This document shows, piece after piece, positions 1 through 64,000 of a stretch of DNA of 64,000 nucleotides. The notes beneath the pieces are model-generated. The model was not told the DNA's origin. It worked only from the letters and a program-made list of their open reading frames with translations, and did not search any database. Origin of the DNA: Syntrophaceae bacterium (GTDB taxonomy: Bacteria > Desulfobacterota > Syntrophia > Syntrophales > PHBD01); the NCBI GenBank assembly GCA_013177825.1, contig JABLXX010000001.1, positions 968,936 through 1,032,935 of the forward strand. Reading direction: 5' to 3'. The position numbers and the translations under genes are program-made. Positions within the stretch are counted from its first letter, which is position 1, and every line of letters begins with the position of its first letter.

Positions 1-115
1 TGACAACTACAACCAATGCGAAGGGAAATGCAGAGCCTGTCATTACATGAGTTCTGAGTATTGCAAGAAGTCGCGAACCTGCTGGGACAAGGAAGGGAAA
101 TCACATTGTCAATAG
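1..115 (+). CDS. Cys-rich small secreted protein, family A copy 0 (C-terminal part only)
   Basis: Only the last 37 codons are in the window, read in the frame starting at base 2 and ending at TAG 113-115. The tail carries the family spacing QC-x3-C-x2-C seen in the four complete copies downstream (707, 1083, 2117, 2754), then a WDKEGK segment and a final HCQ. It shows the tandem array extends upstream of the window. Function unknown. The signal peptide and N-terminal cysteines are outside the window. Confidence 0.8.
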   Translation, partial: DNYNQCEGKCRACHYMSSEYCKKSRTCWDKEGKSHCQ

Positions 116-152
116 GATGGAGGACAGAGAAAAAAGCAAGGAGGGGCGATTT

Positions 153-554
153 ATGAAGAACCTGTTGCGTGTATGCGTTGCAATGATCATCGTATGTGTC
201 TTTCTAGCCGGTCAGGCCTTCGCCGGTGAGGCGAAAGATGCGGCATCCGAAAACAAGAGGGCCGTTGTCTATAGTTTTCTGGGTACGGTTGCAAAGATGG
301 ATGCGGGAAAGAAGACGATCACCATCCATGCCGTTGCAGACAAGGAAGAATATCTCAGGGAGGGCGACATGCCGTTCCGGGAGTTCAGTGCCGACGGGCA
401 AGAGATCACCTTTGACGTCTCGAAGGCGGTGTTTCTGGGGGTTAACGACATCAGCAACATCAAGGGACTCCAGCTTGTCAGGGTTGGTTATGACAAAGAG
501 GGAGGAGCGTATATGGCTCACACGGTATTGGTTTTGACGAAGAGGAAGCCCTGA
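153..554 (+). CDS. Small secreted protein, family B copy 1 (no mature cysteines)
   Basis: A 133-aa protein. The ATG at 153 is chosen over an in-frame ATG at 117 because AAGGAGGGG lies just upstream and the protein then starts with a normal Sec signal peptide (MKNLL..., hydrophobic core, AFA-G cleavage site near residue 23-24). The mature part is about 110 residues, without cysteine, rich in predicted beta strands (VYSFLGTV, KTITI, EITFDV, LQLVRVGYD) and ends in a basic KRKP. A close paralogue lies at 1560-1955, and a decayed third copy lies near 2488-2612. Both intact copies sit directly before a family A Cys-rich gene, so a paired role (partner, chaperone or carrier) is possible but unproven. 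I recognise no named domain. Confidence 0.85.
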   Translation: MKNLLRVCVAMIIVCVFLAGQAFAGEAKDAASENKRAVVYSFLGTVAKMDAGKKTITIHAVADKEEYLREGDMPFREFSADGQEITFDVSKAVFLGVNDISNIKGLQLVRVGYDKEGGAYMAHTVLVLTKRKP

Positions 555-603
555 AGCGGGGGTCGGGCTCTCTCCGGTCGGATGACGCTACCAAGTCAAG
601 CTG

Positions 604-706
604 TTCGTGATCCAAGGTGATGTTGCGGGGGGCCTGGCGGAGAAGCGCTCTTTTTCGCCGGGAGACTGTCTGTTGGTGAAATAAGAGAAAACAAGGAGGA
701 CGTAAC
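604..706 (+). promoter_or_regulatory. Duplicated leader of family A gene, copy 1, with hairpin
   Basis: The 5' leader of the gene at 707 is clearly homologous to the leaders at 2009-2116 and 2651-2753. Shared blocks are a GTTCGTGATCC-like start, a central hairpin, GGGAGAC and a GGTGAA block before the ribosome-binding site AAGGAGG. Here the hairpin core is GCG-CTCTTTTT-CGC (645-658), extendable on both sides. The pairing bases change together between copies. It may act in translation or mRNA stability. Confidence 0.45.
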
Positions 707-1060
707 ATGAAAAAAACGAGCTGCATCGTGGCAATGGCGTTTTTCTGTCTCCTGCTTGCCGGCATATCCGCAAACTCAGCCTGGGCTATGGGCTGTTCGG
801 ATCGGGAAGTCTCCTGCTGTATTGACGGCAAGCAATCGGAGACGGTGGCCAAGACGAAATTCAGCAGGTGCTGGAGCTGGAAAGACTTTGGATGCGTGCC
901 GTGCCATGGAGGGGGAAAATGGAGTTATGCCGCCGAATGGTGCAATGACAACTACGGTCAGTGCCAGGGGAAGTGCAAAGCGTGTTTTCATGATCCTGGT
1001 GATCGGTGTGTGCTGAAACTGACCTGCTGGGACAAGGACGGCCGGCAGACGTGTCAATGA
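707..1060 (+). CDS. Cys-rich small secreted protein, family A copy 1
   Basis: A 117-aa protein behind AAGGAGG. It has a Sec signal peptide (MKKTSC, hydrophobic stretch, SAWA cleavage site near residue 27) and a mature part of about 90 residues with 13 cysteines: GC, CC after six residues, CWSW, C-x2-C, WCN, then QC-x3-C-x2-C and three C-terminal cysteines. Conserved non-Cys blocks are CCIDG, CWSW and EWCN. There is no transmembrane segment after the signal and no lipobox. This is a disulfide-rich periplasmic or exported protein of unknown function; toxin, antimicrobial, adhesive or redox roles are all possible. It lies in a co-directional array just upstream of a TolC/MacAB-like export operon. 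Confidence 0.88.
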   Translation: MKKTSCIVAMAFFCLLLAGISANSAWAMGCSDREVSCCIDGKQSETVAKTKFSRCWSWKDFGCVPCHGGGKWSYAAEWCNDNYGQCQGKCKACFHDPGDRCVLKLTCWDKDGRQTCQ

Positions 1061-1082
1061 TCCGAAGAAGGGAGGATGAGCC

Positions 1083-1463
1083 ATGAGGGAAGCGGGCTGC
1101 ATTATGGCGATGGCGGTTTGCTTTATCCTGCTTGCCGATGCATCCATAAACTCAAAGGAGGCTGTCGGCTGTCAGGATAAGAAGGTCTCCTGCTGTATCG
1201 ACGGCGATGAATCGAAGACGGTGGCCAAGACCAAATTCACCATGTGCTGGAGTTGGAGCAAGGCTGAATGTCGGCCGTGTAATGGCGAAGGGCAATGGGC
1301 TTATATTTCTCTATGGTGCAATGTCAACTACATCAATGAATGCCACGGAACATGCCAGGGGTGCTTCAAAGTGCAATATCCCTTTTTTATGACACCGCAG
1401 GCTTCAGAGGGAGATGACGGGATCTGCTGCGTTGATAATGAAGGCCATAAGCGTTGTCGATGA
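1083..1463 (+). CDS. Cys-rich small secreted protein, family A copy 2
   Basis: A 126-aa paralogue of the gene at 707, starting 22 bases after it behind GGGAGG. The N-terminus is a signal peptide with a weaker cleavage site (SINSKEA before VGC). The mature part again has 13 cysteines and the blocks CCIDG, CWSW and WCN. It differs from its siblings by about ten extra residues between the C-x3-C-x2-C cluster and the C-terminus (around YPFFMTPQASEGDD), and two C-terminal cysteines have become adjacent (ICC). This is the most divergent complete copy, consistent with diversification after duplication. It is the only family A copy here not preceded by a B gene or B remnant. Function unknown. Confidence 0.85.
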   Translation: MREAGCIMAMAVCFILLADASINSKEAVGCQDKKVSCCIDGDESKTVAKTKFTMCWSWSKAECRPCNGEGQWAYISLWCNVNYINECHGTCQGCFKVQYPFFMTPQASEGDDGICCVDNEGHKRCR

Positions 1464-1559
1464 TTCGGGCTTCAACCACGGGAGGCAATGGAGTCGGGAG
1501 GTAAACCGTCACTGAAGAGGGTGATCAGGATCAACATTCATTTCGAGGAGGAGCGATTG

Positions 1560-1955
1560 ATGAGAGAGCTGTCGCGTGTATGCATTGCATTGGTCATCGC
1601 ATGTGCCTTTCTGGCAGGCCAGGCCTTTGCCGGTGAGGCTAAGGATAAGGCATCCGGAAATCAGAGGACCGTGATTTACAGTTTTCTGGGCGCAGTGACG
1701 GGGATGGATGCGGGGGAAAAGACGATCACCATCAATGCCGTTGCGGACAGGGAAGATTACCTGACGGAAGGTGACATGCCGTTCCGGGAGTTCAGTGCCG
1801 AGGGGAAAGAGATCACCTTGGATATCTCGAAGGTGATGTTTCTGGGGGTGGAAGACATCAAAGGAATCAAGGCACTCCAACTCGTCAGGGTCGGTTATGA
1901 CAAGAAGGGCGAAGTGCATGTTGCTCACACGGTGTTGGTTCTGTCAAAGCGGTAG
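1560..1955 (+). CDS. Small secreted protein, family B copy 2
   Basis: A 131-aa close paralogue of 153-554; most positions are the same by eye, including the blocks GDMPFREFSA, QLVRVGYDK and AHTVLVL. The ATG at 1560 is preferred over an in-frame ATG at 1488 because GAGGAG precedes it and a Sec signal peptide then begins at once (cleavage after AFA near residue 23). There is no cysteine in the mature part. It lies between family A copies 2 and 3, repeating the B-then-A order of the first unit. Function unknown. Confidence 0.85.
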   Translation: MRELSRVCIALVIACAFLAGQAFAGEAKDKASGNQRTVIYSFLGAVTGMDAGEKTITINAVADREDYLTEGDMPFREFSAEGKEITLDISKVMFLGVEDIKGIKALQLVRVGYDKKGEVHVAHTVLVLSKR

Positions 1956-2008
1956 CTGTGAAGCCGGGCTCGGGCATTCCGGGGCCTGTACACGCTGTGA
2001 ATCAAGCC

Positions 2009-2116
2009 GTTCATGATCCGAAGTTTTGCCGCAGCTATGCCTCCAGCGAAGTGGTTTACCGCTTCGTGGGGGATAAATCCTGATGGTGAAATCGGTGATG
2101 ACAAGGAGGATGAGAT
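2009..2116 (+). promoter_or_regulatory. Duplicated leader of family A gene, copy 3, with hairpin
   Basis: Homologous to the leaders before 707 and 2754. Here the hairpin is strongest: CGAAGTGG (2048-2055), loop TTTA, CCGCTTCG (2060-2067), eight pairs with one G-U. The ribosome-binding site AAGGAGG lies about 40 bases downstream of it. The structure holds although its sequence differs from the other copies. Confidence 0.45.
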
Positions 2117-2476
2117 ATGAAGAAAACCGGCTGCGTCGTAGCGATAGCTGTTATCTTTGTCCTGCTGGCCGGCATATCGGCAAACCCTGCCTATGCAGTC
2201 GGCTGCAAAAACCACTATATCGCCTGCTGCATTGATGGCAAGTCGAAGAAGATGGTGGCGGATACTTACTTCACCATGTGTTGGAGTTGGAAGTCGGCTA
2301 AGTGCAAACCCTGTCACGGCGGAGGGAAATGGAGTTGGTTTGCCGAGTGGTGTAACGAAAACTATGCCCAATGCGAGGGAAATTGCCAGGGGTGCTGGTG
2401 GGATCAAGACGTTGATTGTCTGCGAGGATTTCGATGCTATGACAAACATGGGAAAAATACGTGTCATTGGCCGTGA
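2117..2476 (+). CDS. Cys-rich small secreted protein, family A copy 3
   Basis: A 119-aa paralogue behind AAGGAGG. It has a Sec signal peptide (MKKTGC..., AYA cleavage near residue 27) and a mature domain with 13 cysteines in the family arrangement: GC, ACCIDG, CWSW, C-x2-C, EWCN, C-x3-C-x2-C and three near the C-terminus. The C-terminus is extended by HWP after the last cysteine. It is strongly basic in the first half of the mature part (KSKKMV) compared with its siblings. It is paired with the family B gene just upstream. Function unknown. Confidence 0.87.
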   Translation: MKKTGCVVAIAVIFVLLAGISANPAYAVGCKNHYIACCIDGKSKKMVADTYFTMCWSWKSAKCKPCHGGGKWSWFAEWCNENYAQCEGNCQGCWWDQDVDCLRGFRCYDKHGKNTCHWP

Positions 2477-2487
2477 TTGATGAATAG

Positions 2488-2612
2488 CGGCATTCCCTGG
2501 GGCAACACACAAGGGCGGCCTGATTCATCAGCGGTGGTTGTGACAAGAAGGCACCTGTTTGGCTGGGAGGTCCTCGTTCTCTTGGAGAGACGATTGTGAA
2601 ACGAGTGGGGGC
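2488..2612 (+). pseudogene. Decayed remnant of a third family B gene
   Basis: The non-coding stretch between family A copies 3 and 4 aligns by eye with the 3' end of the family B genes. AACA-CAAGGG-CC-G-TT-TCAG-G-TGGTT-TGAC (2504-2544) matches the codons for the SNIKGLQLVRVGYD segment of copy 1 with small indels. The match continues more weakly through the old stop codon region (TGTGAA, GGGC). The 5' half and signal peptide are gone. It shows that copy 4 of family A was once also preceded by a B gene. Confidence 0.5.
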
Positions 2613-2650
2613 GGGCTTTCTTTGGTGGGACCACACCCCAAAAGGCAGGC

Positions 2651-2753
2651 TTTTCGTGATTCAAGATGATGTTACGGTACCCTTGGTTGAGAAGTGCTCC
2701 TTTTCACTGGGAGACCTTTGGTGGTGAATTCGAGAAAACAAGGAGGAAGCAGC
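2651..2753 (+). promoter_or_regulatory. Duplicated leader of family A gene, copy 4, with hairpin
   Basis: Third copy of the leader. The hairpin core is GTG-CTCCTTTT-CAC (2694-2707) in place of GCG...CGC at 645-658: a C-G pair replaced by U-A at the same place. It is followed by GGGAGACC, GGTGGTGAA and the ribosome-binding site AAGGAGG before ATG 2754. Confidence 0.45.
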
Positions 2754-3101
2754 ATGAAAAAATCGGGCTGCACCGTGATCATGGCGGTTTTCTTTCTCCT
2801 GATTGTGGGTATATCCGCAAACCCGGCTTGTGCCCTCGACTGTGGGGAGTTGGAAGTCCTCTGCTGTATTGATGGAAAATTATCGCATACCATTGCCAAG
2901 ACAACATTCAGCATGTGCTGGAGTTGGAGCAAGTTTGAATGTGTGCCGTGTCATGGGGGGCATAAATTTTCGTATCTTGCGAAGTGGTGTAACGAGAACA
3001 ACGACCAATGCGAAGGGAAATGCAGAGGGTGTTATTCGCATTTTCGTTATTGCTATGGACGAATCTGTGTGGATACAGACGGAAAAGAATATTGCCAATG
3101 A
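2754..3101 (+). CDS. Cys-rich small secreted protein, family A copy 4
   Basis: A 115-aa protein. ATG 2754 is preferred to an upstream in-frame ATG at 2694, which lies inside the duplicated leader; AAGGAGG precedes 2754. Sec signal peptide MKKSGC... with cleavage around residue 27 (NPACA). The mature part has the family's 13 cysteines and the blocks CCIDG, CWSW, C-x2-C and KWCNEN. It is the last member of the array; the TolC-like gene of the export operon starts 227 bases downstream in the same direction. Function unknown. Confidence 0.87.
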   Translation: MKKSGCTVIMAVFFLLIVGISANPACALDCGELEVLCCIDGKLSHTIAKTTFSMCWSWSKFECVPCHGGHKFSYLAKWCNENNDQCEGKCRGCYSHFRYCYGRICVDTDGKEYCQ

Positions 3102-3180
3102 GATGAATGAAGGAGCATGGATGAGAAGCAAACCGGTTGCCCGTTACCCATGAAATACGATTCATCTTTCCATGGTTCGG

Positions 3181-3209
3181 TTGATATTATTAGCGGATTT
3201 ATTTATATG
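3181..3209 (+). promoter_or_regulatory. Candidate sigma-70 promoter of the export operon
   Basis: TTGATA (3181-3186), 17-base spacer, TATATG (3204-3209), in an AT-rich patch of the 227-base gap between the Cys-rich array and the TolC-like gene. Predicted transcript start near 3216, about 110 bases before the ATG at 3329. Read-through from the array is also possible, because no terminator is visible after 3101. Confidence 0.45.
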
Positions 3210-3328
3210 AACACGGCGTTTTCCGGTCATATCCCGAAAAAAAGGAAAAGGTCAGTCTTCTCGTGGGCTCAAGCTTTTTTTTATAAACATGAGAAATGGG
3301 CAGGAAACATGACCTTCAAGCGAGGATA

Positions 3329-4903
3329 ATGGAATCACGCCTGTCGTTATCGACATCTTCGCGAATCAGCATCCTGTGCCTTGTCATTTTTCTCTTCGTA
3401 TTCTTTGCCTCTTCGGTTCCGGCGCTCTGCGAAGAGAAACAGGAGATTCCAAGCGTACAACAGGGATTGAAGAAACTGACCCTGTCCGATTGTGTTTTTC
3501 TTGCCTTGCAGAACAACGTTTCCATCCAGACCGCTTACCTGGACAGAATCTCCCAACGGATGGAGCTCCGCGTCGCCGAGGACAAGTTTGTTCCCCAGCC
3601 GAGCCTCAGCTTTTCGACCCGCGCCACGTCCACCTACAATACGGACGGCACCCGGACCCGGGCATCCAATCAGGACGGGTTGTTTGCAACGACCTTGAAC
3701 CTTCCCACGGGCGGATCCGTAATCTTCAGCTGGGACAACCCGGCGACGAAAGCGGACATCGGCCAGGACTATGGCTACAGCTCAGGCTGGAGCGTCCAGT
3801 TCATCCAGCCACTCCTGAAAAATGCCGGCGTGGATGTCGCCACGCAGTCCATCCGGCAGGCCAGGGTGGCCGAGGAACAGTACATCCTCGACCTGAAAGA
3901 CACGCTGGCCACCACGATCACGACGACCATCACAGACTACCGGGCCTATGTGTCGGCCCTGCGCAGTTACGACATTCAAGCCAAGGGGCTGGAGACGGCC
4001 CGCCGAACCCTGGAGACGAACCAGGCGCTCATCGATGCCGGGCGCATGGCCCAGACGGAAATTCTCCAGGCGGAGAACGACGTGGCCAATCGTGAGTTGA
4101 GCGTCATAACCGCCAGGAACGACGTCGACTCGGCGCGGCTTACTCTTCTCCAGGTCCTCAACCTGGACAAGAACACAGACTTCCTGCCCGTTGAAGAAGG
4201 AGAGCAGTTTGTTCCTCCTCCATCCCTGGAAGAAGCCATTGCCGTGGCCCTGAAAAACCGTTCCGATTACATCAAGGCATTGCAAAACCTGGAGCTGGCC
4301 AAGCTGGACCTGGCCGTCAACAAACGAAATCTTCTCTGGGATCTATCGCTGGTGACAAACGTCGGACGGACCGGGACAGGCGATACCTACCGGACGGTGC
4401 TGGCGGACCAGCAGATAAGGAAAAGCGACTGGGATGTCTGGCTTCAGCTCAACATTCCCCTGAGAGACCTGCAATCGGAAAGCAGTTATGTCGCCGCAAA
4501 AGTGGCCCGCGAAAAGGCGGGCATCAACCTCAAGAAACTGGTGAGCGACATTGAAATCGATGTCCAGAATAAAATCAGGAATATCGACGTAAATTACAGG
4601 AGCTATGTGCTTGCGAAAAAGGGGCGGGAGCTTTCGGAGCGAAAACTGGAAATCGAACGGGAAAAACTGCGGCTGGGACGAACGACCAACTTCCAGCTTG
4701 TGTCTTTTCAGAACGACGTCCTCGATCAGCAGACGATGGAACTGCTGGCCCTGATCACGTATCTCAACTCCCTGACGGACCTGGATCAGTCGCTGGGGGT
4801 TACGCTCGACCGCTGGAGCATCAGCGTCAAGCGCGAGGATCAAAATGTCAGGCTGCCGGAGGACCGGAAGCAGGAAGTCAACGAGAAACTGAAGGCGAAA
4901 TAA
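3329..4903 (+). CDS. TolC-family outer membrane efflux protein
   Basis: A 524-aa protein from ATG 3329, chosen because AGCGAGG precedes it and a signal peptide follows directly (hydrophobic ILCLVIFLFVFF, ending about residue 35). An in-frame ATG at 3296 is the alternative. The body shows the two-fold repeat of long amphipathic helices typical of TolC/OEP channels, including LTLSDCVFLALQNN near the start and EEAIAVALKNRSDY in the middle, each opening a helical repeat. The trimer would form an outer membrane channel and periplasmic tunnel. It is the first gene of an operon with adaptor, ATPase and permease (gap of 13 bases to the next gene), so it is a dedicated channel for that pump. Confidence 0.9.
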   Translation: MESRLSLSTSSRISILCLVIFLFVFFASSVPALCEEKQEIPSVQQGLKKLTLSDCVFLALQNNVSIQTAYLDRISQRMELRVAEDKFVPQPSLSFSTRATSTYNTDGTRTRASNQDGLFATTLNLPTGGSVIFSWDNPATKADIGQDYGYSSGWSVQFIQPLLKNAGVDVATQSIRQARVAEEQYILDLKDTLATTITTTITDYRAYVSALRSYDIQAKGLETARRTLETNQALIDAGRMAQTEILQAENDVANRELSVITARNDVDSARLTLLQVLNLDKNTDFLPVEEGEQFVPPPSLEEAIAVALKNRSDYIKALQNLELAKLDLAVNKRNLLWDLSLVTNVGRTGTGDTYRTVLADQQIRKSDWDVWLQLNIPLRDLQSESSYVAAKVAREKAGINLKKLVSDIEIDVQNKIRNIDVNYRSYVLAKKGRELSERKLEIEREKLRLGRTTNFQLVSFQNDVLDQQTMELLALITYLNSLTDLDQSLGVTLDRWSISVKREDQNVRLPEDRKQEVNEKLKAK

Positions 4904-4916
4904 TCAAGGGACAGCC

Positions 4917-6701
4917 ATGAACCAGGATCCGATCATCTACAGAAACATTCTGGAAAACATGACCGACGGGGTCATGACCGTTTCGCTCGACGGCCGCATC
5001 ATGACGTTCAACGAGGCGGCGGAACGGATTCTGGACCTCCGTGCCGAGGATGTCCTCGGCCGGTCGATGAGCGAAGTGTTCCTCGGAAGGGAAGGGAACG
5101 ATGCCTTCAACCAGGCCATCCTGGACGCCGTTTACGATGAGGCGGTGACTCAGAACGGCATCGTCCTGTATACGGCCGGGGAAAAGCGCATCGTTCTTTC
5201 TGTCACGACCTCTTTTCTCGGGTCCGATGAGACGGGACAAAAAAAGAAGGCTGCCGTCATTGCGGTCTTCAGCGACCGGACGGAAGTGGAGGCTCTTCGG
5301 GAGACGGAGCACGACCTCACGGAGGAGATCAAGGCGAAGCACAGGGAGCTGCAGACGTCCTATTCCGAACTGGAGGAGTCCAACACAAGTCTCAAGGCCG
5401 CCCTGAAAAAAGTGCAGATGATCCGCATTGCCGCGACGGCACTGGTGCTTCTTCTCTTCCTGTCCATCGGGATCCTGACGTGGATAAAAGGCACACCGGG
5501 AAGGTCCGGGCAGTCTTCAACCACAGATTCGCAAGCGGGCGCAGTGAAGACGTACAAGGTGGCACTGCAACCCCTTGTCGACAAGATCTCTCTCCGGGGT
5601 ACTCTCAAACCGATCCAGGTCGTGAACGTGACGAGCCCCTTCGCGGGCACGGTCACGGAAAAGCTTTTCGAATACGGCCAGTCCGTCACCAGGGGGCAGC
5701 TTCTTATGCGCCTCGATACCAGAGAAATCGAATCGAAATGCCGCGAAGCGAAATCAGCTTTCATCAAGGCAAATGAAAAAAGAAAGGAAATGAAGGACTG
5801 GAAGAACACGGATGAAATGGTCAAGGCGATGCGCTCCCTGGACAAGGCGAAGAGATCCTATGAAGAAACGGAAACTCTTTTCAAGAAAGGCATCGTGTCG
5901 GCCGACGAGTACAACAACGAAAAGAACAATTACGAGAACGAGCTCCTGACGTACAAGACCACAAAGGCCAAAGGCGAGGGTGATAACGTAACCCTGGCAA
6001 AACTCGACTATTACAATGCAAGAGCGAAACTCGCCGATCTTGAAAATCAGCTGGGAAAAGCCAATGTCCTCGCTCCGGTGTCCGGAACGGTCATCCTCAT
6101 GGACACCGTGGGGGATAAGGACAGGAAAGGAAAGGCCGTCGAAAAGGGGACTTCTTTCGGCGAGGGGGAGATCATGCTGGCCGTCGGTGACACGACCGGC
6201 CTGTCGGTTTCCACCGAAGTGGACGAGATCGAGGTGACGAAGATCAAGAAGGGTCAGCAGGCCATCATCACGGGAGACGCTTTCCCGGATGTGACCCTCA
6301 AGGGAAGTGTCGATCACATTTCGTCCCAGGCGAACGTCAAGGGAGGGGAAGGAGGAGCGAAGAAAGCGGCTACCTTCGAAATTCTGATCCGGGTGGACAG
6401 GCTTCTCCCGGAAGTGGCGGACAAGATCCGTCTCGGCATGTCCGCCAATCTGTCCATCGAGATCCTGAACAAGCCCGACGGCATCCTGGTGCCCATCGGG
6501 GCCGTGCAGACGGATGGGGCGGATCGCTACGTCATGTTGAAGGAGGCGGGAAAGCGGGAGGCGAAGCGGGTGAACGTGAAGACGGGCATTACGACTCTCG
6601 ACTCCGTGGAGATTTTGCAGGGATTGAAAATCGGCGATGAAGTCCTGGTAAGGGAGGAAGCGGTCCGGAATGTCCATGCTGAGGACAGTGAACATCCATA
6701 A
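4917..6701 (+). CDS. PAS-domain / HlyD-MacA-type membrane-fusion protein hybrid
   Basis: A 594-aa protein with an unusual order of parts. Residues about 5-125 are a PAS domain (IYRNILENMTDGVMTVSLDG, FNEAAERILDL, VLGRSMSEVF). Residues about 126-167 are a charged coiled coil. One transmembrane helix follows (about 169-190, AATALVLLLFLSIGILTWI). The rest is a standard periplasmic adaptor: lipoyl half-motif (VTSPFAGTV), long alpha-hairpin (about 275-375), second lipoyl half (NVLAPVSGTV near 381), beta-barrel and membrane-proximal domain. MacA-type adaptors normally have only a short cytoplasmic tail, so the PAS domain would sit in the cytoplasm next to the ATPase. It may tune transport to a ligand or redox signal (inference). 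The 3' end overlaps the ATPase gene by 32 bases. Confidence 0.9.
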   Translation: MNQDPIIYRNILENMTDGVMTVSLDGRIMTFNEAAERILDLRAEDVLGRSMSEVFLGREGNDAFNQAILDAVYDEAVTQNGIVLYTAGEKRIVLSVTTSFLGSDETGQKKKAAVIAVFSDRTEVEALRETEHDLTEEIKAKHRELQTSYSELEESNTSLKAALKKVQMIRIAATALVLLLFLSIGILTWIKGTPGRSGQSSTTDSQAGAVKTYKVALQPLVDKISLRGTLKPIQVVNVTSPFAGTVTEKLFEYGQSVTRGQLLMRLDTREIESKCREAKSAFIKANEKRKEMKDWKNTDEMVKAMRSLDKAKRSYEETETLFKKGIVSADEYNNEKNNYENELLTYKTTKAKGEGDNVTLAKLDYYNARAKLADLENQLGKANVLAPVSGTVILMDTVGDKDRKGKAVEKGTSFGEGEIMLAVGDTTGLSVSTEVDEIEVTKIKKGQQAIITGDAFPDVTLKGSVDHISSQANVKGGEGGAKKAATFEILIRVDRLLPEVADKIRLGMSANLSIEILNKPDGILVPIGAVQTDGADRYVMLKEAGKREAKRVNVKTGITTLDSVEILQGLKIGDEVLVREEAVRNVHAEDSEHP

Positions 6702-7365
6702 GACGTATCCGGTCGGTCCCACGGAAGTGAACGTCCTCAAGGGCATTTCCCTGGAAGTCGAGAAGGGGGAATTCCTGTCCATCGTGGGAGCGTCGGGCAG
6801 CGGCAAGTCCACGCTGATGCATATTCTCGGTCTTCTCGAACAGCCGACATCGGGAGAGTATTTTTTCGAGGATGCCCGGATCCGGTACGAGGACGACCGC
6901 GAGCTCTCCATTCTCCGCAACCGGAAGATCGGATTCGTGTTCCAGCAGTATTGCCTCCTGCAGCGGCTGACGGCCCTGGATAACGTGGGAATTCCCCTCA
7001 TTTACCGGGGGATGGGCAAACCGGAAATCCGGGAGCGCTCCATGGCCTACCTACAGAAAGTAGAAGTAGCGGATCGGGCGCATCACCGGCCGAACGAGAT
7101 GTCCGGGGGACAGCAGCAACGCGTGGCCATCGCCCGGGCCCTGGTGGGAAGTCCGGCCCTGATCCTCGCCGACGAGCCCACGGGTGCCCTGGACAGCCGG
7201 ACCGGCCAGGAGATCATGGATCTCTTCCGAAAGCTCAACGAAGAGGAAGGAATCACGATTATCGTCATCACCCACGATCTCAAGATCGCCGCTCAATGCC
7301 GGCGCAGCATAGAGATCACCGACGGGCTCGTCACCCCTCCGGCGGTTGACGGGAATCCTCATTGA
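6670..7365 (+). CDS. MacB/LolD-type ABC transporter ATPase
   Basis: A 231-aa nucleotide-binding subunit. Walker A is GASGSGKST, the Q-loop region reads FVFQQYCLL, the signature is MSGGQQQRVAIARAL, and Walker B is LILADEPTGALD with the H-loop in VITHD. The length and the GALDSRTGQEIMDLF stretch place it with the MacB/LolD/FtsE group. It overlaps the adaptor gene by 32 bases and precedes the permease by 39 bases. E. coli MacB is one polypeptide with ATPase and membrane domain; here they are separate genes. It would power periplasm-to-outside export through the TolC-like channel. Confidence 0.95.
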   Translation: MSMLRTVNIHKTYPVGPTEVNVLKGISLEVEKGEFLSIVGASGSGKSTLMHILGLLEQPTSGEYFFEDARIRYEDDRELSILRNRKIGFVFQQYCLLQRLTALDNVGIPLIYRGMGKPEIRERSMAYLQKVEVADRAHHRPNEMSGGQQQRVAIARALVGSPALILADEPTGALDSRTGQEIMDLFRKLNEEEGITIIVITHDLKIAAQCRRSIEITDGLVTPPAVDGNPH

Positions 7366-7404
7366 ATATCCGGGCGCCGCGGGGCCTCCGGAATCAAGGA
7401 CAAC

Positions 7405-8577
7405 ATGATCCTGAAAGCAAACATTTCCGAAGCGTTTACAAGCCTTGCAAACGCCCGACAGCGGACGATCCTTGCCATTATCGGCATCGTCATCGGCATC
7501 GGATCCGTCATCGGCATGGTCTCCATCGGCTCCATTGCGGAAAACGAGGCCCTCAAACAGTTCAAGGACATGGGTGTGGACGTCGTCATGGTGAGGCTGA
7601 CGGAGAACAGTCCATCGGCAAACGTGACCCTACGGGACATCACGGCCCTGAAAGAAAAGGAGAGCTCGATCCTCGATGTCGCGCCTTACCTGCGATCCAG
7701 CGGCACATTCAGCATCGGCAAGAAGAGCATCTACCTGGAGGAGATGGGTGTGACCTCCAGCTTCTTCGACATGAACAAGATCCGGCTGGCGGAGGGGCGA
7801 TTCATCTCGGACCTCGACGAGAACCGCTATTTCTGTGTCATCGGGAAGGAAACGGCGGCTTTCCTCCGGGGGATCGGATTGAATCCTCTCCTTGGCAGTC
7901 AGTTTCCTCTCGGAAACAGGATTTTCACGATTGTCGGTGTTCTCGACAACGTCTCGGATGGAGGGATGAGGCCTTACGGAGTCAACAGCTCCGTGATCAT
8001 GCCCATTACCACGGCCGGGCGGTTCTTCGAGAAAAGCGACATCGACAGCTTTCTTGCCCTGGTCGGGAACACCGTCTCCCCGGCCCAGGCCAAGGTGGAT
8101 ATCCAGAATTACTTCCGGATGAAATCGCGGGACCTCAAAGTCAGGGTCACCACGGCGGAAGAGCTGATCGCCAACATGAAGAAGCAGATGCAGATCTTCT
8201 CGCTGCTTCTCGGCGCCATCGGCAGCATCTCCCTGATCGTGGGAGGCATCGGCGTCATGAACGTCATGCTCATCTCGGTTACGGAGCGCCGGATGGAGAT
8301 CGGTCTCCGGCGGGCGCTGGGAGCCCAGCAGGGCGACATCCAGAGCCAGTTCATCATGGAGGCATTGGTTCTGTGCCTCGTCGGCGGCGTGATCGGGATT
8401 GTCCTCGGAGTCATCGTCTCCTTCGTTTTTGCAAAGGTCTCCCACTGGGAATTCCTGATCTCGTACGGATCCATTATTCTCGGTTTCGGCGTGGCCGCGG
8501 CGGTGGGCGTTTTTTTCGGCTATTATCCGGCGCGCTCCGCCGCCAGGCTGGACCCCATCAAGGCCTTGCGTTCCTGA
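7405..8577 (+). CDS. MacB-type ABC transporter permease (FtsX-like)
   Basis: A 390-aa membrane protein with the MacB layout: one N-terminal transmembrane helix (about 22-42, ILAIIGIVIGIGSVIGMVSI), a large periplasmic domain (about 50-265), then three C-terminal helices. The FtsX-family block GGIGVMNVMLISVTERRMEIGLRRALGA follows the second helix. MacB-type pumps do not carry substrate across the inner membrane; they drive export of periplasmic substrates (macrolides, the Cys-rich enterotoxin STII, lipopeptides) through TolC. That fits a substrate already secreted by Sec, such as the Cys-rich proteins encoded upstream. Last gene of the operon. Confidence 0.93.
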   Translation: MILKANISEAFTSLANARQRTILAIIGIVIGIGSVIGMVSIGSIAENEALKQFKDMGVDVVMVRLTENSPSANVTLRDITALKEKESSILDVAPYLRSSGTFSIGKKSIYLEEMGVTSSFFDMNKIRLAEGRFISDLDENRYFCVIGKETAAFLRGIGLNPLLGSQFPLGNRIFTIVGVLDNVSDGGMRPYGVNSSVIMPITTAGRFFEKSDIDSFLALVGNTVSPAQAKVDIQNYFRMKSRDLKVRVTTAEELIANMKKQMQIFSLLLGAIGSISLIVGGIGVMNVMLISVTERRMEIGLRRALGAQQGDIQSQFIMEALVLCLVGGVIGIVLGVIVSFVFAKVSHWEFLISYGSIILGFGVAAAVGVFFGYYPARSAARLDPIKALRS

Positions 8578-8615
8578 GTACCGGAGGTGCGCACACTTTG
8601 CACCGGCGGCATGAC

Positions 8616-8648
8616 CAGGGACGTCCCGAAGCATTTCGGGCGTCCCTG
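8616..8648. terminator. Hairpin between convergent genes
   Basis: CAGGGACG-T-CCCGAA, loop GCAT, TTCGGG-CGTCCCTG: fourteen pairs with one bulged base. It sits in the 105-base gap between the MacB-type permease (+) and the flavin reductase (-). There is no long T-run on either side, so this may be a weak bidirectional terminator. Confidence 0.45.
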
Positions 8649-8682
8649 ATCGGGCCGTTCTTGTGTCAGGGATGAAGGAAAC

Positions 8683-9840
8683 CTACAGGAGAATCTCCAG
8701 GTCCTCCAGGGGGTAGGCGGCACAGGAGTGGATGTAGCCGTGCTGCCGGTCGGACCGCCGGACCAGCGTTCCCTCCGGCTGGTAGACCCGTCCCGCCAGC
8801 AGCTTCACCCGGCATTGGCTGCACTCCCCCGAGCGGCACAGGGACGGAATCACGATGCCCCCACGCTCCAGGGCGACAAGCAGCGGCTCCCCGGCCTTCG
8901 CCTGGATGTCCTTCCTTCCCTTGACGGAGACGGTGAAGAGATCGTTTTCCCGCACCTCCGCCGGCCAGCCGGGGGAACGGGAGATTGATTTCGGCGGTCC
9001 GAAAACCTCCCGGCGGATTTTCCCGGCGGGCACTTCCAGGGAGAGGATCTCGGGGATGCAGAACCGGTACATCTCGCCGGGGCCGCAGAGGAAGAAGGTC
9101 TTCCCCGCCGCAGATTCGATCTCCCGGCGGATCAGGTCCGCTGTGATGTAGCCGCAGGCCCCGCCGTATCCGGGTGAGGGATTCTCGATCACCGGGATGT
9201 ACCGGAGATTCGGGAAACGGGTCGCCAGGCGCTCCAGTTCCTCCCGGAAAATCGCCTCTCCGGGCTCCCGGTCGCCGTGGAAGAGCCAGAACGCGCGGTC
9301 CAGGCCGCCTTCGAGGGCCTCCCGGATCATGCTCATGAAGGGCGTGACGCCGCTCCCTCCGGCCAGAAGCACCAGGGCACGGTCATGGAGGATCGGGTTG
9401 AAATGGAAATGCCCCTCCGGTCCGGAGGTCTCCAGGATGTCTCCCCGCCGGACGTCGTTCAGCAGGTGGGTCGAGACGAAGCCATCTTCCACGGACTTGA
9501 CGGTGATGTCGTAATATCCCCTGTGGCCGGGCGGCGAGGAGAGGCTGTAGGGGCGGCCGGTGCGGACGCTTCCGATGTCGCAGTACACGCAGACGTACTG
9601 GCCCGCCTGGAACGGCGGCAGGGGTCCGTTCGTGGCGACGAGACGGAAGGTCTTCGCCGAGTTAGTCTCTTCTATGATCTCCGCCACCTTCAGGTGCATC
9701 CGGTCCGGGTGAAGCCTCCGGACGTAATCCTCCACGGCACCCCGGTCGACGCCGAAGTCCGTTCCATACTTGCGGCAGATCTCGCGTTCCCGGACGATCC
9801 GGTCGTATCCTTCGATTTTCGTGAGAATGTCCGGCCTCAT
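8683..9840 (-). CDS. Flavin reductase with C-terminal [2Fe-2S] ferredoxin domain
   Basis: A 385-aa protein. The start at 9840 gives a 4-base overlap (ATGA) with the upstream gene and places the FAD domain after about 55 residues. FAD-binding motif RPYSLSS (about 95), NAD-binding motif LLAGGSGVTPF (about 158), CGPGEMYRF (about 250), then a plant-type ferredoxin domain with CRSGECSQC (about 335) and a last cysteine in IHSCAAYP. This is the arrangement of Hcr/PaaE-type reductases, passing electrons from NAD(P)H through FAD to a [2Fe-2S] cluster and on to a partner. The obvious partner is the FAD oxidoreductase encoded by the overlapping gene. Confidence 0.9.
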   Translation of the reverse strand: MRPDILTKIEGYDRIVREREICRKYGTDFGVDRGAVEDYVRRLHPDRMHLKVAEIIEETNSAKTFRLVATNGPLPPFQAGQYVCVYCDIGSVRTGRPYSLSSPPGHRGYYDITVKSVEDGFVSTHLLNDVRRGDILETSGPEGHFHFNPILHDRALVLLAGGSGVTPFMSMIREALEGGLDRAFWLFHGDREPGEAIFREELERLATRFPNLRYIPVIENPSPGYGGACGYITADLIRREIESAAGKTFFLCGPGEMYRFCIPEILSLEVPAGKIRREVFGPPKSISRSPGWPAEVRENDLFTVSVKGRKDIQAKAGEPLLVALERGGIVIPSLCRSGECSQCRVKLLAGRVYQPEGTLVRRSDRQHGYIHSCAAYPLEDLEILL

Positions 9841-11345
9841 TGCGCGTTCTCCTTTCTGCTCATCTCCCGCAGGATGGCCCGCGCCGCCGCGGCCCCCGAA
9901 GTGAGGGTCGGCTGGTAACCCGGCATGCCATACCACGCCCCGGTGCCATAAAGACCTTTGACGGGCGGCTTGGGGTTCCGGAACAGGGTCGAATCCTTGA
10001 CATGCTGCTCGAACCCGTAGGGACTCCCGCCGGGGTGGCCCAGGTAGCGCATGTGGGTGATCGGCGTGGCGACCTCCATCTCTTCGATGTTCGCCGTGAA
10101 GCCCGGGAAGTGCGGTTCGATCCTGCGGAGAATGGTCTCGGCGGAGCGGTACTTCTCGGCGGCGTACTCCTCCGGAGGCACCCGGAGCCACGGCTCGGCG
10201 TACTTCATCGTCACGATGGCCGCCTGGCAGGTCCCCACCGGCGAGAAATCCGGGTCCGACACGTCGTAGCAGCTCATGATGAGCGGCGGCTCGCTAACGT
10301 CAAGGGTCCGGCAAAGGGCGAAGTCGCGGTCCATATCGGTGGACTGGCAGATGAAGTTGGTCGTCTCCGAGATGGAGACGGCCTCGGGGAGGCAGCGGAG
10401 CCCTGCATAGACCGTCAGGAACGAGGTGCCCACGACGGCCCCGCGGACCTGCTGCAAAGCCTCTGCCTGTCCGTCCCCTCCGTCCAGGAGACCGGCAAAG
10501 GTGGCCACCGCGGAGGCGTTGGAGACGACGTACCGGGTGGTGATCTCCTCTCCCCGGTCCGTCACGACGGCCTGCACGGCGCCGTCCCGTGTAACGATGC
10601 GCTCCGCCCCGCAGGAGAAGCGGATCTCGCCGCCGGCGTCCAGAACGGCTGCAGCCAGCGCGTTGGAAAGGGCCTGCGAACCGCCCTTGATGTGCCAGGG
10701 CTTGAACTCGATATAGGCGAAGAGAAGCGCCGCCAGGTCGCTGAAGGCAAGCAGGCGCGGCGGCAACCCCATGTAGCCCCAGTAGCCGGCGATGGTGAGC
10801 TTCAGGTAGGGGTCGCGGAAATGCTCGTCGATAACGCTCTGGGAATCCCGGAATGCGTACTGGAAGTACAGGGGGTACTTCTCGGGCGTCACCTCGGGGT
10901 CCCGGAGGTAGAAGGCGCCGATGACCTCCTGGAAGAACCGGTACACCAGGTCGAAGAACTGCTCAATCCCCTGCTTTTCATCGGGGAACCGCTCCTGAAG
11001 AACCTGGACGATGCCGGCCCGGTTTGCCGGCAGGGTCAGGTCCACTTTGTCCGGGACGATAAAACGGAACAGGTGCTCCATCTCCACGAATTCGAGCTTG
11101 GCGAGAACGCCCAGGTTCTGCAGGAGTCCCCGTAGAGGACCGGGAAACTCGGGGCGCCCGAGGCCTGAGAGCTGATGGAGGGAGACCTCGAACTCGAATC
11201 GGCCCCGGCAGAAGCTCGTAGCGCATCCTCCTGGGATGTTGTGGCGTTCCAGGACCAGCACCCGTGCACCGCCCCGGGCCAGCGCGGCGGCTGCGGCAAG
11301 CCCTCCATTGCCGGCCCCGATGACGATGGCGTCATAATCCGTCAT
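9837..11345 (-). CDS. Phytoene-desaturase/RetSat-like FAD-dependent oxidoreductase
   Basis: A 502-aa flavoprotein. The N-terminus has the dinucleotide-binding fold VIGAGNGGLAAAAALARGG followed by LERHNIPGGCATSF, the typical CrtI/retinol-saturase start. The C-terminus closes with GLYGTGAWYGMPGYQPTL and GAAAARAIL, the FAD-binding tail of the family. Members saturate, desaturate or isomerise polyenes or other hydrophobic substrates; the substrate here is unknown. No carotenoid gene such as crtB lies nearby, so carotenoid synthesis is not supported. The 4-base overlap with a ferredoxin-type flavin reductase suggests the pair is a two-component reductase. Confidence 0.87.
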   Translation of the reverse strand: MTDYDAIVIGAGNGGLAAAAALARGGARVLVLERHNIPGGCATSFCRGRFEFEVSLHQLSGLGRPEFPGPLRGLLQNLGVLAKLEFVEMEHLFRFIVPDKVDLTLPANRAGIVQVLQERFPDEKQGIEQFFDLVYRFFQEVIGAFYLRDPEVTPEKYPLYFQYAFRDSQSVIDEHFRDPYLKLTIAGYWGYMGLPPRLLAFSDLAALLFAYIEFKPWHIKGGSQALSNALAAAVLDAGGEIRFSCGAERIVTRDGAVQAVVTDRGEEITTRYVVSNASAVATFAGLLDGGDGQAEALQQVRGAVVGTSFLTVYAGLRCLPEAVSISETTNFICQSTDMDRDFALCRTLDVSEPPLIMSCYDVSDPDFSPVGTCQAAIVTMKYAEPWLRVPPEEYAAEKYRSAETILRRIEPHFPGFTANIEEMEVATPITHMRYLGHPGGSPYGFEQHVKDSTLFRNPKPPVKGLYGTGAWYGMPGYQPTLTSGAAAARAILREMSRKENAQ

Positions 11346-11373
11346 TCTTTGCTCCTTTCTTTCCGATACCTTC

Positions 11374-14340
11374 TTATTTCAGGCGGAAATCCACCCGGCT
11401 GTTCTTCAGCTTTTCCTTTTTCTGTGGGGTCAGGGACTTCGGTTCCACGATGAACACCCGGTCCGGCGTGACGTCCCCGGATTTCAGCAGGACGTCACGG
11501 ACCGCCTGCGCCCGTCGGGAAGCCAGGAGGCGGAGGTCCCCGTCCCTGATCTCGATGTTGGTGAGCATCAGTTTTTCCATCTCCGCCGGCGGCAGGCTCT
11601 TGGCCATGCCGATGAAGTTCCGAGGCTTCGGGAATGTCTCGGCGTCGTAGGCCATTTTCAGGTAGCGGTCCCGCTCTCCCGGCTCGATCTTCACGTCATC
11701 CACGGGCACCGCGACAGCGCCCTTTTTCAAGGTCTCGTTCAGCTTCTGGACCTTCAGCTTTCTCTGGAAGCGGGCTGTCCGGAGCGCCTCCCGTTCCTTT
11801 TCGACATCCACATAGCCTTCGATCTCGAGCTTCAGGGCCGGCCGTTCCTGCAATGCCTTCCCGAGCGTCACCAGTTTCTTCAGGTTTGCATCGCCGACGG
11901 CGGCGCTCCCGGCATCGAATTCAACATAGCTCATTTCCTCCCCGCCGCCCATCAGGGATCCGAGGAGGGCAAAGGGCGCCGTGGCCGCCTTGGTGAGGAT
12001 GTTCACCAGGACCTGCACGATAATCCGCCAGACGCTGAATTGCGGGTCATCGAGGGTTCCCGCCACGGGGATGTCGAGCTTGATCTGGCCGTGGCGGTCC
12101 TTCAGGAGGGAGATGGCCAGGGAGACCGGTAGCTTCGTGGCCTGGGGACTCTCGACTTTTTCCCCCAGAGTGAGCTGGTCGATAAAGATGACGTTCTGCG
12201 ATTCCAGCTTCCGCTTGGCAATCAGGTATCTCAGGTCGAAGGACAGCTTGCCCTTCTCGATGGCGTAGCCCGCATATTTGCCCGAATAGGGCGTCACCGG
12301 GCTCAGATCCATGTCCTTGAAGGACATCTTCAGATCCACGAAGAGGTCCTTGCTCAGGGGGTTGATCTTGCCGGTGATTTCCAGGGGGGCGTACCCGTCG
12401 AGCTTGCCTTTCAGGTCCACGTCCGCCTGGATTGCCTCCCGGGAGGACATCCTGCCGATGCGCCCCCCGATTTCCACGAGCCGGCCGGAGAAGGTGGGCT
12501 TGATGTGGCGGTCCATATAGTCGATCTCGCCGCCCTGGAGTGTTACGGCGCCGATGGTGATGTCGGGTCCCGCCTTCGGTTTCTCCTTCCCATCTTTCGC
12601 CGGCTCTTGCGGCGGCGCCTGAGGCTTGGCCGCTTCATCTTTCGCCGGCGGTTTCCCCGCTTCTTCTTTCTTCGCCGCAATGCTCTGGACGTTCAGGGTG
12701 GCGTCTGGATAGACCATGACCCGGCTATAGAAGTCCGTCAGTGCGACCTGACGGATTTGCACCTTCAGAGGGGATACATTGACATCGAGGTCGTTCAGGT
12801 ACAGGGATTTCCATTTCAGGAAATCCACCGCCTGGACCTTGTCGATGGAGGCGAACCGGGTGACCATAAGACGCCCCGTGTACCGGATCCTGGGGGTCTT
12901 CTCCGCCAGGGAGACCGTCAGGGATCCCCGGGTGCCGATCTTGCCCCCGGTTACTTGGATATTGACCGCCTCCGTCCAATAGGGCTGAAATCCCGGAAGA
13001 TCGATGTCCTTTGCGTCTACGGCCAGCCTGGCCGAGACCGGCGTGATGGTAACCGGCCCCTTCAGGGAAAGGGCGCCCCGTTTCGGGAAGCCGACGGAGA
13101 GATCGAGGGTTCCCTCCTTCCCGGTGGCGGTGGAGAGGTTGCGCCCCTCCAGACGGATGTCCCGAAGCGGGAGTGAAAACGGCTCCGGGGTCGTTTCGTC
13201 CCGGAAGGAGACGGTTCCTTTTTCGAGGAGCAACTCGTCGATGTCGACGACCGGGCCAGCCTTGTCCGGAGCCGGAGCGGCCTTCGCTGCAGGCAGGCCC
13301 TTCTTTTCCTCCGCTTTCTTCTCGTCTTTCGCTTTTTCCGGAGCAAGGGCCAGGAGGTTGATCTCCCCTGCCGCATTCCGGCGGACGTTTACCTCCGGTT
13401 CCTTCAGGGCCACTTTCGCCAGGTGTATTTTCACGATCAGAGGCTCCACGGCGGCCATGTCCACGGTGAGGGCCTGGAAGCGGATCAGCCGCGCCTTCCG
13501 CAGATCCTCCAGGACGACGTCGCGGAGTCCGGCCGTGCCCTTGATGATCAGCGCCGGCGTCTTGTTCCTTTCCTGACGGTACGTGAGGGTGGACTCGACG
13601 TCCAGCTTTGCCGAGGGGAGCCTGAAATTCAGCTTCATGGGCACGTAGGCCGTGTAATGCGGGATATCCAGGTCCTTGATCGAAATCCGGAATTCCGTTT
13701 CCCGGGAGTCCGCAAAAGGTTTTGTCTCCCCCTTGAGCGTGTAGGGGGTCCCGTTGATCACGGCGGAAAAGGACGGTTCGACCTTCGTTTCCAGGGCGTA
13801 GGTCATGTTCGAGAGGAAGGGGATTGCGGCCTGGATGTTTTCGGCGGTGTGCTTTGCATCTTTCGGGTTGTCCAGGAACTCGACGCGGCCGTCGATGAGG
13901 CGGATGTTGTTGACGGAGAAGAGGAACGGCTTCCCCGGCTCCTTCTTCTCTTCCCCCGGCTTCTTCTCCAGGAGATCGGAGAAGTTGTAGCTTCCGTCGG
14001 CGTTCCGCAGAATCCGGACGGAGGGCTTGACCAGCTTGACCTCGTCGAGGACGAGCGCCTGCCTGGCCACGGAGAGGATCTGCAGGTTCACGAAGAGTTC
14101 CTGGAAGGAGACAAACGATTCAGTGCCGCCCCTCTCCCGGATGCCGAATCCCTGGACGGACAGGGCGAGGGTGAAGGGATTGAAATGAATCCGCTCCAGG
14201 GTCACCTCGCGATGGAGGGATTCGGACAGCTTCTTGACCAGGACGGACTTCAGGATCGGCGGGACCAGGAAATACGAGGAAACCATCAGGATGACGAATA
14301 ACAGACCCAGCGCGACCGTGATCTTCTTGAATCGGCTCAT
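11374..14340 (-). CDS. DUF748 (AsmA-like) envelope protein
   Basis: A 988-aa protein behind GGGAGGTGAC. One N-terminal transmembrane helix (about 9-30, VALGLLFVILMVSSYFLV) anchors a very long periplasmic body. The opening block (LHREVTLERIHFNPFTLALS) and repeated beta-rich segments are those of the DUF748 family, related to AsmA. Two Lys/Ala/Pro-rich linkers (about 325-355 and 560-600) divide the body. Near the C-terminus, YVEFDAGSAAV and RRAQAVRDVLL resemble an OmpA-like domain. AsmA-like proteins are linked to lipid transport between membranes or outer membrane upkeep; the role here is inferred from family only. Confidence 0.85.
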   Translation of the reverse strand: MSRFKKITVALGLLFVILMVSSYFLVPPILKSVLVKKLSESLHREVTLERIHFNPFTLALSVQGFGIRERGGTESFVSFQELFVNLQILSVARQALVLDEVKLVKPSVRILRNADGSYNFSDLLEKKPGEEKKEPGKPFLFSVNNIRLIDGRVEFLDNPKDAKHTAENIQAAIPFLSNMTYALETKVEPSFSAVINGTPYTLKGETKPFADSRETEFRISIKDLDIPHYTAYVPMKLNFRLPSAKLDVESTLTYRQERNKTPALIIKGTAGLRDVVLEDLRKARLIRFQALTVDMAAVEPLIVKIHLAKVALKEPEVNVRRNAAGEINLLALAPEKAKDEKKAEEKKGLPAAKAAPAPDKAGPVVDIDELLLEKGTVSFRDETTPEPFSLPLRDIRLEGRNLSTATGKEGTLDLSVGFPKRGALSLKGPVTITPVSARLAVDAKDIDLPGFQPYWTEAVNIQVTGGKIGTRGSLTVSLAEKTPRIRYTGRLMVTRFASIDKVQAVDFLKWKSLYLNDLDVNVSPLKVQIRQVALTDFYSRVMVYPDATLNVQSIAAKKEEAGKPPAKDEAAKPQAPPQEPAKDGKEKPKAGPDITIGAVTLQGGEIDYMDRHIKPTFSGRLVEIGGRIGRMSSREAIQADVDLKGKLDGYAPLEITGKINPLSKDLFVDLKMSFKDMDLSPVTPYSGKYAGYAIEKGKLSFDLRYLIAKRKLESQNVIFIDQLTLGEKVESPQATKLPVSLAISLLKDRHGQIKLDIPVAGTLDDPQFSVWRIIVQVLVNILTKAATAPFALLGSLMGGGEEMSYVEFDAGSAAVGDANLKKLVTLGKALQERPALKLEIEGYVDVEKEREALRTARFQRKLKVQKLNETLKKGAVAVPVDDVKIEPGERDRYLKMAYDAETFPKPRNFIGMAKSLPPAEMEKLMLTNIEIRDGDLRLLASRRAQAVRDVLLKSGDVTPDRVFIVEPKSLTPQKKEKLKNSRVDFRLK

Positions 14341-14415
14341 CGTGTCACCTCCCGTTAAGGCTGGGGTTCATCGGCATGCGAGCCCGCGGCGACAAAGCTC
14401 CGGCGGTGATGCGGT

Positions 14416-15186
14416 CTATCCCGGCCGGGAGGCCAGGAACGCGGCCCCGATGGCCCCGGTGAGCTGGGCCTGCGGGGAGACCCGAAGGGGAAGGTCGAGG
14501 GCTTTCCCCAGGGCCTGTACGACGCCGGCATTTCGGGCCACGCCACCGGTCATCATCACCGGCGGGACCATCCCGAGCCGCCTGGCCATCGCGGAGACGC
14601 GGGAGCCGATGGATTCGTGGATCCCGGCAATGATGTTCTCCCGCTTTTCCCCTCTGGCAATGAGAGAAATCACCTCCGACTCGGCGAAGACCGTGCAGAG
14701 GCTGCTGATTCTGGCCGGGGCCTCCGCATGGAGAGACAGGGCACCGAACAGATCCAGGTCCACTTCCAGAGCCCGGGCCATGACCTCCAGGAAGCGGCCC
14801 GTTCCGGCGGCGCACTTGTCGTTCATGGCGAAGGTCTTCACCCGCCCGTCCGCATTCAGGACGATGGCCTTGCTGTCCTGGCCGCCGATGTCCACGACGG
14901 AGCGGATCTCCGCATCCAGGTAGCGGGCTCCCGCGGCATGGCACAGAATCTCCGTGACGGCGCGTCCGGCAAAGGAGACGCTCTTCCGGCCGTAGCCGGT
15001 GGCGACGATCCCGCCGACGGCATCCTCTGCCAGTCCGGATTCCTGAAGGATCTCCTCAAAGATCCGGCGTCCTGCCGCCTCGGCGTTGTAGCCGGTAAAG
15101 GCGACCTTTCCCCGGACGAACCGGCCGTCCTCGAGGAGGACCGCCTTGGTGCTGATGGAACCGACATCGATGCCTGCTGTCAGCAT
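14416..15186 (-). CDS. 2-Hydroxyacyl-CoA dehydratase activating ATPase (HgdC/BadF family)
   Basis: A 256-aa protein of the ASKHA fold. ATP-binding motifs are GIDVGSISTKAVLLE at the N-terminus and VVDIGGQDSKAI. The two cysteines that ligate the bridging [4Fe-4S] cluster of the homodimer are present in NDKCAAGTGRF (about 125) and SSLCTVFAESEV (about 163). The activator uses ATP hydrolysis to push one low-potential electron into the dehydratase. At about 256 residues and as the only ATPase gene here, it resembles HgdC-type activators rather than the two-ATPase set of class I benzoyl-CoA reductase. Start ATG lies 2 bases after the SDR stop (coupled translation). Confidence 0.93.
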   Translation of the reverse strand: MLTAGIDVGSISTKAVLLEDGRFVRGKVAFTGYNAEAAGRRIFEEILQESGLAEDAVGGIVATGYGRKSVSFAGRAVTEILCHAAGARYLDAEIRSVVDIGGQDSKAIVLNADGRVKTFAMNDKCAAGTGRFLEVMARALEVDLDLFGALSLHAEAPARISSLCTVFAESEVISLIARGEKRENIIAGIHESIGSRVSAMARRLGMVPPVMMTGGVARNAGVVQALGKALDLPLRVSPQAQLTGAIGAAFLASRPG

Positions 15187-15188
15187 GG

Positions 15189-15953
15189 TCAGACGATCGA
15201 CGCCCCGCCGTCGACGGCGATAGTCTGGCCCGTGATGAAGTCGGAACAGCCCGAGCAGAGGAACAGGACCGAGTGGACCAGGTCCGACGGTTCGGAGATC
15301 CGCCCGGCGGGTGTTTCCCTGATGATCAGCTCGGCCAGTTCCGGTGAGGACCAGAAGAGCTTGCTGAAATTGGTCTTCACGAGGCCCGGTGCGATGGCGT
15401 TGGCCTGGACATTGAAGGGCGCCAGTTCCGCGCCGAGGACCTTCGTCATCATCTCCAGGGCGGCCTTGGCGATGCCGTAGACGCTCATGCCCGGCGTGGC
15501 CCGGGTGCCTGCCAGGGAGGATATGCTGACGATCTTGCCCCGCTTTTTCTCCCGCATGATCCTGCCGGCCCGGCGGGAGCAGAGGAAGGCCCCCGTGAGG
15601 TTCCCGTCCATGATCCGCTGCCAGACGGCAAGGTCCGTATCGACCAGGGATGCACTCATCAGGTTCATCCCCACGTTGTTAATGAGTATGTCAACCGTTC
15701 CGAATTTCTCCAGGACGGCGTCGAAGAGCCTCTCCACGTCCTGTTCCCGGGATATGTAGGCTTGTACGGCCAGCAGGTTGTTCCCGCCGTTAAGGATGCC
15801 TCGGGCCGAGTCCAGTCCGTCCTGCTTTCGTCCGCAGATGGCCACCTTTGCCCCCTGCTGGAGCAGGTTGTCCGCGATCTCCAGCCCGATTCCCCGGCTG
15901 CCGCCGGTGACCACAGCCACCTTGCCGCTCAGGTCGTAGGTGATGTCGTTCAT
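15189..15953 (-). CDS. SDR-family NAD(P)-dependent oxidoreductase
   Basis: A 254-aa classical short-chain dehydrogenase behind AAGGAGG. Cofactor motif TGGSRGIG, NNVG in strand 4, catalytic Ser in SISSLAG and YGIAK (Tyr about 158). The C-terminus has SDFITGQTIAVDGG, usual for FabG-like enzymes. It sits between the activator and a catalytic subunit of a 2-hydroxyacyl-CoA dehydratase, so it may interconvert the 3-hydroxy/keto or 2-hydroxy substrate of that pathway; this is inference from position. Confidence 0.92.
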   Translation of the reverse strand: MNDITYDLSGKVAVVTGGSRGIGLEIADNLLQQGAKVAICGRKQDGLDSARGILNGGNNLLAVQAYISREQDVERLFDAVLEKFGTVDILINNVGMNLMSASLVDTDLAVWQRIMDGNLTGAFLCSRRAGRIMREKKRGKIVSISSLAGTRATPGMSVYGIAKAALEMMTKVLGAELAPFNVQANAIAPGLVKTNFSKLFWSSPELAELIIRETPAGRISEPSDLVHSVLFLCSGCSDFITGQTIAVDGGASIV

Positions 15954-15969
15954 TCGCGTCCTCCTTGTG

Positions 15970-17202
15970 TTATCCGTTCCGCCGGTTCCGGATCACTTCC
16001 ATGAAGGCGTCGATCCGCGTATCGATCTGGCTCTCCGAGAAGGCCCGCTCGTCCACCATGTCCGCCTCGATCATGAGGGACGGAATGCCCGTCCGCTCCT
16101 CCACGACCCGCTGGATGTCGTACTGGCCCAGGGAGTAAGGCTTGCAGCTCCGGTTGGAGTGCAAGACGACGCCGTCGACGCCGTACTTGTCGGTCATGGC
16201 GACGACCGTGTCGGCCATCTCGTCGACACCGATGTTCAGGTAGATGCGACTGTAGCCCTCGGCCATGCTGCCCAGGAAGTCGTTCTCGTCCATGTACTTC
16301 AGGGAGCCGCACCAGGCGGACGTATAGGTGTCCGCCACGAGGCAGGCCCCGTGGGAGGCGAACTTCTCCGAGAGCCACTTGGTGCGGTACCAGACGGGCA
16401 GGTTGTCCCAGAGGAGACGGTATTTCTCGTTGGGGATGGAGCCGATGCCCTCCGCCGCCCGTTCCCGCATCTCCGCCAGGAGTTCCCGGTAGTAGTCCAC
16501 GGCGATCTGCGTTCCCCGGAGGGTCACGATCAGGGCCAGGTGGAAGAAGGCGTCGAAGGCGCTGATGGGGGCCGGACGGTTCATGGCCGTGTCCAGGACC
16601 TGCTGCCAGGTTCGCTGTCCCTCGACGGAGAGGCGGCCCACCTCTATCATGCGGTCGAAGTCGAAGGGTCGGCCGCAGACCTCCCCCAGGAAGGCGGTGT
16701 ACTCGTCCACCTGCCGGCGGACGTACCGCCTCATGTCTTTGTTGAATTCGATGTGGCAGAAGGGGGTGTCGAAGATGAAGAGGGGGCAGCCGAAATACCG
16801 GGCCTGGACCTCGTACCACTTAAGGACGGTGCCGCAGATGTTGTTCCCGCAGACGAGCATGTCCGGCCGGGGCAGCCCTCCGATGGGGCCGCCGTTGACG
16901 GTAGCGCACGCGATGTCCGAGCGGGCGTAGGAGCAAAGGTCGCTGGCGTAGCCCATGGCCTCCGCCTTCTCGCACAGGTCGACTCCCATCTTGCTGGCCC
17001 CTATCATGGCCCCGTGGTTTTCCGGATACACGGGGATGACGTCCATGGCCAGAAGCGGCTCCACGGGGCCGCCGCTGGTGATCCAGGCGACCTTTTTCCC
17101 CGTCTGGGCAGCCGTCTTGGCCTCGATGTAGTAGGTCGTCATGATGTCCTTCATCTTCTTGACGGCCTTCACCTTCCGCTTGTCTTCACCGGTCGATGCC
17201 AT
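15970..17202 (-). CDS. 2-Hydroxyacyl-CoA dehydratase subunit (HgdA/BcrB-like, larger subunit)
   Basis: A 410-aa protein from ATG 17202, preferred to an in-frame upstream ATG at 17295 because AAGGAAAG lies just before it. The family layout of two Rossmann-like lobes is visible, with cysteines in LCSYARSDIAC and CGNNICGTVLKWYE that are candidates for the catalytic [4Fe-4S] cluster, and a YSLGQYDIQRVVEERTGIPSLMIEAD stretch close to the C-terminus as in HgdB/BcrBC proteins. It would pair with the smaller subunit encoded at 19866, although tex lies between them. Candidate substrates are (R)-2-hydroxyacyl-CoAs; the exact one cannot be read from sequence. Confidence 0.85.
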   Translation of the reverse strand: MASTGEDKRKVKAVKKMKDIMTTYYIEAKTAAQTGKKVAWITSGGPVEPLLAMDVIPVYPENHGAMIGASKMGVDLCEKAEAMGYASDLCSYARSDIACATVNGGPIGGLPRPDMLVCGNNICGTVLKWYEVQARYFGCPLFIFDTPFCHIEFNKDMRRYVRRQVDEYTAFLGEVCGRPFDFDRMIEVGRLSVEGQRTWQQVLDTAMNRPAPISAFDAFFHLALIVTLRGTQIAVDYYRELLAEMRERAAEGIGSIPNEKYRLLWDNLPVWYRTKWLSEKFASHGACLVADTYTSAWCGSLKYMDENDFLGSMAEGYSRIYLNIGVDEMADTVVAMTDKYGVDGVVLHSNRSCKPYSLGQYDIQRVVEERTGIPSLMIEADMVDERAFSESQIDTRIDAFMEVIRNRRNG

Positions 17203-17370
17203 GATTCTTTCCTTGTCCCGTTGTGTAGAAATCTTGGGAGTTGCAGATTTTCCAAACCACGGTTGAATATCAGCCATGTAGCGGTTGAATTTCAACCCTA
17301 AAAAGCTTCACATTCACCGCGGGCGCTCTTTTCTCCGCCTGAACCACTCGAAGCGTGTCGCAGGCGCGGA

Positions 17371-19758
17371 TCACTTTTTCCCGAAGACCGCGGCGAAGGG
17401 GTTGTTGAAGGGGATTTGTTCGTCCTGTCCTTTCCCTTCTTTTTTCCCTTGTCCCCGCCGGTCCCGCTTCGGTCCGCCTGGACCCGGCCGGCCGCGTCCA
17501 TCCGTTCCGGTGCCGGACTTCCCGGAGCCGGGACCTTCTCCACCCGCGCCCCGCTCCGGCCGGCTCGCGGAGGCGCCTCCCGCAAGGTCCGGATTCTTCT
17601 TCAGCGACAGGGAGATCCGCCTTCTCTCCAGGTCCACCGCCAGGACCGTCACCTCGACGGCCTGACGGACCTTCAGGACCTCCCCGGGGTCCTTGACGAA
17701 CCGGTCCGCCAACTGGCTCAGGTGGACGAGTCCGTCCTGGTGGACGCCGATGTCCACGAAGGCCCCGAAGGCGGTCAGGTTCGTCACGATTCCCGGAAGC
17801 TTCATCCCCGGGTGCAGATCCTCGATCTTTTCGATCCCCTCGGCAAATTGAAAGATCTCGAAGCGCTCGCGCGGGTCCCGCCCGGGCCGGGCCAGCTCGG
17901 CCAGGATGTCGTTCAGGGTGGGGAGCCCGACATCTTCGGTGATGTAGCGGGAGAGGTCGATTTGCTTCCGCAGCCCTGCGTCCGCGATGAGGTCCGCCAC
18001 GGTGCACCCCAGGTTCGACGCCATCCGGTCCACGATGCCGTAGCGCTCGGGGTGGACGGAGGAGGCATCGAGAGGGTTCGCCCCGTCCCGGATCCGGAGA
18101 AAGCCCGCGGCCTGCTCGAAGGCCTTGGCCCCAAGCCGGGGTACCTGTTTCAACTCCTCCCGGGAGGAAAATGGCCCTTGCTCGTCCCGCCGGGAGACGA
18201 TCCGGCCCGCCAGGGCGGGCCCGAGGCCCGAGACGTAGGTCAAAAGAGCCGCGCTGGCCGTGTTCACCTCCACGCCGACGGCGTTCACACAGCTCATGAC
18301 GGTGTCGTCCAGGCCCTGTTTGAGGGCGGTCTGATCGACATCGTGCTGGTACTGGCCGACGCCGATCGCCTTTGGATCGATCTTGACGAGCTCCGCCAAG
18401 GGGTCCTGGAGGCGGCGGCCGATGGAGACGGCGCCGCGGACGGTGACGTCGTGGTCGGGGAATTCCTCCCTGGCGATCTTCGAGGCCGAGTAGACCGAGG
18501 CGCCGCTCTCGTTGACCATGACGACGGGGACCGCCTCGGGCAGGCCGATCTCCCGGAGGAAGGCCTCGGTTTCCCGGCCCGCCGTTCCGTTCCCGACGGC
18601 GAAGGCCTCAACCTGGAATTTTGCGGCAAGGGCTTGCACCCGCTCCGCCGCCTCGCCCCGGGCCCGCTCGGAGAGGTGGGGAAAGATCGCATCATGGTGG
18701 AGGAGCTTTCCCTGGGCGTCGAGGCAGACGAGCTTGCACCCCGTCCGGAAACCCGGATCCAGGGCGAGGAGCCGCTTCTGCCCGAGGGGCGGGGCGAGAA
18801 GGAGCTGGCGGAGGTTGTCGGTGAAGACCCGGATCGCCTCCGCGTCGGCCCGTTTCTTCGTGGCCAGGCGGATCTCCGTCTCCATGGCCGGGCACAGCAG
18901 GCGCCGATAGCCGTCCTCGACAGCCAGCCGGACCTGTTCCGACGTGGGGCCACCGCCCTTCACGAACATCTCCATGAGGAGTGCCAGCGCCTCCGCTTCC
19001 GGCGGTATGACCCGGAGAAACAGGAACTCCTCCTTTTCACCCCGCCGCATGGCCAGGATCCGGTGGGAAGGCGCCCGGACGGCAGGCTCTTCCCAGTCGA
19101 ACCAGTCACGATAGCGGCTGCCTTCCGTCTCCTTGCCCGGAACGACCCGGGACTGGAAGAAGGCCTTCTCTGCAAAGAACGCCCGCATGCGGGACCGGGC
19201 CTCCTCGCTCTCGTTGATCCGCTCGGCGAGGATGTCCCGTGCCCCCGCAAGGGCCTCCTCCACGGAGGCCACGCCCTTTTCGGCATCGACGAAGGCGGCT
19301 GCAGAGGCAACGGGGTCGAAATCCGACTCCTGGATGAAGATCCTGTCCGCCAGGGGTTCCAGGCCCTTTTCCCGGGCAACCATGGCCCGTGTCCGCCGCT
19401 TGGGCCGGAAGGGGAGATAGATGTCCTCCAGAACGGAGAGGGTATCGGCGGCCGCGATCCTTGCCGCCAACTCGTCCGTCAGGAGCTCCCGCTCCACCAG
19501 GGACTTCAGGATCGCCTCGCGCCGCTTGTCCAGCTCAGCAAGCTGGACGAGGCGGTCCCGGATCTCCGTGATCTGGACTTCGTCGAGGGTGCCCGTTGCC
19601 TCTTTGCGGTAGCGGGCGATGAAGGGCACCGTACCCCCCTCTCCGAGGAGTCGCGCCGTGGCCTCGACCTGGCCCGCCGCGATGCCGAGCTCCCCGGCGA
19701 TCTGCCGAATATGTGCTTCCGCGGGTTCTCCCGCTGCGTTGGCTGTCTGTTCCGTCAT
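17371..19758 (-). CDS. tex: Tex-family S1 RNA-binding transcription accessory protein
   Basis: A 795-aa protein from ATG 19758 (MTEQTANAAG). Parts in order: N-terminal helical Tex domain, YqgF/RNase H-like domain (LLALDPGFRTGCK, about 331 onward), helix-hairpin-helix region (LTYVSGLGPALAGRIV, about 500-560) and an S1 domain (GMKLPGIVTNLTAFGAFVDI, about 650-725). The last 70 residues are a low-complexity Gly/Arg/Lys tail, probably disordered and nucleic-acid binding. Tex acts in transcription and RNA handling. Its position between two dehydratase subunit genes is odd and may reflect insertion into an older operon. Confidence 0.93.
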   Translation of the reverse strand: MTEQTANAAGEPAEAHIRQIAGELGIAAGQVEATARLLGEGGTVPFIARYRKEATGTLDEVQITEIRDRLVQLAELDKRREAILKSLVERELLTDELAARIAAADTLSVLEDIYLPFRPKRRTRAMVAREKGLEPLADRIFIQESDFDPVASAAAFVDAEKGVASVEEALAGARDILAERINESEEARSRMRAFFAEKAFFQSRVVPGKETEGSRYRDWFDWEEPAVRAPSHRILAMRRGEKEEFLFLRVIPPEAEALALLMEMFVKGGGPTSEQVRLAVEDGYRRLLCPAMETEIRLATKKRADAEAIRVFTDNLRQLLLAPPLGQKRLLALDPGFRTGCKLVCLDAQGKLLHHDAIFPHLSERARGEAAERVQALAAKFQVEAFAVGNGTAGRETEAFLREIGLPEAVPVVMVNESGASVYSASKIAREEFPDHDVTVRGAVSIGRRLQDPLAELVKIDPKAIGVGQYQHDVDQTALKQGLDDTVMSCVNAVGVEVNTASAALLTYVSGLGPALAGRIVSRRDEQGPFSSREELKQVPRLGAKAFEQAAGFLRIRDGANPLDASSVHPERYGIVDRMASNLGCTVADLIADAGLRKQIDLSRYITEDVGLPTLNDILAELARPGRDPRERFEIFQFAEGIEKIEDLHPGMKLPGIVTNLTAFGAFVDIGVHQDGLVHLSQLADRFVKDPGEVLKVRQAVEVTVLAVDLERRRISLSLKKNPDLAGGASASRPERGAGGEGPGSGKSGTGTDGRGRPGPGGPKRDRRGQGKKEGKGQDEQIPFNNPFAAVFGKK

Positions 19759-19865
19759 GTCTGATTCCTCTGTTGCTTGGATTCCGGGGATCGCCCGGGT
19801 TTGTGATCGCCGGGCGAACCGACCCGCTGCTCGTTCACGGCGGGTCGGGGCCGGCAAGTCGGGGT

Positions 19866-20987
19866 TTACAGCATCTCGAGAAATGCCTCGATGCGGGTCC
19901 GGAGCTGCCCTTCCGGCGGAAGGGGGTCCTCCACTTCCATCAGGATGCTGGGGATGCCCTCCCGGTCGAGGGCGGCCTTCAGATACGGATAATCGAAGGC
20001 GTGGGGGTCGCAGAACTTGAGGAGGAGGAAGATGACGCCCCGGGCGTCCTTTTCCTTCACGAGGTTCACCAGGTGGTCCGCCCGGTTCGTGAGGCCACCG
20101 TGCTTCGCCGGGCAGACGACCCGCTTCACGAGGCGGTCCGCCATCCCCTCGATCGGGTCTCCGCCGCCGGGAATCGGCTCCTCGAAGGCCCTGCCGCCGG
20201 TGCAGAGATCATCCCAGACGACGGCGCCTCCGGCGTCGGCGATCATTCCGTAGACGTCCGGGGCGTTGCAGACGCCGCCGGAGAGGATCAGCCGGTGTGG
20301 CTGCTTCGCTGCGGCCGGCGCGTCCTTTCCGCCTGCCTCCGCCAGGAGATCCTCCAGGAGGGCAAGAAACCGCCGGCGGTCCATGATCATGGAGGCCCGG
20401 ACGATCCGGTGGACGTCGCTGCCGGAGATCCACCCGGGATTCGCCGCCCGGATCTCGTAGAGGCGCCGCAGGTCCGCCCGGATGCCGTTGGTGAGGTCGA
20501 TTGCCTCCATGAGGGCCGCGTCGGTGATCGTCACCGAGAGGGTTTTTTCAAGGTCCCCCCGGAATTTCCGGAGGACGTCCGCCATGTAGTCCCGGGCGCT
20601 CGCGGTGGTCAGCTTCACCGGGAGGACCACGTCGGCGTGGAATCCGAAGGGGATGTTGAGGCGCCAGATGTCCGAGAGGCGCTGGATCGAGTCGCAGGTG
20701 TGGGGAAAGACCATCCCGTCCAGGAAATCCAGGTTTCCCGACAGTGCCTCCTCCAGGATGCCCCGCACAAGGGAGCAGCAGTAGCTCTGGAGGTGGGCGT
20801 CGGCCCGGTGGATGGCCTGATTCGTCCCGAGGAGCCGGAGCGGGTGAGCCCCCGCCGCCAGGATCAACTCCTCCGGCGTGTAGGAGCAGACGTAGCCCAC
20901 CGTCCTTCCGTTTGTCCGTTTCTTGAGGTCTCTTGCGTATCCGCCGGCGTCCGCCAGGGCCGCCGTGATTTCAGCCATCGGATTCAT
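19866..20987 (-). CDS. 2-Hydroxyacyl-CoA dehydratase subunit (HgdB/BcrC-like, smaller subunit)
   Basis: A 373-aa protein. The N-terminal block GYVCSYTPEELILAAGAHPLR is the hallmark of the HgdB/BcrC subunit, followed by SYCCSLVRG and FPHTCDSIQRLSD, which supply the cysteines for the [4Fe-4S] cluster. The C-terminal part has LLLKFCDPHAFDYPYLK and an ILMEVED block with a final RIEAFLEML, as in its larger partner (SQIDTRIDAF). With the genes at 15970 and 14416 it forms a complete dehydratase plus activator set. It is followed, 89 bases into the next transcript position, by an acyl-CoA ligase upstream that could supply the CoA ester. Confidence 0.87.
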   Translation of the reverse strand: MNPMAEITAALADAGGYARDLKKRTNGRTVGYVCSYTPEELILAAGAHPLRLLGTNQAIHRADAHLQSYCCSLVRGILEEALSGNLDFLDGMVFPHTCDSIQRLSDIWRLNIPFGFHADVVLPVKLTTASARDYMADVLRKFRGDLEKTLSVTITDAALMEAIDLTNGIRADLRRLYEIRAANPGWISGSDVHRIVRASMIMDRRRFLALLEDLLAEAGGKDAPAAAKQPHRLILSGGVCNAPDVYGMIADAGGAVVWDDLCTGGRAFEEPIPGGGDPIEGMADRLVKRVVCPAKHGGLTNRADHLVNLVKEKDARGVIFLLLKFCDPHAFDYPYLKAALDREGIPSILMEVEDPLPPEGQLRTRIEAFLEML

Positions 20988-21058
20988 CGATTTCGATCTC
21001 CTGTCGTGGTTTCCGGTCCGTTTGTCACAGCGGACGATCTTTCACGCCCGTGCGGCGG

Positions 21059-22777
21059 CTATTCCCCGGCGAACTTGCCGCAGGCCTTCAGCTTCTCGAT
21101 CTCCTCCTGCTCCAGGGTGTTGTAGGCGATCTTGCCCACCAGCGTACAGGGGAGGGTGTCCCGGAACTCAATCTCCCGGGGACAGCTCCACTTGATCAGG
21201 TGCTCCTGGCAATAACGGATCAGCTTCTGCTCCATTTCCGGGGTCTCGTTCGCCCGGTCCTTCAGGACCACGAAGGCCTTCACCCGCTGGACCTGGGTCT
21301 CGTCGGGGACACCGATGACGCAGGCGTCCTTCACCTCCGGGTGGGCGTAGAGGATGTCTTCCACCTGGGCGGGATAGACGTTCATCCCCGAGGATTTGAT
21401 CATCCTCTTGAGGCGGAGCTTGAAGTAGAAGAAGCCGTCGGCGTCCATGGCGGCGATGTCGCCGGTGTGGAGCCAGACCCGGCCGTCGGCGTGGGTCCGG
21501 AGCGTCCGGGCCGTCTCCTCCGGGGCGTCCAGGTATCCCATCATGACCGCCGGACCGGAGACGCAGAGCTCGCCCTCCTCTCCCAGGGGCGCTTCCTCCG
21601 TCGTGTCGACCGTCACGACCTTGGCCAGCATGTCCGGGAAGGGCACGCCGACGCTTCCCTCGCGGTACTCCTGGATCGGTGTGGCCATGATGGCCGTCAC
21701 CGCCTCGGTGAGGCCGTAGCCCTCCAGGAGTTTCACGTTTCCCCCCCGCTCCTTTACCAACGTCTCGAAGCGCTCCTTTACGGGGCGGGGCAGGGTGTCG
21801 GCACCGCTGAAGGTGGCCATCAGGCAGGACAGGTCGGCGCTCTGGATGACGGGATTCCGGCAGAGGGCCTCGAAGAGCGTGGGGACCCCCACCACGAAGG
21901 AGGGGCGCTTCTTCTTGATCAGGCCGGCCACGATCTCCGGGGTGAACTGGGGGACCAGGATGCTCTTGGCGCCGCCCATGAAGGCGGCGTTGATGCAGAC
22001 CCCCAGGCCGAAGCCGTGGAAGATGGGCAGAATGGCCAGGATGCCGTCGTTCTTCCCCAGGTTTCCCCAGGCGGAGACCATCATGCCCTCGCTGATGAAA
22101 TTGTAGTTGGAGAGCATGATCCCCTTGGGGGTGCCCGTCGTGCCGCCGCTGTAGAGGATCACCGCCATGTCGTCCGTGCCCATGTCGGCCTTCGGCGCCT
22201 TGGGCCAGGAGGCGGCCATCATGTCCTTCCACCAGGTCACCATCGGGTCCGCCGGTACCGGCGGGATCTTCCGGCCCTTTGTCAGGTTGAAGCCGATCTT
22301 CTTGACGAGGCCCAGGTAATCGGGGATCCGCGCCAGGATCAGCCGCTCCAGCGGCGTCCCGTCCTTCGCCTCCCGGAACTTGCCGTAGAAGGCGTCCAGG
22401 GTCAGTGCAAACCGGCTCTGGCTCACGTTCAGGTAGAAAGCGATCTCCTTGGCGGTGGAGAGGGGGTGGATCATGCTGGCCACGGCACCCAGCCGGTTGG
22501 CGGCGTAGAAGGCGATGACCCCCTGGGGGCTCGTGGGCATGGAGATGGTGATCCGGTCGCCCTTTTTCAGGCCGAGCCCGGCCAGGGCGTCGGCGCACCG
22601 GTCGATCTCCCGGGCGAACTCGCGGTAAGTGGCCGTTGTGTCCAGAAAATCCCAGGCCGCGGCGTCGGGGAACTTCTCCACCGTCCCCATCAGGGCCTCG
22701 TACATGGTCACCCGCGGATAGTCGAGGGACTCCGGGACATGGCCGTAGAACTTCACCCAGGGTTTGTTGCCGCCCAT
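21059..22777 (-). CDS. AMP-forming acyl-CoA synthetase (FadD-like)
   Basis: A 572-aa protein from ATG 22777 (AAAGGAGG just before it; longer in-frame starts fall inside the FtsH gene). ANL-family motifs: P-loop YSGGTTGTPKGIMLSN, GYGLTEAV, WLHTGDIAAMD and the hinge KRMIKSSGMNVYPAQVE with the C-terminal catalytic lysine in GKIAYN. It converts a carboxylic acid to its CoA thioester through an acyl-AMP. The chain length is that of medium/long-chain ligases; the substrate is not readable. It is 16 bases downstream of ftsH and just upstream of the smaller dehydratase subunit, so it may load that pathway. Confidence 0.93.
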   Translation of the reverse strand: MGGNKPWVKFYGHVPESLDYPRVTMYEALMGTVEKFPDAAAWDFLDTTATYREFAREIDRCADALAGLGLKKGDRITISMPTSPQGVIAFYAANRLGAVASMIHPLSTAKEIAFYLNVSQSRFALTLDAFYGKFREAKDGTPLERLILARIPDYLGLVKKIGFNLTKGRKIPPVPADPMVTWWKDMMAASWPKAPKADMGTDDMAVILYSGGTTGTPKGIMLSNYNFISEGMMVSAWGNLGKNDGILAILPIFHGFGLGVCINAAFMGGAKSILVPQFTPEIVAGLIKKKRPSFVVGVPTLFEALCRNPVIQSADLSCLMATFSGADTLPRPVKERFETLVKERGGNVKLLEGYGLTEAVTAIMATPIQEYREGSVGVPFPDMLAKVVTVDTTEEAPLGEEGELCVSGPAVMMGYLDAPEETARTLRTHADGRVWLHTGDIAAMDADGFFYFKLRLKRMIKSSGMNVYPAQVEDILYAHPEVKDACVIGVPDETQVQRVKAFVVLKDRANETPEMEQKLIRYCQEHLIKWSCPREIEFRDTLPCTLVGKIAYNTLEQEEIEKLKACGKFAGE

Positions 22778-22793
22778 AAAACCGGACCTCCTT

Positions 22794-24587
22794 TCACAGC
22801 AGTGCCTTGATTTCCTCTCCGTCGAGCTTTTCCTTCTCCAGGAGCAGCTTTGCCCCCCGGACGAGGGATTCCTTCTTCTCCTGCAGGATGCTTCTGGCCA
22901 CGGCATACTGGGCGTCGATGAGTCCCTTGATTTCCCGGTCGATGGTGCGGGCGGTCTCGTCGCTGTAGTCGCTCGCCTCCCTGGCCGCGGGGTCCAGGAA
23001 CATGGAGCGCCGCTCCCCGGAGAGATAGACCTGGCCCAGCCCTTCGCTCATGCCGTACTCCTTGATCATGCTCTTGGCGATCTCCGTCGCTCGGGACAGG
23101 TCGTTGTGGGCCCCCGTGGAGATGTCTCCGAAGACGATCTCCTCCGCCGCCCGGCCCCCCAGGAACGTGGCGATCTTATTGAGAAGCTCGGTCCGCGTCA
23201 TGAGGAACCGGTCTTCCGTGGGGACCTGCATGGTGTAGCCCAGGGCGGCGATGCCTCTCGGAATGATGGAGATCTTCTGTACCGGGTCCGTCCCCGGCAG
23301 GGACAGGGCCACCAGGGCATGGCCCATTTCGTGGTAGGCCACCGTCTCCCGCTCCTTGGGATTGATGAGGCGGTTCTTCTTCTCCAGGCCGCCGACGATG
23401 CGCTCCACCGCCTCCGAGAACTCGGCCATGCTCACGTCCGTCCGGTCCCTCCGGACCGCAAGAAGCGCCGCCTCGTTCACCAGGTTGGCGAGATCCGCTC
23501 CCACCATCCCCGGCGTCATGGCGGCCAGGCGCTCCACGTCCAGGTCCGGCGCCGTCTTGATTTTCTTCAGGTGGACCTTCAGGATGTCCTCCCGCCCCTT
23601 CCGGTCCGGCCGGTCCACCAGGACGTGGCGGTCGAACCGTCCGGCCCGGAGGAGTGCCGGGTCGAGGATCTCCGGCCGGTTCGTGGCGGCCATGAGGATG
23701 ACCCCGACCTTCGGATCGAAGCCGTCCATCTCCACGAGGAGCTGGTTGAGGGTCTGCTCCCGCTCGTCGTGGCCACCCATGGCGCCGAACCCCCGGGCCT
23801 TCCCCAGGGCGTCCAGCTCGTCGATGAAGATGATGCAGGGGGCCTTCTGTTTGGCCTGGACAAAGAGGTCCCGGACCCGGGCGGCGCCCATGCCGACAAA
23901 CATCTCGACAAACTCGGAGCCGCTGATGCTGAAGAAGGGAACGCCGCTCTCCCCCGCCACGGCCTTGGCCAGGAGGGTTTTTCCCGTCCCCGGCGGGCCC
24001 ACCAGGAGGATGCCCTTGGGGATCTTGCCCCCCAGGATTCCGAATTTTCCCGGGTTCTTCAGGAAGTCGATGACCTCCACCAGCTCCTGCTTCGCCTCGT
24101 CCACGCCGGCCACGTCGTCGAAGGTGACGTTCAACTCGTTCTCAACATAGATCTTCGCCTTGTTCTTCCCCAGGGTCATGAAGCCCGCCTGTTGGCTCCC
24201 CATGCGCTTCATGAGGAAATACCAGATGCCCACGAAGATCAGGACCGGCAGGACCCAGGACAGGAGGTCCCTGACGAAGGTGGATTCGATCTCCCCCTTG
24301 AAGACCACCGGGTACTGGGCGAGCATGTTGGAAAATTCCGGGTCGACGCGGATCGTCTTGAAGGCCTTCGTGTCCTCCGCCTTTCCGCCCTCGACCTTCA
24401 TCTTCCCCTGGATCTGGTTGGCCGTGATGGCGATCTCGGTGATCTTGCCGCTCTTCAGGAGAGTGAGGAACTGGCTGTAGGGGATCACCTGGGCGGCAAA
24501 GAAGGAGGCGAGGTAACTCTGGATGAGCAGAACCGCCCAGATGGCCAGGAAGACGTACCAGATGGAAAAACGATGCTTTTTCTCCAT
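22794..24587 (-). CDS. ftsH: ATP-dependent zinc metalloprotease FtsH
   Basis: A 597-aa membrane protease behind GAGGAG. Two transmembrane helices (about 8-28 and 100-122) flank a short periplasmic domain. The AAA module has Walker A GPPGTGKT (about 197), Walker [14 protein letters not shown] and the second region of homology ending [16 protein letters not shown]. The zinc site is HEMGH (about 419), with a third ligand expected in the following Asp-containing helix. Acts at the inner membrane on misassembled membrane proteins and regulatory substrates such as LpxC in other bacteria. The length is slightly short of E. coli FtsH. Confidence 0.96.
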
Positions 24588-24671
24588 GTATGTTCTCCTC
24601 GCGGGGGTTCCCGCTTGCTGGTGAGTATGGACTGTCCTCGCGCGGGGACGCCCGGGGGAGATTCGGGAATC

Positions 24672-25661
24672 CTACGGGATGACGGTCATCTTCAGGGTGC
24701 CGCCCCGCCCGAGGATGTCGTGGAGGTGGACGTAGCCCATGAGCCGGTTCTTCCCGTTGACGACCACCAGGGTGGTGATCTCCCGCTGCTGCATCGCCTC
24801 GATGGTCTCCCCGAGCGTGGTGTCCTCCCCGATGGTGCGGGGATTCGGGGTCATGAATTCGTCGATGGGACCCTGGAGCGTCCGTCCCTTCCGGATGTGG
24901 CGGCGGACGTCGCCGTCCGTCAGGATTCCCAGGAGCCTGTCCTTTTTGTCCGTTACGAGAACGAAGCCCATGTTCTTCTCGTCCATTTCGTCGATGGCCC
25001 GGAGGACGAGGGTGCCTTTGAAGACCCGGGGGATCCGCTCCCCGCTGATCATGACGTCCCGGACCTTCTCCCGGAGCCGGAGCCCCAGGGTGCCGCCGGG
25101 GTGCAGCTTGTAGAAATCCCGCTCGCGGAACTTGCGCTTCCCGATGAGGGCCACCGCCAGGGCGTCGCCCATGGCGAGGGCGGCGGTGGTGCTGGAGGTC
25201 GGGGCCAGCCCGAAGGGGCAGGCCTCCCGCTCGACCCCCACGTCGATGACGACCTCGCCGGCCCGTGCGAGGCTGGAGGAGGGATTGCCCGTCATGGTGA
25301 TGAGCGGCGTTCCGATGGCCTGGATGCTGCCGACGAGCATGAGAAGCTCCTGGGTCTCGCCGCTGTTGGAGATGGCCAGGAGGATGTCGTCCTTCGTGAC
25401 GATGCCCAGATCGCCGTGGAGCCCTTCCACGGGATGAAGGAAGAGGGCCTGGGTACCCGTGCTGGTCAGGGTGGCGACAATCTTCTTTCCAATGAGCCCG
25501 GACTTCCCGATGCCGCTGACGATGACCCGGCCCTTGGACTTCCAGATGAGGTTGACGGCCCGGGAGAAATTCCGGTCCAGCCGGTTCATCAGGCCGAGAA
25601 TGCTTTCCGCTTCGATCTTGAGGACTTCTTTCGCCTGGGCGATGGTTTGGTCGGTTGCCAT
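24672..25661 (-). CDS. kdsD: Arabinose-5-phosphate isomerase (KpsF/GutQ type)
   Basis: A 329-aa protein; ATG 25661 is preceded by AAGGAA. It has an N-terminal SIS domain (GIGKSGLIGKKIVATL, then HGDLGIVTKDDILLAISNSGET) and two C-terminal CBS motifs (about 205-265 and 270-325). The enzyme makes D-arabinose 5-phosphate from ribulose 5-phosphate, the first step of Kdo synthesis for lipopolysaccharide. This confirms a Gram-negative, LPS-bearing cell. The gene is divergent from the RlpA-like gene with about 215 bases between the starts. Confidence 0.95.
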   Translation of the reverse strand: MATDQTIAQAKEVLKIEAESILGLMNRLDRNFSRAVNLIWKSKGRVIVSGIGKSGLIGKKIVATLTSTGTQALFLHPVEGLHGDLGIVTKDDILLAISNSGETQELLMLVGSIQAIGTPLITMTGNPSSSLARAGEVVIDVGVEREACPFGLAPTSSTTAALAMGDALAVALIGKRKFRERDFYKLHPGGTLGLRLREKVRDVMISGERIPRVFKGTLVLRAIDEMDEKNMGFVLVTDKKDRLLGILTDGDVRRHIRKGRTLQGPIDEFMTPNPRTIGEDTTLGETIEAMQQREITTLVVVNGKNRLMGYVHLHDILGRGGTLKMTVIP

Positions 25662-25876
25662 GAAACGTCGGTTCCTTTGCGCGCAGCCGGACAGACGTCC
25701 CGGCAGGTAGTGAATATCGCTTGGAAATTTATCTGAAACAGTCGGAACGCTACCAGAAATCCGGCGTGCTGGCAAGAGGCGGTTTCGGGGCGGACCGGAT
25801 CGATGATTTGATTCCGCCGGTGAGTATGGTATGGAATGATCCGCTTGCGTGGAAATTCATTGCCGGGGAGTCGTGC

Positions 25877-26338
25877 ATGCACCCAGTGAATCGGATCGGT
25901 AAGACCGCATGGATTGCCGCCGCCTGCCTGCTTGTTTTTTTCGCCGCCGTCCTGCCCCTCCGGGCGGAAGAGCCGACCGGCAGTGAACCCGCCGTGGTGG
26001 AGAAAGCGGATGCGTCCGCCGGGGACGAGCAGGATGGGACGCTCGGGAAGGCCTATTATTACCACAAGCGCTACAATTTCAGGAAAACCAGCTCGGGGGC
26101 GGTCTACGACCCCCGGAAGATGACGGCGGCCCATCCGGCACTGCCCCTGGGCACGCGGGTGAAGGTGATCAACCTCGCCAACGACCGGTCGGTCGTCGTG
26201 ACCGTCAACGACCGCTGCCGCCGTCACAGCTTCGAATTCATCGACCTGTCGCGGGCGGCGGCGCGGGAGCTTGGCTTTTTCGGCCGGGGGATGGTGCAGG
26301 TGCGGATCATCCCGATGATTGAAGAGCAGCCGGAGTGA
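25877..26338 (+). CDS. RlpA-like septal ring protein (double-psi beta-barrel)
   Basis: A 153-aa protein from ATG 25877 (GGGGAG before it; an in-frame ATG at 25721 would add 52 residues ahead of the signal peptide). Signal peptide about residues 1-32 (WIAAACLLVFFAAVLPLRAEE). The mature domain has the RlpA features: YYHKRYNFRKTSSGAVYDP, AAHPALPLGTRVKVINL, VVTVNDRC and FIDLSRAAARELGF. There is no SPOR domain and no lipobox, so it is a minimal soluble form. RlpA cleaves naked glycan strands at the septum in some bacteria. It lies divergent from kdsD. Confidence 0.9.
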   Translation: MHPVNRIGKTAWIAAACLLVFFAAVLPLRAEEPTGSEPAVVEKADASAGDEQDGTLGKAYYYHKRYNFRKTSSGAVYDPRKMTAAHPALPLGTRVKVINLANDRSVVVTVNDRCRRHSFEFIDLSRAAARELGFFGRGMVQVRIIPMIEEQPE

Positions 26339-26480
26339 TGCCGGGGGCATGACCGGTGGCGCCGGAGCGGCGGATCGAAGCCCGGCCCGGGACCGGGGAG
26401 AGGGACGCCCCGCCGGTTGAAGGCAAAGAAGACCAACCCCCGCGCTCCACCTTTCCTCCTGCCTCGAGCGTGCCGTCCGG

Positions 26481-27383
26481 TTACGTGCACGGGGAAAGCG
26501 AGCGCGCCGTTTTCCTGGCGATGTCGATAAAATTCCGCAGGACCGGTGACGGATTGCCGGTGACCCAGGCCATGTCGAGGACCGTCTCCACGCCGCCAGC
26601 AATCGTTCGGAATACAACGCCCTTCATGCGGGAACGCTGCATGGAGGCGGGCAAGATCGACACGCCGATTCCCGTTGCCACCAGGCCGATGACCGTGTGG
26701 AACTGCGACGCTTCGAGGACGATATGGGGGCTGAAGCCTTCCTGCTGACAGAGGGCAATGATGGAATCGAAGAAGCCGGGCCCCCGCTGTCTCGGAATCA
26801 TGATGAAAGATTCTTTTGCCAGCAGGCGCAGCGGCAGAGGGGTCTCCCCTTTCAGGGGGTGATGGTCGGGAATGGCCGCAACCAGCGGTTCCCGAAAGAC
26901 CGGCTCCACGGATATTCCTTCGTTTTCGATGCCCCGGGGCGGCCGCATGAACCCGACATGGATCCGGTCATCGCGGAGGGCCTCCAGCTGATGGCTTGTG
27001 TTCATCTCCGTCAGGGAAACCTCGACATCCTGGTACTGCTTCCGGAAATCGAGAATGACCCGGGGGAGTACGCTATAATTGGCGGATCCGATGAAGCCGA
27101 TGGCCAGGCTCCCGAGCTCTCCCCTGTCGGCGCGGATCGTCTGACGGACCGCTTCTTTTGTCAGGGCCATGATGCGTCGGGCCTCCGTCAGGAACACGAG
27201 TCCGGCCGCGGTGATCTCTACACGCCGCCTGGTGCGGTTGAACAGCCGGACCCCGATTTCCTCTTCCAGTTGCCGGATCTGCTGGCTGAGGGGCGGTTGA
27301 GAAATGTTCAGTCTTTTCGCGGCTCGGCCGAAATGAAGCTCTTCGGCGACAGCGATAAATGAGGTGATGTGTCGAAGTTCCAT
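26481..27383 (-). CDS. LysR-family transcriptional regulator
   Basis: A 300-aa protein with an N-terminal winged helix (AAKRLNISQPPLSQQIRQLE, about 18-37) and a C-terminal effector domain of two Rossmann-like lobes. It resembles the BenM/CatM group at the start (MELRHITSFIAVAEELHFG). No ribosome-binding site is visible upstream of ATG 27383, so the transcript may be leaderless. It is divergent from the ptb-ptb-buk-acyl-CoA dehydrogenase operon, the usual layout for a LysR regulator and its target. A perfect LysR-type dyad overlaps its own start codon. Confidence 0.95.
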   Translation of the reverse strand: MELRHITSFIAVAEELHFGRAAKRLNISQPPLSQQIRQLEEEIGVRLFNRTRRRVEITAAGLVFLTEARRIMALTKEAVRQTIRADRGELGSLAIGFIGSANYSVLPRVILDFRKQYQDVEVSLTEMNTSHQLEALRDDRIHVGFMRPPRGIENEGISVEPVFREPLVAAIPDHHPLKGETPLPLRLLAKESFIMIPRQRGPGFFDSIIALCQQEGFSPHIVLEASQFHTVIGLVATGIGVSILPASMQRSRMKGVVFRTIAGGVETVLDMAWVTGNPSPVLRNFIDIARKTARSLSPCT

Positions 27384-27404
27384 TGATTTGTTATAGATAT
27401 CAAT
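27382..27404. promoter_or_regulatory. LysR-type operator (T-N11-A dyad)
   Basis: ATTGAT-N11-ATCAAT: a perfect six-base inverted repeat whose inner T and A are 11 bases apart, matching the classical LysR-type T-N11-A site. The left arm overlaps the regulator's own start codon, so binding should repress its gene while contacts further along the 159-base gap could activate the divergent ptb operon. Confidence 0.6.
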
Positions 27405-27542
27405 TAGAGATGAATAATATATTTTTTATTTTGTGCCTTTTATATTAGCCTCCCTGTCAAGTCAATAAATCCATGGATTGACACGGCGGTACCAAGGGGC
27501 GTTACCCCGGCTGCGCGACAGTCCTGACGAAGGGGGTTGACC

Positions 27543-28460
27543 ATGATCCGATCGTTGGCAGATTTTACCCGGATAGCGAAGGAAAAGGGACCGAAGAAGC
27601 TCGCCGTGCTCGCACCGGAGGACGAGGACTTTATGCGGGCGGTCAAGACAAGCTGGGAGATGGGCTACATCGAGCCCGTCCTCATCGGCAACGCCGAAAA
27701 GATGGAGCGGGTGGCGGCCAAAGTCGGCTTCGACATCGGGAGTTTCGACAAGATCCCCGGTGTCGAGCAGCAGGCCATCTCCGACCTGGGGATCCGCATG
27801 CTCTTCTCGGGGGAGCTGCCCATTGCGAGCAAGGGCCAGATTCCGACCTCCTACATCTACCGCTCCATCATCCGCGAGGAGGCGAAAGCGGCCTCCGGCA
27901 TGACCGTGAGCGTCGTCACATTCTGGGAGATCCCCGGCATCGACCACCTGGTGGTCTTCACGGACACGGGTGTCAACATCAAACCCGACGCCAGGGCCAA
28001 GGCGGAGATCATCAAGAACGCCGCCTTCGTCTACCACCTCATGGGCGTCCCGAGGCCGCGGGTTGCCATCCTCTCGGGTCACCGGGAGGTGGGCGGCGAT
28101 CTGGCCTCCTACCGGGACTACCGGTTTCTCAGGAAGGCGGCGGCCGCCGGCGAGCTGGGGGAATGCGACATCGTCGACGCCACCTCCTTCACGGAGATAT
28201 TCCGGGGCTCCCGGAGGCCAGGGGCCCCGGCCGGAGACGTCAGGCGGGAGATGCCCCACATCCTGGTGGTGCCCTGCCTCGACACGGGCAACGTCATCTG
28301 CAAGCTCGACTTCTTCCTTGACGTGACGCGCAGCTCGCTCGTCGCCACGTCCCGAGGTCCGGTCTGCATCCCCGCCCGGTCCGACTTCAGCGACAACATC
28401 GTACAGCAGCTGGCCATGTGCGTCGTCCTGGCCGACCGCATGGGAAAGGAGGTGCACTGA
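27543..28460 (+). CDS. ptb: Phosphate butyryl/acyl-transferase, copy 1
   Basis: A 305-aa protein from ATG 27543 (AGGGGG six bases upstream; TTG two codons earlier is possible). It belongs to the phosphate acetyl/butyryltransferase family: N-terminal KKLAVLAPEDEDFMRAV, VLIGNAEKM, then the conserved FTDTGVNIKPDARAKAEIIKNA and AILSGHREVGG, and the C-terminal LVVPCLDTGNVICKLD, the Ptb counterpart of PDLEAGNMLYK. It moves the acyl group between CoA and phosphate. It is followed after one base by a second family member and then butyrate kinase, so acyl-CoA energy can be turned into ATP. Confidence 0.9.
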   Translation: MIRSLADFTRIAKEKGPKKLAVLAPEDEDFMRAVKTSWEMGYIEPVLIGNAEKMERVAAKVGFDIGSFDKIPGVEQQAISDLGIRMLFSGELPIASKGQIPTSYIYRSIIREEAKAASGMTVSVVTFWEIPGIDHLVVFTDTGVNIKPDARAKAEIIKNAAFVYHLMGVPRPRVAILSGHREVGGDLASYRDYRFLRKAAAAGELGECDIVDATSFTEIFRGSRRPGAPAGDVRREMPHILVVPCLDTGNVICKLDFFLDVTRSSLVATSRGPVCIPARSDFSDNIVQQLAMCVVLADRMGKEVH

Positions 28461-28461
28461 G

Positions 28462-29379
28462 ATGATCCGGTCCTTCAAAGACATCCTGGAAGCGGCCATG
28501 CAGGCGGGGCCGAAGCGGATTGCCGTTCCTTTTCCCACCGTCGAAGATATCCGGATCCTCTCCCGGGCGTCGTCGTCGGGACTCGCTGTTCCCTGTCTGA
28601 TCGGCAGAGCGGAGGCACTGAAAGCCGCCGTCGGCCGGACGCCCCTGGCATCCCGGGAGCACGAGATCGTGGACGGGGCCGACCGGAAGGAGGCCCTGCG
28701 GCAGGCGGTGGTGCGGGTGCGGGAGGGCCGGGCCGACATCCTGATGCAGGGGGGCGCTTCGCACCGGGCCGTGATGAAAGCCGTGCTGGATCCCGCTGAC
28801 GGCCTGAAGAAAAAGGGCGGCACGGCGAGCTACATCTCCGTCTTTCCGCTCCTGAAACGGGAGAAGCTGATCCTCATTACGGATACGTTCCTCAACGACT
28901 TCCCTGGCCTGGTCGAGAAGCAGGGGATCCTGAACAACGCCCTCCAGCTTGCGCGCCGGCTCGGCATCGAGACGCCGAACGTGGCCGTCCTGGCGGCGAT
29001 CGAGCAGGTCAATCCGGGCATCCCTTCGACGCTGGACGCGGCGATCCTCTCCAAAATGGGGGAGAGGAGGCAGTTCGGCAAGGCCGTCGTCGAGGGTCCC
29101 GTGGACATCGACTGCGCCTTGAGCAAGGTCGCGGCGGACCGGAAGGGACTGCAAAGCGCCGTCACCGGCAATGTGGACATTTACCTGGTTCCCGAGATCG
29201 ATACGGGCCACCTGCTGGCGGAATCCCTTGTCTTCTTCGGAGGCATGCAGACGGTGGGCTTTGTTGCGGGAACGGCCGGGCCGGTGCTCCTGAAGCTTCC
29301 CTTCACGTCCGCGGAAAACCGGGTCGTGGAAATCGCCTTGGCCGGCCTGATGAGCGGCAAAGGAGCGAACCATGGATAA
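28462..29379 (+). CDS. Phosphate butyryl/acyl-transferase, copy 2
   Basis: A 305-aa homologue of the gene just upstream, with the same fold but diverged sequence: PKRIAVPFPTVEDIRIL, ADILMQGGASHRAVMKAVL, ITDTFLNDFPGLVEKQGI and VDIYLVPEIDTGHLLAESL. Tandem Ptb genes could make a hetero-oligomer or two enzymes of different acyl preference. It overlaps the kinase gene by 8 bases. The conserved ITDT(A/G)xN motif reads ITDTFLN here, a small departure from copy 1, so different substrate use is possible. Confidence 0.87.
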   Translation: MIRSFKDILEAAMQAGPKRIAVPFPTVEDIRILSRASSSGLAVPCLIGRAEALKAAVGRTPLASREHEIVDGADRKEALRQAVVRVREGRADILMQGGASHRAVMKAVLDPADGLKKKGGTASYISVFPLLKREKLILITDTFLNDFPGLVEKQGILNNALQLARRLGIETPNVAVLAAIEQVNPGIPSTLDAAILSKMGERRQFGKAVVEGPVDIDCALSKVAADRKGLQSAVTGNVDIYLVPEIDTGHLLAESLVFFGGMQTVGFVAGTAGPVLLKLPFTSAENRVVEIALAGLMSGKGANHG

Positions 29380-30445
29380 GGAATTTCTTCTGCTCGCCAT
29401 CAACGTCGGCTCGACCTCGACGAAAGTCGCCTTCTTCCGGGGAGAGCAGGCCGTCGCCCAGGAGAACATCGTCTACCGGGGGGAGGACCTGTCCCGCTTT
29501 TCCTCCCTGGCGGAGCAGCTTCCCCTGCGCGAGGAAGGCGTCCTGAAGTTCCTGGAGAAAAACGGGATCGGCCTGGAGGAGATCGACATCGTGGTCAGCC
29601 GCGGCGGCCTGGGACGGCCGGCGCCCGCCGGGGCCTACCGGATCGACGACGCCATGCGCCGCGACCTCCTGGAGGGGGTCTACGGGACGCATCCCTCCGC
29701 CCTGGGGCCGTCCATGGCCCTCGACTTTTCAAAAAAATGCGGCATGCCCGCCATCGTCATCGATCCGCCCAGCACCGACGAGTTCGAGCCTTTGGCCCGG
29801 ATCTCCGGGATCCCCGAGATCGAGCGCAAGAGCGGGCTCCACGCCCTGAACCAGAAGATGGCGGCGCGGCGATGCGCCGCCGGGCTGGGGAAGAAGTACG
29901 AGGAGATCGACGTCGTCGTGGCCCACCTGGGGGGAGGCATCACCATCGGCGCCCACCGGAAGGGCCGGGTCGTCGACTGCACTCACGGGCTCGCGGAAGG
30001 CCCCTTCACGCCGGAGCGGGCCGGGGCGCTGCCGACGATGGACCTCCTGGACCTCGCCCTTTCCGGGACGATGGACAGGAAGCAGCTCCAGGGTCGCCTG
30101 GTGGGAAAGGGCGGACTGGCGGCTTATCTCGGCACGACGGACGCCCGGGTCGTCGAGGAGCGGATCCGGGGCGGGGACGAAAAGGCCGGGCTCGTCTTCG
30201 AGGCCATGGCCTACCAGGCCGCCAAGGACATCGGCGCCATGAGCACGGTCCTGGCGGGGCGGATCGACGGGATCGTCCTGACGGGCGGGCTGGCCCACTC
30301 GGAGATGCTCACCGGCCGGATCGGGGAGCGGGTCCGCTTCATCGCCCCCGTCTTCGTGTATCCCGGCGAGGACGAGATGACAGCCCTGGCGGAGGGGGGG
30401 CTCCGGGTTCTCCGGAACGAAGAGGACGTGAAGCCGTACTCGTAG
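29372..30445 (+). CDS. buk: Butyrate kinase / acyl kinase
   Basis: A 357-aa member of the acetate/butyrate kinase family. Motifs: NVGSTSTKVAFF (phosphate 1), GTHPSALGPSMALDF, VVAHLGGGITIGAHRKGRVVD (phosphate 2) and GIVLTGGLAHSEML (adenosine region). It forms ATP and a free carboxylate from the acyl phosphate made by the upstream transferases. In a fermenting or syntrophic anaerobe this is substrate-level phosphorylation; run backward it activates butyrate or branched acids. It overlaps the preceding gene by 8 bases. Confidence 0.94.
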   Translation: MDKEFLLLAINVGSTSTKVAFFRGEQAVAQENIVYRGEDLSRFSSLAEQLPLREEGVLKFLEKNGIGLEEIDIVVSRGGLGRPAPAGAYRIDDAMRRDLLEGVYGTHPSALGPSMALDFSKKCGMPAIVIDPPSTDEFEPLARISGIPEIERKSGLHALNQKMAARRCAAGLGKKYEEIDVVVAHLGGGITIGAHRKGRVVDCTHGLAEGPFTPERAGALPTMDLLDLALSGTMDRKQLQGRLVGKGGLAAYLGTTDARVVEERIRGGDEKAGLVFEAMAYQAAKDIGAMSTVLAGRIDGIVLTGGLAHSEMLTGRIGERVRFIAPVFVYPGEDEMTALAEGGLRVLRNEEDVKPYS

Positions 30446-30481
30446 CCGAACCGGCAGGGATCCGAACCGGAGGAGGCCGCC

Positions 30482-31630
30482 ATGGATTTTCAGTGGACCG
30501 AGGAGCAGGACCTGATCCGCAGGAACATGCGGGAATTCGCCGACCGGTACGTGGAGCCCATCGCCGCGGAGATCGACGAGCACAGCCGCCATCCGGCGGA
30601 GGTCTTCCGGAAGCTCGGCGAGGACGGCTGGATGGGCATTCCCATTCCCCGGGAGTACGGGGGCGCCGGGGCGGATTTTCAGACCCATGCCGTCGCCGTG
30701 GAGGAGATCTCCCGGTCCTGCTCGTCCACGGGCTTCACCCTTTCGTTTCACGCCGGCATCATCGGTACGGCGATTCTTCTCTCCGGGACGGAGGAACAGA
30801 AGCGGAAGTACCTCGTACCCCTGGCGGAGGGCCGCCACCTGGGGGCCTTCCTGCTGACCGAGCCGGGCGCCGGGACCGACGTCATGGCCGTCCGCACGGA
30901 GGCCGTGCGGGAGGGGAGCGATTACGTCATCAACGGGACCAAGACCTTCGTCTCCAACGGTCCCATCGCGGACACCTACATCGTCTTCTGCTGGACCGAC
31001 CGCTCCGCGGGCCGGAAAGGCATGAGCGCCTTCCTGGTTCCCCGGGGGACCCCCGGGCTGGAGCCGGGGCAGCCCTTCCACAAGATGGGCCTCCGGGCGT
31101 CCCAGACGTCGGAGGTCCACTTCCGCAATTGCCGCGTTCCTGCGGAAAACATCCTCGGCGGCGAGGGAGGGGGGCTTGGTGTCGCCATGAAGGGATTCGA
31201 GCGCGGGCGGGTCGGGATCGCCGCCCAGGCCGTGGGCATCCTGCAGGCGGCGCTGGACGAGTCGGTCCGGTATGCCCGGGAGCGGGTCCAGTTCGGCAGC
31301 CCCATCGCGCGGCAGCAGGCCATCGCCTGGATGATCGCCGACATGGCGACGGACCTGGCCGCGGCCCGGCATCTCGCCTGCCATGCCGCCTGGCTCCTGG
31401 ACATCGGTAGGCCTTTCGGCACGGAGGCCTCCATGGCCAAACTGTTCGCCACGGAGGCGGCGATGCGGCAAACCGTCAAGGCAGTCCAGATCCACGGCGG
31501 GTACGGGTATGTCAAGGGAGCGAAGGTGGAGCGCCTGATGCGGGACGCCAAGATCGCCGAGATTTACGAAGGTACGTCGGAAGCGCAGCGGATGGTAATA
31601 TCCGGAAGCGTAATGCGTCGGGGTGGCTGA
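30482..31630 (+). CDS. Acyl-CoA dehydrogenase (short/medium-chain type)
   Basis: A 382-aa flavoprotein behind GGAGG. Family motifs: LLTEPGAGTDVMAV, KTFVSNG, FGSPIARQQAIAWMIADM, QIHGGYGYVKG and the catalytic-base region AKIAEIYEGTSEAQRMV with the expected Glu. Length is that of butyryl-CoA dehydrogenases. It introduces the alpha-beta double bond and passes electrons to ETF; no etfAB is in the window. Position after ptb-ptb-buk links it to oxidation of a C4 or branched acyl-CoA. A terminator-like hairpin follows at 31649. Confidence 0.95.
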   Translation: MDFQWTEEQDLIRRNMREFADRYVEPIAAEIDEHSRHPAEVFRKLGEDGWMGIPIPREYGGAGADFQTHAVAVEEISRSCSSTGFTLSFHAGIIGTAILLSGTEEQKRKYLVPLAEGRHLGAFLLTEPGAGTDVMAVRTEAVREGSDYVINGTKTFVSNGPIADTYIVFCWTDRSAGRKGMSAFLVPRGTPGLEPGQPFHKMGLRASQTSEVHFRNCRVPAENILGGEGGGLGVAMKGFERGRVGIAAQAVGILQAALDESVRYARERVQFGSPIARQQAIAWMIADMATDLAAARHLACHAAWLLDIGRPFGTEASMAKLFATEAAMRQTVKAVQIHGGYGYVKGAKVERLMRDAKIAEIYEGTSEAQRMVISGSVMRRGG

Positions 31631-31648
31631 AGGGCGGGCATCCGCCCC

Positions 31649-31688
31649 GATCCGGCCATCCCTCCGGGACGCCGGGATCGGGGTTTTT
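31649..31688 (+). terminator. Intrinsic terminator after the ptb-buk-acyl-CoA dehydrogenase operon
   Basis: GATCCGGC (31649-31656), loop of 14, GCCGGGATC (31671-31679) with one bulged base, then GGGG and TTTTT. A shorter GC hairpin, GGGCGG-GCAT-CCGCCC, precedes it at 31632-31647. It separates the dehydrogenase gene from the PanE-like gene. Confidence 0.5.
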
Positions 31689-31788
31689 GGCTCCTCGGGG
31701 GCGGATCCCGTCACGGCCATCCGTTTCATATTGCAGACCGGTCTCATGGAAAACGGACCGTGCGACCATGTACAGGGAGGCGAATGTG

Positions 31789-32703
31789 ATGCCGGCCATC
31801 CAGAAGGTTTCCATCATCGGGGCGGGTGCGCTGGGGGCGGCCTACGGGGCGCTCTTGTACGACATGGATCCGGGATGTGCGTCCTTCGTCGCCGCCGGCG
31901 AGCGTTTCGAGCGGCTCAGGCGGGAAGGGGTGATCGTCAACGGCAGGCATTACGCCATCCCCGTTCTTCCGCCGGAGGACGCATCGCCGCCGGCGGATCT
32001 CGTGATCGTCGCCGTCAAGAACCACCACCTGGACGCGGCGATCGGGGAGATGAAAAACCGGGTCGGCGGGGATACGGTCATCCTGTCCCTCATGAACGGG
32101 ATCGACAGCGAGGAGCGCATCGGCGCCGTCTACGGCATGGACAAGGTCCTGTACGCCCTGACCATGGGGATCGACGCCCTCCGGGAGGGCAACCGCGTTG
32201 TCTACACGACGCAGGGAAGGATCTTTTTCGGGGAGGCGAAGAATCCCGCCGTCACGGAGCGGGTCGCCCGGGTGCAGGCGCTGTTCGACCGGGCGGGGAT
32301 CGCCTGGGAGACGCCGCCCGACATGATCCGCACCCTCTGGTGGAAGTTCATGGCCAACGTGGGCATCAACCAGGCCTCGGCGGTCCTGCGGGCGCCCTAT
32401 GCCGCCTTCCAGGCTCCGTCGGACGCTCGGGAGCTGATGCTGTCGTCCATGCGCGAGGTGATCGCCGTCGCTGAAAAAGCCGGCGTGTGCCTTACGAAAG
32501 AGGACATCGAGGCCTTCGACCCGATCCTGGCCCGCCTGAGCCCCGGGGGCAAGACGTCCATGCTGCAGGACGTGGAGGCCCGCCGGAAGACCGAGGTGGA
32601 GATGTTCGCCGGGACGATGATCGCCCTGGGGGAGAAATACAGCGTCGCCGTGCCGGTGAACCGGATGCTCTTCGAGGCCATCCGGAAAATCGAAGCAACC
32701 TGA
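31789..32703 (+). CDS. Ketopantoate reductase-like dehydrogenase (PanE family)
   Basis: A 304-aa protein from ATG 31789 (CAGGGAGG eight bases upstream). Nucleotide-binding motif IIGAGALGAAYGALL at the N-terminus, then VIVAVKNHHLDAAI and LMNGIDSEERIG; the C-terminal helical domain has the conserved KFMANVGINQASAVL and a PGGKTSMLQDVEARRKTEVEMFAG block, which fits the PanE (S)SMLQD-R--TE--- signature. In most bacteria it reduces 2-dehydropantoate for CoA synthesis. Next to acyl-CoA genes it could supply CoA or act on another 2-keto acid; sequence alone does not decide. Confidence 0.85.
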   Translation: MPAIQKVSIIGAGALGAAYGALLYDMDPGCASFVAAGERFERLRREGVIVNGRHYAIPVLPPEDASPPADLVIVAVKNHHLDAAIGEMKNRVGGDTVILSLMNGIDSEERIGAVYGMDKVLYALTMGIDALREGNRVVYTTQGRIFFGEAKNPAVTERVARVQALFDRAGIAWETPPDMIRTLWWKFMANVGINQASAVLRAPYAAFQAPSDARELMLSSMREVIAVAEKAGVCLTKEDIEAFDPILARLSPGGKTSMLQDVEARRKTEVEMFAGTMIALGEKYSVAVPVNRMLFEAIRKIEAT

Positions 32704-32795
32704 TTCAAGTCAGGAAGCGAGAACGCTCACGGCCCGCCGACTCCTCGAAGCGGCAGGGCCCTGCCCGGATGTTTTGAAGAATCGCATGTTCCTGG

Positions 32796-33527
32796 TCACG
32801 GGTGGTCGAACAGGTAGCCCACCGAGCGGAGGCTCTTGAAGTAGACAGGGTGCTCCGGATCCAGCTCGAAGTATTTCCGCAGGCGGACCATGAAGCTGTC
32901 CACCGTCCGCGTCGCCGTCACACCCGAGTACCCCCAGCCTACCTCCAGGAGTACCTTGCGCGACAGCGGCTTCCCCCGGTTCGTGATAAACACCCGGAGC
33001 AGCTTTATTTCCTGGTCCGTAAGCTGAATAAGCCCCTGCCTGCACTGTGCCGTCTTCTTTTCGAAATCGATGATGTTCTCGCCGAAGGTATAAATATTCG
33101 CGGCTTCGCGTCCCGTCCTCCCACCGTCCGCTGTGCCGCCCCGGCTCCAGGAGGATCTCATGAGGAGCCGTTCGACCCGGAGCAGAAATTCATCCAGGTT
33201 AAAAGGCTTGGCCAGGTAGTCGTCGACGCCGCAGGAAAACCCCCTGATCCGGTCATCGGGCTCCCCTTTGGCGGAAAGAATCAGAACGGGGAGCCTCTCG
33301 TCCTCCAGGCGGATGTGGCGCAGGACCGACAGGCCGTCCAGCCCGGGCAGCATGATGTCGAGGACAATCAGGTGGGGATTCCACTCTTTCCACAGGTCAA
33401 GCCCCCGCGTTCCGCTGCCGGCAATCGCCGTCTCGTACCCCTGAAGGGTCAGGTTCAGCTTCAGCCCCTCGGCGATGTGCTCGTCGTCTTCAATGATGAG
33501 GATGCGCCTGGTTGGACTCTCTTTCAT
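32796..33527 (-). CDS. OmpR/PhoB-family response regulator
   Basis: A 243-aa regulator. Receiver domain with acidic pocket E13-D14-D15, phosphoacceptor D57 in LIVLDIMLPG, and LAKPF lysine near 108. A Ser/Gly-rich linker (about 126-146) leads to a winged-helix DNA-binding domain (LTDQEIKLLRVFITNRGKPLSR, then TRTVDSFMVRLRKYFE and SLRSVGYLF). OmpR-family proteins bind as dimers to direct repeats about 11 bases apart; such a repeat lies at 34687. The start lies 2 bases after the kinase stop, so the two are co-translated. Confidence 0.95.
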   Translation of the reverse strand: MKESPTRRILIIEDDEHIAEGLKLNLTLQGYETAIAGSGTRGLDLWKEWNPHLIVLDIMLPGLDGLSVLRHIRLEDERLPVLILSAKGEPDDRIRGFSCGVDDYLAKPFNLDEFLLRVERLLMRSSWSRGGTADGGRTGREAANIYTFGENIIDFEKKTAQCRQGLIQLTDQEIKLLRVFITNRGKPLSRKVLLEVGWGYSGVTATRTVDSFMVRLRKYFELDPEHPVYFKSLRSVGYLFDHP

Positions 33528-33529
33528 GG

Positions 33530-34498
33530 TTATCCTTTTTTCTTTGCCGGGCGGTGCAGGGACAGGGTGAACACGGATCCCTTCCCGATTCCATCGCTCT
33601 CGGCCGTCATGTTCCCCTGGTGGAGCCTGGCGATTTGCTGGGCGAGGTAGAGGCCGATGCCGCTTCCCCCGGCGGGTACCTGTTCACTCCGGTGGTGTCC
33701 CTGGTAGAACTTCCTGAATATATTTTTAAGATCCTTCCCGTCGATGCCGATTCCGTTGTCCCGGAAGTGGATCAGGATGCGTTCCTTGTCCCGCCCGAAG
33801 GAGATCCGGACGCGGGGATTCCCGGAATCGTTGTATTTCATGGCGTTGGTCAGGGTATTCATGAGCAGCATTTCAAACAGGGGGACAACGACGGGATAAA
33901 GGATTGCCCCGCCTGACGGGTTTTCCAGGCTGATTTCACAACCCCGGAAGAGATGGCGGTTGCTAACCAGGAACTCCCGCATCAACTCCACCAGGTCCAC
34001 CGTCGTGAAGTCGCCTCGGTAAACCCTGCTTTCAATCCGCGCCAGGTTCAGGATGCTGTTGATGTTGCCGGCCAGCCTCTCCACGTCCCGGAGCATGAAG
34101 TCGATATACCGGAGCTGGTCTTCTCTCGGTATCTCATGTTTCGCGAAGGTTTCAAGGTAGAGTTTCAGCGACGTGACCGGTGTTTTCAGCTCGTGGGTGA
34201 AGTTGTTGATGAACGTGTTCTGCAGGCGGTAGAGGTGCATCGTCTTGACATTGTAAATGAAGATCATGAGCACGCCGACCAGGATGACGCCGACCAGGAG
34301 CGACAGGATGACGATGACGACCCAGGTCTTTGCCTCGAAAAACTGGTTCGGATCGAGATTGTAGCGAAGGCTCAGCGCCTTGAGCCCCTCGCTGACTCCG
34401 ACATACCAGTAGATGTAGAGAAAAAGCGAGATGGCCAGCGCGATCACGGAAAGGACGAAGGTGAAGACGGGGCGGAAAAACCATTTTGCCTGTTCCAT
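33530..34498 (-). CDS. Sensor histidine kinase
   Basis: A 322-aa membrane kinase from ATG 34498 (AGGAAGGG before it). Transmembrane helices about 11-33 and 58-82 enclose a short periplasmic loop of only about 25 residues, too small for a usual ligand-binding domain, so it may sense membrane state or a partner protein. H-box NFTHELKTPVTSLKLYLE with H102, N-box NTLTNAMKYND, G1-box FRDNGIGI and G2-box GGSGIGLYLA. First gene of a kinase-regulator operon divergent from the radical SAM gene. Confidence 0.94.
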   Translation of the reverse strand: MEQAKWFFRPVFTFVLSVIALAISLFLYIYWYVGVSEGLKALSLRYNLDPNQFFEAKTWVVIVILSLLVGVILVGVLMIFIYNVKTMHLYRLQNTFINNFTHELKTPVTSLKLYLETFAKHEIPREDQLRYIDFMLRDVERLAGNINSILNLARIESRVYRGDFTTVDLVELMREFLVSNRHLFRGCEISLENPSGGAILYPVVVPLFEMLLMNTLTNAMKYNDSGNPRVRISFGRDKERILIHFRDNGIGIDGKDLKNIFRKFYQGHHRSEQVPAGGSGIGLYLAQQIARLHQGNMTAESDGIGKGSVFTLSLHRPAKKKG

Positions 34499-34627
34499 GA
34501 TCCCTTCCTGCGGGTGCGGGTGCCCTCCCACGGCCTGCATCGGGAGGATTGCTCGTAATGAGCCGGTTTGCCGATAAAAGGAGACGGATCGACGTTATCT
34601 GCGGAGACGCGACGGCATGGGAGGATA

Positions 34628-34654
34628 CCTATATGACGGCGGGCCTCCTGTCAA
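34628..34654 (-). promoter_or_regulatory. Candidate sigma-70 promoter of the kinase-regulator operon
   Basis: Read on the minus strand: TTGACA (34654-34649), a short 15-base spacer, TATAGG (34633-34628). Predicted start near 34621, giving a leader of about 120 bases. The -35 is perfect, but the spacer is shorter than usual, which often marks activator-dependent promoters. Confidence 0.35.
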
Positions 34655-34686
34655 TCGTTCCCAATGGCTGCGTCACTCCGGTGTGC

Positions 34687-34706
34687 ATTGTAAAAGTATT
34701 GTAAAA
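34687..34706. promoter_or_regulatory. Two-copy direct repeat, candidate OmpR-family operator
   Basis: ATTGTAAAA occurs at 34687-34695 and again at 34698-34706, start to start 11 bases apart, one helical turn. This is the geometry bound by OmpR/PhoB regulators. It lies in the 294-base gap between the kinase-regulator operon and the radical SAM gene, 87 bases from the start of the latter, so the regulator encoded at 32796 could control both sides. Confidence 0.5.
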
Positions 34707-34792
34707 CAACGACTTGGGTCTTCCTTTTGGCCGGTATCCATACTAAAGACAACTCACCCGCAAAAATCATCCCTTTTCACAGGAGAAAATTA

Positions 34793-36529
34793 ATGACCAA
34801 CCAGCCCCGCCATCCGCTCGGTACCCGGGCCCGCATCCTGCTGACCAGCGTCTTCGGACCCTATGCTCAGGATGATGAATACGGCAGCCGCAGGATCAAC
34901 CCGATGGAGCTGTACCAGAATCAGGTGACGCGCGTTCAGGGGGGATTCTCCCTGCGCATGTTTCACCGGTCCTTCGGCCTCATGATGATCCAGGCCAACC
35001 TGGAGGCTCCCTGCACCCTCCTCGATTTTCCCGACCGGGAGCGCTTCATTGGGGAAATCCGGGATCGCACCTACGAGGTCATCGGCATCAGCGGGATTCT
35101 TCCCAATGTCGGCAAGATCCGGGAAATGTGCCGGCTGATCCGGCAGCACCAGCCCGCCGCTACGATCGTCGTCGGCGGCCATGTCACCGGGAAGGAAGGA
35201 CTTGAGCAGATGATCGACGCGGACATCATCGTCCGTGGTGAGGGGATCCGGTGGTTTCAGCGGTACCTGGGACAGGACGACAAGACGCCGATCCGGCACC
35301 CCATGGCGATATCCGGCTTCGGCAGCAGGATGTTGGGCATCAATATCGGCGGCAGGCGCGGCGGCACGGCGGCGATCCTGATTCCCTCCGTCGGCTGTCC
35401 CGTCGGATGCAACTTCTGTTCGACCTCGGCCCTGTTCGGCGGCAAGGGCAATTGCATCCATTTCTATGAAACGGGGGATGAGCTTTTTGCCGTCATGTGC
35501 GAACTCGAGAAGAATCTCGAGACGAGGTCCTTCTTCACGCTGGACGAAAACTTTCTTCTCCACAAGAAAAGGGCGCTCCGGCTTCTCGAGTTGATGGAGG
35601 CCCACAACAAGAGCTGGGCCGTCTATGTCTTCAGCTCCGCCCGGGTCCTGAAATCCTACAGCATCGACCAGTTGCTGAGGCTTGGCATAAGCTGGGTCTG
35701 GATGGGGCTGGAAGGGGAAGAGAGCGCCTATGACAAGCTGAAGGGAGTGGACACCCGCGATCTGGTGAAGACCCTGCAGTCCCACGGCATCCGGGTCCTG
35801 GGTTCCTCCATCATCGGGCTCGAAGAGCACCGGCCCGAAACCATGGATGACGTGATCGACTATGCGATCAGCCATGATACGGTTTTTCACCAGTTCATGC
35901 TCTATTCGCCGGTTCCGGGGACGCCTCTTCATGAAAAGCACAAAGAGGACGGAACATTGCTTCCGGAAACGGAATTCCCCCTCGCCGATGCCCACGGGCA
36001 GTATCGCTTCAACTATCGTCACCGGCATATCCGGAACGGTCAGGAAGAGGAATTTCTCCTGGAGGCCTTCCGGCGCGACTTCGAGGTGAACGGACCCAGC
36101 CTGCTGCGCATGATCCGGGTGATGCTGGACGGATGGAAAGCGAACAGGGATCAGGCGCCGCGGATCCGGAAACGCATCGACCGGGAGGTTTTCCCCCTGA
36201 GATCGAGCTATGCGGGCGCCGTCTGGGCGATCCGGAAGTGGTACCGACGCAGCAATCCGCGGATCGCCGTGAAGGCCGACCGGCTCCTCGGGGATCTCTA
36301 TGAGACCTTCGGCTGGACGACTCGGCTGATCGCGCCTGTTGTCGGCCGCTATGCCCATCTCATGCTGCAGAGGGAAGAAGAACGACTGGCCGACGGCTGG
36401 ACGTACGAGCCCGGCACCTTCTGCGAGAAGAACGCCGCCGCTGTGCTTCTGGAACAGGAAGAGGCGGCAAAGGCAAAAGCGGTCGCGGGAAAGATTCGTC
36501 CTGTCGTCCGCGAGCCCAGGCCAGCCTGA
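34793..36529 (+). CDS. B12-binding-type radical SAM protein of unknown reaction
   Basis: A 578-aa protein from ATG 34793 (CAGGAG before it). The first 165 residues resemble a cobalamin-binding Rossmann domain (YEVIGISGILPNVGKI, TIVVGGHVTGKEG) but lack the DxHxxG motif of base-off B12 enzymes. The radical SAM core has C202-x3-C206-x2-C209 (CPVGCNFC), ligating the [4Fe-4S] cluster that cleaves S-adenosylmethionine, followed by FTLDENFLLHKKRAL and GLEGEESAYDKLKG. A helical C-terminal domain of about 150 residues carries a Lys/Ala/Glu-rich tail. Related proteins methylate or rearrange lipids, cofactors or peptides; the substrate is unknown. A single-gene transcript facing a two-component system. 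Confidence 0.87.
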   Translation: MTNQPRHPLGTRARILLTSVFGPYAQDDEYGSRRINPMELYQNQVTRVQGGFSLRMFHRSFGLMMIQANLEAPCTLLDFPDRERFIGEIRDRTYEVIGISGILPNVGKIREMCRLIRQHQPAATIVVGGHVTGKEGLEQMIDADIIVRGEGIRWFQRYLGQDDKTPIRHPMAISGFGSRMLGINIGGRRGGTAAILIPSVGCPVGCNFCSTSALFGGKGNCIHFYETGDELFAVMCELEKNLETRSFFTLDENFLLHKKRALRLLELMEAHNKSWAVYVFSSARVLKSYSIDQLLRLGISWVWMGLEGEESAYDKLKGVDTRDLVKTLQSHGIRVLGSSIIGLEEHRPETMDDVIDYAISHDTVFHQFMLYSPVPGTPLHEKHKEDGTLLPETEFPLADAHGQYRFNYRHRHIRNGQEEEFLLEAFRRDFEVNGPSLLRMIRVMLDGWKANRDQAPRIRKRIDREVFPLRSSYAGAVWAIRKWYRRSNPRIAVKADRLLGDLYETFGWTTRLIAPVVGRYAHLMLQREEERLADGWTYEPGTFCEKNAAAVLLEQEEAAKAKAVAGKIRPVVREPRPA

Positions 36530-36546
36530 TCTTTCATCGTACCGGT

Positions 36547-36596
36547 CGCCTGGAGGAATCCCTTTCTGCCTCCAGGCGCGGCTGATCCTGCTTTTC
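36547..36596 (+). terminator. Intrinsic terminator after the radical SAM gene
   Basis: CGCCTGGAGG (36547-36556), 12-base loop, CCTCCAGGCG (36569-36578): ten perfect pairs. A CTGCTTTTCC tract follows within 20 bases. It sits 17 bases past the stop codon in a convergent gap and may also stop transcripts from the permease side. Confidence 0.6.
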
Positions 36597-36669
36597 CTCG
36601 TTTCCCCTCATCCCACATCCGCTCGAAACGGACACCTCCATGTCCGTCGTGCGTCTTTGCGCCCGCCGG

Positions 36670-38205
36670 TCAGACCCCGTCCTCCGCCTTCAGGCTGAGG
36701 AAGATGGCGGACAGGATGACGTAAGCCAGGGCGATCATGAATGGCTGATTTGATCCGGCCTCCCAGGGAAGGTAAATCTCGCCGGTGGGCAAGATCGAGT
36801 GGATGAAGCCGAAGAGACTGAAAACGGCGCAGAGAAAGGCGCACAGGGCGGCCGGGCGCGGCTTCCGATCAATGAGAAACGCCACGACGCTTCCCCAGAG
36901 CAGGCCGGTCAGGATGAAGCCGTTGCTGAGGACGGTCAGCGTCTGAAACATCGTCTGAAGGCGCGCCGGAAGCGTGTTCGGGTTGACCTCCAGGGCGCCC
37001 AGGAACTGGCCCAGGATGATGATCACGAGGTTGGCGACGACGGGCAGGAAACTCATGCTGACGGCGGGCGAGTGGGCGTCAGGGGCTTCCCGGTAGGCCT
37101 GGCGGATGATTTCCAGGCCGATGAAGATGAAGATCGGGGCCAGGACGGCCCGCGGGATGAGGCCCACGATCAGGGACAGGAGGCCGACGACGGAGCCGAT
37201 GCCGATGAGGAGGCCCGTCATGAGTGTGTACCAGTGGGTTGCGCCCATCTTCTTGTAGGCAGGGTGGCCGATGTAGGGCGTCGTCTGCGCCACGCCGCCG
37301 AAAAACGAGGCGACGAGGGAGGTAACGGCCTCCGTCAGCAGGATGTCCCGGGTCCTGTAATCGTCCCCCGCCAGGCGGGCGCTTTCCGTGTTGTTGATCC
37401 CGCCGATGATGGTCAGGATCGCGAAGGGAACGGCGATGGGCAGATACTGGAGGCTCTGGGGCAGGCTCTTTAGAAAGGAAAGCGAGAAGACAGGGATACA
37501 AAGAGACATCTCGAAGCTCGGGGCCTTGAACTCCGGGATGTATCCGCCGTAGCCGAGAGCGAAATGGAGGGCCGATCCCAGGATTACCGCGAGCAAGATG
37601 CCGGGGATACGCCCGGGCAGCTCCATCCGGCCCAGGAGGGTGGCGAAAATCAGCCCCAGGGCCACCATGCCCACCACGACCTCGTTGAAAATCTCCAGAA
37701 GCGGCAGGAAGCCCAGCAGGAGGAGCCCGATGCCGGCGAGGGAACCCAGGATGCCGGCGGTGGGGACGATGCGCTGCACCCAGGCGCCGAAAAACGACAG
37801 GACGACCTTGGCCAGCCCGATCATGAAGAGGGTGGCCATGCCGATCTGCCAGGTCAGCTCCGCGTTTTTCGTGGCGATATAGGCGGGACCCAGGACGGCG
37901 TAGACGAGGCCGATGCTGGAGGGAGTGTCGAGGCCCAGGGGCATGGCCGTGACGTCGGTCCGGCCCGTTTTTCTCCTCAGGCGGACGGCCAGCCATGTGT
38001 AAACGAGATCTCCGAAAAAGACACCGATGGCTGTCCCGGGGATCATCCGCTTCAGGATGATCTCCGCGGGGTAGTTGAAGGTGAACATCAGGATGGCGCT
38101 CATGAAGACGAGAACGCCGACGTTGTCGAGGAACAGGGCCAGGAAGGCCGTGGTCTCGCCCCAGAAACGGCTCCTGCGGTGTGTTCCGTCTTCTTGATTG
38201 AACAT
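36670..38205 (-). CDS. NCS2-family nucleobase permease-like transporter
   Basis: A 511-aa integral membrane protein with about 13 hydrophobic segments. The NCS2 features are visible: VTAMPLGLDTPSSIGLVYAV early, GGINNTESARLAGDDY in the middle and FFGGVAQTTPYIGHPAYKKMGA shortly after, which correspond to the substrate-binding and signature regions of AzgA/UraA-type carriers. Members bring in purines, pyrimidines or similar compounds with protons or sodium ions. The substrate is not readable; no purine catabolic genes lie nearby. The gene ends in a convergent gap opposite the radical SAM gene. Confidence 0.88.
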   Translation of the reverse strand: MFNQEDGTHRRSRFWGETTAFLALFLDNVGVLVFMSAILMFTFNYPAEIILKRMIPGTAIGVFFGDLVYTWLAVRLRRKTGRTDVTAMPLGLDTPSSIGLVYAVLGPAYIATKNAELTWQIGMATLFMIGLAKVVLSFFGAWVQRIVPTAGILGSLAGIGLLLLGFLPLLEIFNEVVVGMVALGLIFATLLGRMELPGRIPGILLAVILGSALHFALGYGGYIPEFKAPSFEMSLCIPVFSLSFLKSLPQSLQYLPIAVPFAILTIIGGINNTESARLAGDDYRTRDILLTEAVTSLVASFFGGVAQTTPYIGHPAYKKMGATHWYTLMTGLLIGIGSVVGLLSLIVGLIPRAVLAPIFIFIGLEIIRQAYREAPDAHSPAVSMSFLPVVANLVIIILGQFLGALEVNPNTLPARLQTMFQTLTVLSNGFILTGLLWGSVVAFLIDRKPRPAALCAFLCAVFSLFGFIHSILPTGEIYLPWEAGSNQPFMIALAYVILSAIFLSLKAEDGV

Positions 38206-38500
38206 GCATCAACCTCGCGTTCGCGGCCGGGCTCGATCTCAGGAGAATTTTTCCGGAACTGCTTTTAACCTGTCCAGGAACGATTTGTCATCCGTAAAGT
38301 GGGTGCAGGCCCTTTCCTCGATCATGGACATGATTTTTTTCTCGATGAAGCCCTTGACCGGAAGTCAAGCGGCAGACCGGGCGGTTGCAGAGGGAAGAGC
38401 ACCGGATTTGCTGGTGGGGTTTCTTCGATGAGGAAGGATAGGAGGGCTGTGTTCTGAAAAGCGTTTCAGCGGCTCAAGGAATGATATTCATCCCGGTGGA
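38206..38500. other. Gap upstream of the NCS2 permease
   Basis: Part of the 379-base gap between the permease start and the end of the family C array. The permease has a GAGG-type ribosome-binding site just upstream of 38205. No convincing promoter, repeat or small gene was seen here; short reading frames lack ribosome-binding sites. The rest of the gap holds the array terminator. Confidence 0.5.
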
Positions 38501-38548
38501 GAAGAAAAAAGACGGTCACGACCCCCCTTCCTTTCGCGACCGTCTTTG
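38501..38548 (-). terminator. Intrinsic terminator of the family C array
   Basis: On the minus strand: AAAGACGGTCGCGA, 12-base loop, TCGTGACCGTC followed by TTTTTTCTTC. Thirteen of fourteen stem positions pair as Watson-Crick, and the T-run is directly attached. It lies 37 bases past the stop of the last array gene and is the strongest terminator in the window, so the array is read from the 42.3 kb side towards 38.5 kb. Confidence 0.8.
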
Positions 38549-38584
38549 CAGAATCTGTTTTGTAGAAGTATCGGACTTTTTGGA

Positions 38585-38989
38585 TCATTTCCACCCAAAC
38601 GTGCAGGTATGGGTGGTGTTTCCATTTTCGTCCTTGCTTTCTACAACACCTTTCCCCAAAACATCATAGACCTCAACCCACCCGTGTTTTGCGACATCGA
38701 CTCGACAAACACCTTTACTGCTCCAGGTAAAGACGTCTACGTACCCTCCCTTCCCTGGTCGGCATTCATGGTTCCCTGCATTGATCTTCCAGTCATTATG
38801 GCAGAACCAGCCGCAGTAAAAGTTTACGATGATCTCTCTCGCATCTGTTTTGTTGTAAAAGCAGGATGCCTCGGCGTCTTTGGGGATCATCATGGTTCCC
38901 GTCATCAGGAAGATGACGATGATCGCCGCCCACATGGTTCCGTTCTCCGGCAACCCCCGACGGACAGTTTTTGTCAATGCATTCTTCAT
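38585..38989 (-). CDS. Small secreted Cys-rich protein, family C copy 1
   Basis: A 134-aa protein. The N-terminus is a Sec signal peptide with a long basic n-region (about 18 residues), a hydrophobic core (MWAAIIVIFLMTGTMMI) and cleavage at AEA-S, leaving a mature domain of about 93 residues that starts SCFYNKTD. Six cysteines. Family blocks: CGWFCHNDWKINAG, CRPGKGG, VAKHGWVEV and ESKDENGN-x4-C-x-F. No lipobox (no hydrophobic residue at -3) and no further membrane segment. Function unknown. It is the last gene of the seven-copy array, before the terminator, and its ribosome-binding site GGAGAGTCGAGTC deviates most from the family leader. Confidence 0.87.
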   Translation of the reverse strand: MKNALTKTVRRGLPENGTMWAAIIVIFLMTGTMMIPKDAEASCFYNKTDAREIIVNFYCGWFCHNDWKINAGNHECRPGKGGYVDVFTWSSKGVCRVDVAKHGWVEVYDVLGKGVVESKDENGNTTHTCTFGWK

Positions 38990-39134
38990 GACTCGACTCT
39001 CCTTTTCGCTGCCTTCGTTCCGAGTCGGACAGATTCAGTCCGTTCAACCGAACGGAGACAATCTTGAAAGCCAGCATCCATACGAGGGAACATCTTTTGC
39101 CCGCTTGGACGTGATTTCAAGCGGGTATCAAAAT

Positions 39135-39536
39135 CTACCAATCCAATACGCATGTCTGAGTCGTGTTTCCATTATCGTCTTTGCTTTCAATAACGGCTTT
39201 ACTCGAAACATCATGGACCTCGACCCAACCGTGCTTTGCAACATCGACTTGACAATACCCCTGACTGCTGGAGGCGAAGACGTGCACGAACCCTCCCTTG
39301 CCCGGTCGGCATTCGTGTCCCCCTGCATTAATCTTCCAGTCGTTATGGCAGAACCAACCGCAGTAGAAGTTAAACGTTACATCCTTTTTGTCTGTTTTGT
39401 TGTAAAAGCAGGATGCAGCGGAGTCCTTGGGAAGAATCATGGTTCCCGTTAACAGGGTGATGACGAAGACAGCCGTCCACATTGTTCCTGTCCTTCGCAA
39501 TCCGCCGCCGACTGTTTTCGGAAAGATGTTTTTCAT
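39135..39536 (-). CDS. Small secreted Cys-rich protein, family C copy 2
   Basis: A 133-aa paralogue. ATG 39536 follows the conserved leader AAGGAGGATCGAGCC; a longer in-frame start at 39599 would add 21 residues inside the upstream gene. Signal peptide with cleavage near SAA-S; the mature domain starts SCFYNKTD with six cysteines and no CC pair, like copy 1, its closest relative by eye. Blocks CGWFCHNDWKINAGG, CRPGKGG, KHGWVEV and SKDDNGN are intact. It starts only 25 bases after the stop of copy 3, the tightest spacing in the array, so the two are likely co-translated. Function unknown. Confidence 0.87.
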   Translation of the reverse strand: MKNIFPKTVGGGLRRTGTMWTAVFVITLLTGTMILPKDSAASCFYNKTDKKDVTFNFYCGWFCHNDWKINAGGHECRPGKGGFVHVFASSSQGYCQVDVAKHGWVEVHDVSSKAVIESKDDNGNTTQTCVLDW

Positions 39537-39561
39537 GGCTCGATCCTCCTTATTCCGGATC

Positions 39562-39987
39562 TCATGGGGTAGGGGTCGGCTTATCTTTATGCCAGTCAAA
39601 TGTGCATGTCCGTGTTATGTTTCCATTGTCGTCTTTGCTTACGACAACGCCCTTGTCTCCGGCATGAGTGACTTCAACCCAGCCGTGTTTTGCAACCTCG
39701 ATGTCGCAACTGTGCAATTTTTCAGAAGGCCTGATGGTTGCGATTCCTCCCTTTCCCGGCCTGCACTTGTGCTGATCGGGGTTGATCGTCCACTTGTTCC
39801 CGCAGAACCAGCCGCAATTGAAGGATACTGCGATATCGCCGTCCGCTTTGTTGTAGAAGCAGCATGCCTTGGCGTCTCTAGGGATCATCATGGCACCTGT
39901 TATCAGGGAGACGGCGATGACCGCCACCCACATCGTTCCTTTCATTCGCAACCCTCGACTCATTGCTTTCAATAATATGTTTTTCAT
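39562..39987 (-). CDS. Small secreted Cys-rich protein, family C copy 3
   Basis: A 141-aa paralogue behind GAGGAGGATCGAGCC. Signal peptide (MWVAVIAVSLITGAMMI core, cleavage AKA-C); the mature domain begins CCFYNKAD and has seven cysteines. Blocks CGWFCGNKWTIN, CRPGKGG, VAKHGWVEV and SKDDNGN are present. It is the only copy with a C-terminal tail beyond the FDW ending (HKDKPTPTP), which could be a linker or processing remnant. Function unknown. Confidence 0.87.
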   Translation of the reverse strand: MKNILLKAMSRGLRMKGTMWVAVIAVSLITGAMMIPRDAKACCFYNKADGDIAVSFNCGWFCGNKWTINPDQHKCRPGKGGIATIRPSEKLHSCDIEVAKHGWVEVTHAGDKGVVVSKDDNGNITRTCTFDWHKDKPTPTP

Positions 39988-40221
39988 GGCTCGATCCTCC
40001 TCTTTCGTTCCGCGTCAGCCAAATTCAATTCATTCGGCTTTTCGTTGATATTCTCATATCCGGCATCGACGTTGGTGGGTATGCATACCCGTTTTGTCGA
40101 GATGACCGGCAACTGTTAACCGTTCTTTGAAAAGAGGTTCTGGCTTTGAATCGATCTTGAATGAAAAGGTCAAATATCTTGCCCGCCGGACGCTCAATGG
40201 CGGTTTTGATTGCCAGGAGAT

Positions 40222-40265
40222 TGGAGACGGCCACGGCCCCGCCTTATGCCTCGTGGCCGTCTCCA
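40222..40265. other. Perfect 14-bp stem-loop inside the family C array
   Basis: TGGAGACGGCCACG (40222-40235), 16-base loop, CGTGGCCGTCTCCA (40252-40265), all fourteen pairs perfect. It lies 36 bases past the stop of copy 4 in a 313-base gap. There is no T-run on either strand, so it is not a standard intrinsic terminator; an mRNA-stability hairpin, a processing site or a REP-like repeat are possible. The rest of the gap (39988-40221) holds only the degenerate leader of copy 3. Confidence 0.5.
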
Positions 40266-40300
40266 CAACATCAGTGTACTCGGGAGGCCTGACAGCTGTT

Positions 40301-40720
40301 CTACTGAGAAAAAACCCAATCGAAATAGCATTTGTGGACGACGACACCATCGGCATTTTTGCTTTCCACTCGACCCTCACCCCCTGGAGGATAGGCATGG
40401 GTGATGTCAACCCAGCCATGCTTTTCAACAGATACATCGCAGGAAGCGACATTTCCGATGCGCCTGACGTTCGCAACCCCTCCTTTTCCCGGCCGGCACT
40501 TGTGTTCCCCGGGTTCGAGAGTCCAGTTGTTTCCACAGAACCAGCCGCAGTTGAAGGAAATATGCATCTTGCCGTCACTCTTGTTGTAGAAGCAGCATGC
40601 CTCGGAGTCCCTGGAAATCAGTACAGTTGCCGCGATCAATACAATCGCAAAGGTAACCATCCACATCGCTCCTCTGTTACCCAGCCGTTCGCAGATTGGT
40701 TTCAACCATTCATGCTTCAT
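40301..40720 (-). CDS. Small secreted Cys-rich protein, family C copy 4
   Basis: A 139-aa paralogue. ATG 40720 follows the conserved leader AAGGAGGATCGAACC; an in-frame start at 40780 would add 20 residues. Signal peptide core MWMVTFAIVLIAATVLI, cleavage SEA-C; mature start CCFYNKSD; seven cysteines. Blocks CGWFCGNNWTLEPGEH, CRPGKGG and EKHGWVDI are intact. The segment after HGWVDI is longer than in siblings (THAYPPGGEGRV), and SKDDNGN reads SKNADGV, so this loop is variable. C-terminal extension VFSQ. Function unknown. Confidence 0.87.
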   Translation of the reverse strand: MKHEWLKPICERLGNRGAMWMVTFAIVLIAATVLISRDSEACCFYNKSDGKMHISFNCGWFCGNNWTLEPGEHKCRPGKGGVANVRRIGNVASCDVSVEKHGWVDITHAYPPGGEGRVESKNADGVVVHKCYFDWVFSQ

Positions 40721-40845
40721 GGTTCGATCCTCCTTTCCAGTAATTTCACTCCGTGTCAGACAGCCCGCTCTGCTCGACAAGACGGAGGTGTTTTGCAGCC
40801 CGGCCTCGGTAAATGGCCTGTGTTATTGAGTAGCGTCACAGTTCC

Positions 40846-41250
40846 TTATTTGCCCCAGTCGAACTCGCACACATTGGTCGTGTTTCCATTTTCATCTTTG
40901 CTTTCCGCAACGCCTTTATCCTGGACATGATAGACGTTGACCCAGCCGTGTTTTGCAACCGGCAGAAGCTCACAAAAATCTTTTTTATTATGGTAGAGGG
41001 TGACGCATCCTTCCTTTCCCGGCCGGCATTTATGTTCCCCAGGGCTAAGATCCCAGACGTTCCAGCAGAATACGCCGCAGGAAAACTTGACCGTGATCTT
41101 GTCATCCGCTGAGTTGTAAAAGCAGCACGCCTCCGCTCTCACAGGGATCGTCAGATATCCCGCGATCAGTGCAACAGCGACGATAACCGTCCACATCGCT
41201 CTCTTCTCCGGCATCCACCAACAAACCGGTTTCGACAATCTGTTCATCAT
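40846..41250 (-). CDS. Small secreted Cys-rich protein, family C copy 5
   Basis: A 134-aa paralogue behind GGAGGATCGAGCC. Signal peptide core MWTVIVAVALIAGYLTI, cleavage AEA-C; mature start CCFYNSAD. Eight cysteines: the usual set plus an extra one in RPGKEGC, where the others have CRPGKGG. It shares CGVFCWN with copies 6 and 7 rather than CGWFC of copies 1-4, which splits the array into two subgroups. Blocks VAKHGWVNV and SKDENGN are present. Function unknown. Confidence 0.87.
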   Translation of the reverse strand: MMNRLSKPVCWWMPEKRAMWTVIVAVALIAGYLTIPVRAEACCFYNSADDKITVKFSCGVFCWNVWDLSPGEHKCRPGKEGCVTLYHNKKDFCELLPVAKHGWVNVYHVQDKGVAESKDENGNTTNVCEFDWGK

Positions 41251-41383
41251 GGCTCGATCCTCCCTTCCGCTGATTCATTTGCCGGTAGACAATCATCCTG
41301 TCTGCAGCGCACAATGTTGCCCTCGGAATCCGGCATCGGCAAATCGTCAGCTCTACTGAATAATGCCGCCTCGTTCTTAATCA

Positions 41384-41803
41384 TCACCAGTCAAAGGTGC
41401 AGGTCTCGATCGTGTTTCCGTTTTCATCTTTGTTTTCCACAACGCCCTTGTTTATGCCCTGAGCCGAAACATGATGGACCTCGATCCAGCCGTGTTTCTT
41501 AACCCAGATGTAATTGCATGCATGGTAACCATGTTTGGATTTCGAGATCGACGTGGCGTTTCCTCCCTTTCCCGGCCGGCAGGCGTGATCTCCGGGTTCA
41601 ATATCCCAGTCGTTCCAGCAGAATACGCCGCAGCTAAAAGTAACGTGAATCTTCGTTTCGGTATGGTTGTAGAAGCAACATGCTTCGGTGTTCTTTGGAA
41701 ACATTAAGGTTCCTGTGATCAAAGCCATGGCGATGAACGCCATCAACATCACTCCCTTGTTTCGGGGCCCTCTGCAGACTGGATTCAACAATGTGCCCTT
41801 CAT
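41384..41803 (-). CDS. Small secreted Cys-rich protein, family C copy 6
   Basis: A 139-aa paralogue behind AAGGAGGATTGGGCC. Signal peptide core MLMAFIAMALITGTLMF, cleavage TEA-C; mature start CCFYNHTE; seven cysteines. CGVFCWNDWDIEPGDH and CRPGKGG are followed by a longer, Ser/Lys/His-rich variable segment (SISKSKHGYHAC) and KKHGWIEV. The loop before NKDENGN carries extra residues (SAQGIN). The divergence is concentrated in these two loops, while the framework is constant. Function unknown. Confidence 0.87.
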   Translation of the reverse strand: MKGTLLNPVCRGPRNKGVMLMAFIAMALITGTLMFPKNTEACCFYNHTETKIHVTFSCGVFCWNDWDIEPGDHACRPGKGGNATSISKSKHGYHACNYIWVKKHGWIEVHHVSAQGINKGVVENKDENGNTIETCTFDW

Positions 41804-41844
41804 GGCCCAATCCTCCTTTGCTGTGCTGGTGTCTTCTGTCAGAT

Positions 41845-41904
41845 AAACTCAATCTCCGTGCTGCGATTATGGAATAGATCAATTCATGCCGGTGGCAATG
41901 CTTG
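41845..41904. repeat. Duplicated intergenic block, copy 1 (family C array)
   Basis: A 60-base block upstream (minus strand) of copy 6. It matches 42356-42415 upstream of copy 7 at 52 of 60 positions, counted by eye. On the minus strand both contain TTGCC(A/G), 16 bases, TATTC(C/T), a possible promoter. More degenerate relatives occur upstream of copies 5, 3 and 1. The duplication unit of the array therefore includes the upstream region. Confidence 0.6.
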
Positions 41905-41910
41905 TTCATC

Positions 41911-42315
41911 TCATTTCACCCAGTCGAACGTACAGGAGTCGATGACGTTGGCGTTATCATCTTTGCTTAGGACGAGGCCTTTGTTTCCTGTACGGGTTAC
42001 TTCAACCCAACCATGTTTCTTGACGGTAGAGATATCGCATTTCTGTCCTGCCCTCCTGATCGTCGCGTCTCCCCCTTTTCCCGGGCGACACTTATGCTCC
42101 CCAGGCTCTAAATACCACGTATTTCCACAGAAAACCCCGCAACTGAATTCTGCATCGATGCCCCCCTTGTCCACCAGGTTATAGAAGCAGCATGCTTCGC
42201 TGACCCGCGGCGCGAGTCCGATTCCGACAACAATGGCCATGACAATAATTGTCGCCCACACCCATTGCTTTCTTTCCAACCGGCTGTCGTTGTTTGTCAT
42301 CAACATGTTCTTCAT
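41911..42315 (-). CDS. Small secreted Cys-rich protein, family C copy 7 (first in transcription)
   Basis: A 134-aa paralogue behind AAGGAGGATTGAGCC. The signal peptide is the most diverged (MKNMLMTNNDSRLERKQW, core VWATIIVMAIVVGIGL, cleavage SEA-C). Mature start CCFYNLVDKG; seven cysteines; CGVFCGNTWYLEPGEH, CRPGKGG, KKHGWVEV and SKDDNAN. It is the promoter-proximal member of the array. Upstream lie the duplicated block at 42356-42415 and the stop of the flavodoxin-type lipoprotein gene. Function unknown. Confidence 0.87.
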   Translation of the reverse strand: MKNMLMTNNDSRLERKQWVWATIIVMAIVVGIGLAPRVSEACCFYNLVDKGGIDAEFSCGVFCGNTWYLEPGEHKCRPGKGGDATIRRAGQKCDISTVKKHGWVEVTRTGNKGLVLSKDDNANVIDSCTFDWVK

Positions 42316-42355
42316 GGCTCAATCCTCCTTTCCGATGATTTGTCTTCCGGTGTAC

Positions 42356-42415
42356 AAACTCAATCATCCTGATGCGATTACAGAATAGATCATTTCATGC
42401 CGGCGGCAATGCTTG
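42356..42415. repeat. Duplicated intergenic block, copy 2 (family C array), candidate promoter
   Basis: Near-copy of 41845-41904. On the minus strand TTGCCG, 16-base spacer, TATTCT (4 of 6 in each box) could drive copy 7 with a leader of about 50-60 bases. The remaining sequence up to 42564 shows no gene. Confidence 0.45.
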
Positions 42416-42564
42416 ATTATCTCGTAAGTATGGTAGGTGTTGATCTGTATACGGGTGTGAATATGGGTGGGTATGATGCTATTGGGGAAAGGGGAATGGA
42501 AAAAGGAGTGGATTATAATGCTGTTGAATTCTACGATTGCATGGCCTGGCCCGCGTCTCTGGTT

Positions 42565-43557
42565 CTATCCCTGAAATTCCTTGGGCTCTTGGATACGAAT
42601 ATCGTATTTCCGTAGAAAATCCTTGAAGCCGTAGACTTTTTTCCCCATGAATACCATGTCGATTGCCTGGGCCGGGCAGTTGTTGACGCAGCCCATGCAG
42701 GCGATGCAGCGGTCCTGGTCCACTCTGTGCTGTGCAGGGTGTGTGGCGCCGACCGGGCATACCCGGACGCAGGTGCCGCAGCCGATGCATTTCGCCGCGT
42801 CGATGGTATGCCGGGAGATCAAGAGTTTCGTGAATTTCATCATCACGGATCCCTTGAAGACGTCGCCGTAATGAAACTCCTTCCGCACGGGGGAGATGGT
42901 GCTGCCGCTCCGGACCGTCTGCAGTGCCTGTTTCGCGAACTCCCGGACCTGTGTGTAGGTCTCCTCGTTCGGCCGGTCCCTGTATTTGAGGATGCGCGCC
43001 TCTTTCCCGGACGACCAGGTCGGGGCGAAGGTGGACATGTTGCCGAATGCGGCGATCCCGATCGGGACGCCTCCCTTCGCACACAGAAGCTGGAGCGTGG
43101 AGAAGGCGGTGTTGTACTGGTTGTCCCCGGGGCCGCCGAAGGTGGAATAGGCCGCCACAGGAATGCCCCGAATATCAGGAATGGACGCAAGCCAGGATCG
43201 GACGTTACCCGGCGTGTCCAGGTAATAGACTGGTGTTCCCAGGACGATGAGATCGTAGTCCTTCATCGCGGATGGATCGAACCGGCGGATATCCAGCGCC
43301 GTCACCGCCAGTCCGTTCTGCTCGAGAACCTTTCCGATCAGCCTGCCGTTCCGCTCCGTGTGTCCTGCCTGACTGTACCAGAGGACGAGTGCCGTTTTCG
43401 GCTGTGAGGATTTCAGCGGGATTTTTGAATCGGGAATGGTTTCCCTCGTGCATCCGGCCGCGCCGGCGGCTGCCAGGGTCCCTGCGGACCCGATCAGGAA
43501 CGTTCTGCGCGTGCAGAAGCCCGTGGCCGGCAGGTCGCGTTTGTCTCCCTGCTTCAT
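42565..43557 (-). CDS. Predicted Tat-exported lipoprotein with flavodoxin and 2x[4Fe-4S] ferredoxin domains
   Basis: A 330-aa protein. The N-terminus has a twin-arginine motif (TRRTFLIG, R17-R18), an Ala-rich hydrophobic stretch and a lipobox-like AGAAGC with C36. Residues about 55-200 form a flavodoxin-like domain (LVLWYSQAGHTERN, VLGTPVYYLDTPGNV, YSTFGGPGDNQYN). The C-terminus has two clusters, CIGCGTCVRVCP and CIACMGCVNNCP. The domain order matches the cytoplasmic EFR1/iron-sulfur flavoprotein group, but export as a folded, cofactor-loaded lipoprotein is unusual. It could move electrons on the outer face of the inner membrane. Confidence 0.87.
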   Translation of the reverse strand: MKQGDKRDLPATGFCTRRTFLIGSAGTLAAAGAAGCTRETIPDSKIPLKSSQPKTALVLWYSQAGHTERNGRLIGKVLEQNGLAVTALDIRRFDPSAMKDYDLIVLGTPVYYLDTPGNVRSWLASIPDIRGIPVAAYSTFGGPGDNQYNTAFSTLQLLCAKGGVPIGIAAFGNMSTFAPTWSSGKEARILKYRDRPNEETYTQVREFAKQALQTVRSGSTISPVRKEFHYGDVFKGSVMMKFTKLLISRHTIDAAKCIGCGTCVRVCPVGATHPAQHRVDQDRCIACMGCVNNCPAQAIDMVFMGKKVYGFKDFLRKYDIRIQEPKEFQG

Positions 43558-43775
43558 GGATTTGCCTCTGTGTGTGACGAGTTTGGAATCTTGTGCATCG
43601 ACCGGGATGCTCAGGCGGACGTCCGTTTCACGATGCTTCCGTCTGCGACGAGGGTCTTCAGGGAATTACGATATCATTTACACTGGGTCAAGAGAAACTG
43701 CAGGGCGAGGGTCGGGATACTCGCGGTTGACTCGTTTTGCCGTTTCCAGGAATGGACCGGCGTGTTTCGCCGGGA

Positions 43776-44717
43776 TCATGTTTTTCTGTATTTCCCGTCG
43801 GAGTAAAGGATCCTGCCCTGGGACAGGAGACGTGAGAGATGCTTGTCCACGGCGAGATGATCCCAAGCGCAGACCCATTGATCGATCAAGAATTTCCTTC
43901 CGTATATCAATCCCTTCGCATGCAGGTCCCTCAACGGTAGCGGCTCAGCGAGGGCTTCCAAAATGCGCTCGTCCCGTGCATCGATCAGCGCGGTATATTT
44001 CCGAACGGCTTTCCGGAAGTCCTTGCTCCGAACGATGCCCACCTCATGGCCGGTTACGAATACCTCGGCGTCCAGTTCAGCGATCCGTTCGGCGGATTGG
44101 ATGAACCGGGCGATATCGCCGTCGGCTCCGAAATACCATGGGCCGAAGGATGTCAGGTCGATGTCTCCGGTATAGGCCACGCCTTCGCCGGGGAAATACA
44201 GGCAGCAGAATCCCGCGGAGTGCCCGGGCGCTCCAATGACTTCCATTTTCGTGGTTCCGAAATCCAGGACGTCTCCCCAGCGATAGGTGCCGTCGATTCT
44301 TGCCGTCGAGAGCCACCATTCGTGCCGGTTCTGGGGCGAGTAGGGGCTCTGGGGACTGTCGGGGCGCGAGATGCGCTCCAGCCAGCCGGGGATCCATCCT
44401 TCACCGTAATAATCGCTCATTCCCAGCCGCTTCGGGATGTCTTCGCGGTTCCGATAACATTCGCTTTCGATATCGTTGACCAGAATTTCGGCCTGATCGA
44501 AGAAGTGGTTGCCGGAAATGTGGTCGAAATGAAAATGGGTGTTGATGACCATGTCGACGTTTACAGCGCCTTTTATCTCCATCATCGCCTTCGGGCCGGC
44601 GCCGGGGTCGATGACGGCCTTGACGCCATCGTCGATCAGGAGCGAGTTGCAGAAGGGAAAGCGTCCGCCGTTGGTTCCTCGAACGACCCGTATCTTTCCG
44701 AAGACGCTTTCATCCAT
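43776..44717 (-). CDS. Metallo-beta-lactamase-fold hydrolase
   Basis: A 313-aa protein with the two-metal motif THFHFDH (H61, H63, D65, H66), a later GAPGHSAGF histidine, YTGDIDL aspartate and VTGHEVG histidine. A 55-residue insert rich in Trp, Pro and Ser (around WIPGWLERISRPDSP) separates the motif from the next strand. No signal peptide, so cytoplasmic. The fold covers glyoxalase II, lactonases and many others; the substrate is unknown. The gene stands alone, divergent from the cyclic-nucleotide-binding gene. Confidence 0.88.
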   Translation of the reverse strand: MDESVFGKIRVVRGTNGGRFPFCNSLLIDDGVKAVIDPGAGPKAMMEIKGAVNVDMVINTHFHFDHISGNHFFDQAEILVNDIESECYRNREDIPKRLGMSDYYGEGWIPGWLERISRPDSPQSPYSPQNRHEWWLSTARIDGTYRWGDVLDFGTTKMEVIGAPGHSAGFCCLYFPGEGVAYTGDIDLTSFGPWYFGADGDIARFIQSAERIAELDAEVFVTGHEVGIVRSKDFRKAVRKYTALIDARDERILEALAEPLPLRDLHAKGLIYGRKFLIDQWVCAWDHLAVDKHLSRLLSQGRILYSDGKYRKT

Positions 44718-44958
44718 TTCATCCCCGGGGGAGAGTCACAGTTTATAATATTTGGTATGCGGACTATTAGCATGCCCAACAGCTGCTGTAAAGCGTTTTC
44801 CAGACCGCGGCGGTGAACCCGAAAACCGGGCCTGCCGAGGGGACGGTTCGGACCGGCGGCTTTCCCTTGACAAGAAAATGCCGGGCATGAAACGGTCACG
44901 ACGGCTCATCGGGAAAAACGGAAGAGGATCGTCGCAATCACAGGAGGAGGGATGCAGG

Positions 44959-45459
44959 ATGGATGCGCACTCGGTGAAGGAAAACGAAGAACTGATCCAG
45001 AGAGTGAAGAGCATGGCTACGTTCCGCTCCTTCGAAAAGAAGGATTTTTACCGGATCCTCAACTTCAGCAAGATCAAGGAGTATGAGCCGGGCGAGCTGA
45101 TCCTGGCAGAGGGCAGCTATGACAACTGGATCTATTTCGTCCTGTCGGGCAAGGTGCGCATTGTCCGGCACGAAGAGGAGATCGGTGTCCTCAACCGCAC
45201 CGGCGACATCTTCGGCGAAATGGGGATCATCGACGGATCGGCCCGGTCTGCGTCCATCTTTGCCCTGGAAAAGACCATCTGCCTGGCGACGGACATCTCG
45301 TTCATCGATCGCCTGACCGGAGACGACCGGCTGGCGTTCACGGCCATTCTTTACCAGCTCCTGGCGGAGATCCTGGCCGTCCGTTTGAGAACGACCAGTG
45401 AAGAACTGGTCAGAGCCAGGGAGGAGATCGCCGATTTGAAAGGCGGGGCGGGCCGGTGA
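44959..45459 (+). CDS. Cyclic nucleotide-binding domain protein
   Basis: A 166-aa protein from ATG 44959 (AGGAGGAGGG upstream; a longer frame back to 44752 lacks a ribosome-binding site). Residues about 20-140 form a Crp-type cNMP-binding domain: YEPGELILAEGSYDNWIYFVLSGKVRIV and the phosphate cassette region GDIFGEMGIIDGSARSASI, where the usual RSA Arg-Ser is present. There is no DNA-binding helix-turn-helix; the C-terminus is a short helix (TSEELVRAREEIADLKGG), possibly for dimerisation. It may act as a stand-alone cAMP/c-di-GMP-responsive regulator through a partner protein. Confidence 0.87.
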   Translation: MDAHSVKENEELIQRVKSMATFRSFEKKDFYRILNFSKIKEYEPGELILAEGSYDNWIYFVLSGKVRIVRHEEEIGVLNRTGDIFGEMGIIDGSARSASIFALEKTICLATDISFIDRLTGDDRLAFTAILYQLLAEILAVRLRTTSEELVRAREEIADLKGGAGR

Positions 45460-45592
45460 GTGCCGGAAAGGCGGGTGTTGCTTCTTTGCTGCGGTCATAG
45501 CCTGACTTCGACCGTAACAACCCGCGAGCAGGAAATTTCAGACACGTGCGGGCGGTGGATCCCATCCATCCCGCGAAAATGGAGGTGTCGAC

Positions 45593-46417
45593 ATGAAAAG
45601 AGTTGATGGAAGACAGCATGGACGGATGTGCGATCGGGTTCGATGCACCGCGGTGGTCCTGTTGCTTCTGTTCGTTCTTGTCCTTCCTGTTTCCGCAGGA
45701 GCCGAGGTTCGCGAGACGACGGATCTGAAGAGCCTGGAAAAGGAAGTGACCGCAGGCACTCTGGTCTGTTTCGACCTCGACAATACCCTGATCCGGGCTG
45801 AGCAGATGCTGGGGAGCGACCAGTGGTGGGACGACGTTGTTTATGAGCTGGCCGCGTCCGGTCTGTCCGGGCGGGAAGCGACCATCAAGGCATACCAGAT
45901 CTGGCTGCCGCTCCAGACAACCAGCCGGTTCATCCCGGTGCAGCCGGACGGCCCGGCGGTCGTGCGCGGCTTCCAGGAACGGGGCATCAAGGTGTTGGGA
46001 CTCACGGCCCGTCCCTCCATGATCGCCTCCCTCACCTATAAGCAGCTGGCGTCCATCGGCATCGATCTCCGCTGGGGAGAACCCCGGAGCGAGCCGCTGA
46101 ACCTGACCCTGAAGGACACCGCCCGTTACGAGAACGGCATCCTGTTTGTCGGAGAGCAGAACAGCAAGGGCGAGGCACTGAAGGGTTTCCTGGCCGCAAC
46201 AGGGATGAAGCCAGCGAAGATCGTCTTCGCCGACGACAAGAAGAAGCATGTCGACGAACTGGAGAGGGTCTTCGGGAGCGGCCCCATCCCCTATGTCGGT
46301 TTCCGGTACGGCGGGGCCGATGAATGGGTGAAGCGCTACGACCGCGGCATTGTGGAGATCCAGAAGAAGTACCTGGGCCGCATCCTCCCGGACGATGTGG
46401 CGGCAAGGCTGAAATAG
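45593..46417 (+). CDS. Secreted HAD-family phosphatase (DUF2608)
   Basis: A 274-aa protein behind GGAGG. Signal peptide about residues 1-36 (VVLLLLFVLVLPVSAGA). The HAD motif I is CFDLDNTLI (D61, D63), motif II is GLTAR, motif III lysine in NSKGEAL and motif IV FADDKKKHVDEL. DUF2608 proteins are secreted or surface-associated in Legionella and related bacteria. As a predicted periplasmic phosphatase it may release phosphate from nucleotides or sugars; the substrate is unknown. No operon partner is evident. Confidence 0.87.
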   Translation: MKRVDGRQHGRMCDRVRCTAVVLLLLFVLVLPVSAGAEVRETTDLKSLEKEVTAGTLVCFDLDNTLIRAEQMLGSDQWWDDVVYELAASGLSGREATIKAYQIWLPLQTTSRFIPVQPDGPAVVRGFQERGIKVLGLTARPSMIASLTYKQLASIGIDLRWGEPRSEPLNLTLKDTARYENGILFVGEQNSKGEALKGFLAATGMKPAKIVFADDKKKHVDELERVFGSGPIPYVGFRYGGADEWVKRYDRGIVEIQKKYLGRILPDDVAARLK

Positions 46418-46433
46418 GAATGGAGATGGCAGC

Positions 46434-46553
46434 ATGGGGAAGGGCAGGAAAGGAAATGTTCATGAAAGCCATTGGCTGAAGAAGTCGCTGAGGAGTTATC
46501 ACCAGCGCAGCGAAAGGAGTAGGGCTGGATACACACTTTATCGGAGAAAATGA
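46434..46553 (+). CDS. Possible small basic protein (39 aa)
   Basis: ATG 46434 lies about eight bases after GGAG and starts a 39-codon frame, MGKGRKGNVHES..., ending YTLYRRK. It has many Arg and Lys and one Trp, no hydrophobic segment and no cysteine. It begins 17 bases after the HAD gene and could be co-transcribed with it. I do not recognise a family. A frame this short can occur by chance. Confidence 0.25.
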   Translation: MGKGRKGNVHESHWLKKSLRSYHQRSERSRAGYTLYRRK

Positions 46554-46693
46554 CGAGCCGATTCAAAGAAAGTAAATAGATCCGTATACCGGATCATCAA
46601 GTAGGAACCTGTTTTGACAATGTCTATCTGCCATACCTCGTGGCCAGGCGGGTTATCGTTTCGTTGGATGTGAAAACCGGGGGGGAGAAGCCT

Positions 46694-47104
46694 TTGAAGT
46701 ACGTCGAGATTGACGCAAAAGATAAGCGGCTCATGGAAGCCGCCGTTGACGTGATCCGACGAAACTACCGGGACGAGCGGCACACCGTTGGGGCGGCCGT
46801 GCTGTGTGGTTCCGGGAGAACGTACGTTGGCGTCAACATTGATTCGTGTGGGTACGGGCCTTGCGCCGAACCCGTCGCCATCGGCTCGGCCATCAGCAGC
46901 GGCGAACGGGAATTCCTGACCATCGTTGCAGTGGGTGGCCTGGATAAAGGCTATCCTGTTTTGCCGCCTTGCGGGAACTGCCGGCAGCTCTTGCTGGATT
47001 ATGCTCCCGACGCGATGGTCATCCTTGAATTCAATGAAAGACTCGTCAAAGTCAAAGCCCGTGATCTCCTGCCCGCAGCCTATGCCGGTTTCAACGGCAA
47101 ATAG
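46694..47104 (+). CDS. Cytidine deaminase-like zinc enzyme
   Basis: A 136-aa protein if the TTG at 46694, three bases after GGGGGAGAAG, is the start; a GTG at 46640 would give 154 aa and lacks a ribosome-binding site. The zinc motifs are CAEPVAIGSA and PPCGNCRQ: the first ligand is Cys next to the catalytic Glu, the other two are the PCxxC cysteines, the tetrameric cytidine deaminase/blasticidin-S deaminase pattern. The rest is shorter and more divergent than Cdd. It deaminates a nucleoside or analogue, probably in the cytoplasm. Confidence 0.83.
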   Translation: MKYVEIDAKDKRLMEAAVDVIRRNYRDERHTVGAAVLCGSGRTYVGVNIDSCGYGPCAEPVAIGSAISSGEREFLTIVAVGGLDKGYPVLPPCGNCRQLLLDYAPDAMVILEFNERLVKVKARDLLPAAYAGFNGK

Positions 47105-47152
47105 GTGCAACAGGATTCCTTTCGAAAAAATCAAACAGACCGTTGACGGAAT

Positions 47153-47188
47153 GCCGAATCACGTTCATTTTGACGTCGGCGTTTTTTT
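47153..47188 (+). terminator. Candidate intrinsic terminator after the deaminase gene
   Basis: GCCG...ACGT, short loop, ACGT-CGGC with a bulge on the left arm (47153-47180), then G and seven T (47182-47188). The stem is interrupted but the T-run is strong. Confidence 0.45.
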
Positions 47189-47227
47189 ATTCACCAGACC
47201 GCGCAGCGCTTTGCGCAAGAGAGACGG

Positions 47228-47836
47228 ATGGAAACGACGCTCCTCCTCAAGGGGATCCTCATCGGGTTTTCAATCGCCGCGCCCGTCGGGCCGATCGGCG
47301 TTCTATGCATCCGGCGCACGCTGGCCGATGGGCGGGTCTCGGGCCTTGTCTCCGGCCTCGGGGCTGCGGTGGCGGATGCGGTATACGGCTGCATTGCCGC
47401 TTTCGGCCTGACGTTCGTCTCCGGCTTCCTGATCGGCGGGCACGCCTGGCTTCGCATCGCCGGAGGAGCCTTTCTCTGCGTTCTGGGCATCCGGACCTTC
47501 CTGTCCGGTCCCGCCGCAAAGGTCGCTCCAGCCGCCGGGAGAAACCTGGCCGGCGCTTTCATTTCGACGTTTTTCCTGACTCTCACCAACCCGATGACGA
47601 TTCTCTCGTTTGTGGGGATTTTCGCAGGGCTGGGGATCGCAGGCGCCGGCGGGGACTATGGGGCGGCGGGCGCTCTGGTCCTGGGCGTTTTCAGCGGCTC
47701 CGCCCTGTGGTGGGTTCTCCTCAGCGGTGGCGTCGGCGCACTGCGGGAGAAATTCACTCCCCGGGGGATGCAGTGGGTCAACCGGGGCGCCGGCGCGATC
47801 ATTGCGGCATTCGGCCTGCTGGCCCTCCTGGGCTAG
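47228..47836 (+). CDS. LysE/RhtB-family amino acid exporter
   Basis: A 202-aa membrane protein of about six helices. The start motif FSIAAPVGPIGVLCIRRTLADGR is the LysE/RhtB signature, followed by GLVSGLGAAVADAVYG; TLTNPMTILSF is the conserved fourth-helix motif. These proteins export amino acids or derivatives with the proton gradient. The ribosome-binding site is weak (AAGAGAG). The gene is followed by GrpB after about 97 bases; no regulator is adjacent. Confidence 0.9.
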   Translation: METTLLLKGILIGFSIAAPVGPIGVLCIRRTLADGRVSGLVSGLGAAVADAVYGCIAAFGLTFVSGFLIGGHAWLRIAGGAFLCVLGIRTFLSGPAAKVAPAAGRNLAGAFISTFFLTLTNPMTILSFVGIFAGLGIAGAGGDYGAAGALVLGVFSGSALWWVLLSGGVGALREKFTPRGMQWVNRGAGAIIAAFGLLALLG

Positions 47837-47933
47837 GCCGGATGGAGGATGGATCCCCGACTTCTCCGGGAAGAATGCCCGTTCCGGAGACCGGCCTGCC
47901 GGACCCGCGTATCTGGGCAACAGGAAGGAAAGA

Positions 47934-48545
47934 ATGGAAACGCTCGACGAAAAGGTGGCCCGCGTGGTGAAGGAGGAGGTAGCCATTGTGCCGTACGATC
48001 CCGGCTGGACGGAGACGTTCGAGCGGGAGCGGCGCCATCTTCGGTCCTGCCTGCCCGCAGACCTGCTCGGGAGGATCGAGCATTTCGGCAGCACCGCCAT
48101 TCCCGGTCTCCCGGCCAAGCCAATCGTCGACATGCTGGTCGAAGTGACGAGCCTGGACGAAACGAAGCGGCGCATCGCGCCCATTCTGGAGGCGCAGGGG
48201 TATGAATACTTCTGGAGACCCTCCTGGGGAGAAGACACTCCGCCGTTCTATGCCTGGTTCATCAAGCGGGATGGAAACGGGAACAGAACGCATCACACCC
48301 ACATGGTCGAGTCCGGATTCGAGCAGTGGGACGGACTCCTGTTCCGGGACTACCTGCGGGAACATCCGGATGCGGCCCGGGAGTATGGCGATCTCAAAAT
48401 CAGGCTCTCCCGCATTCATGTTCGTGACCGTGTGGCCTATACGACGGCCAAGGGAGACTTTGTCCGGAGAGTTACCGAACTGGCCAGGCGGCTCTATGCA
48501 GAAGACAGGAGAATGCACGGGGCGGATGAGCCGCCTCACCGTTGA
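47934..48545 (+). CDS. GrpB-family protein
   Basis: A 203-aa protein from ATG 47934 (AGGAAGGAAAG upstream). The GrpB/UPF0157 nucleotidyltransferase-like motif is FGSTAIPGLPAKPIVDMLVEV (residues about 44-64), with FERERRHL before it and a HHTHMVESG block in the middle, then LFRDYLREHPDAAREYG. Members carry a nucleotidyltransferase-like fold, often fused to CoaE or acetyltransferases, and their substrate is unknown. The family is broad in soil bacteria. Confidence 0.92.
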   Translation: METLDEKVARVVKEEVAIVPYDPGWTETFERERRHLRSCLPADLLGRIEHFGSTAIPGLPAKPIVDMLVEVTSLDETKRRIAPILEAQGYEYFWRPSWGEDTPPFYAWFIKRDGNGNRTHHTHMVESGFEQWDGLLFRDYLREHPDAAREYGDLKIRLSRIHVRDRVAYTTAKGDFVRRVTELARRLYAEDRRMHGADEPPHR

Positions 48546-48617
48546 AGTAGGAGGCCCAGGTACGTCCCGGGTGTAAAGAATTGGTTCCGACTGAGGACCG
48601 ATCGGGGGAATCGTAAC

Positions 48618-49118
48618 ATGACATTTACAGAGTGGCAGTGGCTCTTTCCGCTGGCCATCACCGTGCACAACCTCGAGGAGGCGGTCTGGCTGCCCGCCTG
48701 GTCGCAGCGGGCCGGCCGGTGGCATCGCCCGGTGGAGCCGTTCGCCTTTCGGTTCGCCGTGGTTGTCCTGACGGTCCTGGCGTACGCCGCAACGGCCTGG
48801 AGTGCCGCCGGGGGGCCGGAGAGCGTTGGTGCCTACCTTCTTTCCGGGTATGCCCTGGCGATGCTTCTCAACGTCTTCCTGCCGCACCTCTTGGCGACGG
48901 TGGCCCTGCGCCGCTATGTGCCCGGACTGGCGACGGCGCTCCTCTGCAACCTTCCGGTTACGGCGGGGCTGCTGCAGGCCGCCTTTGCCGAAGGATATGT
49001 GAAACTCCCGACGTTTGCGTACTATGCGGTGCCGGTCTGCCTTGGACTTGTCGCTTCCATTCCCGTTCTCTTTGCCGTCGGGAGAAGGATAAAAGGCGGT
49101 CCGGGGGACGGCCGTTGA
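48618..49118 (+). CDS. HXXEE-domain membrane protein
   Basis: A 166-aa integral membrane protein with about five hydrophobic segments. The HXXEE motif appears as H17-NLE-E21 in the first helix (ITVHNLEEAVWLP), with a conserved Trp next to it. The later helices contain FLPHLLATVALRRYVPG, the second conserved histidine block of the family. Function unknown in all members. It sits between grpB and a metallo-hydrolase gene on the same strand. Confidence 0.85.
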   Translation: MTFTEWQWLFPLAITVHNLEEAVWLPAWSQRAGRWHRPVEPFAFRFAVVVLTVLAYAATAWSAAGGPESVGAYLLSGYALAMLLNVFLPHLLATVALRRYVPGLATALLCNLPVTAGLLQAAFAEGYVKLPTFAYYAVPVCLGLVASIPVLFAVGRRIKGGPGDGR

Positions 49119-49149
49119 AATTTGCCATTAACGAAAGGAATAACGATTC

Positions 49150-50001
49150 ATGCAGATCTCTCAATGCATCCACGCCATCCGGATTCCGTTTGAAATAGTG
49201 GTGGCACCCGGAGTCCGGGTCGCACGGTCGGTTTACTCCTACCTCGTGTTCGGGGACGGGATCGCCCTCGTCGACAGTGGCGTCTCCGGTGCGGAGGCCG
49301 TCCTGTTCGAGTACATCCGGAAGAGCGGCAGGGACCCCCGGGAGATCTCGACGCTGGTCCTGACCCATTCCCATCCGGACCACGTCGGATCGGCAAAGGC
49401 GATCCGGGATGCCGCGGGCTGTGAAGTCTGGGCGCACGCCGGGGAGAAAGACTGGATCGAGGACACGGAAAAACAGTTCCGGGAACGGCCGGTTCCCGGA
49501 TTTCACGACCTGGTGGGAGGGCCGGTTGCCGTCGCCCGGTTGCTGGCGGACGGGGAGATCATCGATCTTGCCGGGAGGGTCGGCTGCAGGGTCATCCACA
49601 CCCCGGGGCACTCGGCGGGCTCGATCTCCCTGTTTTGTGAAGAGGAAAAGGCCCTGTTCTCGGGAGACGCGGTCCCTCTGCCCGGCGACATGCCGATTTA
49701 CGATGACATCGGGGAATGCATGGCGTCGATGGAAAGACTGGCGCGATGCGGCGAGGTCGAAACGCTGCTCTCGTCCTGGGAGGCACCGGTCCGGGGACGC
49801 GAGGCCGTGGCCGAACGCATGGAAGCAGGGCTCGCATATCTGCGGCGCATCCATGAAACCGTCCTGAAGGCGGGCGGCGCCGAACAGCAGGACCCGATGG
49901 AATTGTGCCGCCATGTCGTCCGGGAACTGGGGCTGCCGCCCGGCGCGGCAAACCCGCTCACGGCCCGGGCATTCACCTCGAGCCTGAAGGTGTCATCCTG
50001 A
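49150..50001 (+). CDS. Metallo-beta-lactamase-fold hydrolase
   Basis: A 283-aa protein with the glyoxalase II-type motif LTHSHPDHVGSAKAI (H73, H75, D77, H78), GEKDWIEDTEKQF as a cap insert, HTPGHSAGS histidine and SGDAVPLP aspartate. The C-terminal helical part (VAERMEAGLAYLRRIHETVL) resembles lactamase-like 2 proteins. Substrate unknown. Its stop codon ends at the base before the stop of the convergent acyl-CoA ligase gene, with no gap between them. Confidence 0.88.
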   Translation: MQISQCIHAIRIPFEIVVAPGVRVARSVYSYLVFGDGIALVDSGVSGAEAVLFEYIRKSGRDPREISTLVLTHSHPDHVGSAKAIRDAAGCEVWAHAGEKDWIEDTEKQFRERPVPGFHDLVGGPVAVARLLADGEIIDLAGRVGCRVIHTPGHSAGSISLFCEEEKALFSGDAVPLPGDMPIYDDIGECMASMERLARCGEVETLLSSWEAPVRGREAVAERMEAGLAYLRRIHETVLKAGGAEQQDPMELCRHVVRELGLPPGAANPLTARAFTSSLKVSS

Positions 50002-51699
50002 TCAATCCTTTTTGCTTTCCATCATCATGGCCTTGATCTCCCGCTTCAGGACCTTGCCGACGCCGCTCGTGGGAAGCTCGTCCATGAACTCGATCCGCTT
50101 CGGGATTTTGTAAGACGCCACCTGTTCCTTCAGGTATTGAATGATGGCGGTCTTTTGCGCCTCGCTCTTGTCGACATCCGCCTTCAGGACGATCGCGGAG
50201 GCGACGCGCTCGGAGCCGGGGCGCTCCGGGTCCGGAATGCCGACCGAGGCGGCCTGGGCGATGTCGGGATGCTTCGAGAGCACCTCGTCCAGCTCCCGGG
50301 TGAACACCTTGAATCCGGAAACGATCACCATGTCTTTCAGCCGGTCCACGATACTGAAATATCCGTCCTCGTCCATGATCGCGATGTCGCCGGTGAAGAG
50401 CCAGCCGTTCCGGACCGTATTGGCCGTCTCCTCGGGCTTCCCGAAATACTCTTTCATGAGCTGGGGACCCCGGATGACGATCTCCCCGGGATCGCCCTGT
50501 TTAACCGGCTGCCCCGTTCCCGGGTCGATGAGGACGAATTCGGTGTCCGGGACGGGCATGCCGATGGAGCCGGCCTTTTTCACCCCGTAACGCGGATTGC
50601 AGGACGTCACAGGGGACGTTTCCGTCATCCCGTAGAGTTCGATGAAATTCCCCTTCCCGATGATGCCTTCGAGCTCGCCGATGCTTTCCGTCGGAAACGG
50701 AGCGGCTGCGCTTAGGCACCACTTGAGGTTCGGCATGTCCAGGCGCTTGAATTCCGGATTTTTCATGAGTTCGTAAAAGACCGTCGGGACGTTCACGATG
50801 TAGTGCGGCTGGTGGGCCTTGATCGCCTCGATGATGAAATGCGTGTCCCGGGGGTTCGGCACGCAGATCTGCGTCGTTCCGTGGGTCATGCTGAAGCCGC
50901 CCAGGGCGAGCCCTGCGATATGAAACAGGGGGAATGCCGACAGAATCGTGTCCTCCGCCAGGATGTCGGTCCAGGCGAGGACCTGCTGGCGGTTGCACAT
51001 GTAGCTCCGGTGGGTGAGGACCGCGCCCTTGGCCGGGCCCGTCGTGCCGCCCGTGTACATGATGAAGATCGTGTCGTCGATGCCGCGCTGCACGTCGACG
51101 GGACCCGGGGGCGTCTCCCGGACGACGTCCATGAATTTTACCGTCTTTTTCCCGGCCAGCGGTGCCACTTCCGCGGTGGGTATCTTTTTCAGAAGCTTCC
51201 CCAGGACGCGCTTCACCCCCGGCAGAAAGTCGGCGATTTCGGAAACGACGATCGTCCCGGTGTCGATCCGGTCGGCGATCTCGGCGATCTTCCCGAAAAG
51301 CAGGTCGATCGTGAAGATCATTTTCGTCCCGGAATCCCGGATCTGGTTGACCAGTTCGCCCGGAGTCAGGAGCGGGCTCAGCCCGGTGGAGACGCACCCC
51401 GCTTTCTGGATGCCCACAATGCCGATGTAGTGGGCGGGAATGTTCGGCAGGTGCAGCCCCACGACATCATCCGGCTTCAGTCCGCATTGGACAAGATAGC
51501 GGGCGACCCGGTCGGACAGATCGTCCAGCTCGCGGAAGGTGATCCGTTTTCCCATGTAAACGATCGCCGCCTTGTCCGGATAGGCCGCGACCACTTCCCG
51601 GAACTTCTCGACGTAGGTCTTCGTTTCGTAGTTCAGCGTCGGCGGCACGTTGGGGTCATAATGCTTCAACCAGCGTTTATCGGCTTGAACCTCGCTCAT
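50002..51699 (-). CDS. AMP-forming long-chain acyl-CoA ligase
   Basis: A 565-aa ANL-family ligase behind GGAGGGCGAG. Motifs: MYTGGTTGPAKGAVLTH (P-loop), LYGMTETSPV, WLFTGDIAIMDEDGY, then DMVIVSGFKVFTRELDEV and the C-terminal GVGKVLKREI lysine. The acceptor-side pocket cannot be read to a chain length. It stands alone and is convergent with a metallo-hydrolase. With the ligases at 21059 and 59107 it gives three separate acid-activating enzymes in this window. Confidence 0.93.
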   Translation of the reverse strand: MSEVQADKRWLKHYDPNVPPTLNYETKTYVEKFREVVAAYPDKAAIVYMGKRITFRELDDLSDRVARYLVQCGLKPDDVVGLHLPNIPAHYIGIVGIQKAGCVSTGLSPLLTPGELVNQIRDSGTKMIFTIDLLFGKIAEIADRIDTGTIVVSEIADFLPGVKRVLGKLLKKIPTAEVAPLAGKKTVKFMDVVRETPPGPVDVQRGIDDTIFIMYTGGTTGPAKGAVLTHRSYMCNRQQVLAWTDILAEDTILSAFPLFHIAGLALGGFSMTHGTTQICVPNPRDTHFIIEAIKAHQPHYIVNVPTVFYELMKNPEFKRLDMPNLKWCLSAAAPFPTESIGELEGIIGKGNFIELYGMTETSPVTSCNPRYGVKKAGSIGMPVPDTEFVLIDPGTGQPVKQGDPGEIVIRGPQLMKEYFGKPEETANTVRNGWLFTGDIAIMDEDGYFSIVDRLKDMVIVSGFKVFTRELDEVLSKHPDIAQAASVGIPDPERPGSERVASAIVLKADVDKSEAQKTAIIQYLKEQVASYKIPKRIEFMDELPTSGVGKVLKREIKAMMMESKKD

Positions 51700-52166
51700 T
51701 TCTCGCCCTCCTTTCGTGAAGCGGATTCTGAGGCTCGTTTGCCTGCGGCTGTGGGGTAGCGGCTGCAGGCCTGACAGCGATTATCTTCGTGCTGCACAGA
51801 CTTCGGTGGAGAGTTGAGTGAAGAAGGAATGACGATTGCCCACCGTTCGATACATTGTTGGTGATGAATGGGTGGTTGACCGTTGTCCGATCCTTCGTCC
51901 GGGAATCGGTGCCCGCAGAACGAAGGGAAAAGAGGGATGATGCGGGTTGATTATAAAGGGCTATTGGATAGGAATGTCAAGCAATATCATGCATTAACGA
52001 TTAGTATCCCCGCACTTTGCCGCGGGATGCAGAAAACCCTCCTGGCGCCGTCCCGGCCGCATCGTCGCTGATCTGCGGAGCGCTTGCCGCCGTTCGATTG
52101 ACACGGTTGAGAAGCCTGATGTATGAATGTTTATATGAAACCCCAATATCTCCGGAGTCACTCCCG
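51700..52166. promoter_or_regulatory. Divergent gap with candidate sigma-70 promoter for the transglutaminase operon
   Basis: A 467-base gap between the acyl-CoA ligase and the transglutaminase-like gene. Near the + gene: TTGACA (52098-52103), 18-base spacer, TATGAA (52122-52127), predicted start about 52134, 33 bases before the ATG. The CCGGAG at 52152-52157 is the ribosome-binding site. The rest of the gap is AT-richer than its surroundings but shows no gene; a 62-codon frame at 51883 has no support. Confidence 0.45.
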
Positions 52167-53681
52167 ATGAGCCCCGACCTTTCCCCGGAAGGAGGAAGCC
52201 CGCGATCTTCGTTTCTCGCCCGCTGGCCCTGGGTGGTGGGGGCGCTTGCCCTGGCGGTCTTCGTGATTCTTCTGGCCGTCCGGATGGACTGGCTTCCCCG
52301 GGCCTTCAAGCCGGCCGGCATCCAGGAGGGACAGGCGGGCAGCCTGGTCGAACGGGATCTCTGGATGAGCATCCTCCAGAGCGGCCGGAAAATCGGCTAT
52401 ACACACCGCGTCACGTTGTCTTCACCGGGGGGATGGAAGGTCCGGGAAGACGTGTCCATGCGGATCAACACCATGGGATATCCCCAGAGCATCACCTTTC
52501 GCACGTCGGGGGATCTTCATCCCGACCTGACCCTGAAGGCCTTCACGTTCGATCTTCAGTCCAGCCTGTTCCGTTTTTCCGCCCGGGGCTCCGTGGAAGG
52601 GGACTCCCTCGTCGTTACCTCCGGACCGCCGGGTGAGGAGAAGGGCGCCCGGTTTTCCCTCCAGTCGGCGCCGCGCCTGTCGGCGGGAATCCTGGAGGCC
52701 GTCTGGGCGGCGAGGCTCGGGGAAGGCGAGAGCCGTACGTTCCAGGTCTTCGACCCGGTGGCGATGGGGCAGCGCCCCGTGACCGTAACCGCCGGCGGCG
52801 AGGAGGCCGTGGTGATTCAGGGGACCCGGTACAAGGCGCGGAAATACGATGTCGATTTCATGGGCGCCCGTCAGACCGCCTGGATCGGAGAGAAAGGGGA
52901 CGTTCTCAGGGAGGTGGGTGTGCTAGGCATCAGCCTGGAACGGACCACCCGGGAGCAGGCTCTTGCGGGGCTTGCTTCGGATGCATCGGCGGATCTGACC
53001 GAAGTGGCCTCCGTGGCGTCCAACCTGACGCTGAAAAATCCCGCCGGCCTGACCCGGCTCCGGATCCGCCTCACCGGTGCGGACGTGCCGAACCTGGCCC
53101 TCAACGGAGACCGGCAGCACTTCGAGGACGGCATTGTCACGGTGACGAAGGAGTCCCCCCAGCCGGCCGGGAAGTCCGAACGGGCGTTCGTGGTCCAGGG
53201 AGCCTACCTGGGGAGCAACCCTTTCATCCAGTCGGACGACCGGCAGATCCTGGACCAGGCCGGCCGGATCGCCGCTTTCACCGAGCCGGATTACATCAAG
53301 GCGCTGAAGATCGTGTACTGGGTATTCCGGAACATCGAAAAGAAGCCCGTCCTCTCCGTGCCGAACGCGCTCGAGACCCTGCAGAACCGGGTGGGCGACT
53401 GCAACGAACACGCCGTCCTTGTGGCGGCCCTGGGACGCGCTTCCGGCATCCCGACCATCGTCGAGGCGGGACTCGTGTACCAGAGGGGGCGGTTCTATTA
53501 TCATGCCTGGAACGCCTTCTATATCCGCGACTGGGGCAAGTGGGTGACCGCCGACGCGGTGTTCAACCAGTTGCCCGCCGATGTGACCCATCTCCGCCTT
53601 GTCCGCGGCGACATGGACCGGCAGATGGATCTGCTGGGCCTGATCGGCCGCCTCCGGCTTGAGATCCTTGCAGCGTCGTAG
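52167..53681 (+). CDS. Membrane-anchored transglutaminase-like protein
   Basis: A 504-aa protein from ATG 52167 (an in-frame ATG at 52017 lies before the promoter). One N-terminal transmembrane helix (about 22-40, WVVGALALAVFVILLAV) is followed by a large external region with beta-rich segments and a C-terminal transglutaminase core: VGDCNEHAVLVAALGRASGIP with C412, YYHAWNAFY with H446 and TADAVF aspartate near 462, the papain-like triad. Members cross-link or cleave peptide bonds. It is 6 bases upstream of an ABC-2 type exporter and probably part of its operon, perhaps processing the substrate. Confidence 0.87.
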   Translation: MSPDLSPEGGSPRSSFLARWPWVVGALALAVFVILLAVRMDWLPRAFKPAGIQEGQAGSLVERDLWMSILQSGRKIGYTHRVTLSSPGGWKVREDVSMRINTMGYPQSITFRTSGDLHPDLTLKAFTFDLQSSLFRFSARGSVEGDSLVVTSGPPGEEKGARFSLQSAPRLSAGILEAVWAARLGEGESRTFQVFDPVAMGQRPVTVTAGGEEAVVIQGTRYKARKYDVDFMGARQTAWIGEKGDVLREVGVLGISLERTTREQALAGLASDASADLTEVASVASNLTLKNPAGLTRLRIRLTGADVPNLALNGDRQHFEDGIVTVTKESPQPAGKSERAFVVQGAYLGSNPFIQSDDRQILDQAGRIAAFTEPDYIKALKIVYWVFRNIEKKPVLSVPNALETLQNRVGDCNEHAVLVAALGRASGIPTIVEAGLVYQRGRFYYHAWNAFYIRDWGKWVTADAVFNQLPADVTHLRLVRGDMDRQMDLLGLIGRLRLEILAAS

Positions 53682-53687
53682 GGAATC

Positions 53688-54419
53688 ATGATCGAACTGA
53701 GCCAGCTGTCCAAGCGTTACGGCCACACCCTGGCGGTGGACCGCCTCGACCTCTCGGTGCCTCCGGGAGAGATTTTCGGCTTCATCGGGCCAAACGGGGC
53801 GGGCAAGACCACCACGATCCGCATGATGGGGGGCATTCTGGCCCCGACCGCGGGAACCGTGAGGATCGGCGGCGTCTCCATGGCGGAGGATCCCGTCCGG
53901 GCCAAGCGGGCCATCGGTTTCATTCCCGACCGGCCATATCTTTATGAAAAACTCACGGGGATGGAGTTTCTCCGCTTTTCCGCCGATCTATACGGAGCGG
54001 CGGGAACCGGTTTCCGGCAGAAGGCCGGGTCGCTCCTGGAAAAGTTTTCCCTCTCCGGCTGGGCCGACGAGCTGGTGGAGGCCTACTCCCACGGGATGAA
54101 GCAGCGGCTCATCATCGCCGCGGCGCTTCTCCACGACCCGCAGGTGCTCATCGTCGACGAGCCCATGGTCGGTCTCGACCCGGGAGGCATTAAAATGGTG
54201 AAGGACCTGTTCCGGGACCTCGCCGGCGGGGGGACAACCATCTTCATGTCCACCCACACCCTCCAGGTGGCCGAGGACGTGTGTCACCGCATCGGCGTCA
54301 TCCACCGGGGCCGTCTCATCGCCCTGGGAACCACCGGTGAGCTGCAGCGGACCGCCGGCTCCGGAGATGCCGACCTGGAATCGGTTTTCCTTGTCCTGAC
54401 GGCGGAGGAAGCGAAGTAA
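53688..54419 (+). CDS. ABC-2 type transporter ATPase
   Basis: A 243-aa ATPase. Walker A GPNGAGKTTTIRMM, Q-loop, an altered signature YSHGMKQRLIIAAAL (SHGMK in place of SGGQ, as in several ABC-2 exporters), Walker B LIVDEPMVGLDPGGIKM and H-loop FMSTHTLQVAED. It drives the permease encoded next, whose start follows after 3 bases. ABC-2 exporters carry drugs, lipids or polysaccharides out of the cell. Confidence 0.93.
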   Translation: MIELSQLSKRYGHTLAVDRLDLSVPPGEIFGFIGPNGAGKTTTIRMMGGILAPTAGTVRIGGVSMAEDPVRAKRAIGFIPDRPYLYEKLTGMEFLRFSADLYGAAGTGFRQKAGSLLEKFSLSGWADELVEAYSHGMKQRLIIAAALLHDPQVLIVDEPMVGLDPGGIKMVKDLFRDLAGGGTTIFMSTHTLQVAEDVCHRIGVIHRGRLIALGTTGELQRTAGSGDADLESVFLVLTAEEAK

Positions 54420-54422
54420 TCC

Positions 54423-56117
54423 ATGAACGCCGTCTGGACCCTGCTCACTCCCCGGATCCTGTCTTTTCGCAACGGTGCCGTCGTGGACGCCCAGCGCTAC
54501 CGAATCCGCGCCGCCCTGTTCGGGTCCCTGGGCCTGCTCTTCTGGGCGGGAATCTTCGCCGTCTTCTACCGGGTCCTGAAATATTTCCGAGGCGCCGAGG
54601 GATTCGGCGACATTCTCGCGGCGAAGCTCCTCTCGATGGTGCTGGTGACGTTCTTCGCCATCCTCGTCTTCAGCGGCATCATCACGAGCCTCTCCAAACT
54701 CTACCTGAGCCGGGACCTCGTCCTCGTCCACGCCCTGCCTGTTTCGCCTGCGCGGATCTTCCTGTCCCGCTGGATCGAGAGCACTGCCGACAGTTCCTGG
54801 ATGGTCGTCGTCTTTAGCCTGCCGGTTTTTCTCTCCTACGGCATTGTCTACGGGGCGGGTCCGGGGTTCTACGCCGCCGCCGGCCTTTCGCTCCTGTCAC
54901 TGTGCCTGATCGCCTCGGGCATCAGCGCCCTGGCGGTGCTCGTCGCCGCCGTCGTGCTGCCGGCGGGGCGTCTCCGGACGGTGTTCCTGTTTCTCGCCGT
55001 GGTCATTACACTGGGACTCGTCCTGGCGTTCCGTCTCATGCGGCCGGAGCGAATGGTCAATCCCGAGCAGTTCCAGACGGTGATGGCCTACCTGAAATCC
55101 ATGGAGACGCCGGGCTCGCCCCTCCTGCCCACCACCTGGATGATGGACGCCCTTCTGGCTTCCCTGAAGGGCGCCTGGAGGGACTCTCTGTTTCACCAGG
55201 CTTTGTCCTGGAGCTGTGCGGCGTCCTTTGTCTTCGTCACCACGGGACTCGCCGGCGTTCTGTATTTCCCCGGGTTTTCCAGGGCCCAGACGGCGGCCGA
55301 GCGCCTGTTCCCGACCCGCTGGCTCCGGCCGGGGCGGCGGCCCGTCCTGCTACGCTTTCTGCCGCCGCCGGTCCGGGCTCTGGCGTTCAAGGAGACCCGG
55401 AGCTTCTTCCGGGATCAGACCGCCTGGCCCCAGCTGTTCATGATCGCGGCCCTCATCGCGGTGTACCTCTACAATTTCTCCGTCCTGCCCCTGGACAAGA
55501 CGCCGATCCGCACGGTCTATCTCCAGAACCTGTTCTCCTTTCTGAACATGGGACTGGCGTCGTTTGTGCTTACGGCCATCGCGTCGCGCTTCGTCTTTCC
55601 CGCCGTGAGCATGGAAGCGGAGGCCTTCTGGATCCTGCGCTCCGCGCCGGTCTCGATCCGGACGTTCCTGTGGATCAAGTTCTTCCTGTACTATGTGCCG
55701 CTGGTTATCCTGGCGGAGATCCTGATCGTCTTGTCCAACCTGCTTCTGAACGTCACCCCGTTCATGATGGGACTGTCGACGGTCACCGTGTTCGCCATGG
55801 TCCCCGGCGTTGTGGCCCTGGCGGTCGGCTTGGGGGCGGCTTACCCGGATTTCAAGTCCGAGAATCCCGCCCAGGCCGTGACCAGCTTCGGCGGTCTCCT
55901 GTTCATGATCTCCTGCGCCGGGTTCATCGGGGCCGTCATCATCCTGGAGGCCGGCCCGGTGTACCAGGTCTTCATGAAGGGCCTCCATGGGGGAGCTCTT
56001 TCCGGACTTCAGTGGGTATGGCTCGTCGTTTCCTTTGCAGTCTCCCTGGTCCTCTGTATCCTCGCCGTTGTGCTTCCCATGCGGATGGGGGAGCGGCACC
56101 TGCTCAATCTCGAATAA
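54423..56117 (+). CDS. ABC-2 type exporter permease (large)
   Basis: A 564-aa integral membrane protein with about a dozen hydrophobic segments in two similar halves, longer than the usual 250-400 aa ABC-2 subunit; it may act as a single-chain full permease. Charged cytoplasmic loops include the middle segment around RALAFKETRSFFRDQTAWPQLF. No substrate-specific motif is recognised. Gene order transglutaminase-ATPase-permease with gaps of 3-6 bases indicates one operon. Confidence 0.85.
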   Translation: MNAVWTLLTPRILSFRNGAVVDAQRYRIRAALFGSLGLLFWAGIFAVFYRVLKYFRGAEGFGDILAAKLLSMVLVTFFAILVFSGIITSLSKLYLSRDLVLVHALPVSPARIFLSRWIESTADSSWMVVVFSLPVFLSYGIVYGAGPGFYAAAGLSLLSLCLIASGISALAVLVAAVVLPAGRLRTVFLFLAVVITLGLVLAFRLMRPERMVNPEQFQTVMAYLKSMETPGSPLLPTTWMMDALLASLKGAWRDSLFHQALSWSCAASFVFVTTGLAGVLYFPGFSRAQTAAERLFPTRWLRPGRRPVLLRFLPPPVRALAFKETRSFFRDQTAWPQLFMIAALIAVYLYNFSVLPLDKTPIRTVYLQNLFSFLNMGLASFVLTAIASRFVFPAVSMEAEAFWILRSAPVSIRTFLWIKFFLYYVPLVILAEILIVLSNLLLNVTPFMMGLSTVTVFAMVPGVVALAVGLGAAYPDFKSENPAQAVTSFGGLLFMISCAGFIGAVIILEAGPVYQVFMKGLHGGALSGLQWVWLVVSFAVSLVLCILAVVLPMRMGERHLLNLE

Positions 56118-56142
56118 ACATCATAGAAATGTTACAGGATTA

Positions 56143-56172
56143 TTGCCAATCCGGTTCCCAGTCTGTTATAGT
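56143..56172 (+). promoter_or_regulatory. Candidate sigma-70 promoter of the metallo-hydrolase gene
   Basis: TTGCCA (56143-56148), 18-base spacer, TATAGT (56167-56172): five of six matches in each box. Predicted start near 56179, about 22 bases before ATG 56201; GGGGGGG before the ATG serves as ribosome-binding site. Confidence 0.5.
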
Positions 56173-56200
56173 TCGCCCCACTTGATGGGGGGGAACATAC

Positions 56201-57160
56201 ATGTACGTTCATTTCTGGGGAACCCGCGGCTCCCTGCCGGTTTCCATGACGGCGGAGGTTGTCCGCGGGAAGATCCGCCGGGCCCTTCTTGAGAGCCGGA
56301 AGCAAGGCCTCAAGACCGATCAGGACGTGGAGGCGTTTCTGGAGAAGCTTCCGTTTTCGGTCCGGGGCACCTACGGCGGAAATACAGCCTGCGTGGAGAT
56401 CGGGGGCGGCGAGGAGACCGTTCTCTGCGATGCCGGAACGGGTCTCCGGGACTTCGGGAACGCCTTTCTCAAGTCCGGTCGCGGTTCCGGAAACAATCCC
56501 GCCGTCTTTCACCTCTTCATCACCCATGTCCACTGGGACCATATCCAGGGGTTTCCGTTCTTCGTCCCGGCATATATCCCGGGGAACCGGATCATCGTCT
56601 ACGGAGTCCATCAGGATCTCCGGCGGTGCCTGACCCGCCAGCAGGAGAGCCCCTTCTTCCCGGCGCCGCTCTCGTCCATGAAGGGGGACATCCGGTTCGT
56701 TACCCTCCAGGAGGCTAGGGAGTACGAGATCGCCGGGTTCAAGGTTCGGGCGATCCGCCAGAACCACCCGGGGGATTCCTATGGATACTCCTTCGGGCGG
56801 GGCGGCCAAAAAGTCGTCTTTTCCACCGATGCGGAGCACAAGGGGGAGAACAACCGGCATGCGGAAGATATTGTGGAGTTCTACCGCGACGCCGACCTCC
56901 TGATCTTCGATGCCCAGTACAACCTCCTGGACGCGATCGACACGAAGGAGAACTGGGGTCACTCGAGCAACCTGACGGGCGTGGAGCTGGCCGTCCGGGC
57001 CGGGGTGAAGCGGCTGTGCCTGTTCCACACGGAGCACAGCTACCCGGATGAGATGATCGAGCAGTTCCACCAGGACACGAGAAAATACCTGAAGATCCAC
57101 GCCGAGTCCCATCCCCTGGAGATTCTGGCGGCCTACGACGGCCTGTTGATCGAACTCTGA
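56201..57160 (+). CDS. Metallo-beta-lactamase-fold hydrolase (PhnP/tRNase Z-like group)
   Basis: A 319-aa protein. The start YVHFWGTRGSLPV and GTYGGNTACVEIGGGEETVLCDAGTGLR are typical of the lactamase-B 2 group (PhnP, ElaC-like). Metal motif THVHWDHIQGFPF (H109, H111, D113, H114), then FSTDAEHKGEN and HSSNLTG, LFHTEHSYPD histidines. An insert of about 30 residues (residues 22-55) is helical. Such proteins are phosphodiesterases; in deltaproteobacteria the group is often near signalling genes, but here it has its own promoter. Substrate unknown. Confidence 0.87.
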   Translation: MYVHFWGTRGSLPVSMTAEVVRGKIRRALLESRKQGLKTDQDVEAFLEKLPFSVRGTYGGNTACVEIGGGEETVLCDAGTGLRDFGNAFLKSGRGSGNNPAVFHLFITHVHWDHIQGFPFFVPAYIPGNRIIVYGVHQDLRRCLTRQQESPFFPAPLSSMKGDIRFVTLQEAREYEIAGFKVRAIRQNHPGDSYGYSFGRGGQKVVFSTDAEHKGENNRHAEDIVEFYRDADLLIFDAQYNLLDAIDTKENWGHSSNLTGVELAVRAGVKRLCLFHTEHSYPDEMIEQFHQDTRKYLKIHAESHPLEILAAYDGLLIEL

Positions 57161-57310
57161 TAAACCGCCCGTTCCGGGAGGTTTTCGTGGGGGGACGGCC
57201 GTTGTCTCCTGAATGTCTGCCGGGTCGTTCACCTGTGTTCTCTCCCGGACAGACCGCCCGCTGCATTCTTGTGCAGCGTTTTTCATCGCATCACACCAAA
57301 AATTGTTCTC

Positions 57311-57357
57311 TGTTGTGCGCAACATATGGATTCACTGTCCGGCATGTTGTGCGCAAC
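57311..57357. promoter_or_regulatory. Tandem 13-base direct repeat, candidate enhancer sites
   Basis: TGTTGTGCGCAAC occurs at 57311-57323 and, identical, at 57345-57357, starts 34 bases apart (about three helical turns, same face). Each contains a short GTTG...CAAC dyad. They lie about 95-140 bases upstream of the predicted start of the sigma-54 promoter at 57426, the usual place for activator binding. Confidence 0.6.
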
Positions 57358-57425
57358 TCCCCGTCCGAGGCGGCTGATCGAATTGTAATGTCTCGATAGC
57401 ATTCATGTATTGAAGATGTCCGCCG

Positions 57426-57440
57426 TGGCATCCTTCTTGC
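57426..57440 (+). promoter_or_regulatory. Candidate sigma-54 promoter of the Liv-type operon
   Basis: TGGCAT-CCTTC-TTGC: a -24 GG and a -12 GC exactly ten bases apart, close to the consensus TGGCAC-N5-TTGC. Predicted start near 57452, 86 bases before the first gene at 57538. The rest of the 377-base gap (57161-57537) shows no gene. Confidence 0.6.
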
Positions 57441-57537
57441 GTTTTCTATCACTGGTTACCCGGCAAGTCTCCGGCCCCGACGGCCGGGGCAAAAGTCTCA
57501 ATTTTCCCTTATTCCCGTAACAGATTCATACAGGGCG

Positions 57538-58329
57538 ATGCTCAAGATCACCAATCTGGAGACAACCTATCATGATGTCGTGCTGGCGTTGAAGGGAATC
57601 TCCCTTACGATTCCGGCGGGCGGGGTCGTGGCGCTCCTGGGCTCGAACGGAGCGGGAAAGACGACGACCATCAACAGCGTCTGCGGGATTCGGAAGACCA
57701 TCAACCTTACGGTCGAGGACGGGACGATCGAATTCGCGGGATCGGTGATCAACGACCGGGCGCCCCACGAGATCGTGGCCCTGGGGATCTCGCAGGTCCC
57801 TGAGGGACGGCGGATTTTCGCGGAGCTGACCGTCGAGGAGAACCTCCGGATCGGATCCTGGCGTGTCGACCGCCGCCGGTTCCCGGAGAACCGCGATCGC
57901 GTGCTCCGGCATTTCCCGGTCCTCCGGGAGCGTGGGCGGCAACTGGCGGGATACCTGAGCGGCGGGGAGCAGCAGATGCTCGCCATTGCCCGGGCCCTGG
58001 TGGCGGAGCCCGGACTCCTGATCATGGACGAGCCTTCCCTGGGGATTGCGCCGATCGTGGTCCGGGAGATCTTCGAGATCATCCGCCGGATCAACCGGGA
58101 GGAGGGAACGACGATTCTCCTGGTGGAGCAGAATGCCAGCGCAGCCCTGTCTGTCGCCGATTACGGCTATATCATGGAAAACGGGCGCATCGTCATGGAG
58201 GGGGCTGCGGCTGAACTCCGGGAGAGCAGGGACATCCGCGAGTTCTACCTGGGCCTGACGGCGGTGGGGACCCGGAAGAGCTTCCGGGACGTAAAGCACT
58301 ACCGGCGGAAGAAGCGATGGCTGTCATGA
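57538..58329 (+). CDS. livF: Branched-chain amino acid-type ABC transporter ATPase (LivF-like)
   Basis: A 263-aa ATPase. Walker A GSNGAGKTTTINSV, the LivF-typical ISQVPEGRRIFAELTVEENL, signature LSGGEQQMLAIARAL and Walker B LLIMDEPSLGIAP. The C-terminus is extended by about 20 basic residues (RKSFRDVKHYRRKKRW). The ribosome-binding site is weak (CAGGGCG). First gene of an operon LivF-LivG-ligase-LivH-LivM-binding protein. It overlaps the next gene by 13 bases. In this group Liv-type importers carry amino acids, urea, amides or aromatic and aliphatic acids. Confidence 0.93.
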   Translation: MLKITNLETTYHDVVLALKGISLTIPAGGVVALLGSNGAGKTTTINSVCGIRKTINLTVEDGTIEFAGSVINDRAPHEIVALGISQVPEGRRIFAELTVEENLRIGSWRVDRRRFPENRDRVLRHFPVLRERGRQLAGYLSGGEQQMLAIARALVAEPGLLIMDEPSLGIAPIVVREIFEIIRRINREEGTTILLVEQNASAALSVADYGYIMENGRIVMEGAAAELRESRDIREFYLGLTAVGTRKSFRDVKHYRRKKRWLS

Positions 58330-59099
58330 AGGATGCGGGTGCGGAACTTCTGGCGCTGGAGGGCCTGTCGATCCATTTCGGCGGCATCCGGGCTCTCGAG
58401 AACGTCTCCCTTTCCGTGCGGGAGGGTGAGATCTACTCCATCATCGGCCCCAACGGCGCGGGCAAGACGACCCTTTTCAACTGCATCAGCGGCATCTACC
58501 GGTACCAGCAGGGGAGCGTCCGTTTCGCAGGCAGGGCGATCAAGGGCCGGAAGCCCCACGAGATCGCCCGCATGGGCGTCGGCCGGGCCTTCCAGAACAT
58601 CGCCCTCTTCCGGGGCATGACCGTCCTCGACAACCTGCTGTCGGCCCGGGAGCCGATTCTCCGTTACGGCCTCCTGGAAGCGGCCCTGTTCTGGGGGCGC
58701 TGCCGGCGGGAGGAGATCAAGAGCCGCGACGCTGTGGAGGAGATCATCGAATTCCTCGACCTCCAGGCGGTGCGAAAGCTCCCCGTGGGGAGCCTCTCCT
58801 ACGGCATCCAGAAGCGGGTGGAACTGGCCCGGGCGCTGGCCATGAATCCGAGGCTGCTGCTGGTCGACGAACCGGTGAGCGGCATGAACATGGAGGAGCG
58901 GGAGGACATGGCCCGCTACCTCATCGACATCAACGAGGAGATGAACATCACCGTGGTGCTCATCGAGCACGACATGGGGCTCGTCATGGACCTGTCCGAC
59001 CGGGTCTCCGTCCTGAATTTCGGAACCCGGATTGCCGAGGGTACTCCCGATGAGATCTCCGGGAATCCCGAGGTGATCCAGGCCTACCTGGGGGCGTAA
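58317..59099 (+). CDS. livG: Branched-chain amino acid-type ABC transporter ATPase (LivG-like)
   Basis: A 260-aa ATPase with Walker A GPNGAGKTTLFNCI, the LivG-typical GVGRAFQNIALFRGMTVLDNLL, a modified signature (LSYGIQKRVELARAL) and Walker B LLLVDEPVSGMN. It pairs with LivF as the second ATPase. It overlaps livF by 13 bases, and an acyl-CoA ligase starts 7 bases after its stop. Confidence 0.93.
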   Translation: MAVMKDAGAELLALEGLSIHFGGIRALENVSLSVREGEIYSIIGPNGAGKTTLFNCISGIYRYQQGSVRFAGRAIKGRKPHEIARMGVGRAFQNIALFRGMTVLDNLLSAREPILRYGLLEAALFWGRCRREEIKSRDAVEEIIEFLDLQAVRKLPVGSLSYGIQKRVELARALAMNPRLLLVDEPVSGMNMEEREDMARYLIDINEEMNITVVLIEHDMGLVMDLSDRVSVLNFGTRIAEGTPDEISGNPEVIQAYLGA

Positions 59100-59106
59100 C
59101 GATAAC

Positions 59107-60951
59107 ATGGAAACGACGGATACGACCCTGCCCCGGCTGCTCCTGGAAAAGGCGGAGCGCTACGGCGACCGCGTCGCCATGAGACACAAGCACAAGGGAA
59201 TCTGGCAGGAGATCTCCTGGCGGACCTATCTGGCACGGGTGCGGGCTCTGGCGGCGGGGCTGGCGAAGCTGGGGATGGAGCAGGGCGACCATGCCTCGAT
59301 TCTGGGAGAGAACTGCCCGGAATGGGTGATCGCCGACCTGGCCATTCAGAGTCTGGGGGGCGTCTCCGTTGGCGTCTATCCGACCAACTCGGCGGAGCAG
59401 GTGCGCTACATCCTTGACCACTCCCGGTCCCGGTTCGTCGTTGTCAAGGACCAGGAGCAGGCCGACAAGGTCCTCTTCGTGGCGGACCGGCTGCCGCTCC
59501 TTGCAAAGATCGTCGTGATCGACATGAAAGGACTCCGGAATCACCCCGACGATCGGATCGTTCCCTTCGCGGAGGTGGAGAAGGCGGGGCGGGAGGCGGC
59601 CGGCCGGGCGCCCGGGGCCTTTGCCGAGGCCGTTTCCCGGACGCGGCCCGACGACGTGTCCTTCATCGTCTATACCTCGGGCACCACCGGCGCACCCAAG
59701 GGGGCCATGATCACCCACCGCAACATCGTCCACCAGATCCTCCACGCCCTGCAGCCGGTGCTCCACCTGGGTGAGCGGGACTCGATCCTGTCCTATCTTC
59801 CCCTCTGCCACATCTTCGAGCGGAACCTCGCCATGGCGATGCCCCTGGTCCTCGGCTACACGGTCAACTTCGCCGAGTCCATCGACACCGTCCAGGAGAA
59901 CCTCCGGGAGATCTCTCCCACCTTCTTCGCTGCGGTGCCGCGGATCCTGGAGAAGATCCATTCGACGGTGCGGATCAAAATGGAGGACTCGACGCGCTTC
60001 AAGCGGCTCCAGGTCCGACTTTGGGAGCCCGCGGGGAAGGCTGCCGCCGGGCATCGCATGGGCGGCAGGCCGCTTCCTCCGCTCCTGCGCCTGGCCTATG
60101 CCCTGGGATACCTTTGGAGCTACCGGCCGCTACGGGACCGGATCGGCCTTGCCCATTGCCGGTGCATCATGAGCGGCGGGGCGCCCATCGCGCCGGAGAT
60201 CCTGGCCTTTTTTCGGTCCCTCGGAATCCGGACCGTCGAGATGTACGGGCTCACGGAAACATCCGGCGGGGCGACAGGCCCCCACGGCCGGATCAAGGAC
60301 GGATCTGTCGGCGAGCCCTGCCGGGCTCTCGAGTGCCGCCTCGCCGCGGACGGCGAGATCCTGCTGAAAGGCGACTCGATCTTTGCCGGATACTACCGCG
60401 ACGAGGCCGCCACAGCCGACGTGATCCGCGACGGCTGGCTCCACACCGGCGACATCGGCCAGTTCGACGAAGACGGCCACCTCTATATTGTGGACCGCAA
60501 GAAGGACATCATCGTCACTTCCGGGGGCAAGAACATCTCCCCCTCGGAGATCGAGAACCGGCTCAAGTGCAGCAGTTATATCAAGGAAGCCGTCATTGTC
60601 GGGGAGGGCCGCAAGTACCTGACCGCCCTGGTCCAGATCGACTACGACAACGTGGGCAACTGGGCCCAGCGGAAGCGGATCCCCTACACGACCTACCGGA
60701 GCCTGGCGGAGAACCCGGACGTCTACCGGCTGGTCCGGGACGAGGTGGAGGCCGTGAACGAGGACCTCGCCCAGGTCGAGCGGGTCAAGAAATTCCACAT
60801 CCTCATCAAGGAACTCGACCAGGATGACGAGGAAGTGACGGCTACGCAGAAGGTCAAGCGGAGGATCATCGACGAGCGGTTCTGCCGGGAGATCGAATCG
60901 ATGTACGGCGAAGCGGGAAAAAAAGAACCGGGGGCGCAGGCAGGCAGATAA
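59107..60951 (+). CDS. Long-chain acyl-CoA synthetase-type ligase embedded in a Liv operon
   Basis: A 614-aa AMP-forming ligase of the FAA1/bubblegum type (COG1022 style): YTSGTTGAPKGAMITH, a long lid region with EKIHSTVRIK, EMYGLTETSGG, WLHTGDIGQFDEDGHLYIVDRKKDIIVTSGGKNISP, and a C-terminus EVTATQKVKRRII. It lies between LivG and LivH genes with gaps of 7 and 38 bases, so import and CoA activation are expressed together. This suggests the imported solute is a carboxylic acid rather than an amino acid (inference). Confidence 0.93.
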   Translation: METTDTTLPRLLLEKAERYGDRVAMRHKHKGIWQEISWRTYLARVRALAAGLAKLGMEQGDHASILGENCPEWVIADLAIQSLGGVSVGVYPTNSAEQVRYILDHSRSRFVVVKDQEQADKVLFVADRLPLLAKIVVIDMKGLRNHPDDRIVPFAEVEKAGREAAGRAPGAFAEAVSRTRPDDVSFIVYTSGTTGAPKGAMITHRNIVHQILHALQPVLHLGERDSILSYLPLCHIFERNLAMAMPLVLGYTVNFAESIDTVQENLREISPTFFAAVPRILEKIHSTVRIKMEDSTRFKRLQVRLWEPAGKAAAGHRMGGRPLPPLLRLAYALGYLWSYRPLRDRIGLAHCRCIMSGGAPIAPEILAFFRSLGIRTVEMYGLTETSGGATGPHGRIKDGSVGEPCRALECRLAADGEILLKGDSIFAGYYRDEAATADVIRDGWLHTGDIGQFDEDGHLYIVDRKKDIIVTSGGKNISPSEIENRLKCSSYIKEAVIVGEGRKYLTALVQIDYDNVGNWAQRKRIPYTTYRSLAENPDVYRLVRDEVEAVNEDLAQVERVKKFHILIKELDQDDEEVTATQKVKRRIIDERFCREIESMYGEAGKKEPGAQAGR

Positions 60952-60989
60952 GCCCGGAGGCCGGAAGGCCGGAAAGGCGTGGGGTACGG

Positions 60990-61889
60990 ATGGAGAAGGT
61001 GCTGGAGATCGTGTTCAACGGGGTGTCCATGGGCGCGATCTACGCCCTGCTGGCGCTGGGATTCGTCATGATCTTCAAGTCCACGGGCATCCTGAACTTC
61101 GCCCAGGGCGAACTGGCCATGGCGGGGGCCTTCCTCTGCTATACCTTTGCCACGCTGGCCCAGCTTCCCTATGTCCTGTCCTTCGTCCTTGCGCTGGCCG
61201 CCGCGGGCGTCCTGGGGGCCGTCGTCGACGTCGTCTTTTTCCGGCGCATGGTGGGAGAGCCGGTCTTCTCCACGATCATGGTCACCGTCGGGCTGGCCTG
61301 CATCCTCACCTCCCTGGCGGGTTTCCTCTGGGGGCACGATGTCTATTCCATCGTCTCCCCGTTCACCGACGGGACGGCGGCCGTAGGGGGCCTCGTCGTA
61401 TCCCAGGGATCCCTCTACACCATCGCTGTCTCGGTCCTCCTCTTCCTCCTGCTCCTCCTCTTTTTCAACCGCTCGCTCCTGGGGATCGCCATGAAAGGGA
61501 CTGCGGAGGACGCCGACACGGCGGGCCTGATGGGGATCAACGTACGGCGGATTCACGCCCTGGCCTGGGTCCTCGGGGCGGTGCTGGCCGCCGTGGCCGG
61601 GATCTTCCTGGCGGAGCAGAGCTTCGTCCGCCTTTCCATGAGCCACACGGGGATCAAGGCCATGGCGGCGGCCATCCTGGGCGGGATGGAGAGCCTCGGC
61701 GGCGCCATCCTGGGGGGGCTCCTCATCGGGATCGTCGAGAGCCTGGCGGCGAACTATCTCAGCGGAATGGAGCTGGGGAACTTTCATTTCGGGGACATCA
61801 AGGACGTGGCTGCCTTCGCGATCATGATCCTGGTTCTGATGATCCGTCCCCACGGCCTCTTCGGCCGGAAAAAGGTGGAGCGGGTGTAA
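60990..61889 (+). CDS. livH: Branched-chain amino acid-type ABC transporter permease (LivH-like)
   Basis: A 299-aa permease with about eight helices. LivH features: NGVSMGAIYALLALGFVMIFKSTGILNFAQGEL at the N-terminus, TAEDADTAGLMGINVRR cytoplasmic loop (EAA-like), AAAILGGMESLGGAILGGLLIGIVESL and MILVLMIRPHGLFG at the C-terminus. Forms the channel with LivM. It precedes livM by 4 bases. Confidence 0.94.
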   Translation: MEKVLEIVFNGVSMGAIYALLALGFVMIFKSTGILNFAQGELAMAGAFLCYTFATLAQLPYVLSFVLALAAAGVLGAVVDVVFFRRMVGEPVFSTIMVTVGLACILTSLAGFLWGHDVYSIVSPFTDGTAAVGGLVVSQGSLYTIAVSVLLFLLLLLFFNRSLLGIAMKGTAEDADTAGLMGINVRRIHALAWVLGAVLAAVAGIFLAEQSFVRLSMSHTGIKAMAAAILGGMESLGGAILGGLLIGIVESLAANYLSGMELGNFHFGDIKDVAAFAIMILVLMIRPHGLFGRKKVERV

Positions 61890-61893
61890 CGCC

Positions 61894-62931
61894 ATGGGGC
61901 GATCCTTCAAGACAAGCTACGGGGCCGACATGGCCCTGCTCCCGAATCTCTGGGTGAAGGCGTGGCTCGTCCTTCTCGTCCTGGCCCTCATCGCGGTTCC
62001 GTTTTTCCTGAACCGCTACCAGCTCAGCATCCTGAGCGAGATCTGCATCGCCGTCATCGGGGCGCTCGGCCTGAACCTGCTGACGGGATACACGGGACAG
62101 ATCTCGCTGGGCCACGGGGCCTTCCTGGCCATCGGGGCCTACACGACGGCCCTGCTCACCGGGGAATTGGGCCTGCCCTTTGCGCTCTCCCTCCCTCTGT
62201 CGGGATGCATGGCGGCGCTCCTGGGTATGGTCGTCGGCGTCCCGTCCCTGCGGCTCAAGGGGCTTTACCTGGCTCTGGGCACCCTGGCCTTCGGTTTCAT
62301 CGTCGAGTACGTCCTCTTCCACTGGGACCTGACCCAGGGAGACCGGGGGCTGCCCGTGCCGCCTATCGGCCTGGGCGGATTCACCGCCGATACGGAGCGG
62401 CAGGTGTTTTTCGTTCTTCTCGCGCTCTCGGTCGCGGCGGTCCTGGCAGCCAAGAACATCTCCCGGACGAAGATCGGCCGCAGCTTCTGCGCGATCCGGG
62501 ACCGGGACATCGCAGCGGAGGCCATGGGAATCCCGCTGGCCCGGTACAAAATCATGGCCTTCGGCATCAGCGCCTTCTTCGCCGGGGCGGCCGGCTGCCT
62601 TGCCGCCCACTACCAGAAATGGATCGTGCCGGGTCTTTTCGACCTTTCCCTCTCCCTCGCCTACATCGCCATGATCGTCCTGGGGGGGCTCGGCACCATC
62701 CTGGGGTCGATCCTGGGCGCGCTTCTGATCTCGGGGATTCCCCACGGCATCACCTATGCGGTCGATCTCTTCAAGGAAAGCCATCCGGCCCTGAGCGGTC
62801 TGATCGTGGATTTCAAGCTGGGGATTTTCGGGCTCATCATCGTCCTTACGCTTCTCTTCGAGCCGCGGGGCCTCTTCGGGGTCTACCTGCGGGCGAAGAC
62901 GTACTGGAAGACGTGGCCTTTCCGTTACTGA
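61894..62931 (+). CDS. livM: Branched-chain amino acid-type ABC transporter permease (LivM-like)
   Basis: A 345-aa permease with about ten helices. LivM features: ALGLNLLTGYTGQISLGHGAFLAIGAYT, FCAIRDRDIAAEAMGIPLARYKIMAFGISAFFAGAAG and LSLAYIAMIVLGGLGTILGSILGALLI. The N-terminal 20 residues (MGRSFKTSYGADMALLPN) are hydrophilic. It partners LivH; a binding-protein gene follows after 83 bases behind its own AAAGGAGG. Confidence 0.94.
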   Translation: MGRSFKTSYGADMALLPNLWVKAWLVLLVLALIAVPFFLNRYQLSILSEICIAVIGALGLNLLTGYTGQISLGHGAFLAIGAYTTALLTGELGLPFALSLPLSGCMAALLGMVVGVPSLRLKGLYLALGTLAFGFIVEYVLFHWDLTQGDRGLPVPPIGLGGFTADTERQVFFVLLALSVAAVLAAKNISRTKIGRSFCAIRDRDIAAEAMGIPLARYKIMAFGISAFFAGAAGCLAAHYQKWIVPGLFDLSLSLAYIAMIVLGGLGTILGSILGALLISGIPHGITYAVDLFKESHPALSGLIVDFKLGIFGLIIVLTLLFEPRGLFGVYLRAKTYWKTWPFRY

Positions 62932-63014
62932 GGCCGCGGGAGATTCGGAAACCGGGCCTTTCCGGTCGGCCGGGGGGCGGGCCGGAGGGTCAAACCAGGA
63001 AAAGGAGGAATACC

Positions 63015-64000
63015 ATGAAAAAGAGGACTGTCTTGACCGCCCTCGTGGCGGGGTTGCTGATCGGCCTGATCGTCGTGGCCGGTTCATGGGCTGCGGACGT
63101 GCGGGGAGTCGCGGACAAGTCCGTCAAGATCGCCTGTCTGGTCGATCTGTCCGGGCCGGGCAAATACGGTGGGCCCCCGGTGGCCGACGCCTTCCGGGAC
63201 TATGTTGCCTGGGTCAACGACACAGGCGGCGTTCACGGCCGGAAGATCGACCTGATCGTCGAGGACAACGGCATCCTTCCCAGCACGACCATGGCCGCGG
63301 CCCGGAAGGTCCTCCTGAAGGACGGCGTCTTTGCCATTGCCTTCAACCTGGGAAGCGCCGGCGCCAGCGCCATCGTGCCGCTCTGCGAGGAAAACAGGGC
63401 CGTCCTCATGCCCCACGGGGCGAACAAGAAATTCTACCAGCCGGGAAACAAGTGGGTCTTCGTGCCTCACACGGCGCAGTTCGACATGGCGACCCGGGCG
63501 GTGGAATACATCCTGGAGAAGAATCCGCGGGCGCGGATCGGCATCATCTACCAGGACGACGACTTCGGCCGGGAGGGCCTGGACGGCGCCCGTGCGGCGG
63601 CGGCCTTCAAAAAGACGGCCCTCGTGAAGGAGGCGCCTTACAAGACGGGAACGATCGACTTCACCCCCCACATGAACGCCATGCGGGACGCAAAGGTGGA
63701 CACCATCGTCCTGTGGACCTATTTGCCCCAGTCGGCGGCCATCATCAAACAGAGGGCGAAGATGGGCTGGAGCGTCAGCCTGATCTCCAACAACACCACG
63801 GGGGTTCCGCCCCTTTTCGCCCTGGCGGGGGAGCAGGCCGACGGCTACATGCTCGTGACGCCCTATGCGCCGGGCTGGATGGACCTCCCGGGAATCAAAC
63901 GGATCAAGAAGATCAACGCGAAGTACGGCAACGTGCAGAAGACCCTCGGAAACCCCGCCTATCCGGACTATCTCTACCTGGCCGCCTGGGGCTACATCGA
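63015..64000 (+). CDS. Liv-type ABC transporter substrate-binding protein (C-terminus outside window)
   Basis: The first 328 codons are present; the gene runs past the window end. ATG 63015 is behind AAAGGAGG. Signal peptide about residues 1-27 (VLTALVAGLLIGLIVVAGSWAA). The mature part is a periplasmic-binding protein of the LivJ/amide type: KIACLVDLSGPGKYGG, HGRKIDLIVEDNGILPS, AIAFNLGSAGASAIVPLCEE and IGIIYQDDDFGREGLDGA. The ligand cannot be read; the adjacent acyl-CoA ligase suggests an organic acid. Confidence 0.92.
   Translation, partial: MKKRTVLTALVAGLLIGLIVVAGSWAADVRGVADKSVKIACLVDLSGPGKYGGPPVADAFRDYVAWVNDTGGVHGRKIDLIVEDNGILPSTTMAAARKVLLKDGVFAIAFNLGSAGASAIVPLCEENRAVLMPHGANKKFYQPGNKWVFVPHTAQFDMATRAVEYILEKNPRARIGIIYQDDDFGREGLDGARAAAAFKKTALVKEAPYKTGTIDFTPHMNAMRDAKVDTIVLWTYLPQSAAIIKQRAKMGWSVSLISNNTTGVPPLFALAGEQADGYMLVTPYAPGWMDLPGIKRIKKINAKYGNVQKTLGNPAYPDYLYLAAWGYI

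Follow-up and report, generated by a model that had tools for sequence, protein, structure and literature searches.

In the window (the whole stretch of 64,000 nucleotides that was analysed) the gene for a sensor-adaptor protein stands in an operon with genes for a TolC-like channel, an ATPase and a permease, directly downstream of an array of genes for small secreted proteins. The features of this locus, and a second array further along the window, are as follows (aa, residues of the sensor-adaptor).

117..554, + strand: small secreted protein, not Cys-rich ('cluster 25'), interleaved in the array
707..1060, + strand: Sec-type Cys-rich small protein, array copy, candidate cargo
1083..1463, + strand: Cys-rich small protein, array copy
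1488..1955, + strand: cluster 25 protein, second copy in the window
2117..2476, + strand: Cys-rich small protein, array copy
2694..3101, + strand: Cys-rich small protein, array copy, probable start at 2754
3296..4903, + strand: TolC-like outer-membrane channel (OEP, E 1.1e-35), ending 13 bp before the adaptor gene
4917..6701, + strand: sensor-adaptor (PAS, coiled coil, transmembrane helix, MacA-type adaptor), 594 aa in one open frame
4938..5291, + strand: PAS domain, aa 8-125, ending in a D-x-T motif (aa 120-122)
5280..5417, + strand: cytoplasmic coiled coil or signalling-helix linker, aa 122-167
5418..5486, + strand: single transmembrane helix, aa 168-190, from hydropathy and a continuous helix in the model
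5544..6656, + strand: periplasmic adaptor part with barrel, lipoyl and alpha-hairpin regions, aa 210-580, from Pfam, NCBIfam, phmmer and the PDB match of the model
6670..7365, + strand: MacB/LolD-type ATPase (Pfam, NCBIfam), a separate gene overlapping the end of the adaptor gene by 32 bp
7405..8577, + strand: MacB-type permease (MacB_PCD and FtsX, Pfam), starting 39 bp after the ATPase gene
38585..42315, - strand: a further tandem array, encoding seven small Cys-containing proteins of Sec type and lying 30 kb away from the operon

The initial annotation, made from the letters alone, had described the sensor-adaptor as a PAS domain and coiled coil, a single transmembrane helix and a complete adaptor in one frame, and this layout is confirmed by Pfam, NCBIfam and AlphaFold. 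The PAS similarity that it left to a profile search is present in the N-terminal part, where four Pfam PAS models exceed their curated cut-offs; the matches in this region include PAS (1.1e-11, aa 8-70), PAS_9 (2.7e-8, aa 17-123) and PAS_4 (7.5e-8, aa 12-125), and the AlphaFold model has the PAS-type order of strands and helices at aa 5-120. Only the boundaries needed correction: the transmembrane helix lies at about aa 168-190, and the coiled-coil helix begins right at the PAS domain (about aa 122).

The adaptor part is matched by HlyD_D23 (4.5e-11) and HlyD_3 (1.5e-10), both above curated cut-offs, and the protein passes the NCBIfam model RND_mfp (TIGR01730) with 119.5 bits against a cut-off of 94.9. 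Its 51.0 bits to MacA sensu stricto (NF008606) fall far below the equivalog cut-off of 342, and on these profile scores the sensor-adaptor is MacA-like and not a MacA orthologue. With a mean pLDDT of 74 and a pTM of 0.34, the AlphaFold model can be read only for single domains, the domain arrangement being unreliable. The modelled adaptor domains resemble E. coli MacA (9qgy, 5nik), which is among the top PDB matches (E 8e-23 for the MacA of MacAB-TolC), and phmmer relatives with solved structures are 4dk0, 9qgy and 3fpp; the predicted hairpin, lipoyl and barrel regions have the fold that they have in MacA.

What the PAS domain could perceive is narrowed by its composition. No Cys, His or Trp was found in aa 1-125, and thus neither a LOV adduct nor a His-bound haem is possible. 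LOV-type light sensing, which needs a flavin-adduct Cys, and oxygen or redox sensing by a haem with an axial His are both ruled out, and with them most of the light or redox signal suggested by the initial annotation. The roles that remain are binding of a small ligand, binding of a partner protein, or a purely structural one. A profile of the PAS domain and coil, run against 154 genomes, gave E values below 1e-69 only for these adaptors, the next matches being at about 1e-15 to 1e-16. Two of these next-best relatives were opened and both are histidine kinases; such weak relatives give no functional hint. The domain is constrained: in the comparison of the window with a congener, dN/dS comes to 0.157 in the PAS domain and 0.155 in the adaptor, with 0.26 in the coil and 0.05 in the membrane helix, so that purifying selection acts as strongly on the PAS domain as on the adaptor.

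The coiled coil and the membrane helix form one unbroken helix in the AlphaFold model (aa 122-190). In all members measured, three to six basic residues stand just before the transmembrane helix, which places the N-terminus in the cytoplasm by prediction; a single N-terminal membrane helix with a cytoplasmic N-terminus, as in adaptors of this type, is thus predicted. Counted from the Asp of D-x-T to the Arg that borders the membrane, the linker of the window protein is exactly 50 residues long, as is that of every other core PAS member measured; in a distant clade (L097, L098, L104) it has 43 residues, one heptad fewer. For a further member, L105, the value of 43 was read by eye, and in L106 the measuring pattern picked a wrong anchor. 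In the alignment, the coil of the form that carries a GAF domain in place of PAS is 7 residues shorter than that of the PAS form. A change by one heptad is what a signal-transmitting coiled coil permits. In a survey of signalling helices (S-helices), these are about 40 residues long and follow PAS or GAF domains, and its text makes no mention of transporters (PMC1592074).

The partners of the sensor-adaptor are those of a MacB-type pump. The ATPase has Walker A, Q-loop and signature motifs by pattern and a Walker B motif (LILADEP) by eye, and it is accompanied, as in MacB, by a permease with MacB_PCD and FtsX; the two are encoded by separate genes (6670-7365 and 7405-8577) and not in the one polypeptide of MacB. 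Upstream of the channel gene, pattern matches to sigma-54 and sigma-70 promoters were ill-placed or no better than chance. In each of the 17 loci of the first comparison, and in nearly all of 13 further loci, the sensor-adaptor stands beside genes for channel, ATPase and permease; the ATPase was not picked out in L097.

Several of these loci have peculiarities of their own. In L098 (4942-7867), a distant second copy in genome G206, the order is adaptor, ATPase, permease and channel, with the channel gene last, and two tandem genes for small secreted Cys-containing proteins lie immediately upstream of the operon. An extra pair of MacB-type ATPase and permease genes precedes the PAS-adaptor operon in L053 (1-1862). 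In relatives from Syntrophorhabdus (L047, L049, L051, L052, L102, L103) a chagasin-type peptidase inhibitor is regularly encoded downstream of the permease (Inhibitor_I42, 5.8e-30, in L047), and a related gene occurs in L045.

The fusion is conserved across genera and is not a one-off. Among 60 relatives it was found at full length in independent assemblies with 93, 61, 61, 59 and 54 percent identity, which also bears out the view of the initial annotation that no frameshift or join artefact is involved. By a search with an alignment of the junction and adaptor, 17 of the 155 class genomes contain members (one branch of them with GAF), as do 12 of 395 genomes of a phylum sample, where the weakest match (G513) is an ordinary adaptor without the junction, and 3 of 295 genomes sampled from the phylum to which G534 belongs (recorded as Nitrospirota). 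The 16 convincing named loci come mostly from metagenome assemblies of Deltaproteobacteria, Syntrophales and Syntrophorhabdus, with two from Nitrospirae; the hosts are uncultured, mostly anaerobic bacteria. The genome of the window has no second adaptor in the operon and no second sensor-adaptor fusion elsewhere. Other long HlyD frames that were opened (L008, L030) proved to be ordinary adaptors with a frame overhang, not PAS-adaptors.

The sensor domain is PAS in most members and GAF in three (L015/L107, L056, L057), with Pfam PF01590 matching two members scanned at 8.6e-13 and 1.9e-13. The GAF members keep the same junction of coiled coil and transmembrane helix (...EExNxELxAALKKVQxIRxAAT). 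Two further members (L079/L100, L080/L101) are sensor-less and have a short coil only; their existence implies that the pump as such can do without the sensor. In a tree built from the adaptor part, the GAF members cluster in a single branch, which joins two PAS members with support 100/99; the sensor-less members have a branch of their own, so that three label changes suffice. On the simplest reading of this tree, whose root is uncertain and some of whose outgroup branches are long, PAS would be ancestral, with one swap to GAF and one loss. Judged from these alignments, the sensor is exchangeable on a largely conserved junction of coiled coil and membrane helix.

The array upstream of the operon provides candidates for the cargo. 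In the genome of the window it occupies contig positions 966920-972036 (L135 6921-12037), enters the window at its start and ends at the operon, directly upstream of the channel gene. It contains eight Cys-rich genes, all the copies of this genome, and three cluster 25 genes, arranged as three units of Cys, Cys and cluster 25 followed by two Cys-rich genes; the repeating three-gene unit appears to be a sign of tandem expansion. The Cys-rich proteins have Sec-type signal peptides, as judged by eye. The mature domain of the copy at 2117-2476 was modelled confidently and had no match in the PDB, and 8xku, a weak sequence match (E 0.02), was dismissed as a chance relative. This copy is 99.7 percent identical in DNA to L042 43-402 of a congener, the adjoining adaptor gene having a dS of about 0.21; such near-identity may reflect strong constraint, gene conversion or recent transfer.

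The Cys-rich family occurs in 7 of the 155 genomes of the class, and six of these seven have the operon, which is present in 17 of the 155 (hypergeometric p 4.6e-6, a value that overstates independence because the genomes are related). In G028 six copies lie beside the operon and one elsewhere, and in G066, G133 and G090 the single copy lies away from it. The family is confined to few related genomes, and other loci have different small secreted genes or none. Such genes adjoin the operon in L046, L098, L100 and L108, as paralogous pairs or triples in the first three. The second array in the window (38585-42315) shares the motif CCFYNK...CGxFCxNxW...HKCRPGKGG...KHGWV, and its profile has a weak match (1.3e-6) in L046, to a gene for a small secreted protein (12243-12638) that lies downstream of the operon by about 3 kb and itself has a paralogue at 11153-11620. 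On this sequence similarity, the second array is perhaps a second cargo family. Since MacB-type pumps export small Sec-delivered proteins (PMC7943197, PMC5985334), the Cys-rich proteins of the upstream array are likely the cargo of the pump.

From the architecture, operon, conservation, sensor exchange, linker rule, selection and neighbourhood, all read from sequence, we infer sensing, a direction of signalling, an effect on the ATPase and a cargo. With moderate confidence we propose that the adaptor's own cytoplasmic sensor gates a MacAB-TolC-type export of small proteins delivered by Sec. The suggestion of the initial annotation that the PAS domain could gate transport is thereby partly supported. 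A ligand or a partner protein would act on the PAS domain, or on GAF in one branch, and the change would be relayed via the D-x-T motif and the coiled coil of fixed length, as a continuous helix, into the membrane helix. The engagement of the MacB-type ATPase and permease by the adaptor would then shift, turning export up or down post-translationally and not only through the amount of pump made, and the Sec-delivered Cys-rich proteins of the upstream array would probably be picked up in the periplasm and expelled via the TolC-like channel. Control of the pump from the cytoplasmic end of the adaptor is plausible because stimulation of MacB depends on the cytoplasmic part of MacA and on its membrane helix, and because the DevB N-terminus, needed for export and not for binding, exerts control over the DevB pump (PMC5985334). 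By analogy, a sensor on a rigid, length-controlled helix seems well placed to gate a pump. Gating is counted against by a PAS domain that has no cofactor-type residue and belongs to a class whose members can be purely structural, by the poorly defined stoichiometry with which six PAS domains would fit a hexameric MacA around a dimeric MacB, by the weak inter-domain placement in the AlphaFold model, and by the sensor-less members.

In the first alternative, PAS and GAF are dimer or oligomer caps that aid the assembly of adaptor and ATPase and sense nothing. PAS and GAF domains both often dimerise, and this reading would also fit the lack of Cys, His and Trp and the short coil retained by the sensor-less members. 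We regard it as unlikely, if worth keeping in mind: the exchange of PAS and GAF, the D-x-T motif and the one-heptad linker rule are traits of sensor proteins, and for dimerising a plain coiled coil would suffice.

The second alternative comes from the genomic neighbourhood. In several lineages the operon is flanked by genes for a STAS protein (PF01740, 4e-21) and an RsbW-like kinase (HATPase_c_2, 6e-29): the pair lies upstream of the channel gene in eight loci (L046, L047, L049, L051, L052, L099, L102, L103), at a distance of about 12 bp in several of them, 83 bp downstream of the permease gene in L106, about 1.4 kb downstream of the operon in L108, and no more than 10 kb away in G012 and G791. 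As strong homologues of the kinase number only roughly one or two per genome, this adjacency is not expected by chance (1.1e-8 by a rough binomial for 6 of 27, six lineages being counted). A gene for a sigma-54 activator, with similarity read by eye, adjoins the operon in G791 and L048 and lies near it in L046 and G012. The sensor could thus be a docking platform, with signalling directed inward to report the state of pump or cargo, or with the STAS protein and the RsbW-like kinase acting on the PAS domain or the ATPase and controlling pump activity or gene expression. Precedents are RsbP, a protein of PAS, coiled coil and phosphatase that acts in the RsbV/RsbW switch (PMC3183031), and MlaB, a STAS protein that binds the ABC ATPase MlaF and without which the complex does not work (PMC7367683). 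We nevertheless hold this explanation improbable. The STAS/RsbW pair of the window's own genome is on another contig (C7), and no strong RsbW homologue was found in the GAF genomes searched or in the f36 genomes; neighbourhood is no proof of contact, related loci are not independent samples, and the pair may merely regulate transcription of the operon. Finally, the notion that the fusion arose artefactually or by accident in a single genome deserves practically no credence, as it is refuted by independent assemblies at 42 to 93 percent identity, the same gene order across loci and purifying selection on the PAS domain, with nothing found in its favour.

Gating by the cytoplasmic sensor thus stays our preferred explanation. 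More tentatively, and with some doubt, the exporter may double as a receptor, its interchangeable PAS and GAF domains coupling a cytoplasmic signal or the STAS/RsbW switch to the gate of a MacB-type pump on the periplasmic side of the membrane. If true, direct post-translational control of protein export via the adaptor would be a form of regulation not described before; a PAS domain on a MacA-type adaptor, or an exchange of sensors, was not found reported in the open-access literature. The membrane helix of MacA has not been seen, and the structural basis of MacB stimulation is therefore lacking (PMC5985334). A family of adaptors that share one conserved helix and bear PAS, GAF or no sensor would be a natural swap set for pump control, addressing how adaptors pass information between the periplasm and the MacB ATPase. 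It would also offer modular sensors for controllable protein export, and it points to uncharacterised small secreted proteins of anaerobes.

Among known systems, MacAB-TolC of E. coli (MacA structures 5nik, 9qgy and 3fpp) shares with the system described here a single-helix adaptor with hairpin, lipoyl and barrel regions, a MacB_PCD/FtsX permease, a TolC-like channel and, as proposed here, the pick-up of cargo in the periplasm. It differs in that MacB is not split and in that MacA has a short cytoplasmic tail instead of a sensor of 120 residues and a coil of 46. The small-protein exporters Aat/Cex and MacAB (PMC7943197, PMC5985334) likewise combine a MacB-type pump with Sec-delivered small proteins, which is proposed here for the array; no sensor domain is described there, and the Aat substrate is lipidated, whereas the cargo here is a candidate. 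In DevBCA-HgdD of Anabaena the pump is also of the MacB type and export is controlled by the N-terminus of DevB, as we propose for the sensor-adaptor, but the system exports glycolipids and no sensor domain is described for it (PMC5985334). Precedent for a sensor on an HlyD-type protein comes from the GAF-HlyD-biotin_lipoyl proteins reported in 2015 beside SecA_DEAD and Peptidase_M50 genes, for which the authors suggest a sensory role (PMC4452313). These share a cytoplasmic-type sensor on an HlyD-type protein, but their operon partners are different, and the passages of that report consulted describe no MacB-type ATPase or permease partner, no PAS form and no exchange of sensors. The GAF loci found here (L056, L057, L107) have OEP, ATPase and permease as partners and not the operon with SecA_DEAD and Peptidase_M50. 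Finally, RsbP and the S-helix sensor proteins (PMC3183031, PMC1592074) have the same succession of PAS or GAF, coiled coil and output domain, the output in the present case being the membrane adaptor of an exporter.

Follow-up and report, generated by a model that had tools for sequence, protein, structure and literature searches.

The window, by which we mean the whole 64,000-nt stretch of DNA analyzed here, contained seven complete genes in tandem for small secreted proteins of 133–141 aa (38585–42315, minus strand). The host is a free-living, uncultured bacterium of the Desulfobacterota. These genes represent a new protein family, so far uncatalogued, whose members are secreted beta-sandwiches predicted to be locked by disulfides; the genomic pattern is of a known kind.

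A search with one copy against its own 4.24-Mb genome returned exactly the other six, at E values of 1e-42 to 1e-50, and nothing comparable was found in this genome beyond these six paralogs. The array proteins, searched by sequence as single copies and as profiles, matched nothing in Pfam, NCBIfam, PHROG and PDB, and relatives were absent from the plasmids, phages and viral contigs searched. The initial annotation had described a seven-copy tandem array of secreted cysteine-rich proteins of a family that it did not recognize. The array was confirmed, and no known family was found for it; the arrangement of the fold is a common one. The stop codons flagged in some copies in whole-genome searches were an artefact of the aligned query overrunning the true stop.

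Genes and proteins of the array

The first gene lies at the 42315 end and the last at the 38585 end, all on the minus strand: C1 (41911–42315, 134 aa), C2 (41384–41803, 139 aa), C3 (40846–41250, 134 aa), C4 (40301–40720, 139 aa), C5 (39562–39987, 141 aa; the reference for residue numbering), C6 (39135–39536, 133 aa) and C7 (38585–38989, 134 aa). The intergenic spacing ranged from 25 to 313 nt. Each copy starts with ATG (at 40720 in C4, for example) and has its own Shine-Dalgarno sequence, GGAGG, 7–9 nt upstream; that of C7 is a weaker GGAGA. An upstream TTG (39599) was considered as the start of C6 and rejected: the Shine-Dalgarno sequence sits in the 25-nt spacer after C5, and the ATG at 39536 was chosen.

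Inspection and folding revealed a putative intrinsic terminator after C7 (38505–38547, minus strand), 40–80 nt past the stop codon. Its folding z-score was only -0.9, and its 12-nt loop kept it out of a simple terminator scan. The presence of a 14-bp stem followed by U6 after the last stop suggested that the seven genes probably form a single operon. A promoter scan at the array gave nothing above the shuffled background. The G+C content of the array was 0.51, compared with 0.63 in the rest of the window. The other secreted arrays in the genomes compared are likewise lower in G+C than their surroundings.

The proteins begin with a long n-region that is followed by a hydrophobic stretch. A cleavage site of the A-x-A type lies immediately before CCFYN or SCFYN and leaves a mature part of about 95 aa. 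Judged from these sequence features, the proteins are predicted to be Sec-exported and processed by signal peptidase I. A lipoprotein reading was rejected. In C6, C7 and the sister-species copy C0, the mature part starts with Ser (residue 42), and no lipobox precedes it; the preceding residues are of the A-x-A signal peptidase I type.

Twenty-nine columns were invariant among the seven copies. They include six cysteines, as the initial annotation had counted, and the motifs CFYN, F-x-C-G-x-F-C-x-N-x-W, H-x-CRPGK-x-G and KHGW. Additional cysteines occur at residue 42 in C1–C5 and at residue 82 in C3 alone. The longer blocks that had been listed as shared vary in places: C3 has CRPGKEG for CRPGKGG, KHGWVEV varies at its end (WIEV, WVNV, WVDI), and SKDDNGN appears also as SKDDNAN, NKDENGN and SKNADGV. 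The best-conserved non-cysteine residues are H73, R76, K79, K100, H101 and W103.

In an alignment of 29 relatives, one of them cut at a contig end, the cysteines of the pairs 43/75, 58/62 and 94/128 were present or lost together, as judged by eye. This joint retention and loss predicts three disulfides, 43–75, 58–62 and 94–128. The proteins are probably oxidized in the periplasm and exported.

AlphaFold2, with 15 copies as the alignment, modeled the mature domain as nine strands (pLDDT 93.6, pTM 0.85). It is predicted with high confidence to be a complete, self-contained beta-sandwich of the transthyretin-type arrangement, and it lacks a clear relative. In the model, the segment before KHGW, which varies among the copies, forms the exposed beta5-beta6 hairpin and the beginning of beta6. 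The conserved non-cysteine residues cluster in motifs distant from the hairpin tip.

Divergence of the copies and of the hairpin

The searches returned one other genome of the genus (G001; its contig is HGW-Deltaproteobacteria-19 in L025). It contained counterparts of all seven copies in unchanged order and, at the upstream end, one additional copy, C0. In a tree, each of the seven copies paired with its positional counterpart in this sister species. This showed that the duplications predate the species split and that the array has not been homogenized as a whole. The divergence of the seven paralogs is old, with pairwise dS from about 0.7 to saturation. In the sister species, C6 and C7 share an N-to-H change at residue 69, which may point to conversion within this pair.

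The surroundings of the array are collinear in the two species, at approximately 94 percent identity along a stretch of more than 30 kb, between 12 kb and 42.5 kb of the window. The extent of this identity led us to reject a recently exchanged block of low divergence. The copy numbers differ by exactly one unit, which is missing from the window 3' of a shared leader. The leader of C0 agrees at 95 percent with the 285 nt upstream of C1 in the window, and the signal segment is nearly identical in C0 and C1. The difference of one whole unit is best explained by recombination in the leader or signal segment, with gain and loss alike possible. The 313-nt gap in the array held no convincing open frame common to both species.

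To compare rates within the proteins, we used the segment before KHGW, which the initial annotation had designated beforehand and for which the exact borders were set in this analysis. It covers residues 86–97 in C5 (39697–39732, minus strand) and C4 (40430–40465, minus strand), and residues 86–100 in C2 (41504–41548, minus strand), in which the hairpin is the longest of the array. Between the window and the sister species, omega was 0.31 overall for the mature parts and 0.11–0.18 for the genes flanking the array. The hairpin segment showed 15 nonsynonymous and 3 synonymous changes, and the remaining mature part 26 and 31. A codon model gave an omega of 1.25 for the hairpin versus 0.28 elsewhere (likelihood ratio test, p=3.6e-5), and this was stable to the choice of borders.

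C2 and C4 dominated the signal, with a hairpin omega of about 2.5. C4 showed the highest nonsynonymous change of all copies; its hairpin had 7 nonsynonymous and 1 synonymous changes, which hit seven of the eight codons 90–97 and spared only that of the invariant Cys94. The changes in the hairpin were point changes, mostly private to single copies. Gene conversion as the origin of the changes in C2 and C4 was unsupported by these private changes, and no conversion tracts were seen.

The proposal of a constant frame with two variable loops was thus upheld for the loop before HGW. The loop before DDNGN (residues 107–112) had an omega of 0.27 and was constrained like the framework. As for diversifying selection, the faster change of the hairpin was established, but an omega above 1 was not shown (p=0.48 against 1, from one species pair). 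Since omega was not significantly greater than 1, relaxed constraint explains the faster hairpin evolution equally well.

Relatives and genomic context

Profile searches for relatives covered the phylum of the host. Diverged copies were found elsewhere in the same two genomes, two and four, respectively (G000:C4 and G001:C72; hhalign 95 percent), and one relative each in G097 and G133, which represent two other families of the order. Across the class, relatives occurred in 4 of 155 genomes. Several more came from a distant family within the phylum, in which 6 of 20 genomes had them. The distribution of the distant relatives in the phylum is patchy. Two further distant matches (L008 and L011) had no family-like open frame and were discarded.

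One genome of this distant Desulfobacterota family provided a second tandem array (G206, C4:565221-570935; L053, 7219–13000). Of the 13 small secreted proteins that it encodes, 12 belong to a diverged YAIYN type, and the remaining one is of the window type. Sequence comparison makes homology of the YAIYN type to the array family no more than probable (hhalign 56 percent; best BLAST E 5e-4); the one certain relative in the same array supports it. Tandem expansion of this protein family occurred more than once.

The neighbors of the array in the window are a permease-like membrane protein with no Pfam match and a flavodoxin-ferredoxin protein, and they give no pointer to its role. The latter gene, directly upstream of the array (42565–43557, minus strand), combines a flavodoxin domain and two 4Fe-4S motifs with a Tat-like leader. 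No gene for a target, ligand, partner or receptor was visible beside the array, and neither MacB nor a LytTR two-component system adjoins it.

Such genes were seen next to relatives. In G206 and in a genome of another genus (G538), a LytTR response regulator and a dCache-PAS sensor kinase are encoded next to the relatives. The two kinases are 68 percent identical, and among the 14 genomes checked no others contained the kinase. This neighborhood is consistent with induced rather than housekeeping expression. In G097, the relative adjoins a MacB gene, with 58 percent identity to the MacB encoded at 7405–8577 of the window.

MacAB-TolC exports the enterotoxin STII, which is Sec-secreted and disulfide-bonded (PMC5985334). 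By this analogy, an exporter of the MacAB-TolC type is a plausible candidate route across the outer membrane for proteins of the array type. The link is weak because MacB was near relatives at only two of about nine testable loci, against a background of 5–10 MacB genes per genome, and it was chosen post hoc.

The window also contains another tandem array (707–3101, plus strand), of four secreted cysteine-rich proteins with the motif VSCCIDGK ... CWSW ... PCHGGGKWSY. The two copies tested had no Pfam match. Two copies of another secreted protein (117–554 and 1488–1955) are interspersed with its genes. Directly after this array, on the same strand, are genes for TolC, an adaptor, an ABC ATPase and MacB (3296–8577); possibly they constitute a dedicated exporter. 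The HlyD-type periplasmic adaptor (4917–6701, plus strand) carries an N-terminal PAS domain, an unusual fusion.

Possible roles and comparison with known systems

By inference, the array proteins would cross the outer membrane and bind, with a role in interaction. Our leading interpretation, held tentatively, is that the array is a diversified panel for extracellular recognition or inhibition. The paralogs would be Sec-exported, disulfide-locked sandwiches of the transthyretin type, with the cysteine framework kept by purifying selection. The beta5-beta6 hairpin before KHGW would be free or driven to change and act as the contact surface, so that every copy may recognize its own variant of a target, extracellular or in the envelope. 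Candidate targets would be a protein or glycan of another microbe, or an enzyme to be inhibited. The operon would then be a small specificity panel, able to gain or lose single units by recombination in the nearly identical leader and signal segments.

Ranked below this is a plausible though less likely reading, in which the copies are redundant proteins of the periplasm or envelope that were amplified for dose. The hairpin would merely drift, and the charged residues near CRPGKGG and KHGW would be the working site. The hairpin omega, not significantly above 1, is in accord with this, as are the clustering of H73, R76, K79, K100, H101 and W103 away from the hairpin tip and the lack of any sign of export past the periplasm. 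The nonsynonymous changes of C2 and C4, on the other hand, are concentrated in the hairpin, and the seven paralogs are old and have been maintained as separate lineages, unlike a recent amplification for dose.

Small, oxidized, variable proteins secreted from a tandem array could also be antagonistic, bacteriocin-like toxins with a target range set by the hairpin, and the export of STII by MacAB-TolC and the MacB gene adjoining one relative fit such a role. We consider it improbable: no immunity-like gene was found between or directly beside the copies, and no toxin family was matched. Equally improbable are structural subunits of an extracellular lattice, fiber or biofilm matrix, with the copies at different positions of the assembly. 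The extra unpaired cysteine 42 in C1–C5 could serve for crosslinking, and the strict positional orthology of the copies is in accord with such subunits, but the model is a complete, self-contained sandwich and the identified neighbors include no assembly or chaperone-usher genes.

The results define an uncatalogued secreted family that has expanded in tandem repeatedly and independently in the Desulfobacterota; it has one variable hairpin on a scaffold for which three disulfides are predicted. This small, stable scaffold lends itself to expression and testing.

Structural comparison of the models gave many transthyretin-type sandwiches, all at Z 5–8, including SPH15, the PepT2 extracellular domain, cytolysin domain 4, TssJ, transthyretin (Z 5.6–5.9 with the second model) and 5-hydroxyisourate hydrolase. 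Foldseek against viral structures gave weak matches at most. These matches of predicted models reflect a common arrangement, from which neither kinship nor function follows. The membrane-binding domain 4 of cholesterol-dependent cytolysins is a similar sandwich (Z ~7, first model), but the array proteins have neither the pore-forming domains nor a sequence match, and cytolysins were absent from the list for the second model. TssJ1 resembles the modeled sandwich (second model: Z 6.2, 72 residues, 2.2 A), and TssJ contacts its partner through a protruding, poorly conserved loop (PMC3213119); the array proteins differ in having no lipobox, no helical insert and no sequence match.

The first model aligned best with SPH15 (PDB 6g7g; Z 8.0, 89 residues, 2.8 A). 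SPH15 was absent from the list for the second, better model, and a Z of about 8 may reflect no more than a widespread arrangement rather than homology to SPH. The plant S-protein homologues (PF05938) are, like the array proteins as predicted, small, secreted, disulfide-bonded beta-sandwiches of multigene families, and the loops of Papaver PrsS carry its activity and probably its specificity (PMC13033167). PrsS/SPH proteins have four conserved cysteines (PMC13033167), whereas the bacterial proteins have six. PF05938 was not matched in an hmmscan of all seven copies; searched against the whole own genome, it did not detect the array and gave a lone, unrelated sub-threshold match elsewhere. We regard as quite unlikely a bacterial recognition counterpart of the plant S-proteins, a sensor-controlled panel of secreted ligands of the transthyretin-type sandwich, expandable unit by unit, in which the beta5-beta6 hairpin of each copy would match a partner variant on neighboring cells.

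Should the hairpin be a surface that confers specificity, then uncultured bacteria of the subsurface have a set of binding proteins, acting outside the cell, of a kind hitherto studied mainly in plants and pathogens. The array belongs to another sequence family than the tandem secreted cysteine-rich proteins of those organisms, comes from a free-living bacterium and has no known receptor, but it shares with them a fast-evolving surface on a conserved frame.
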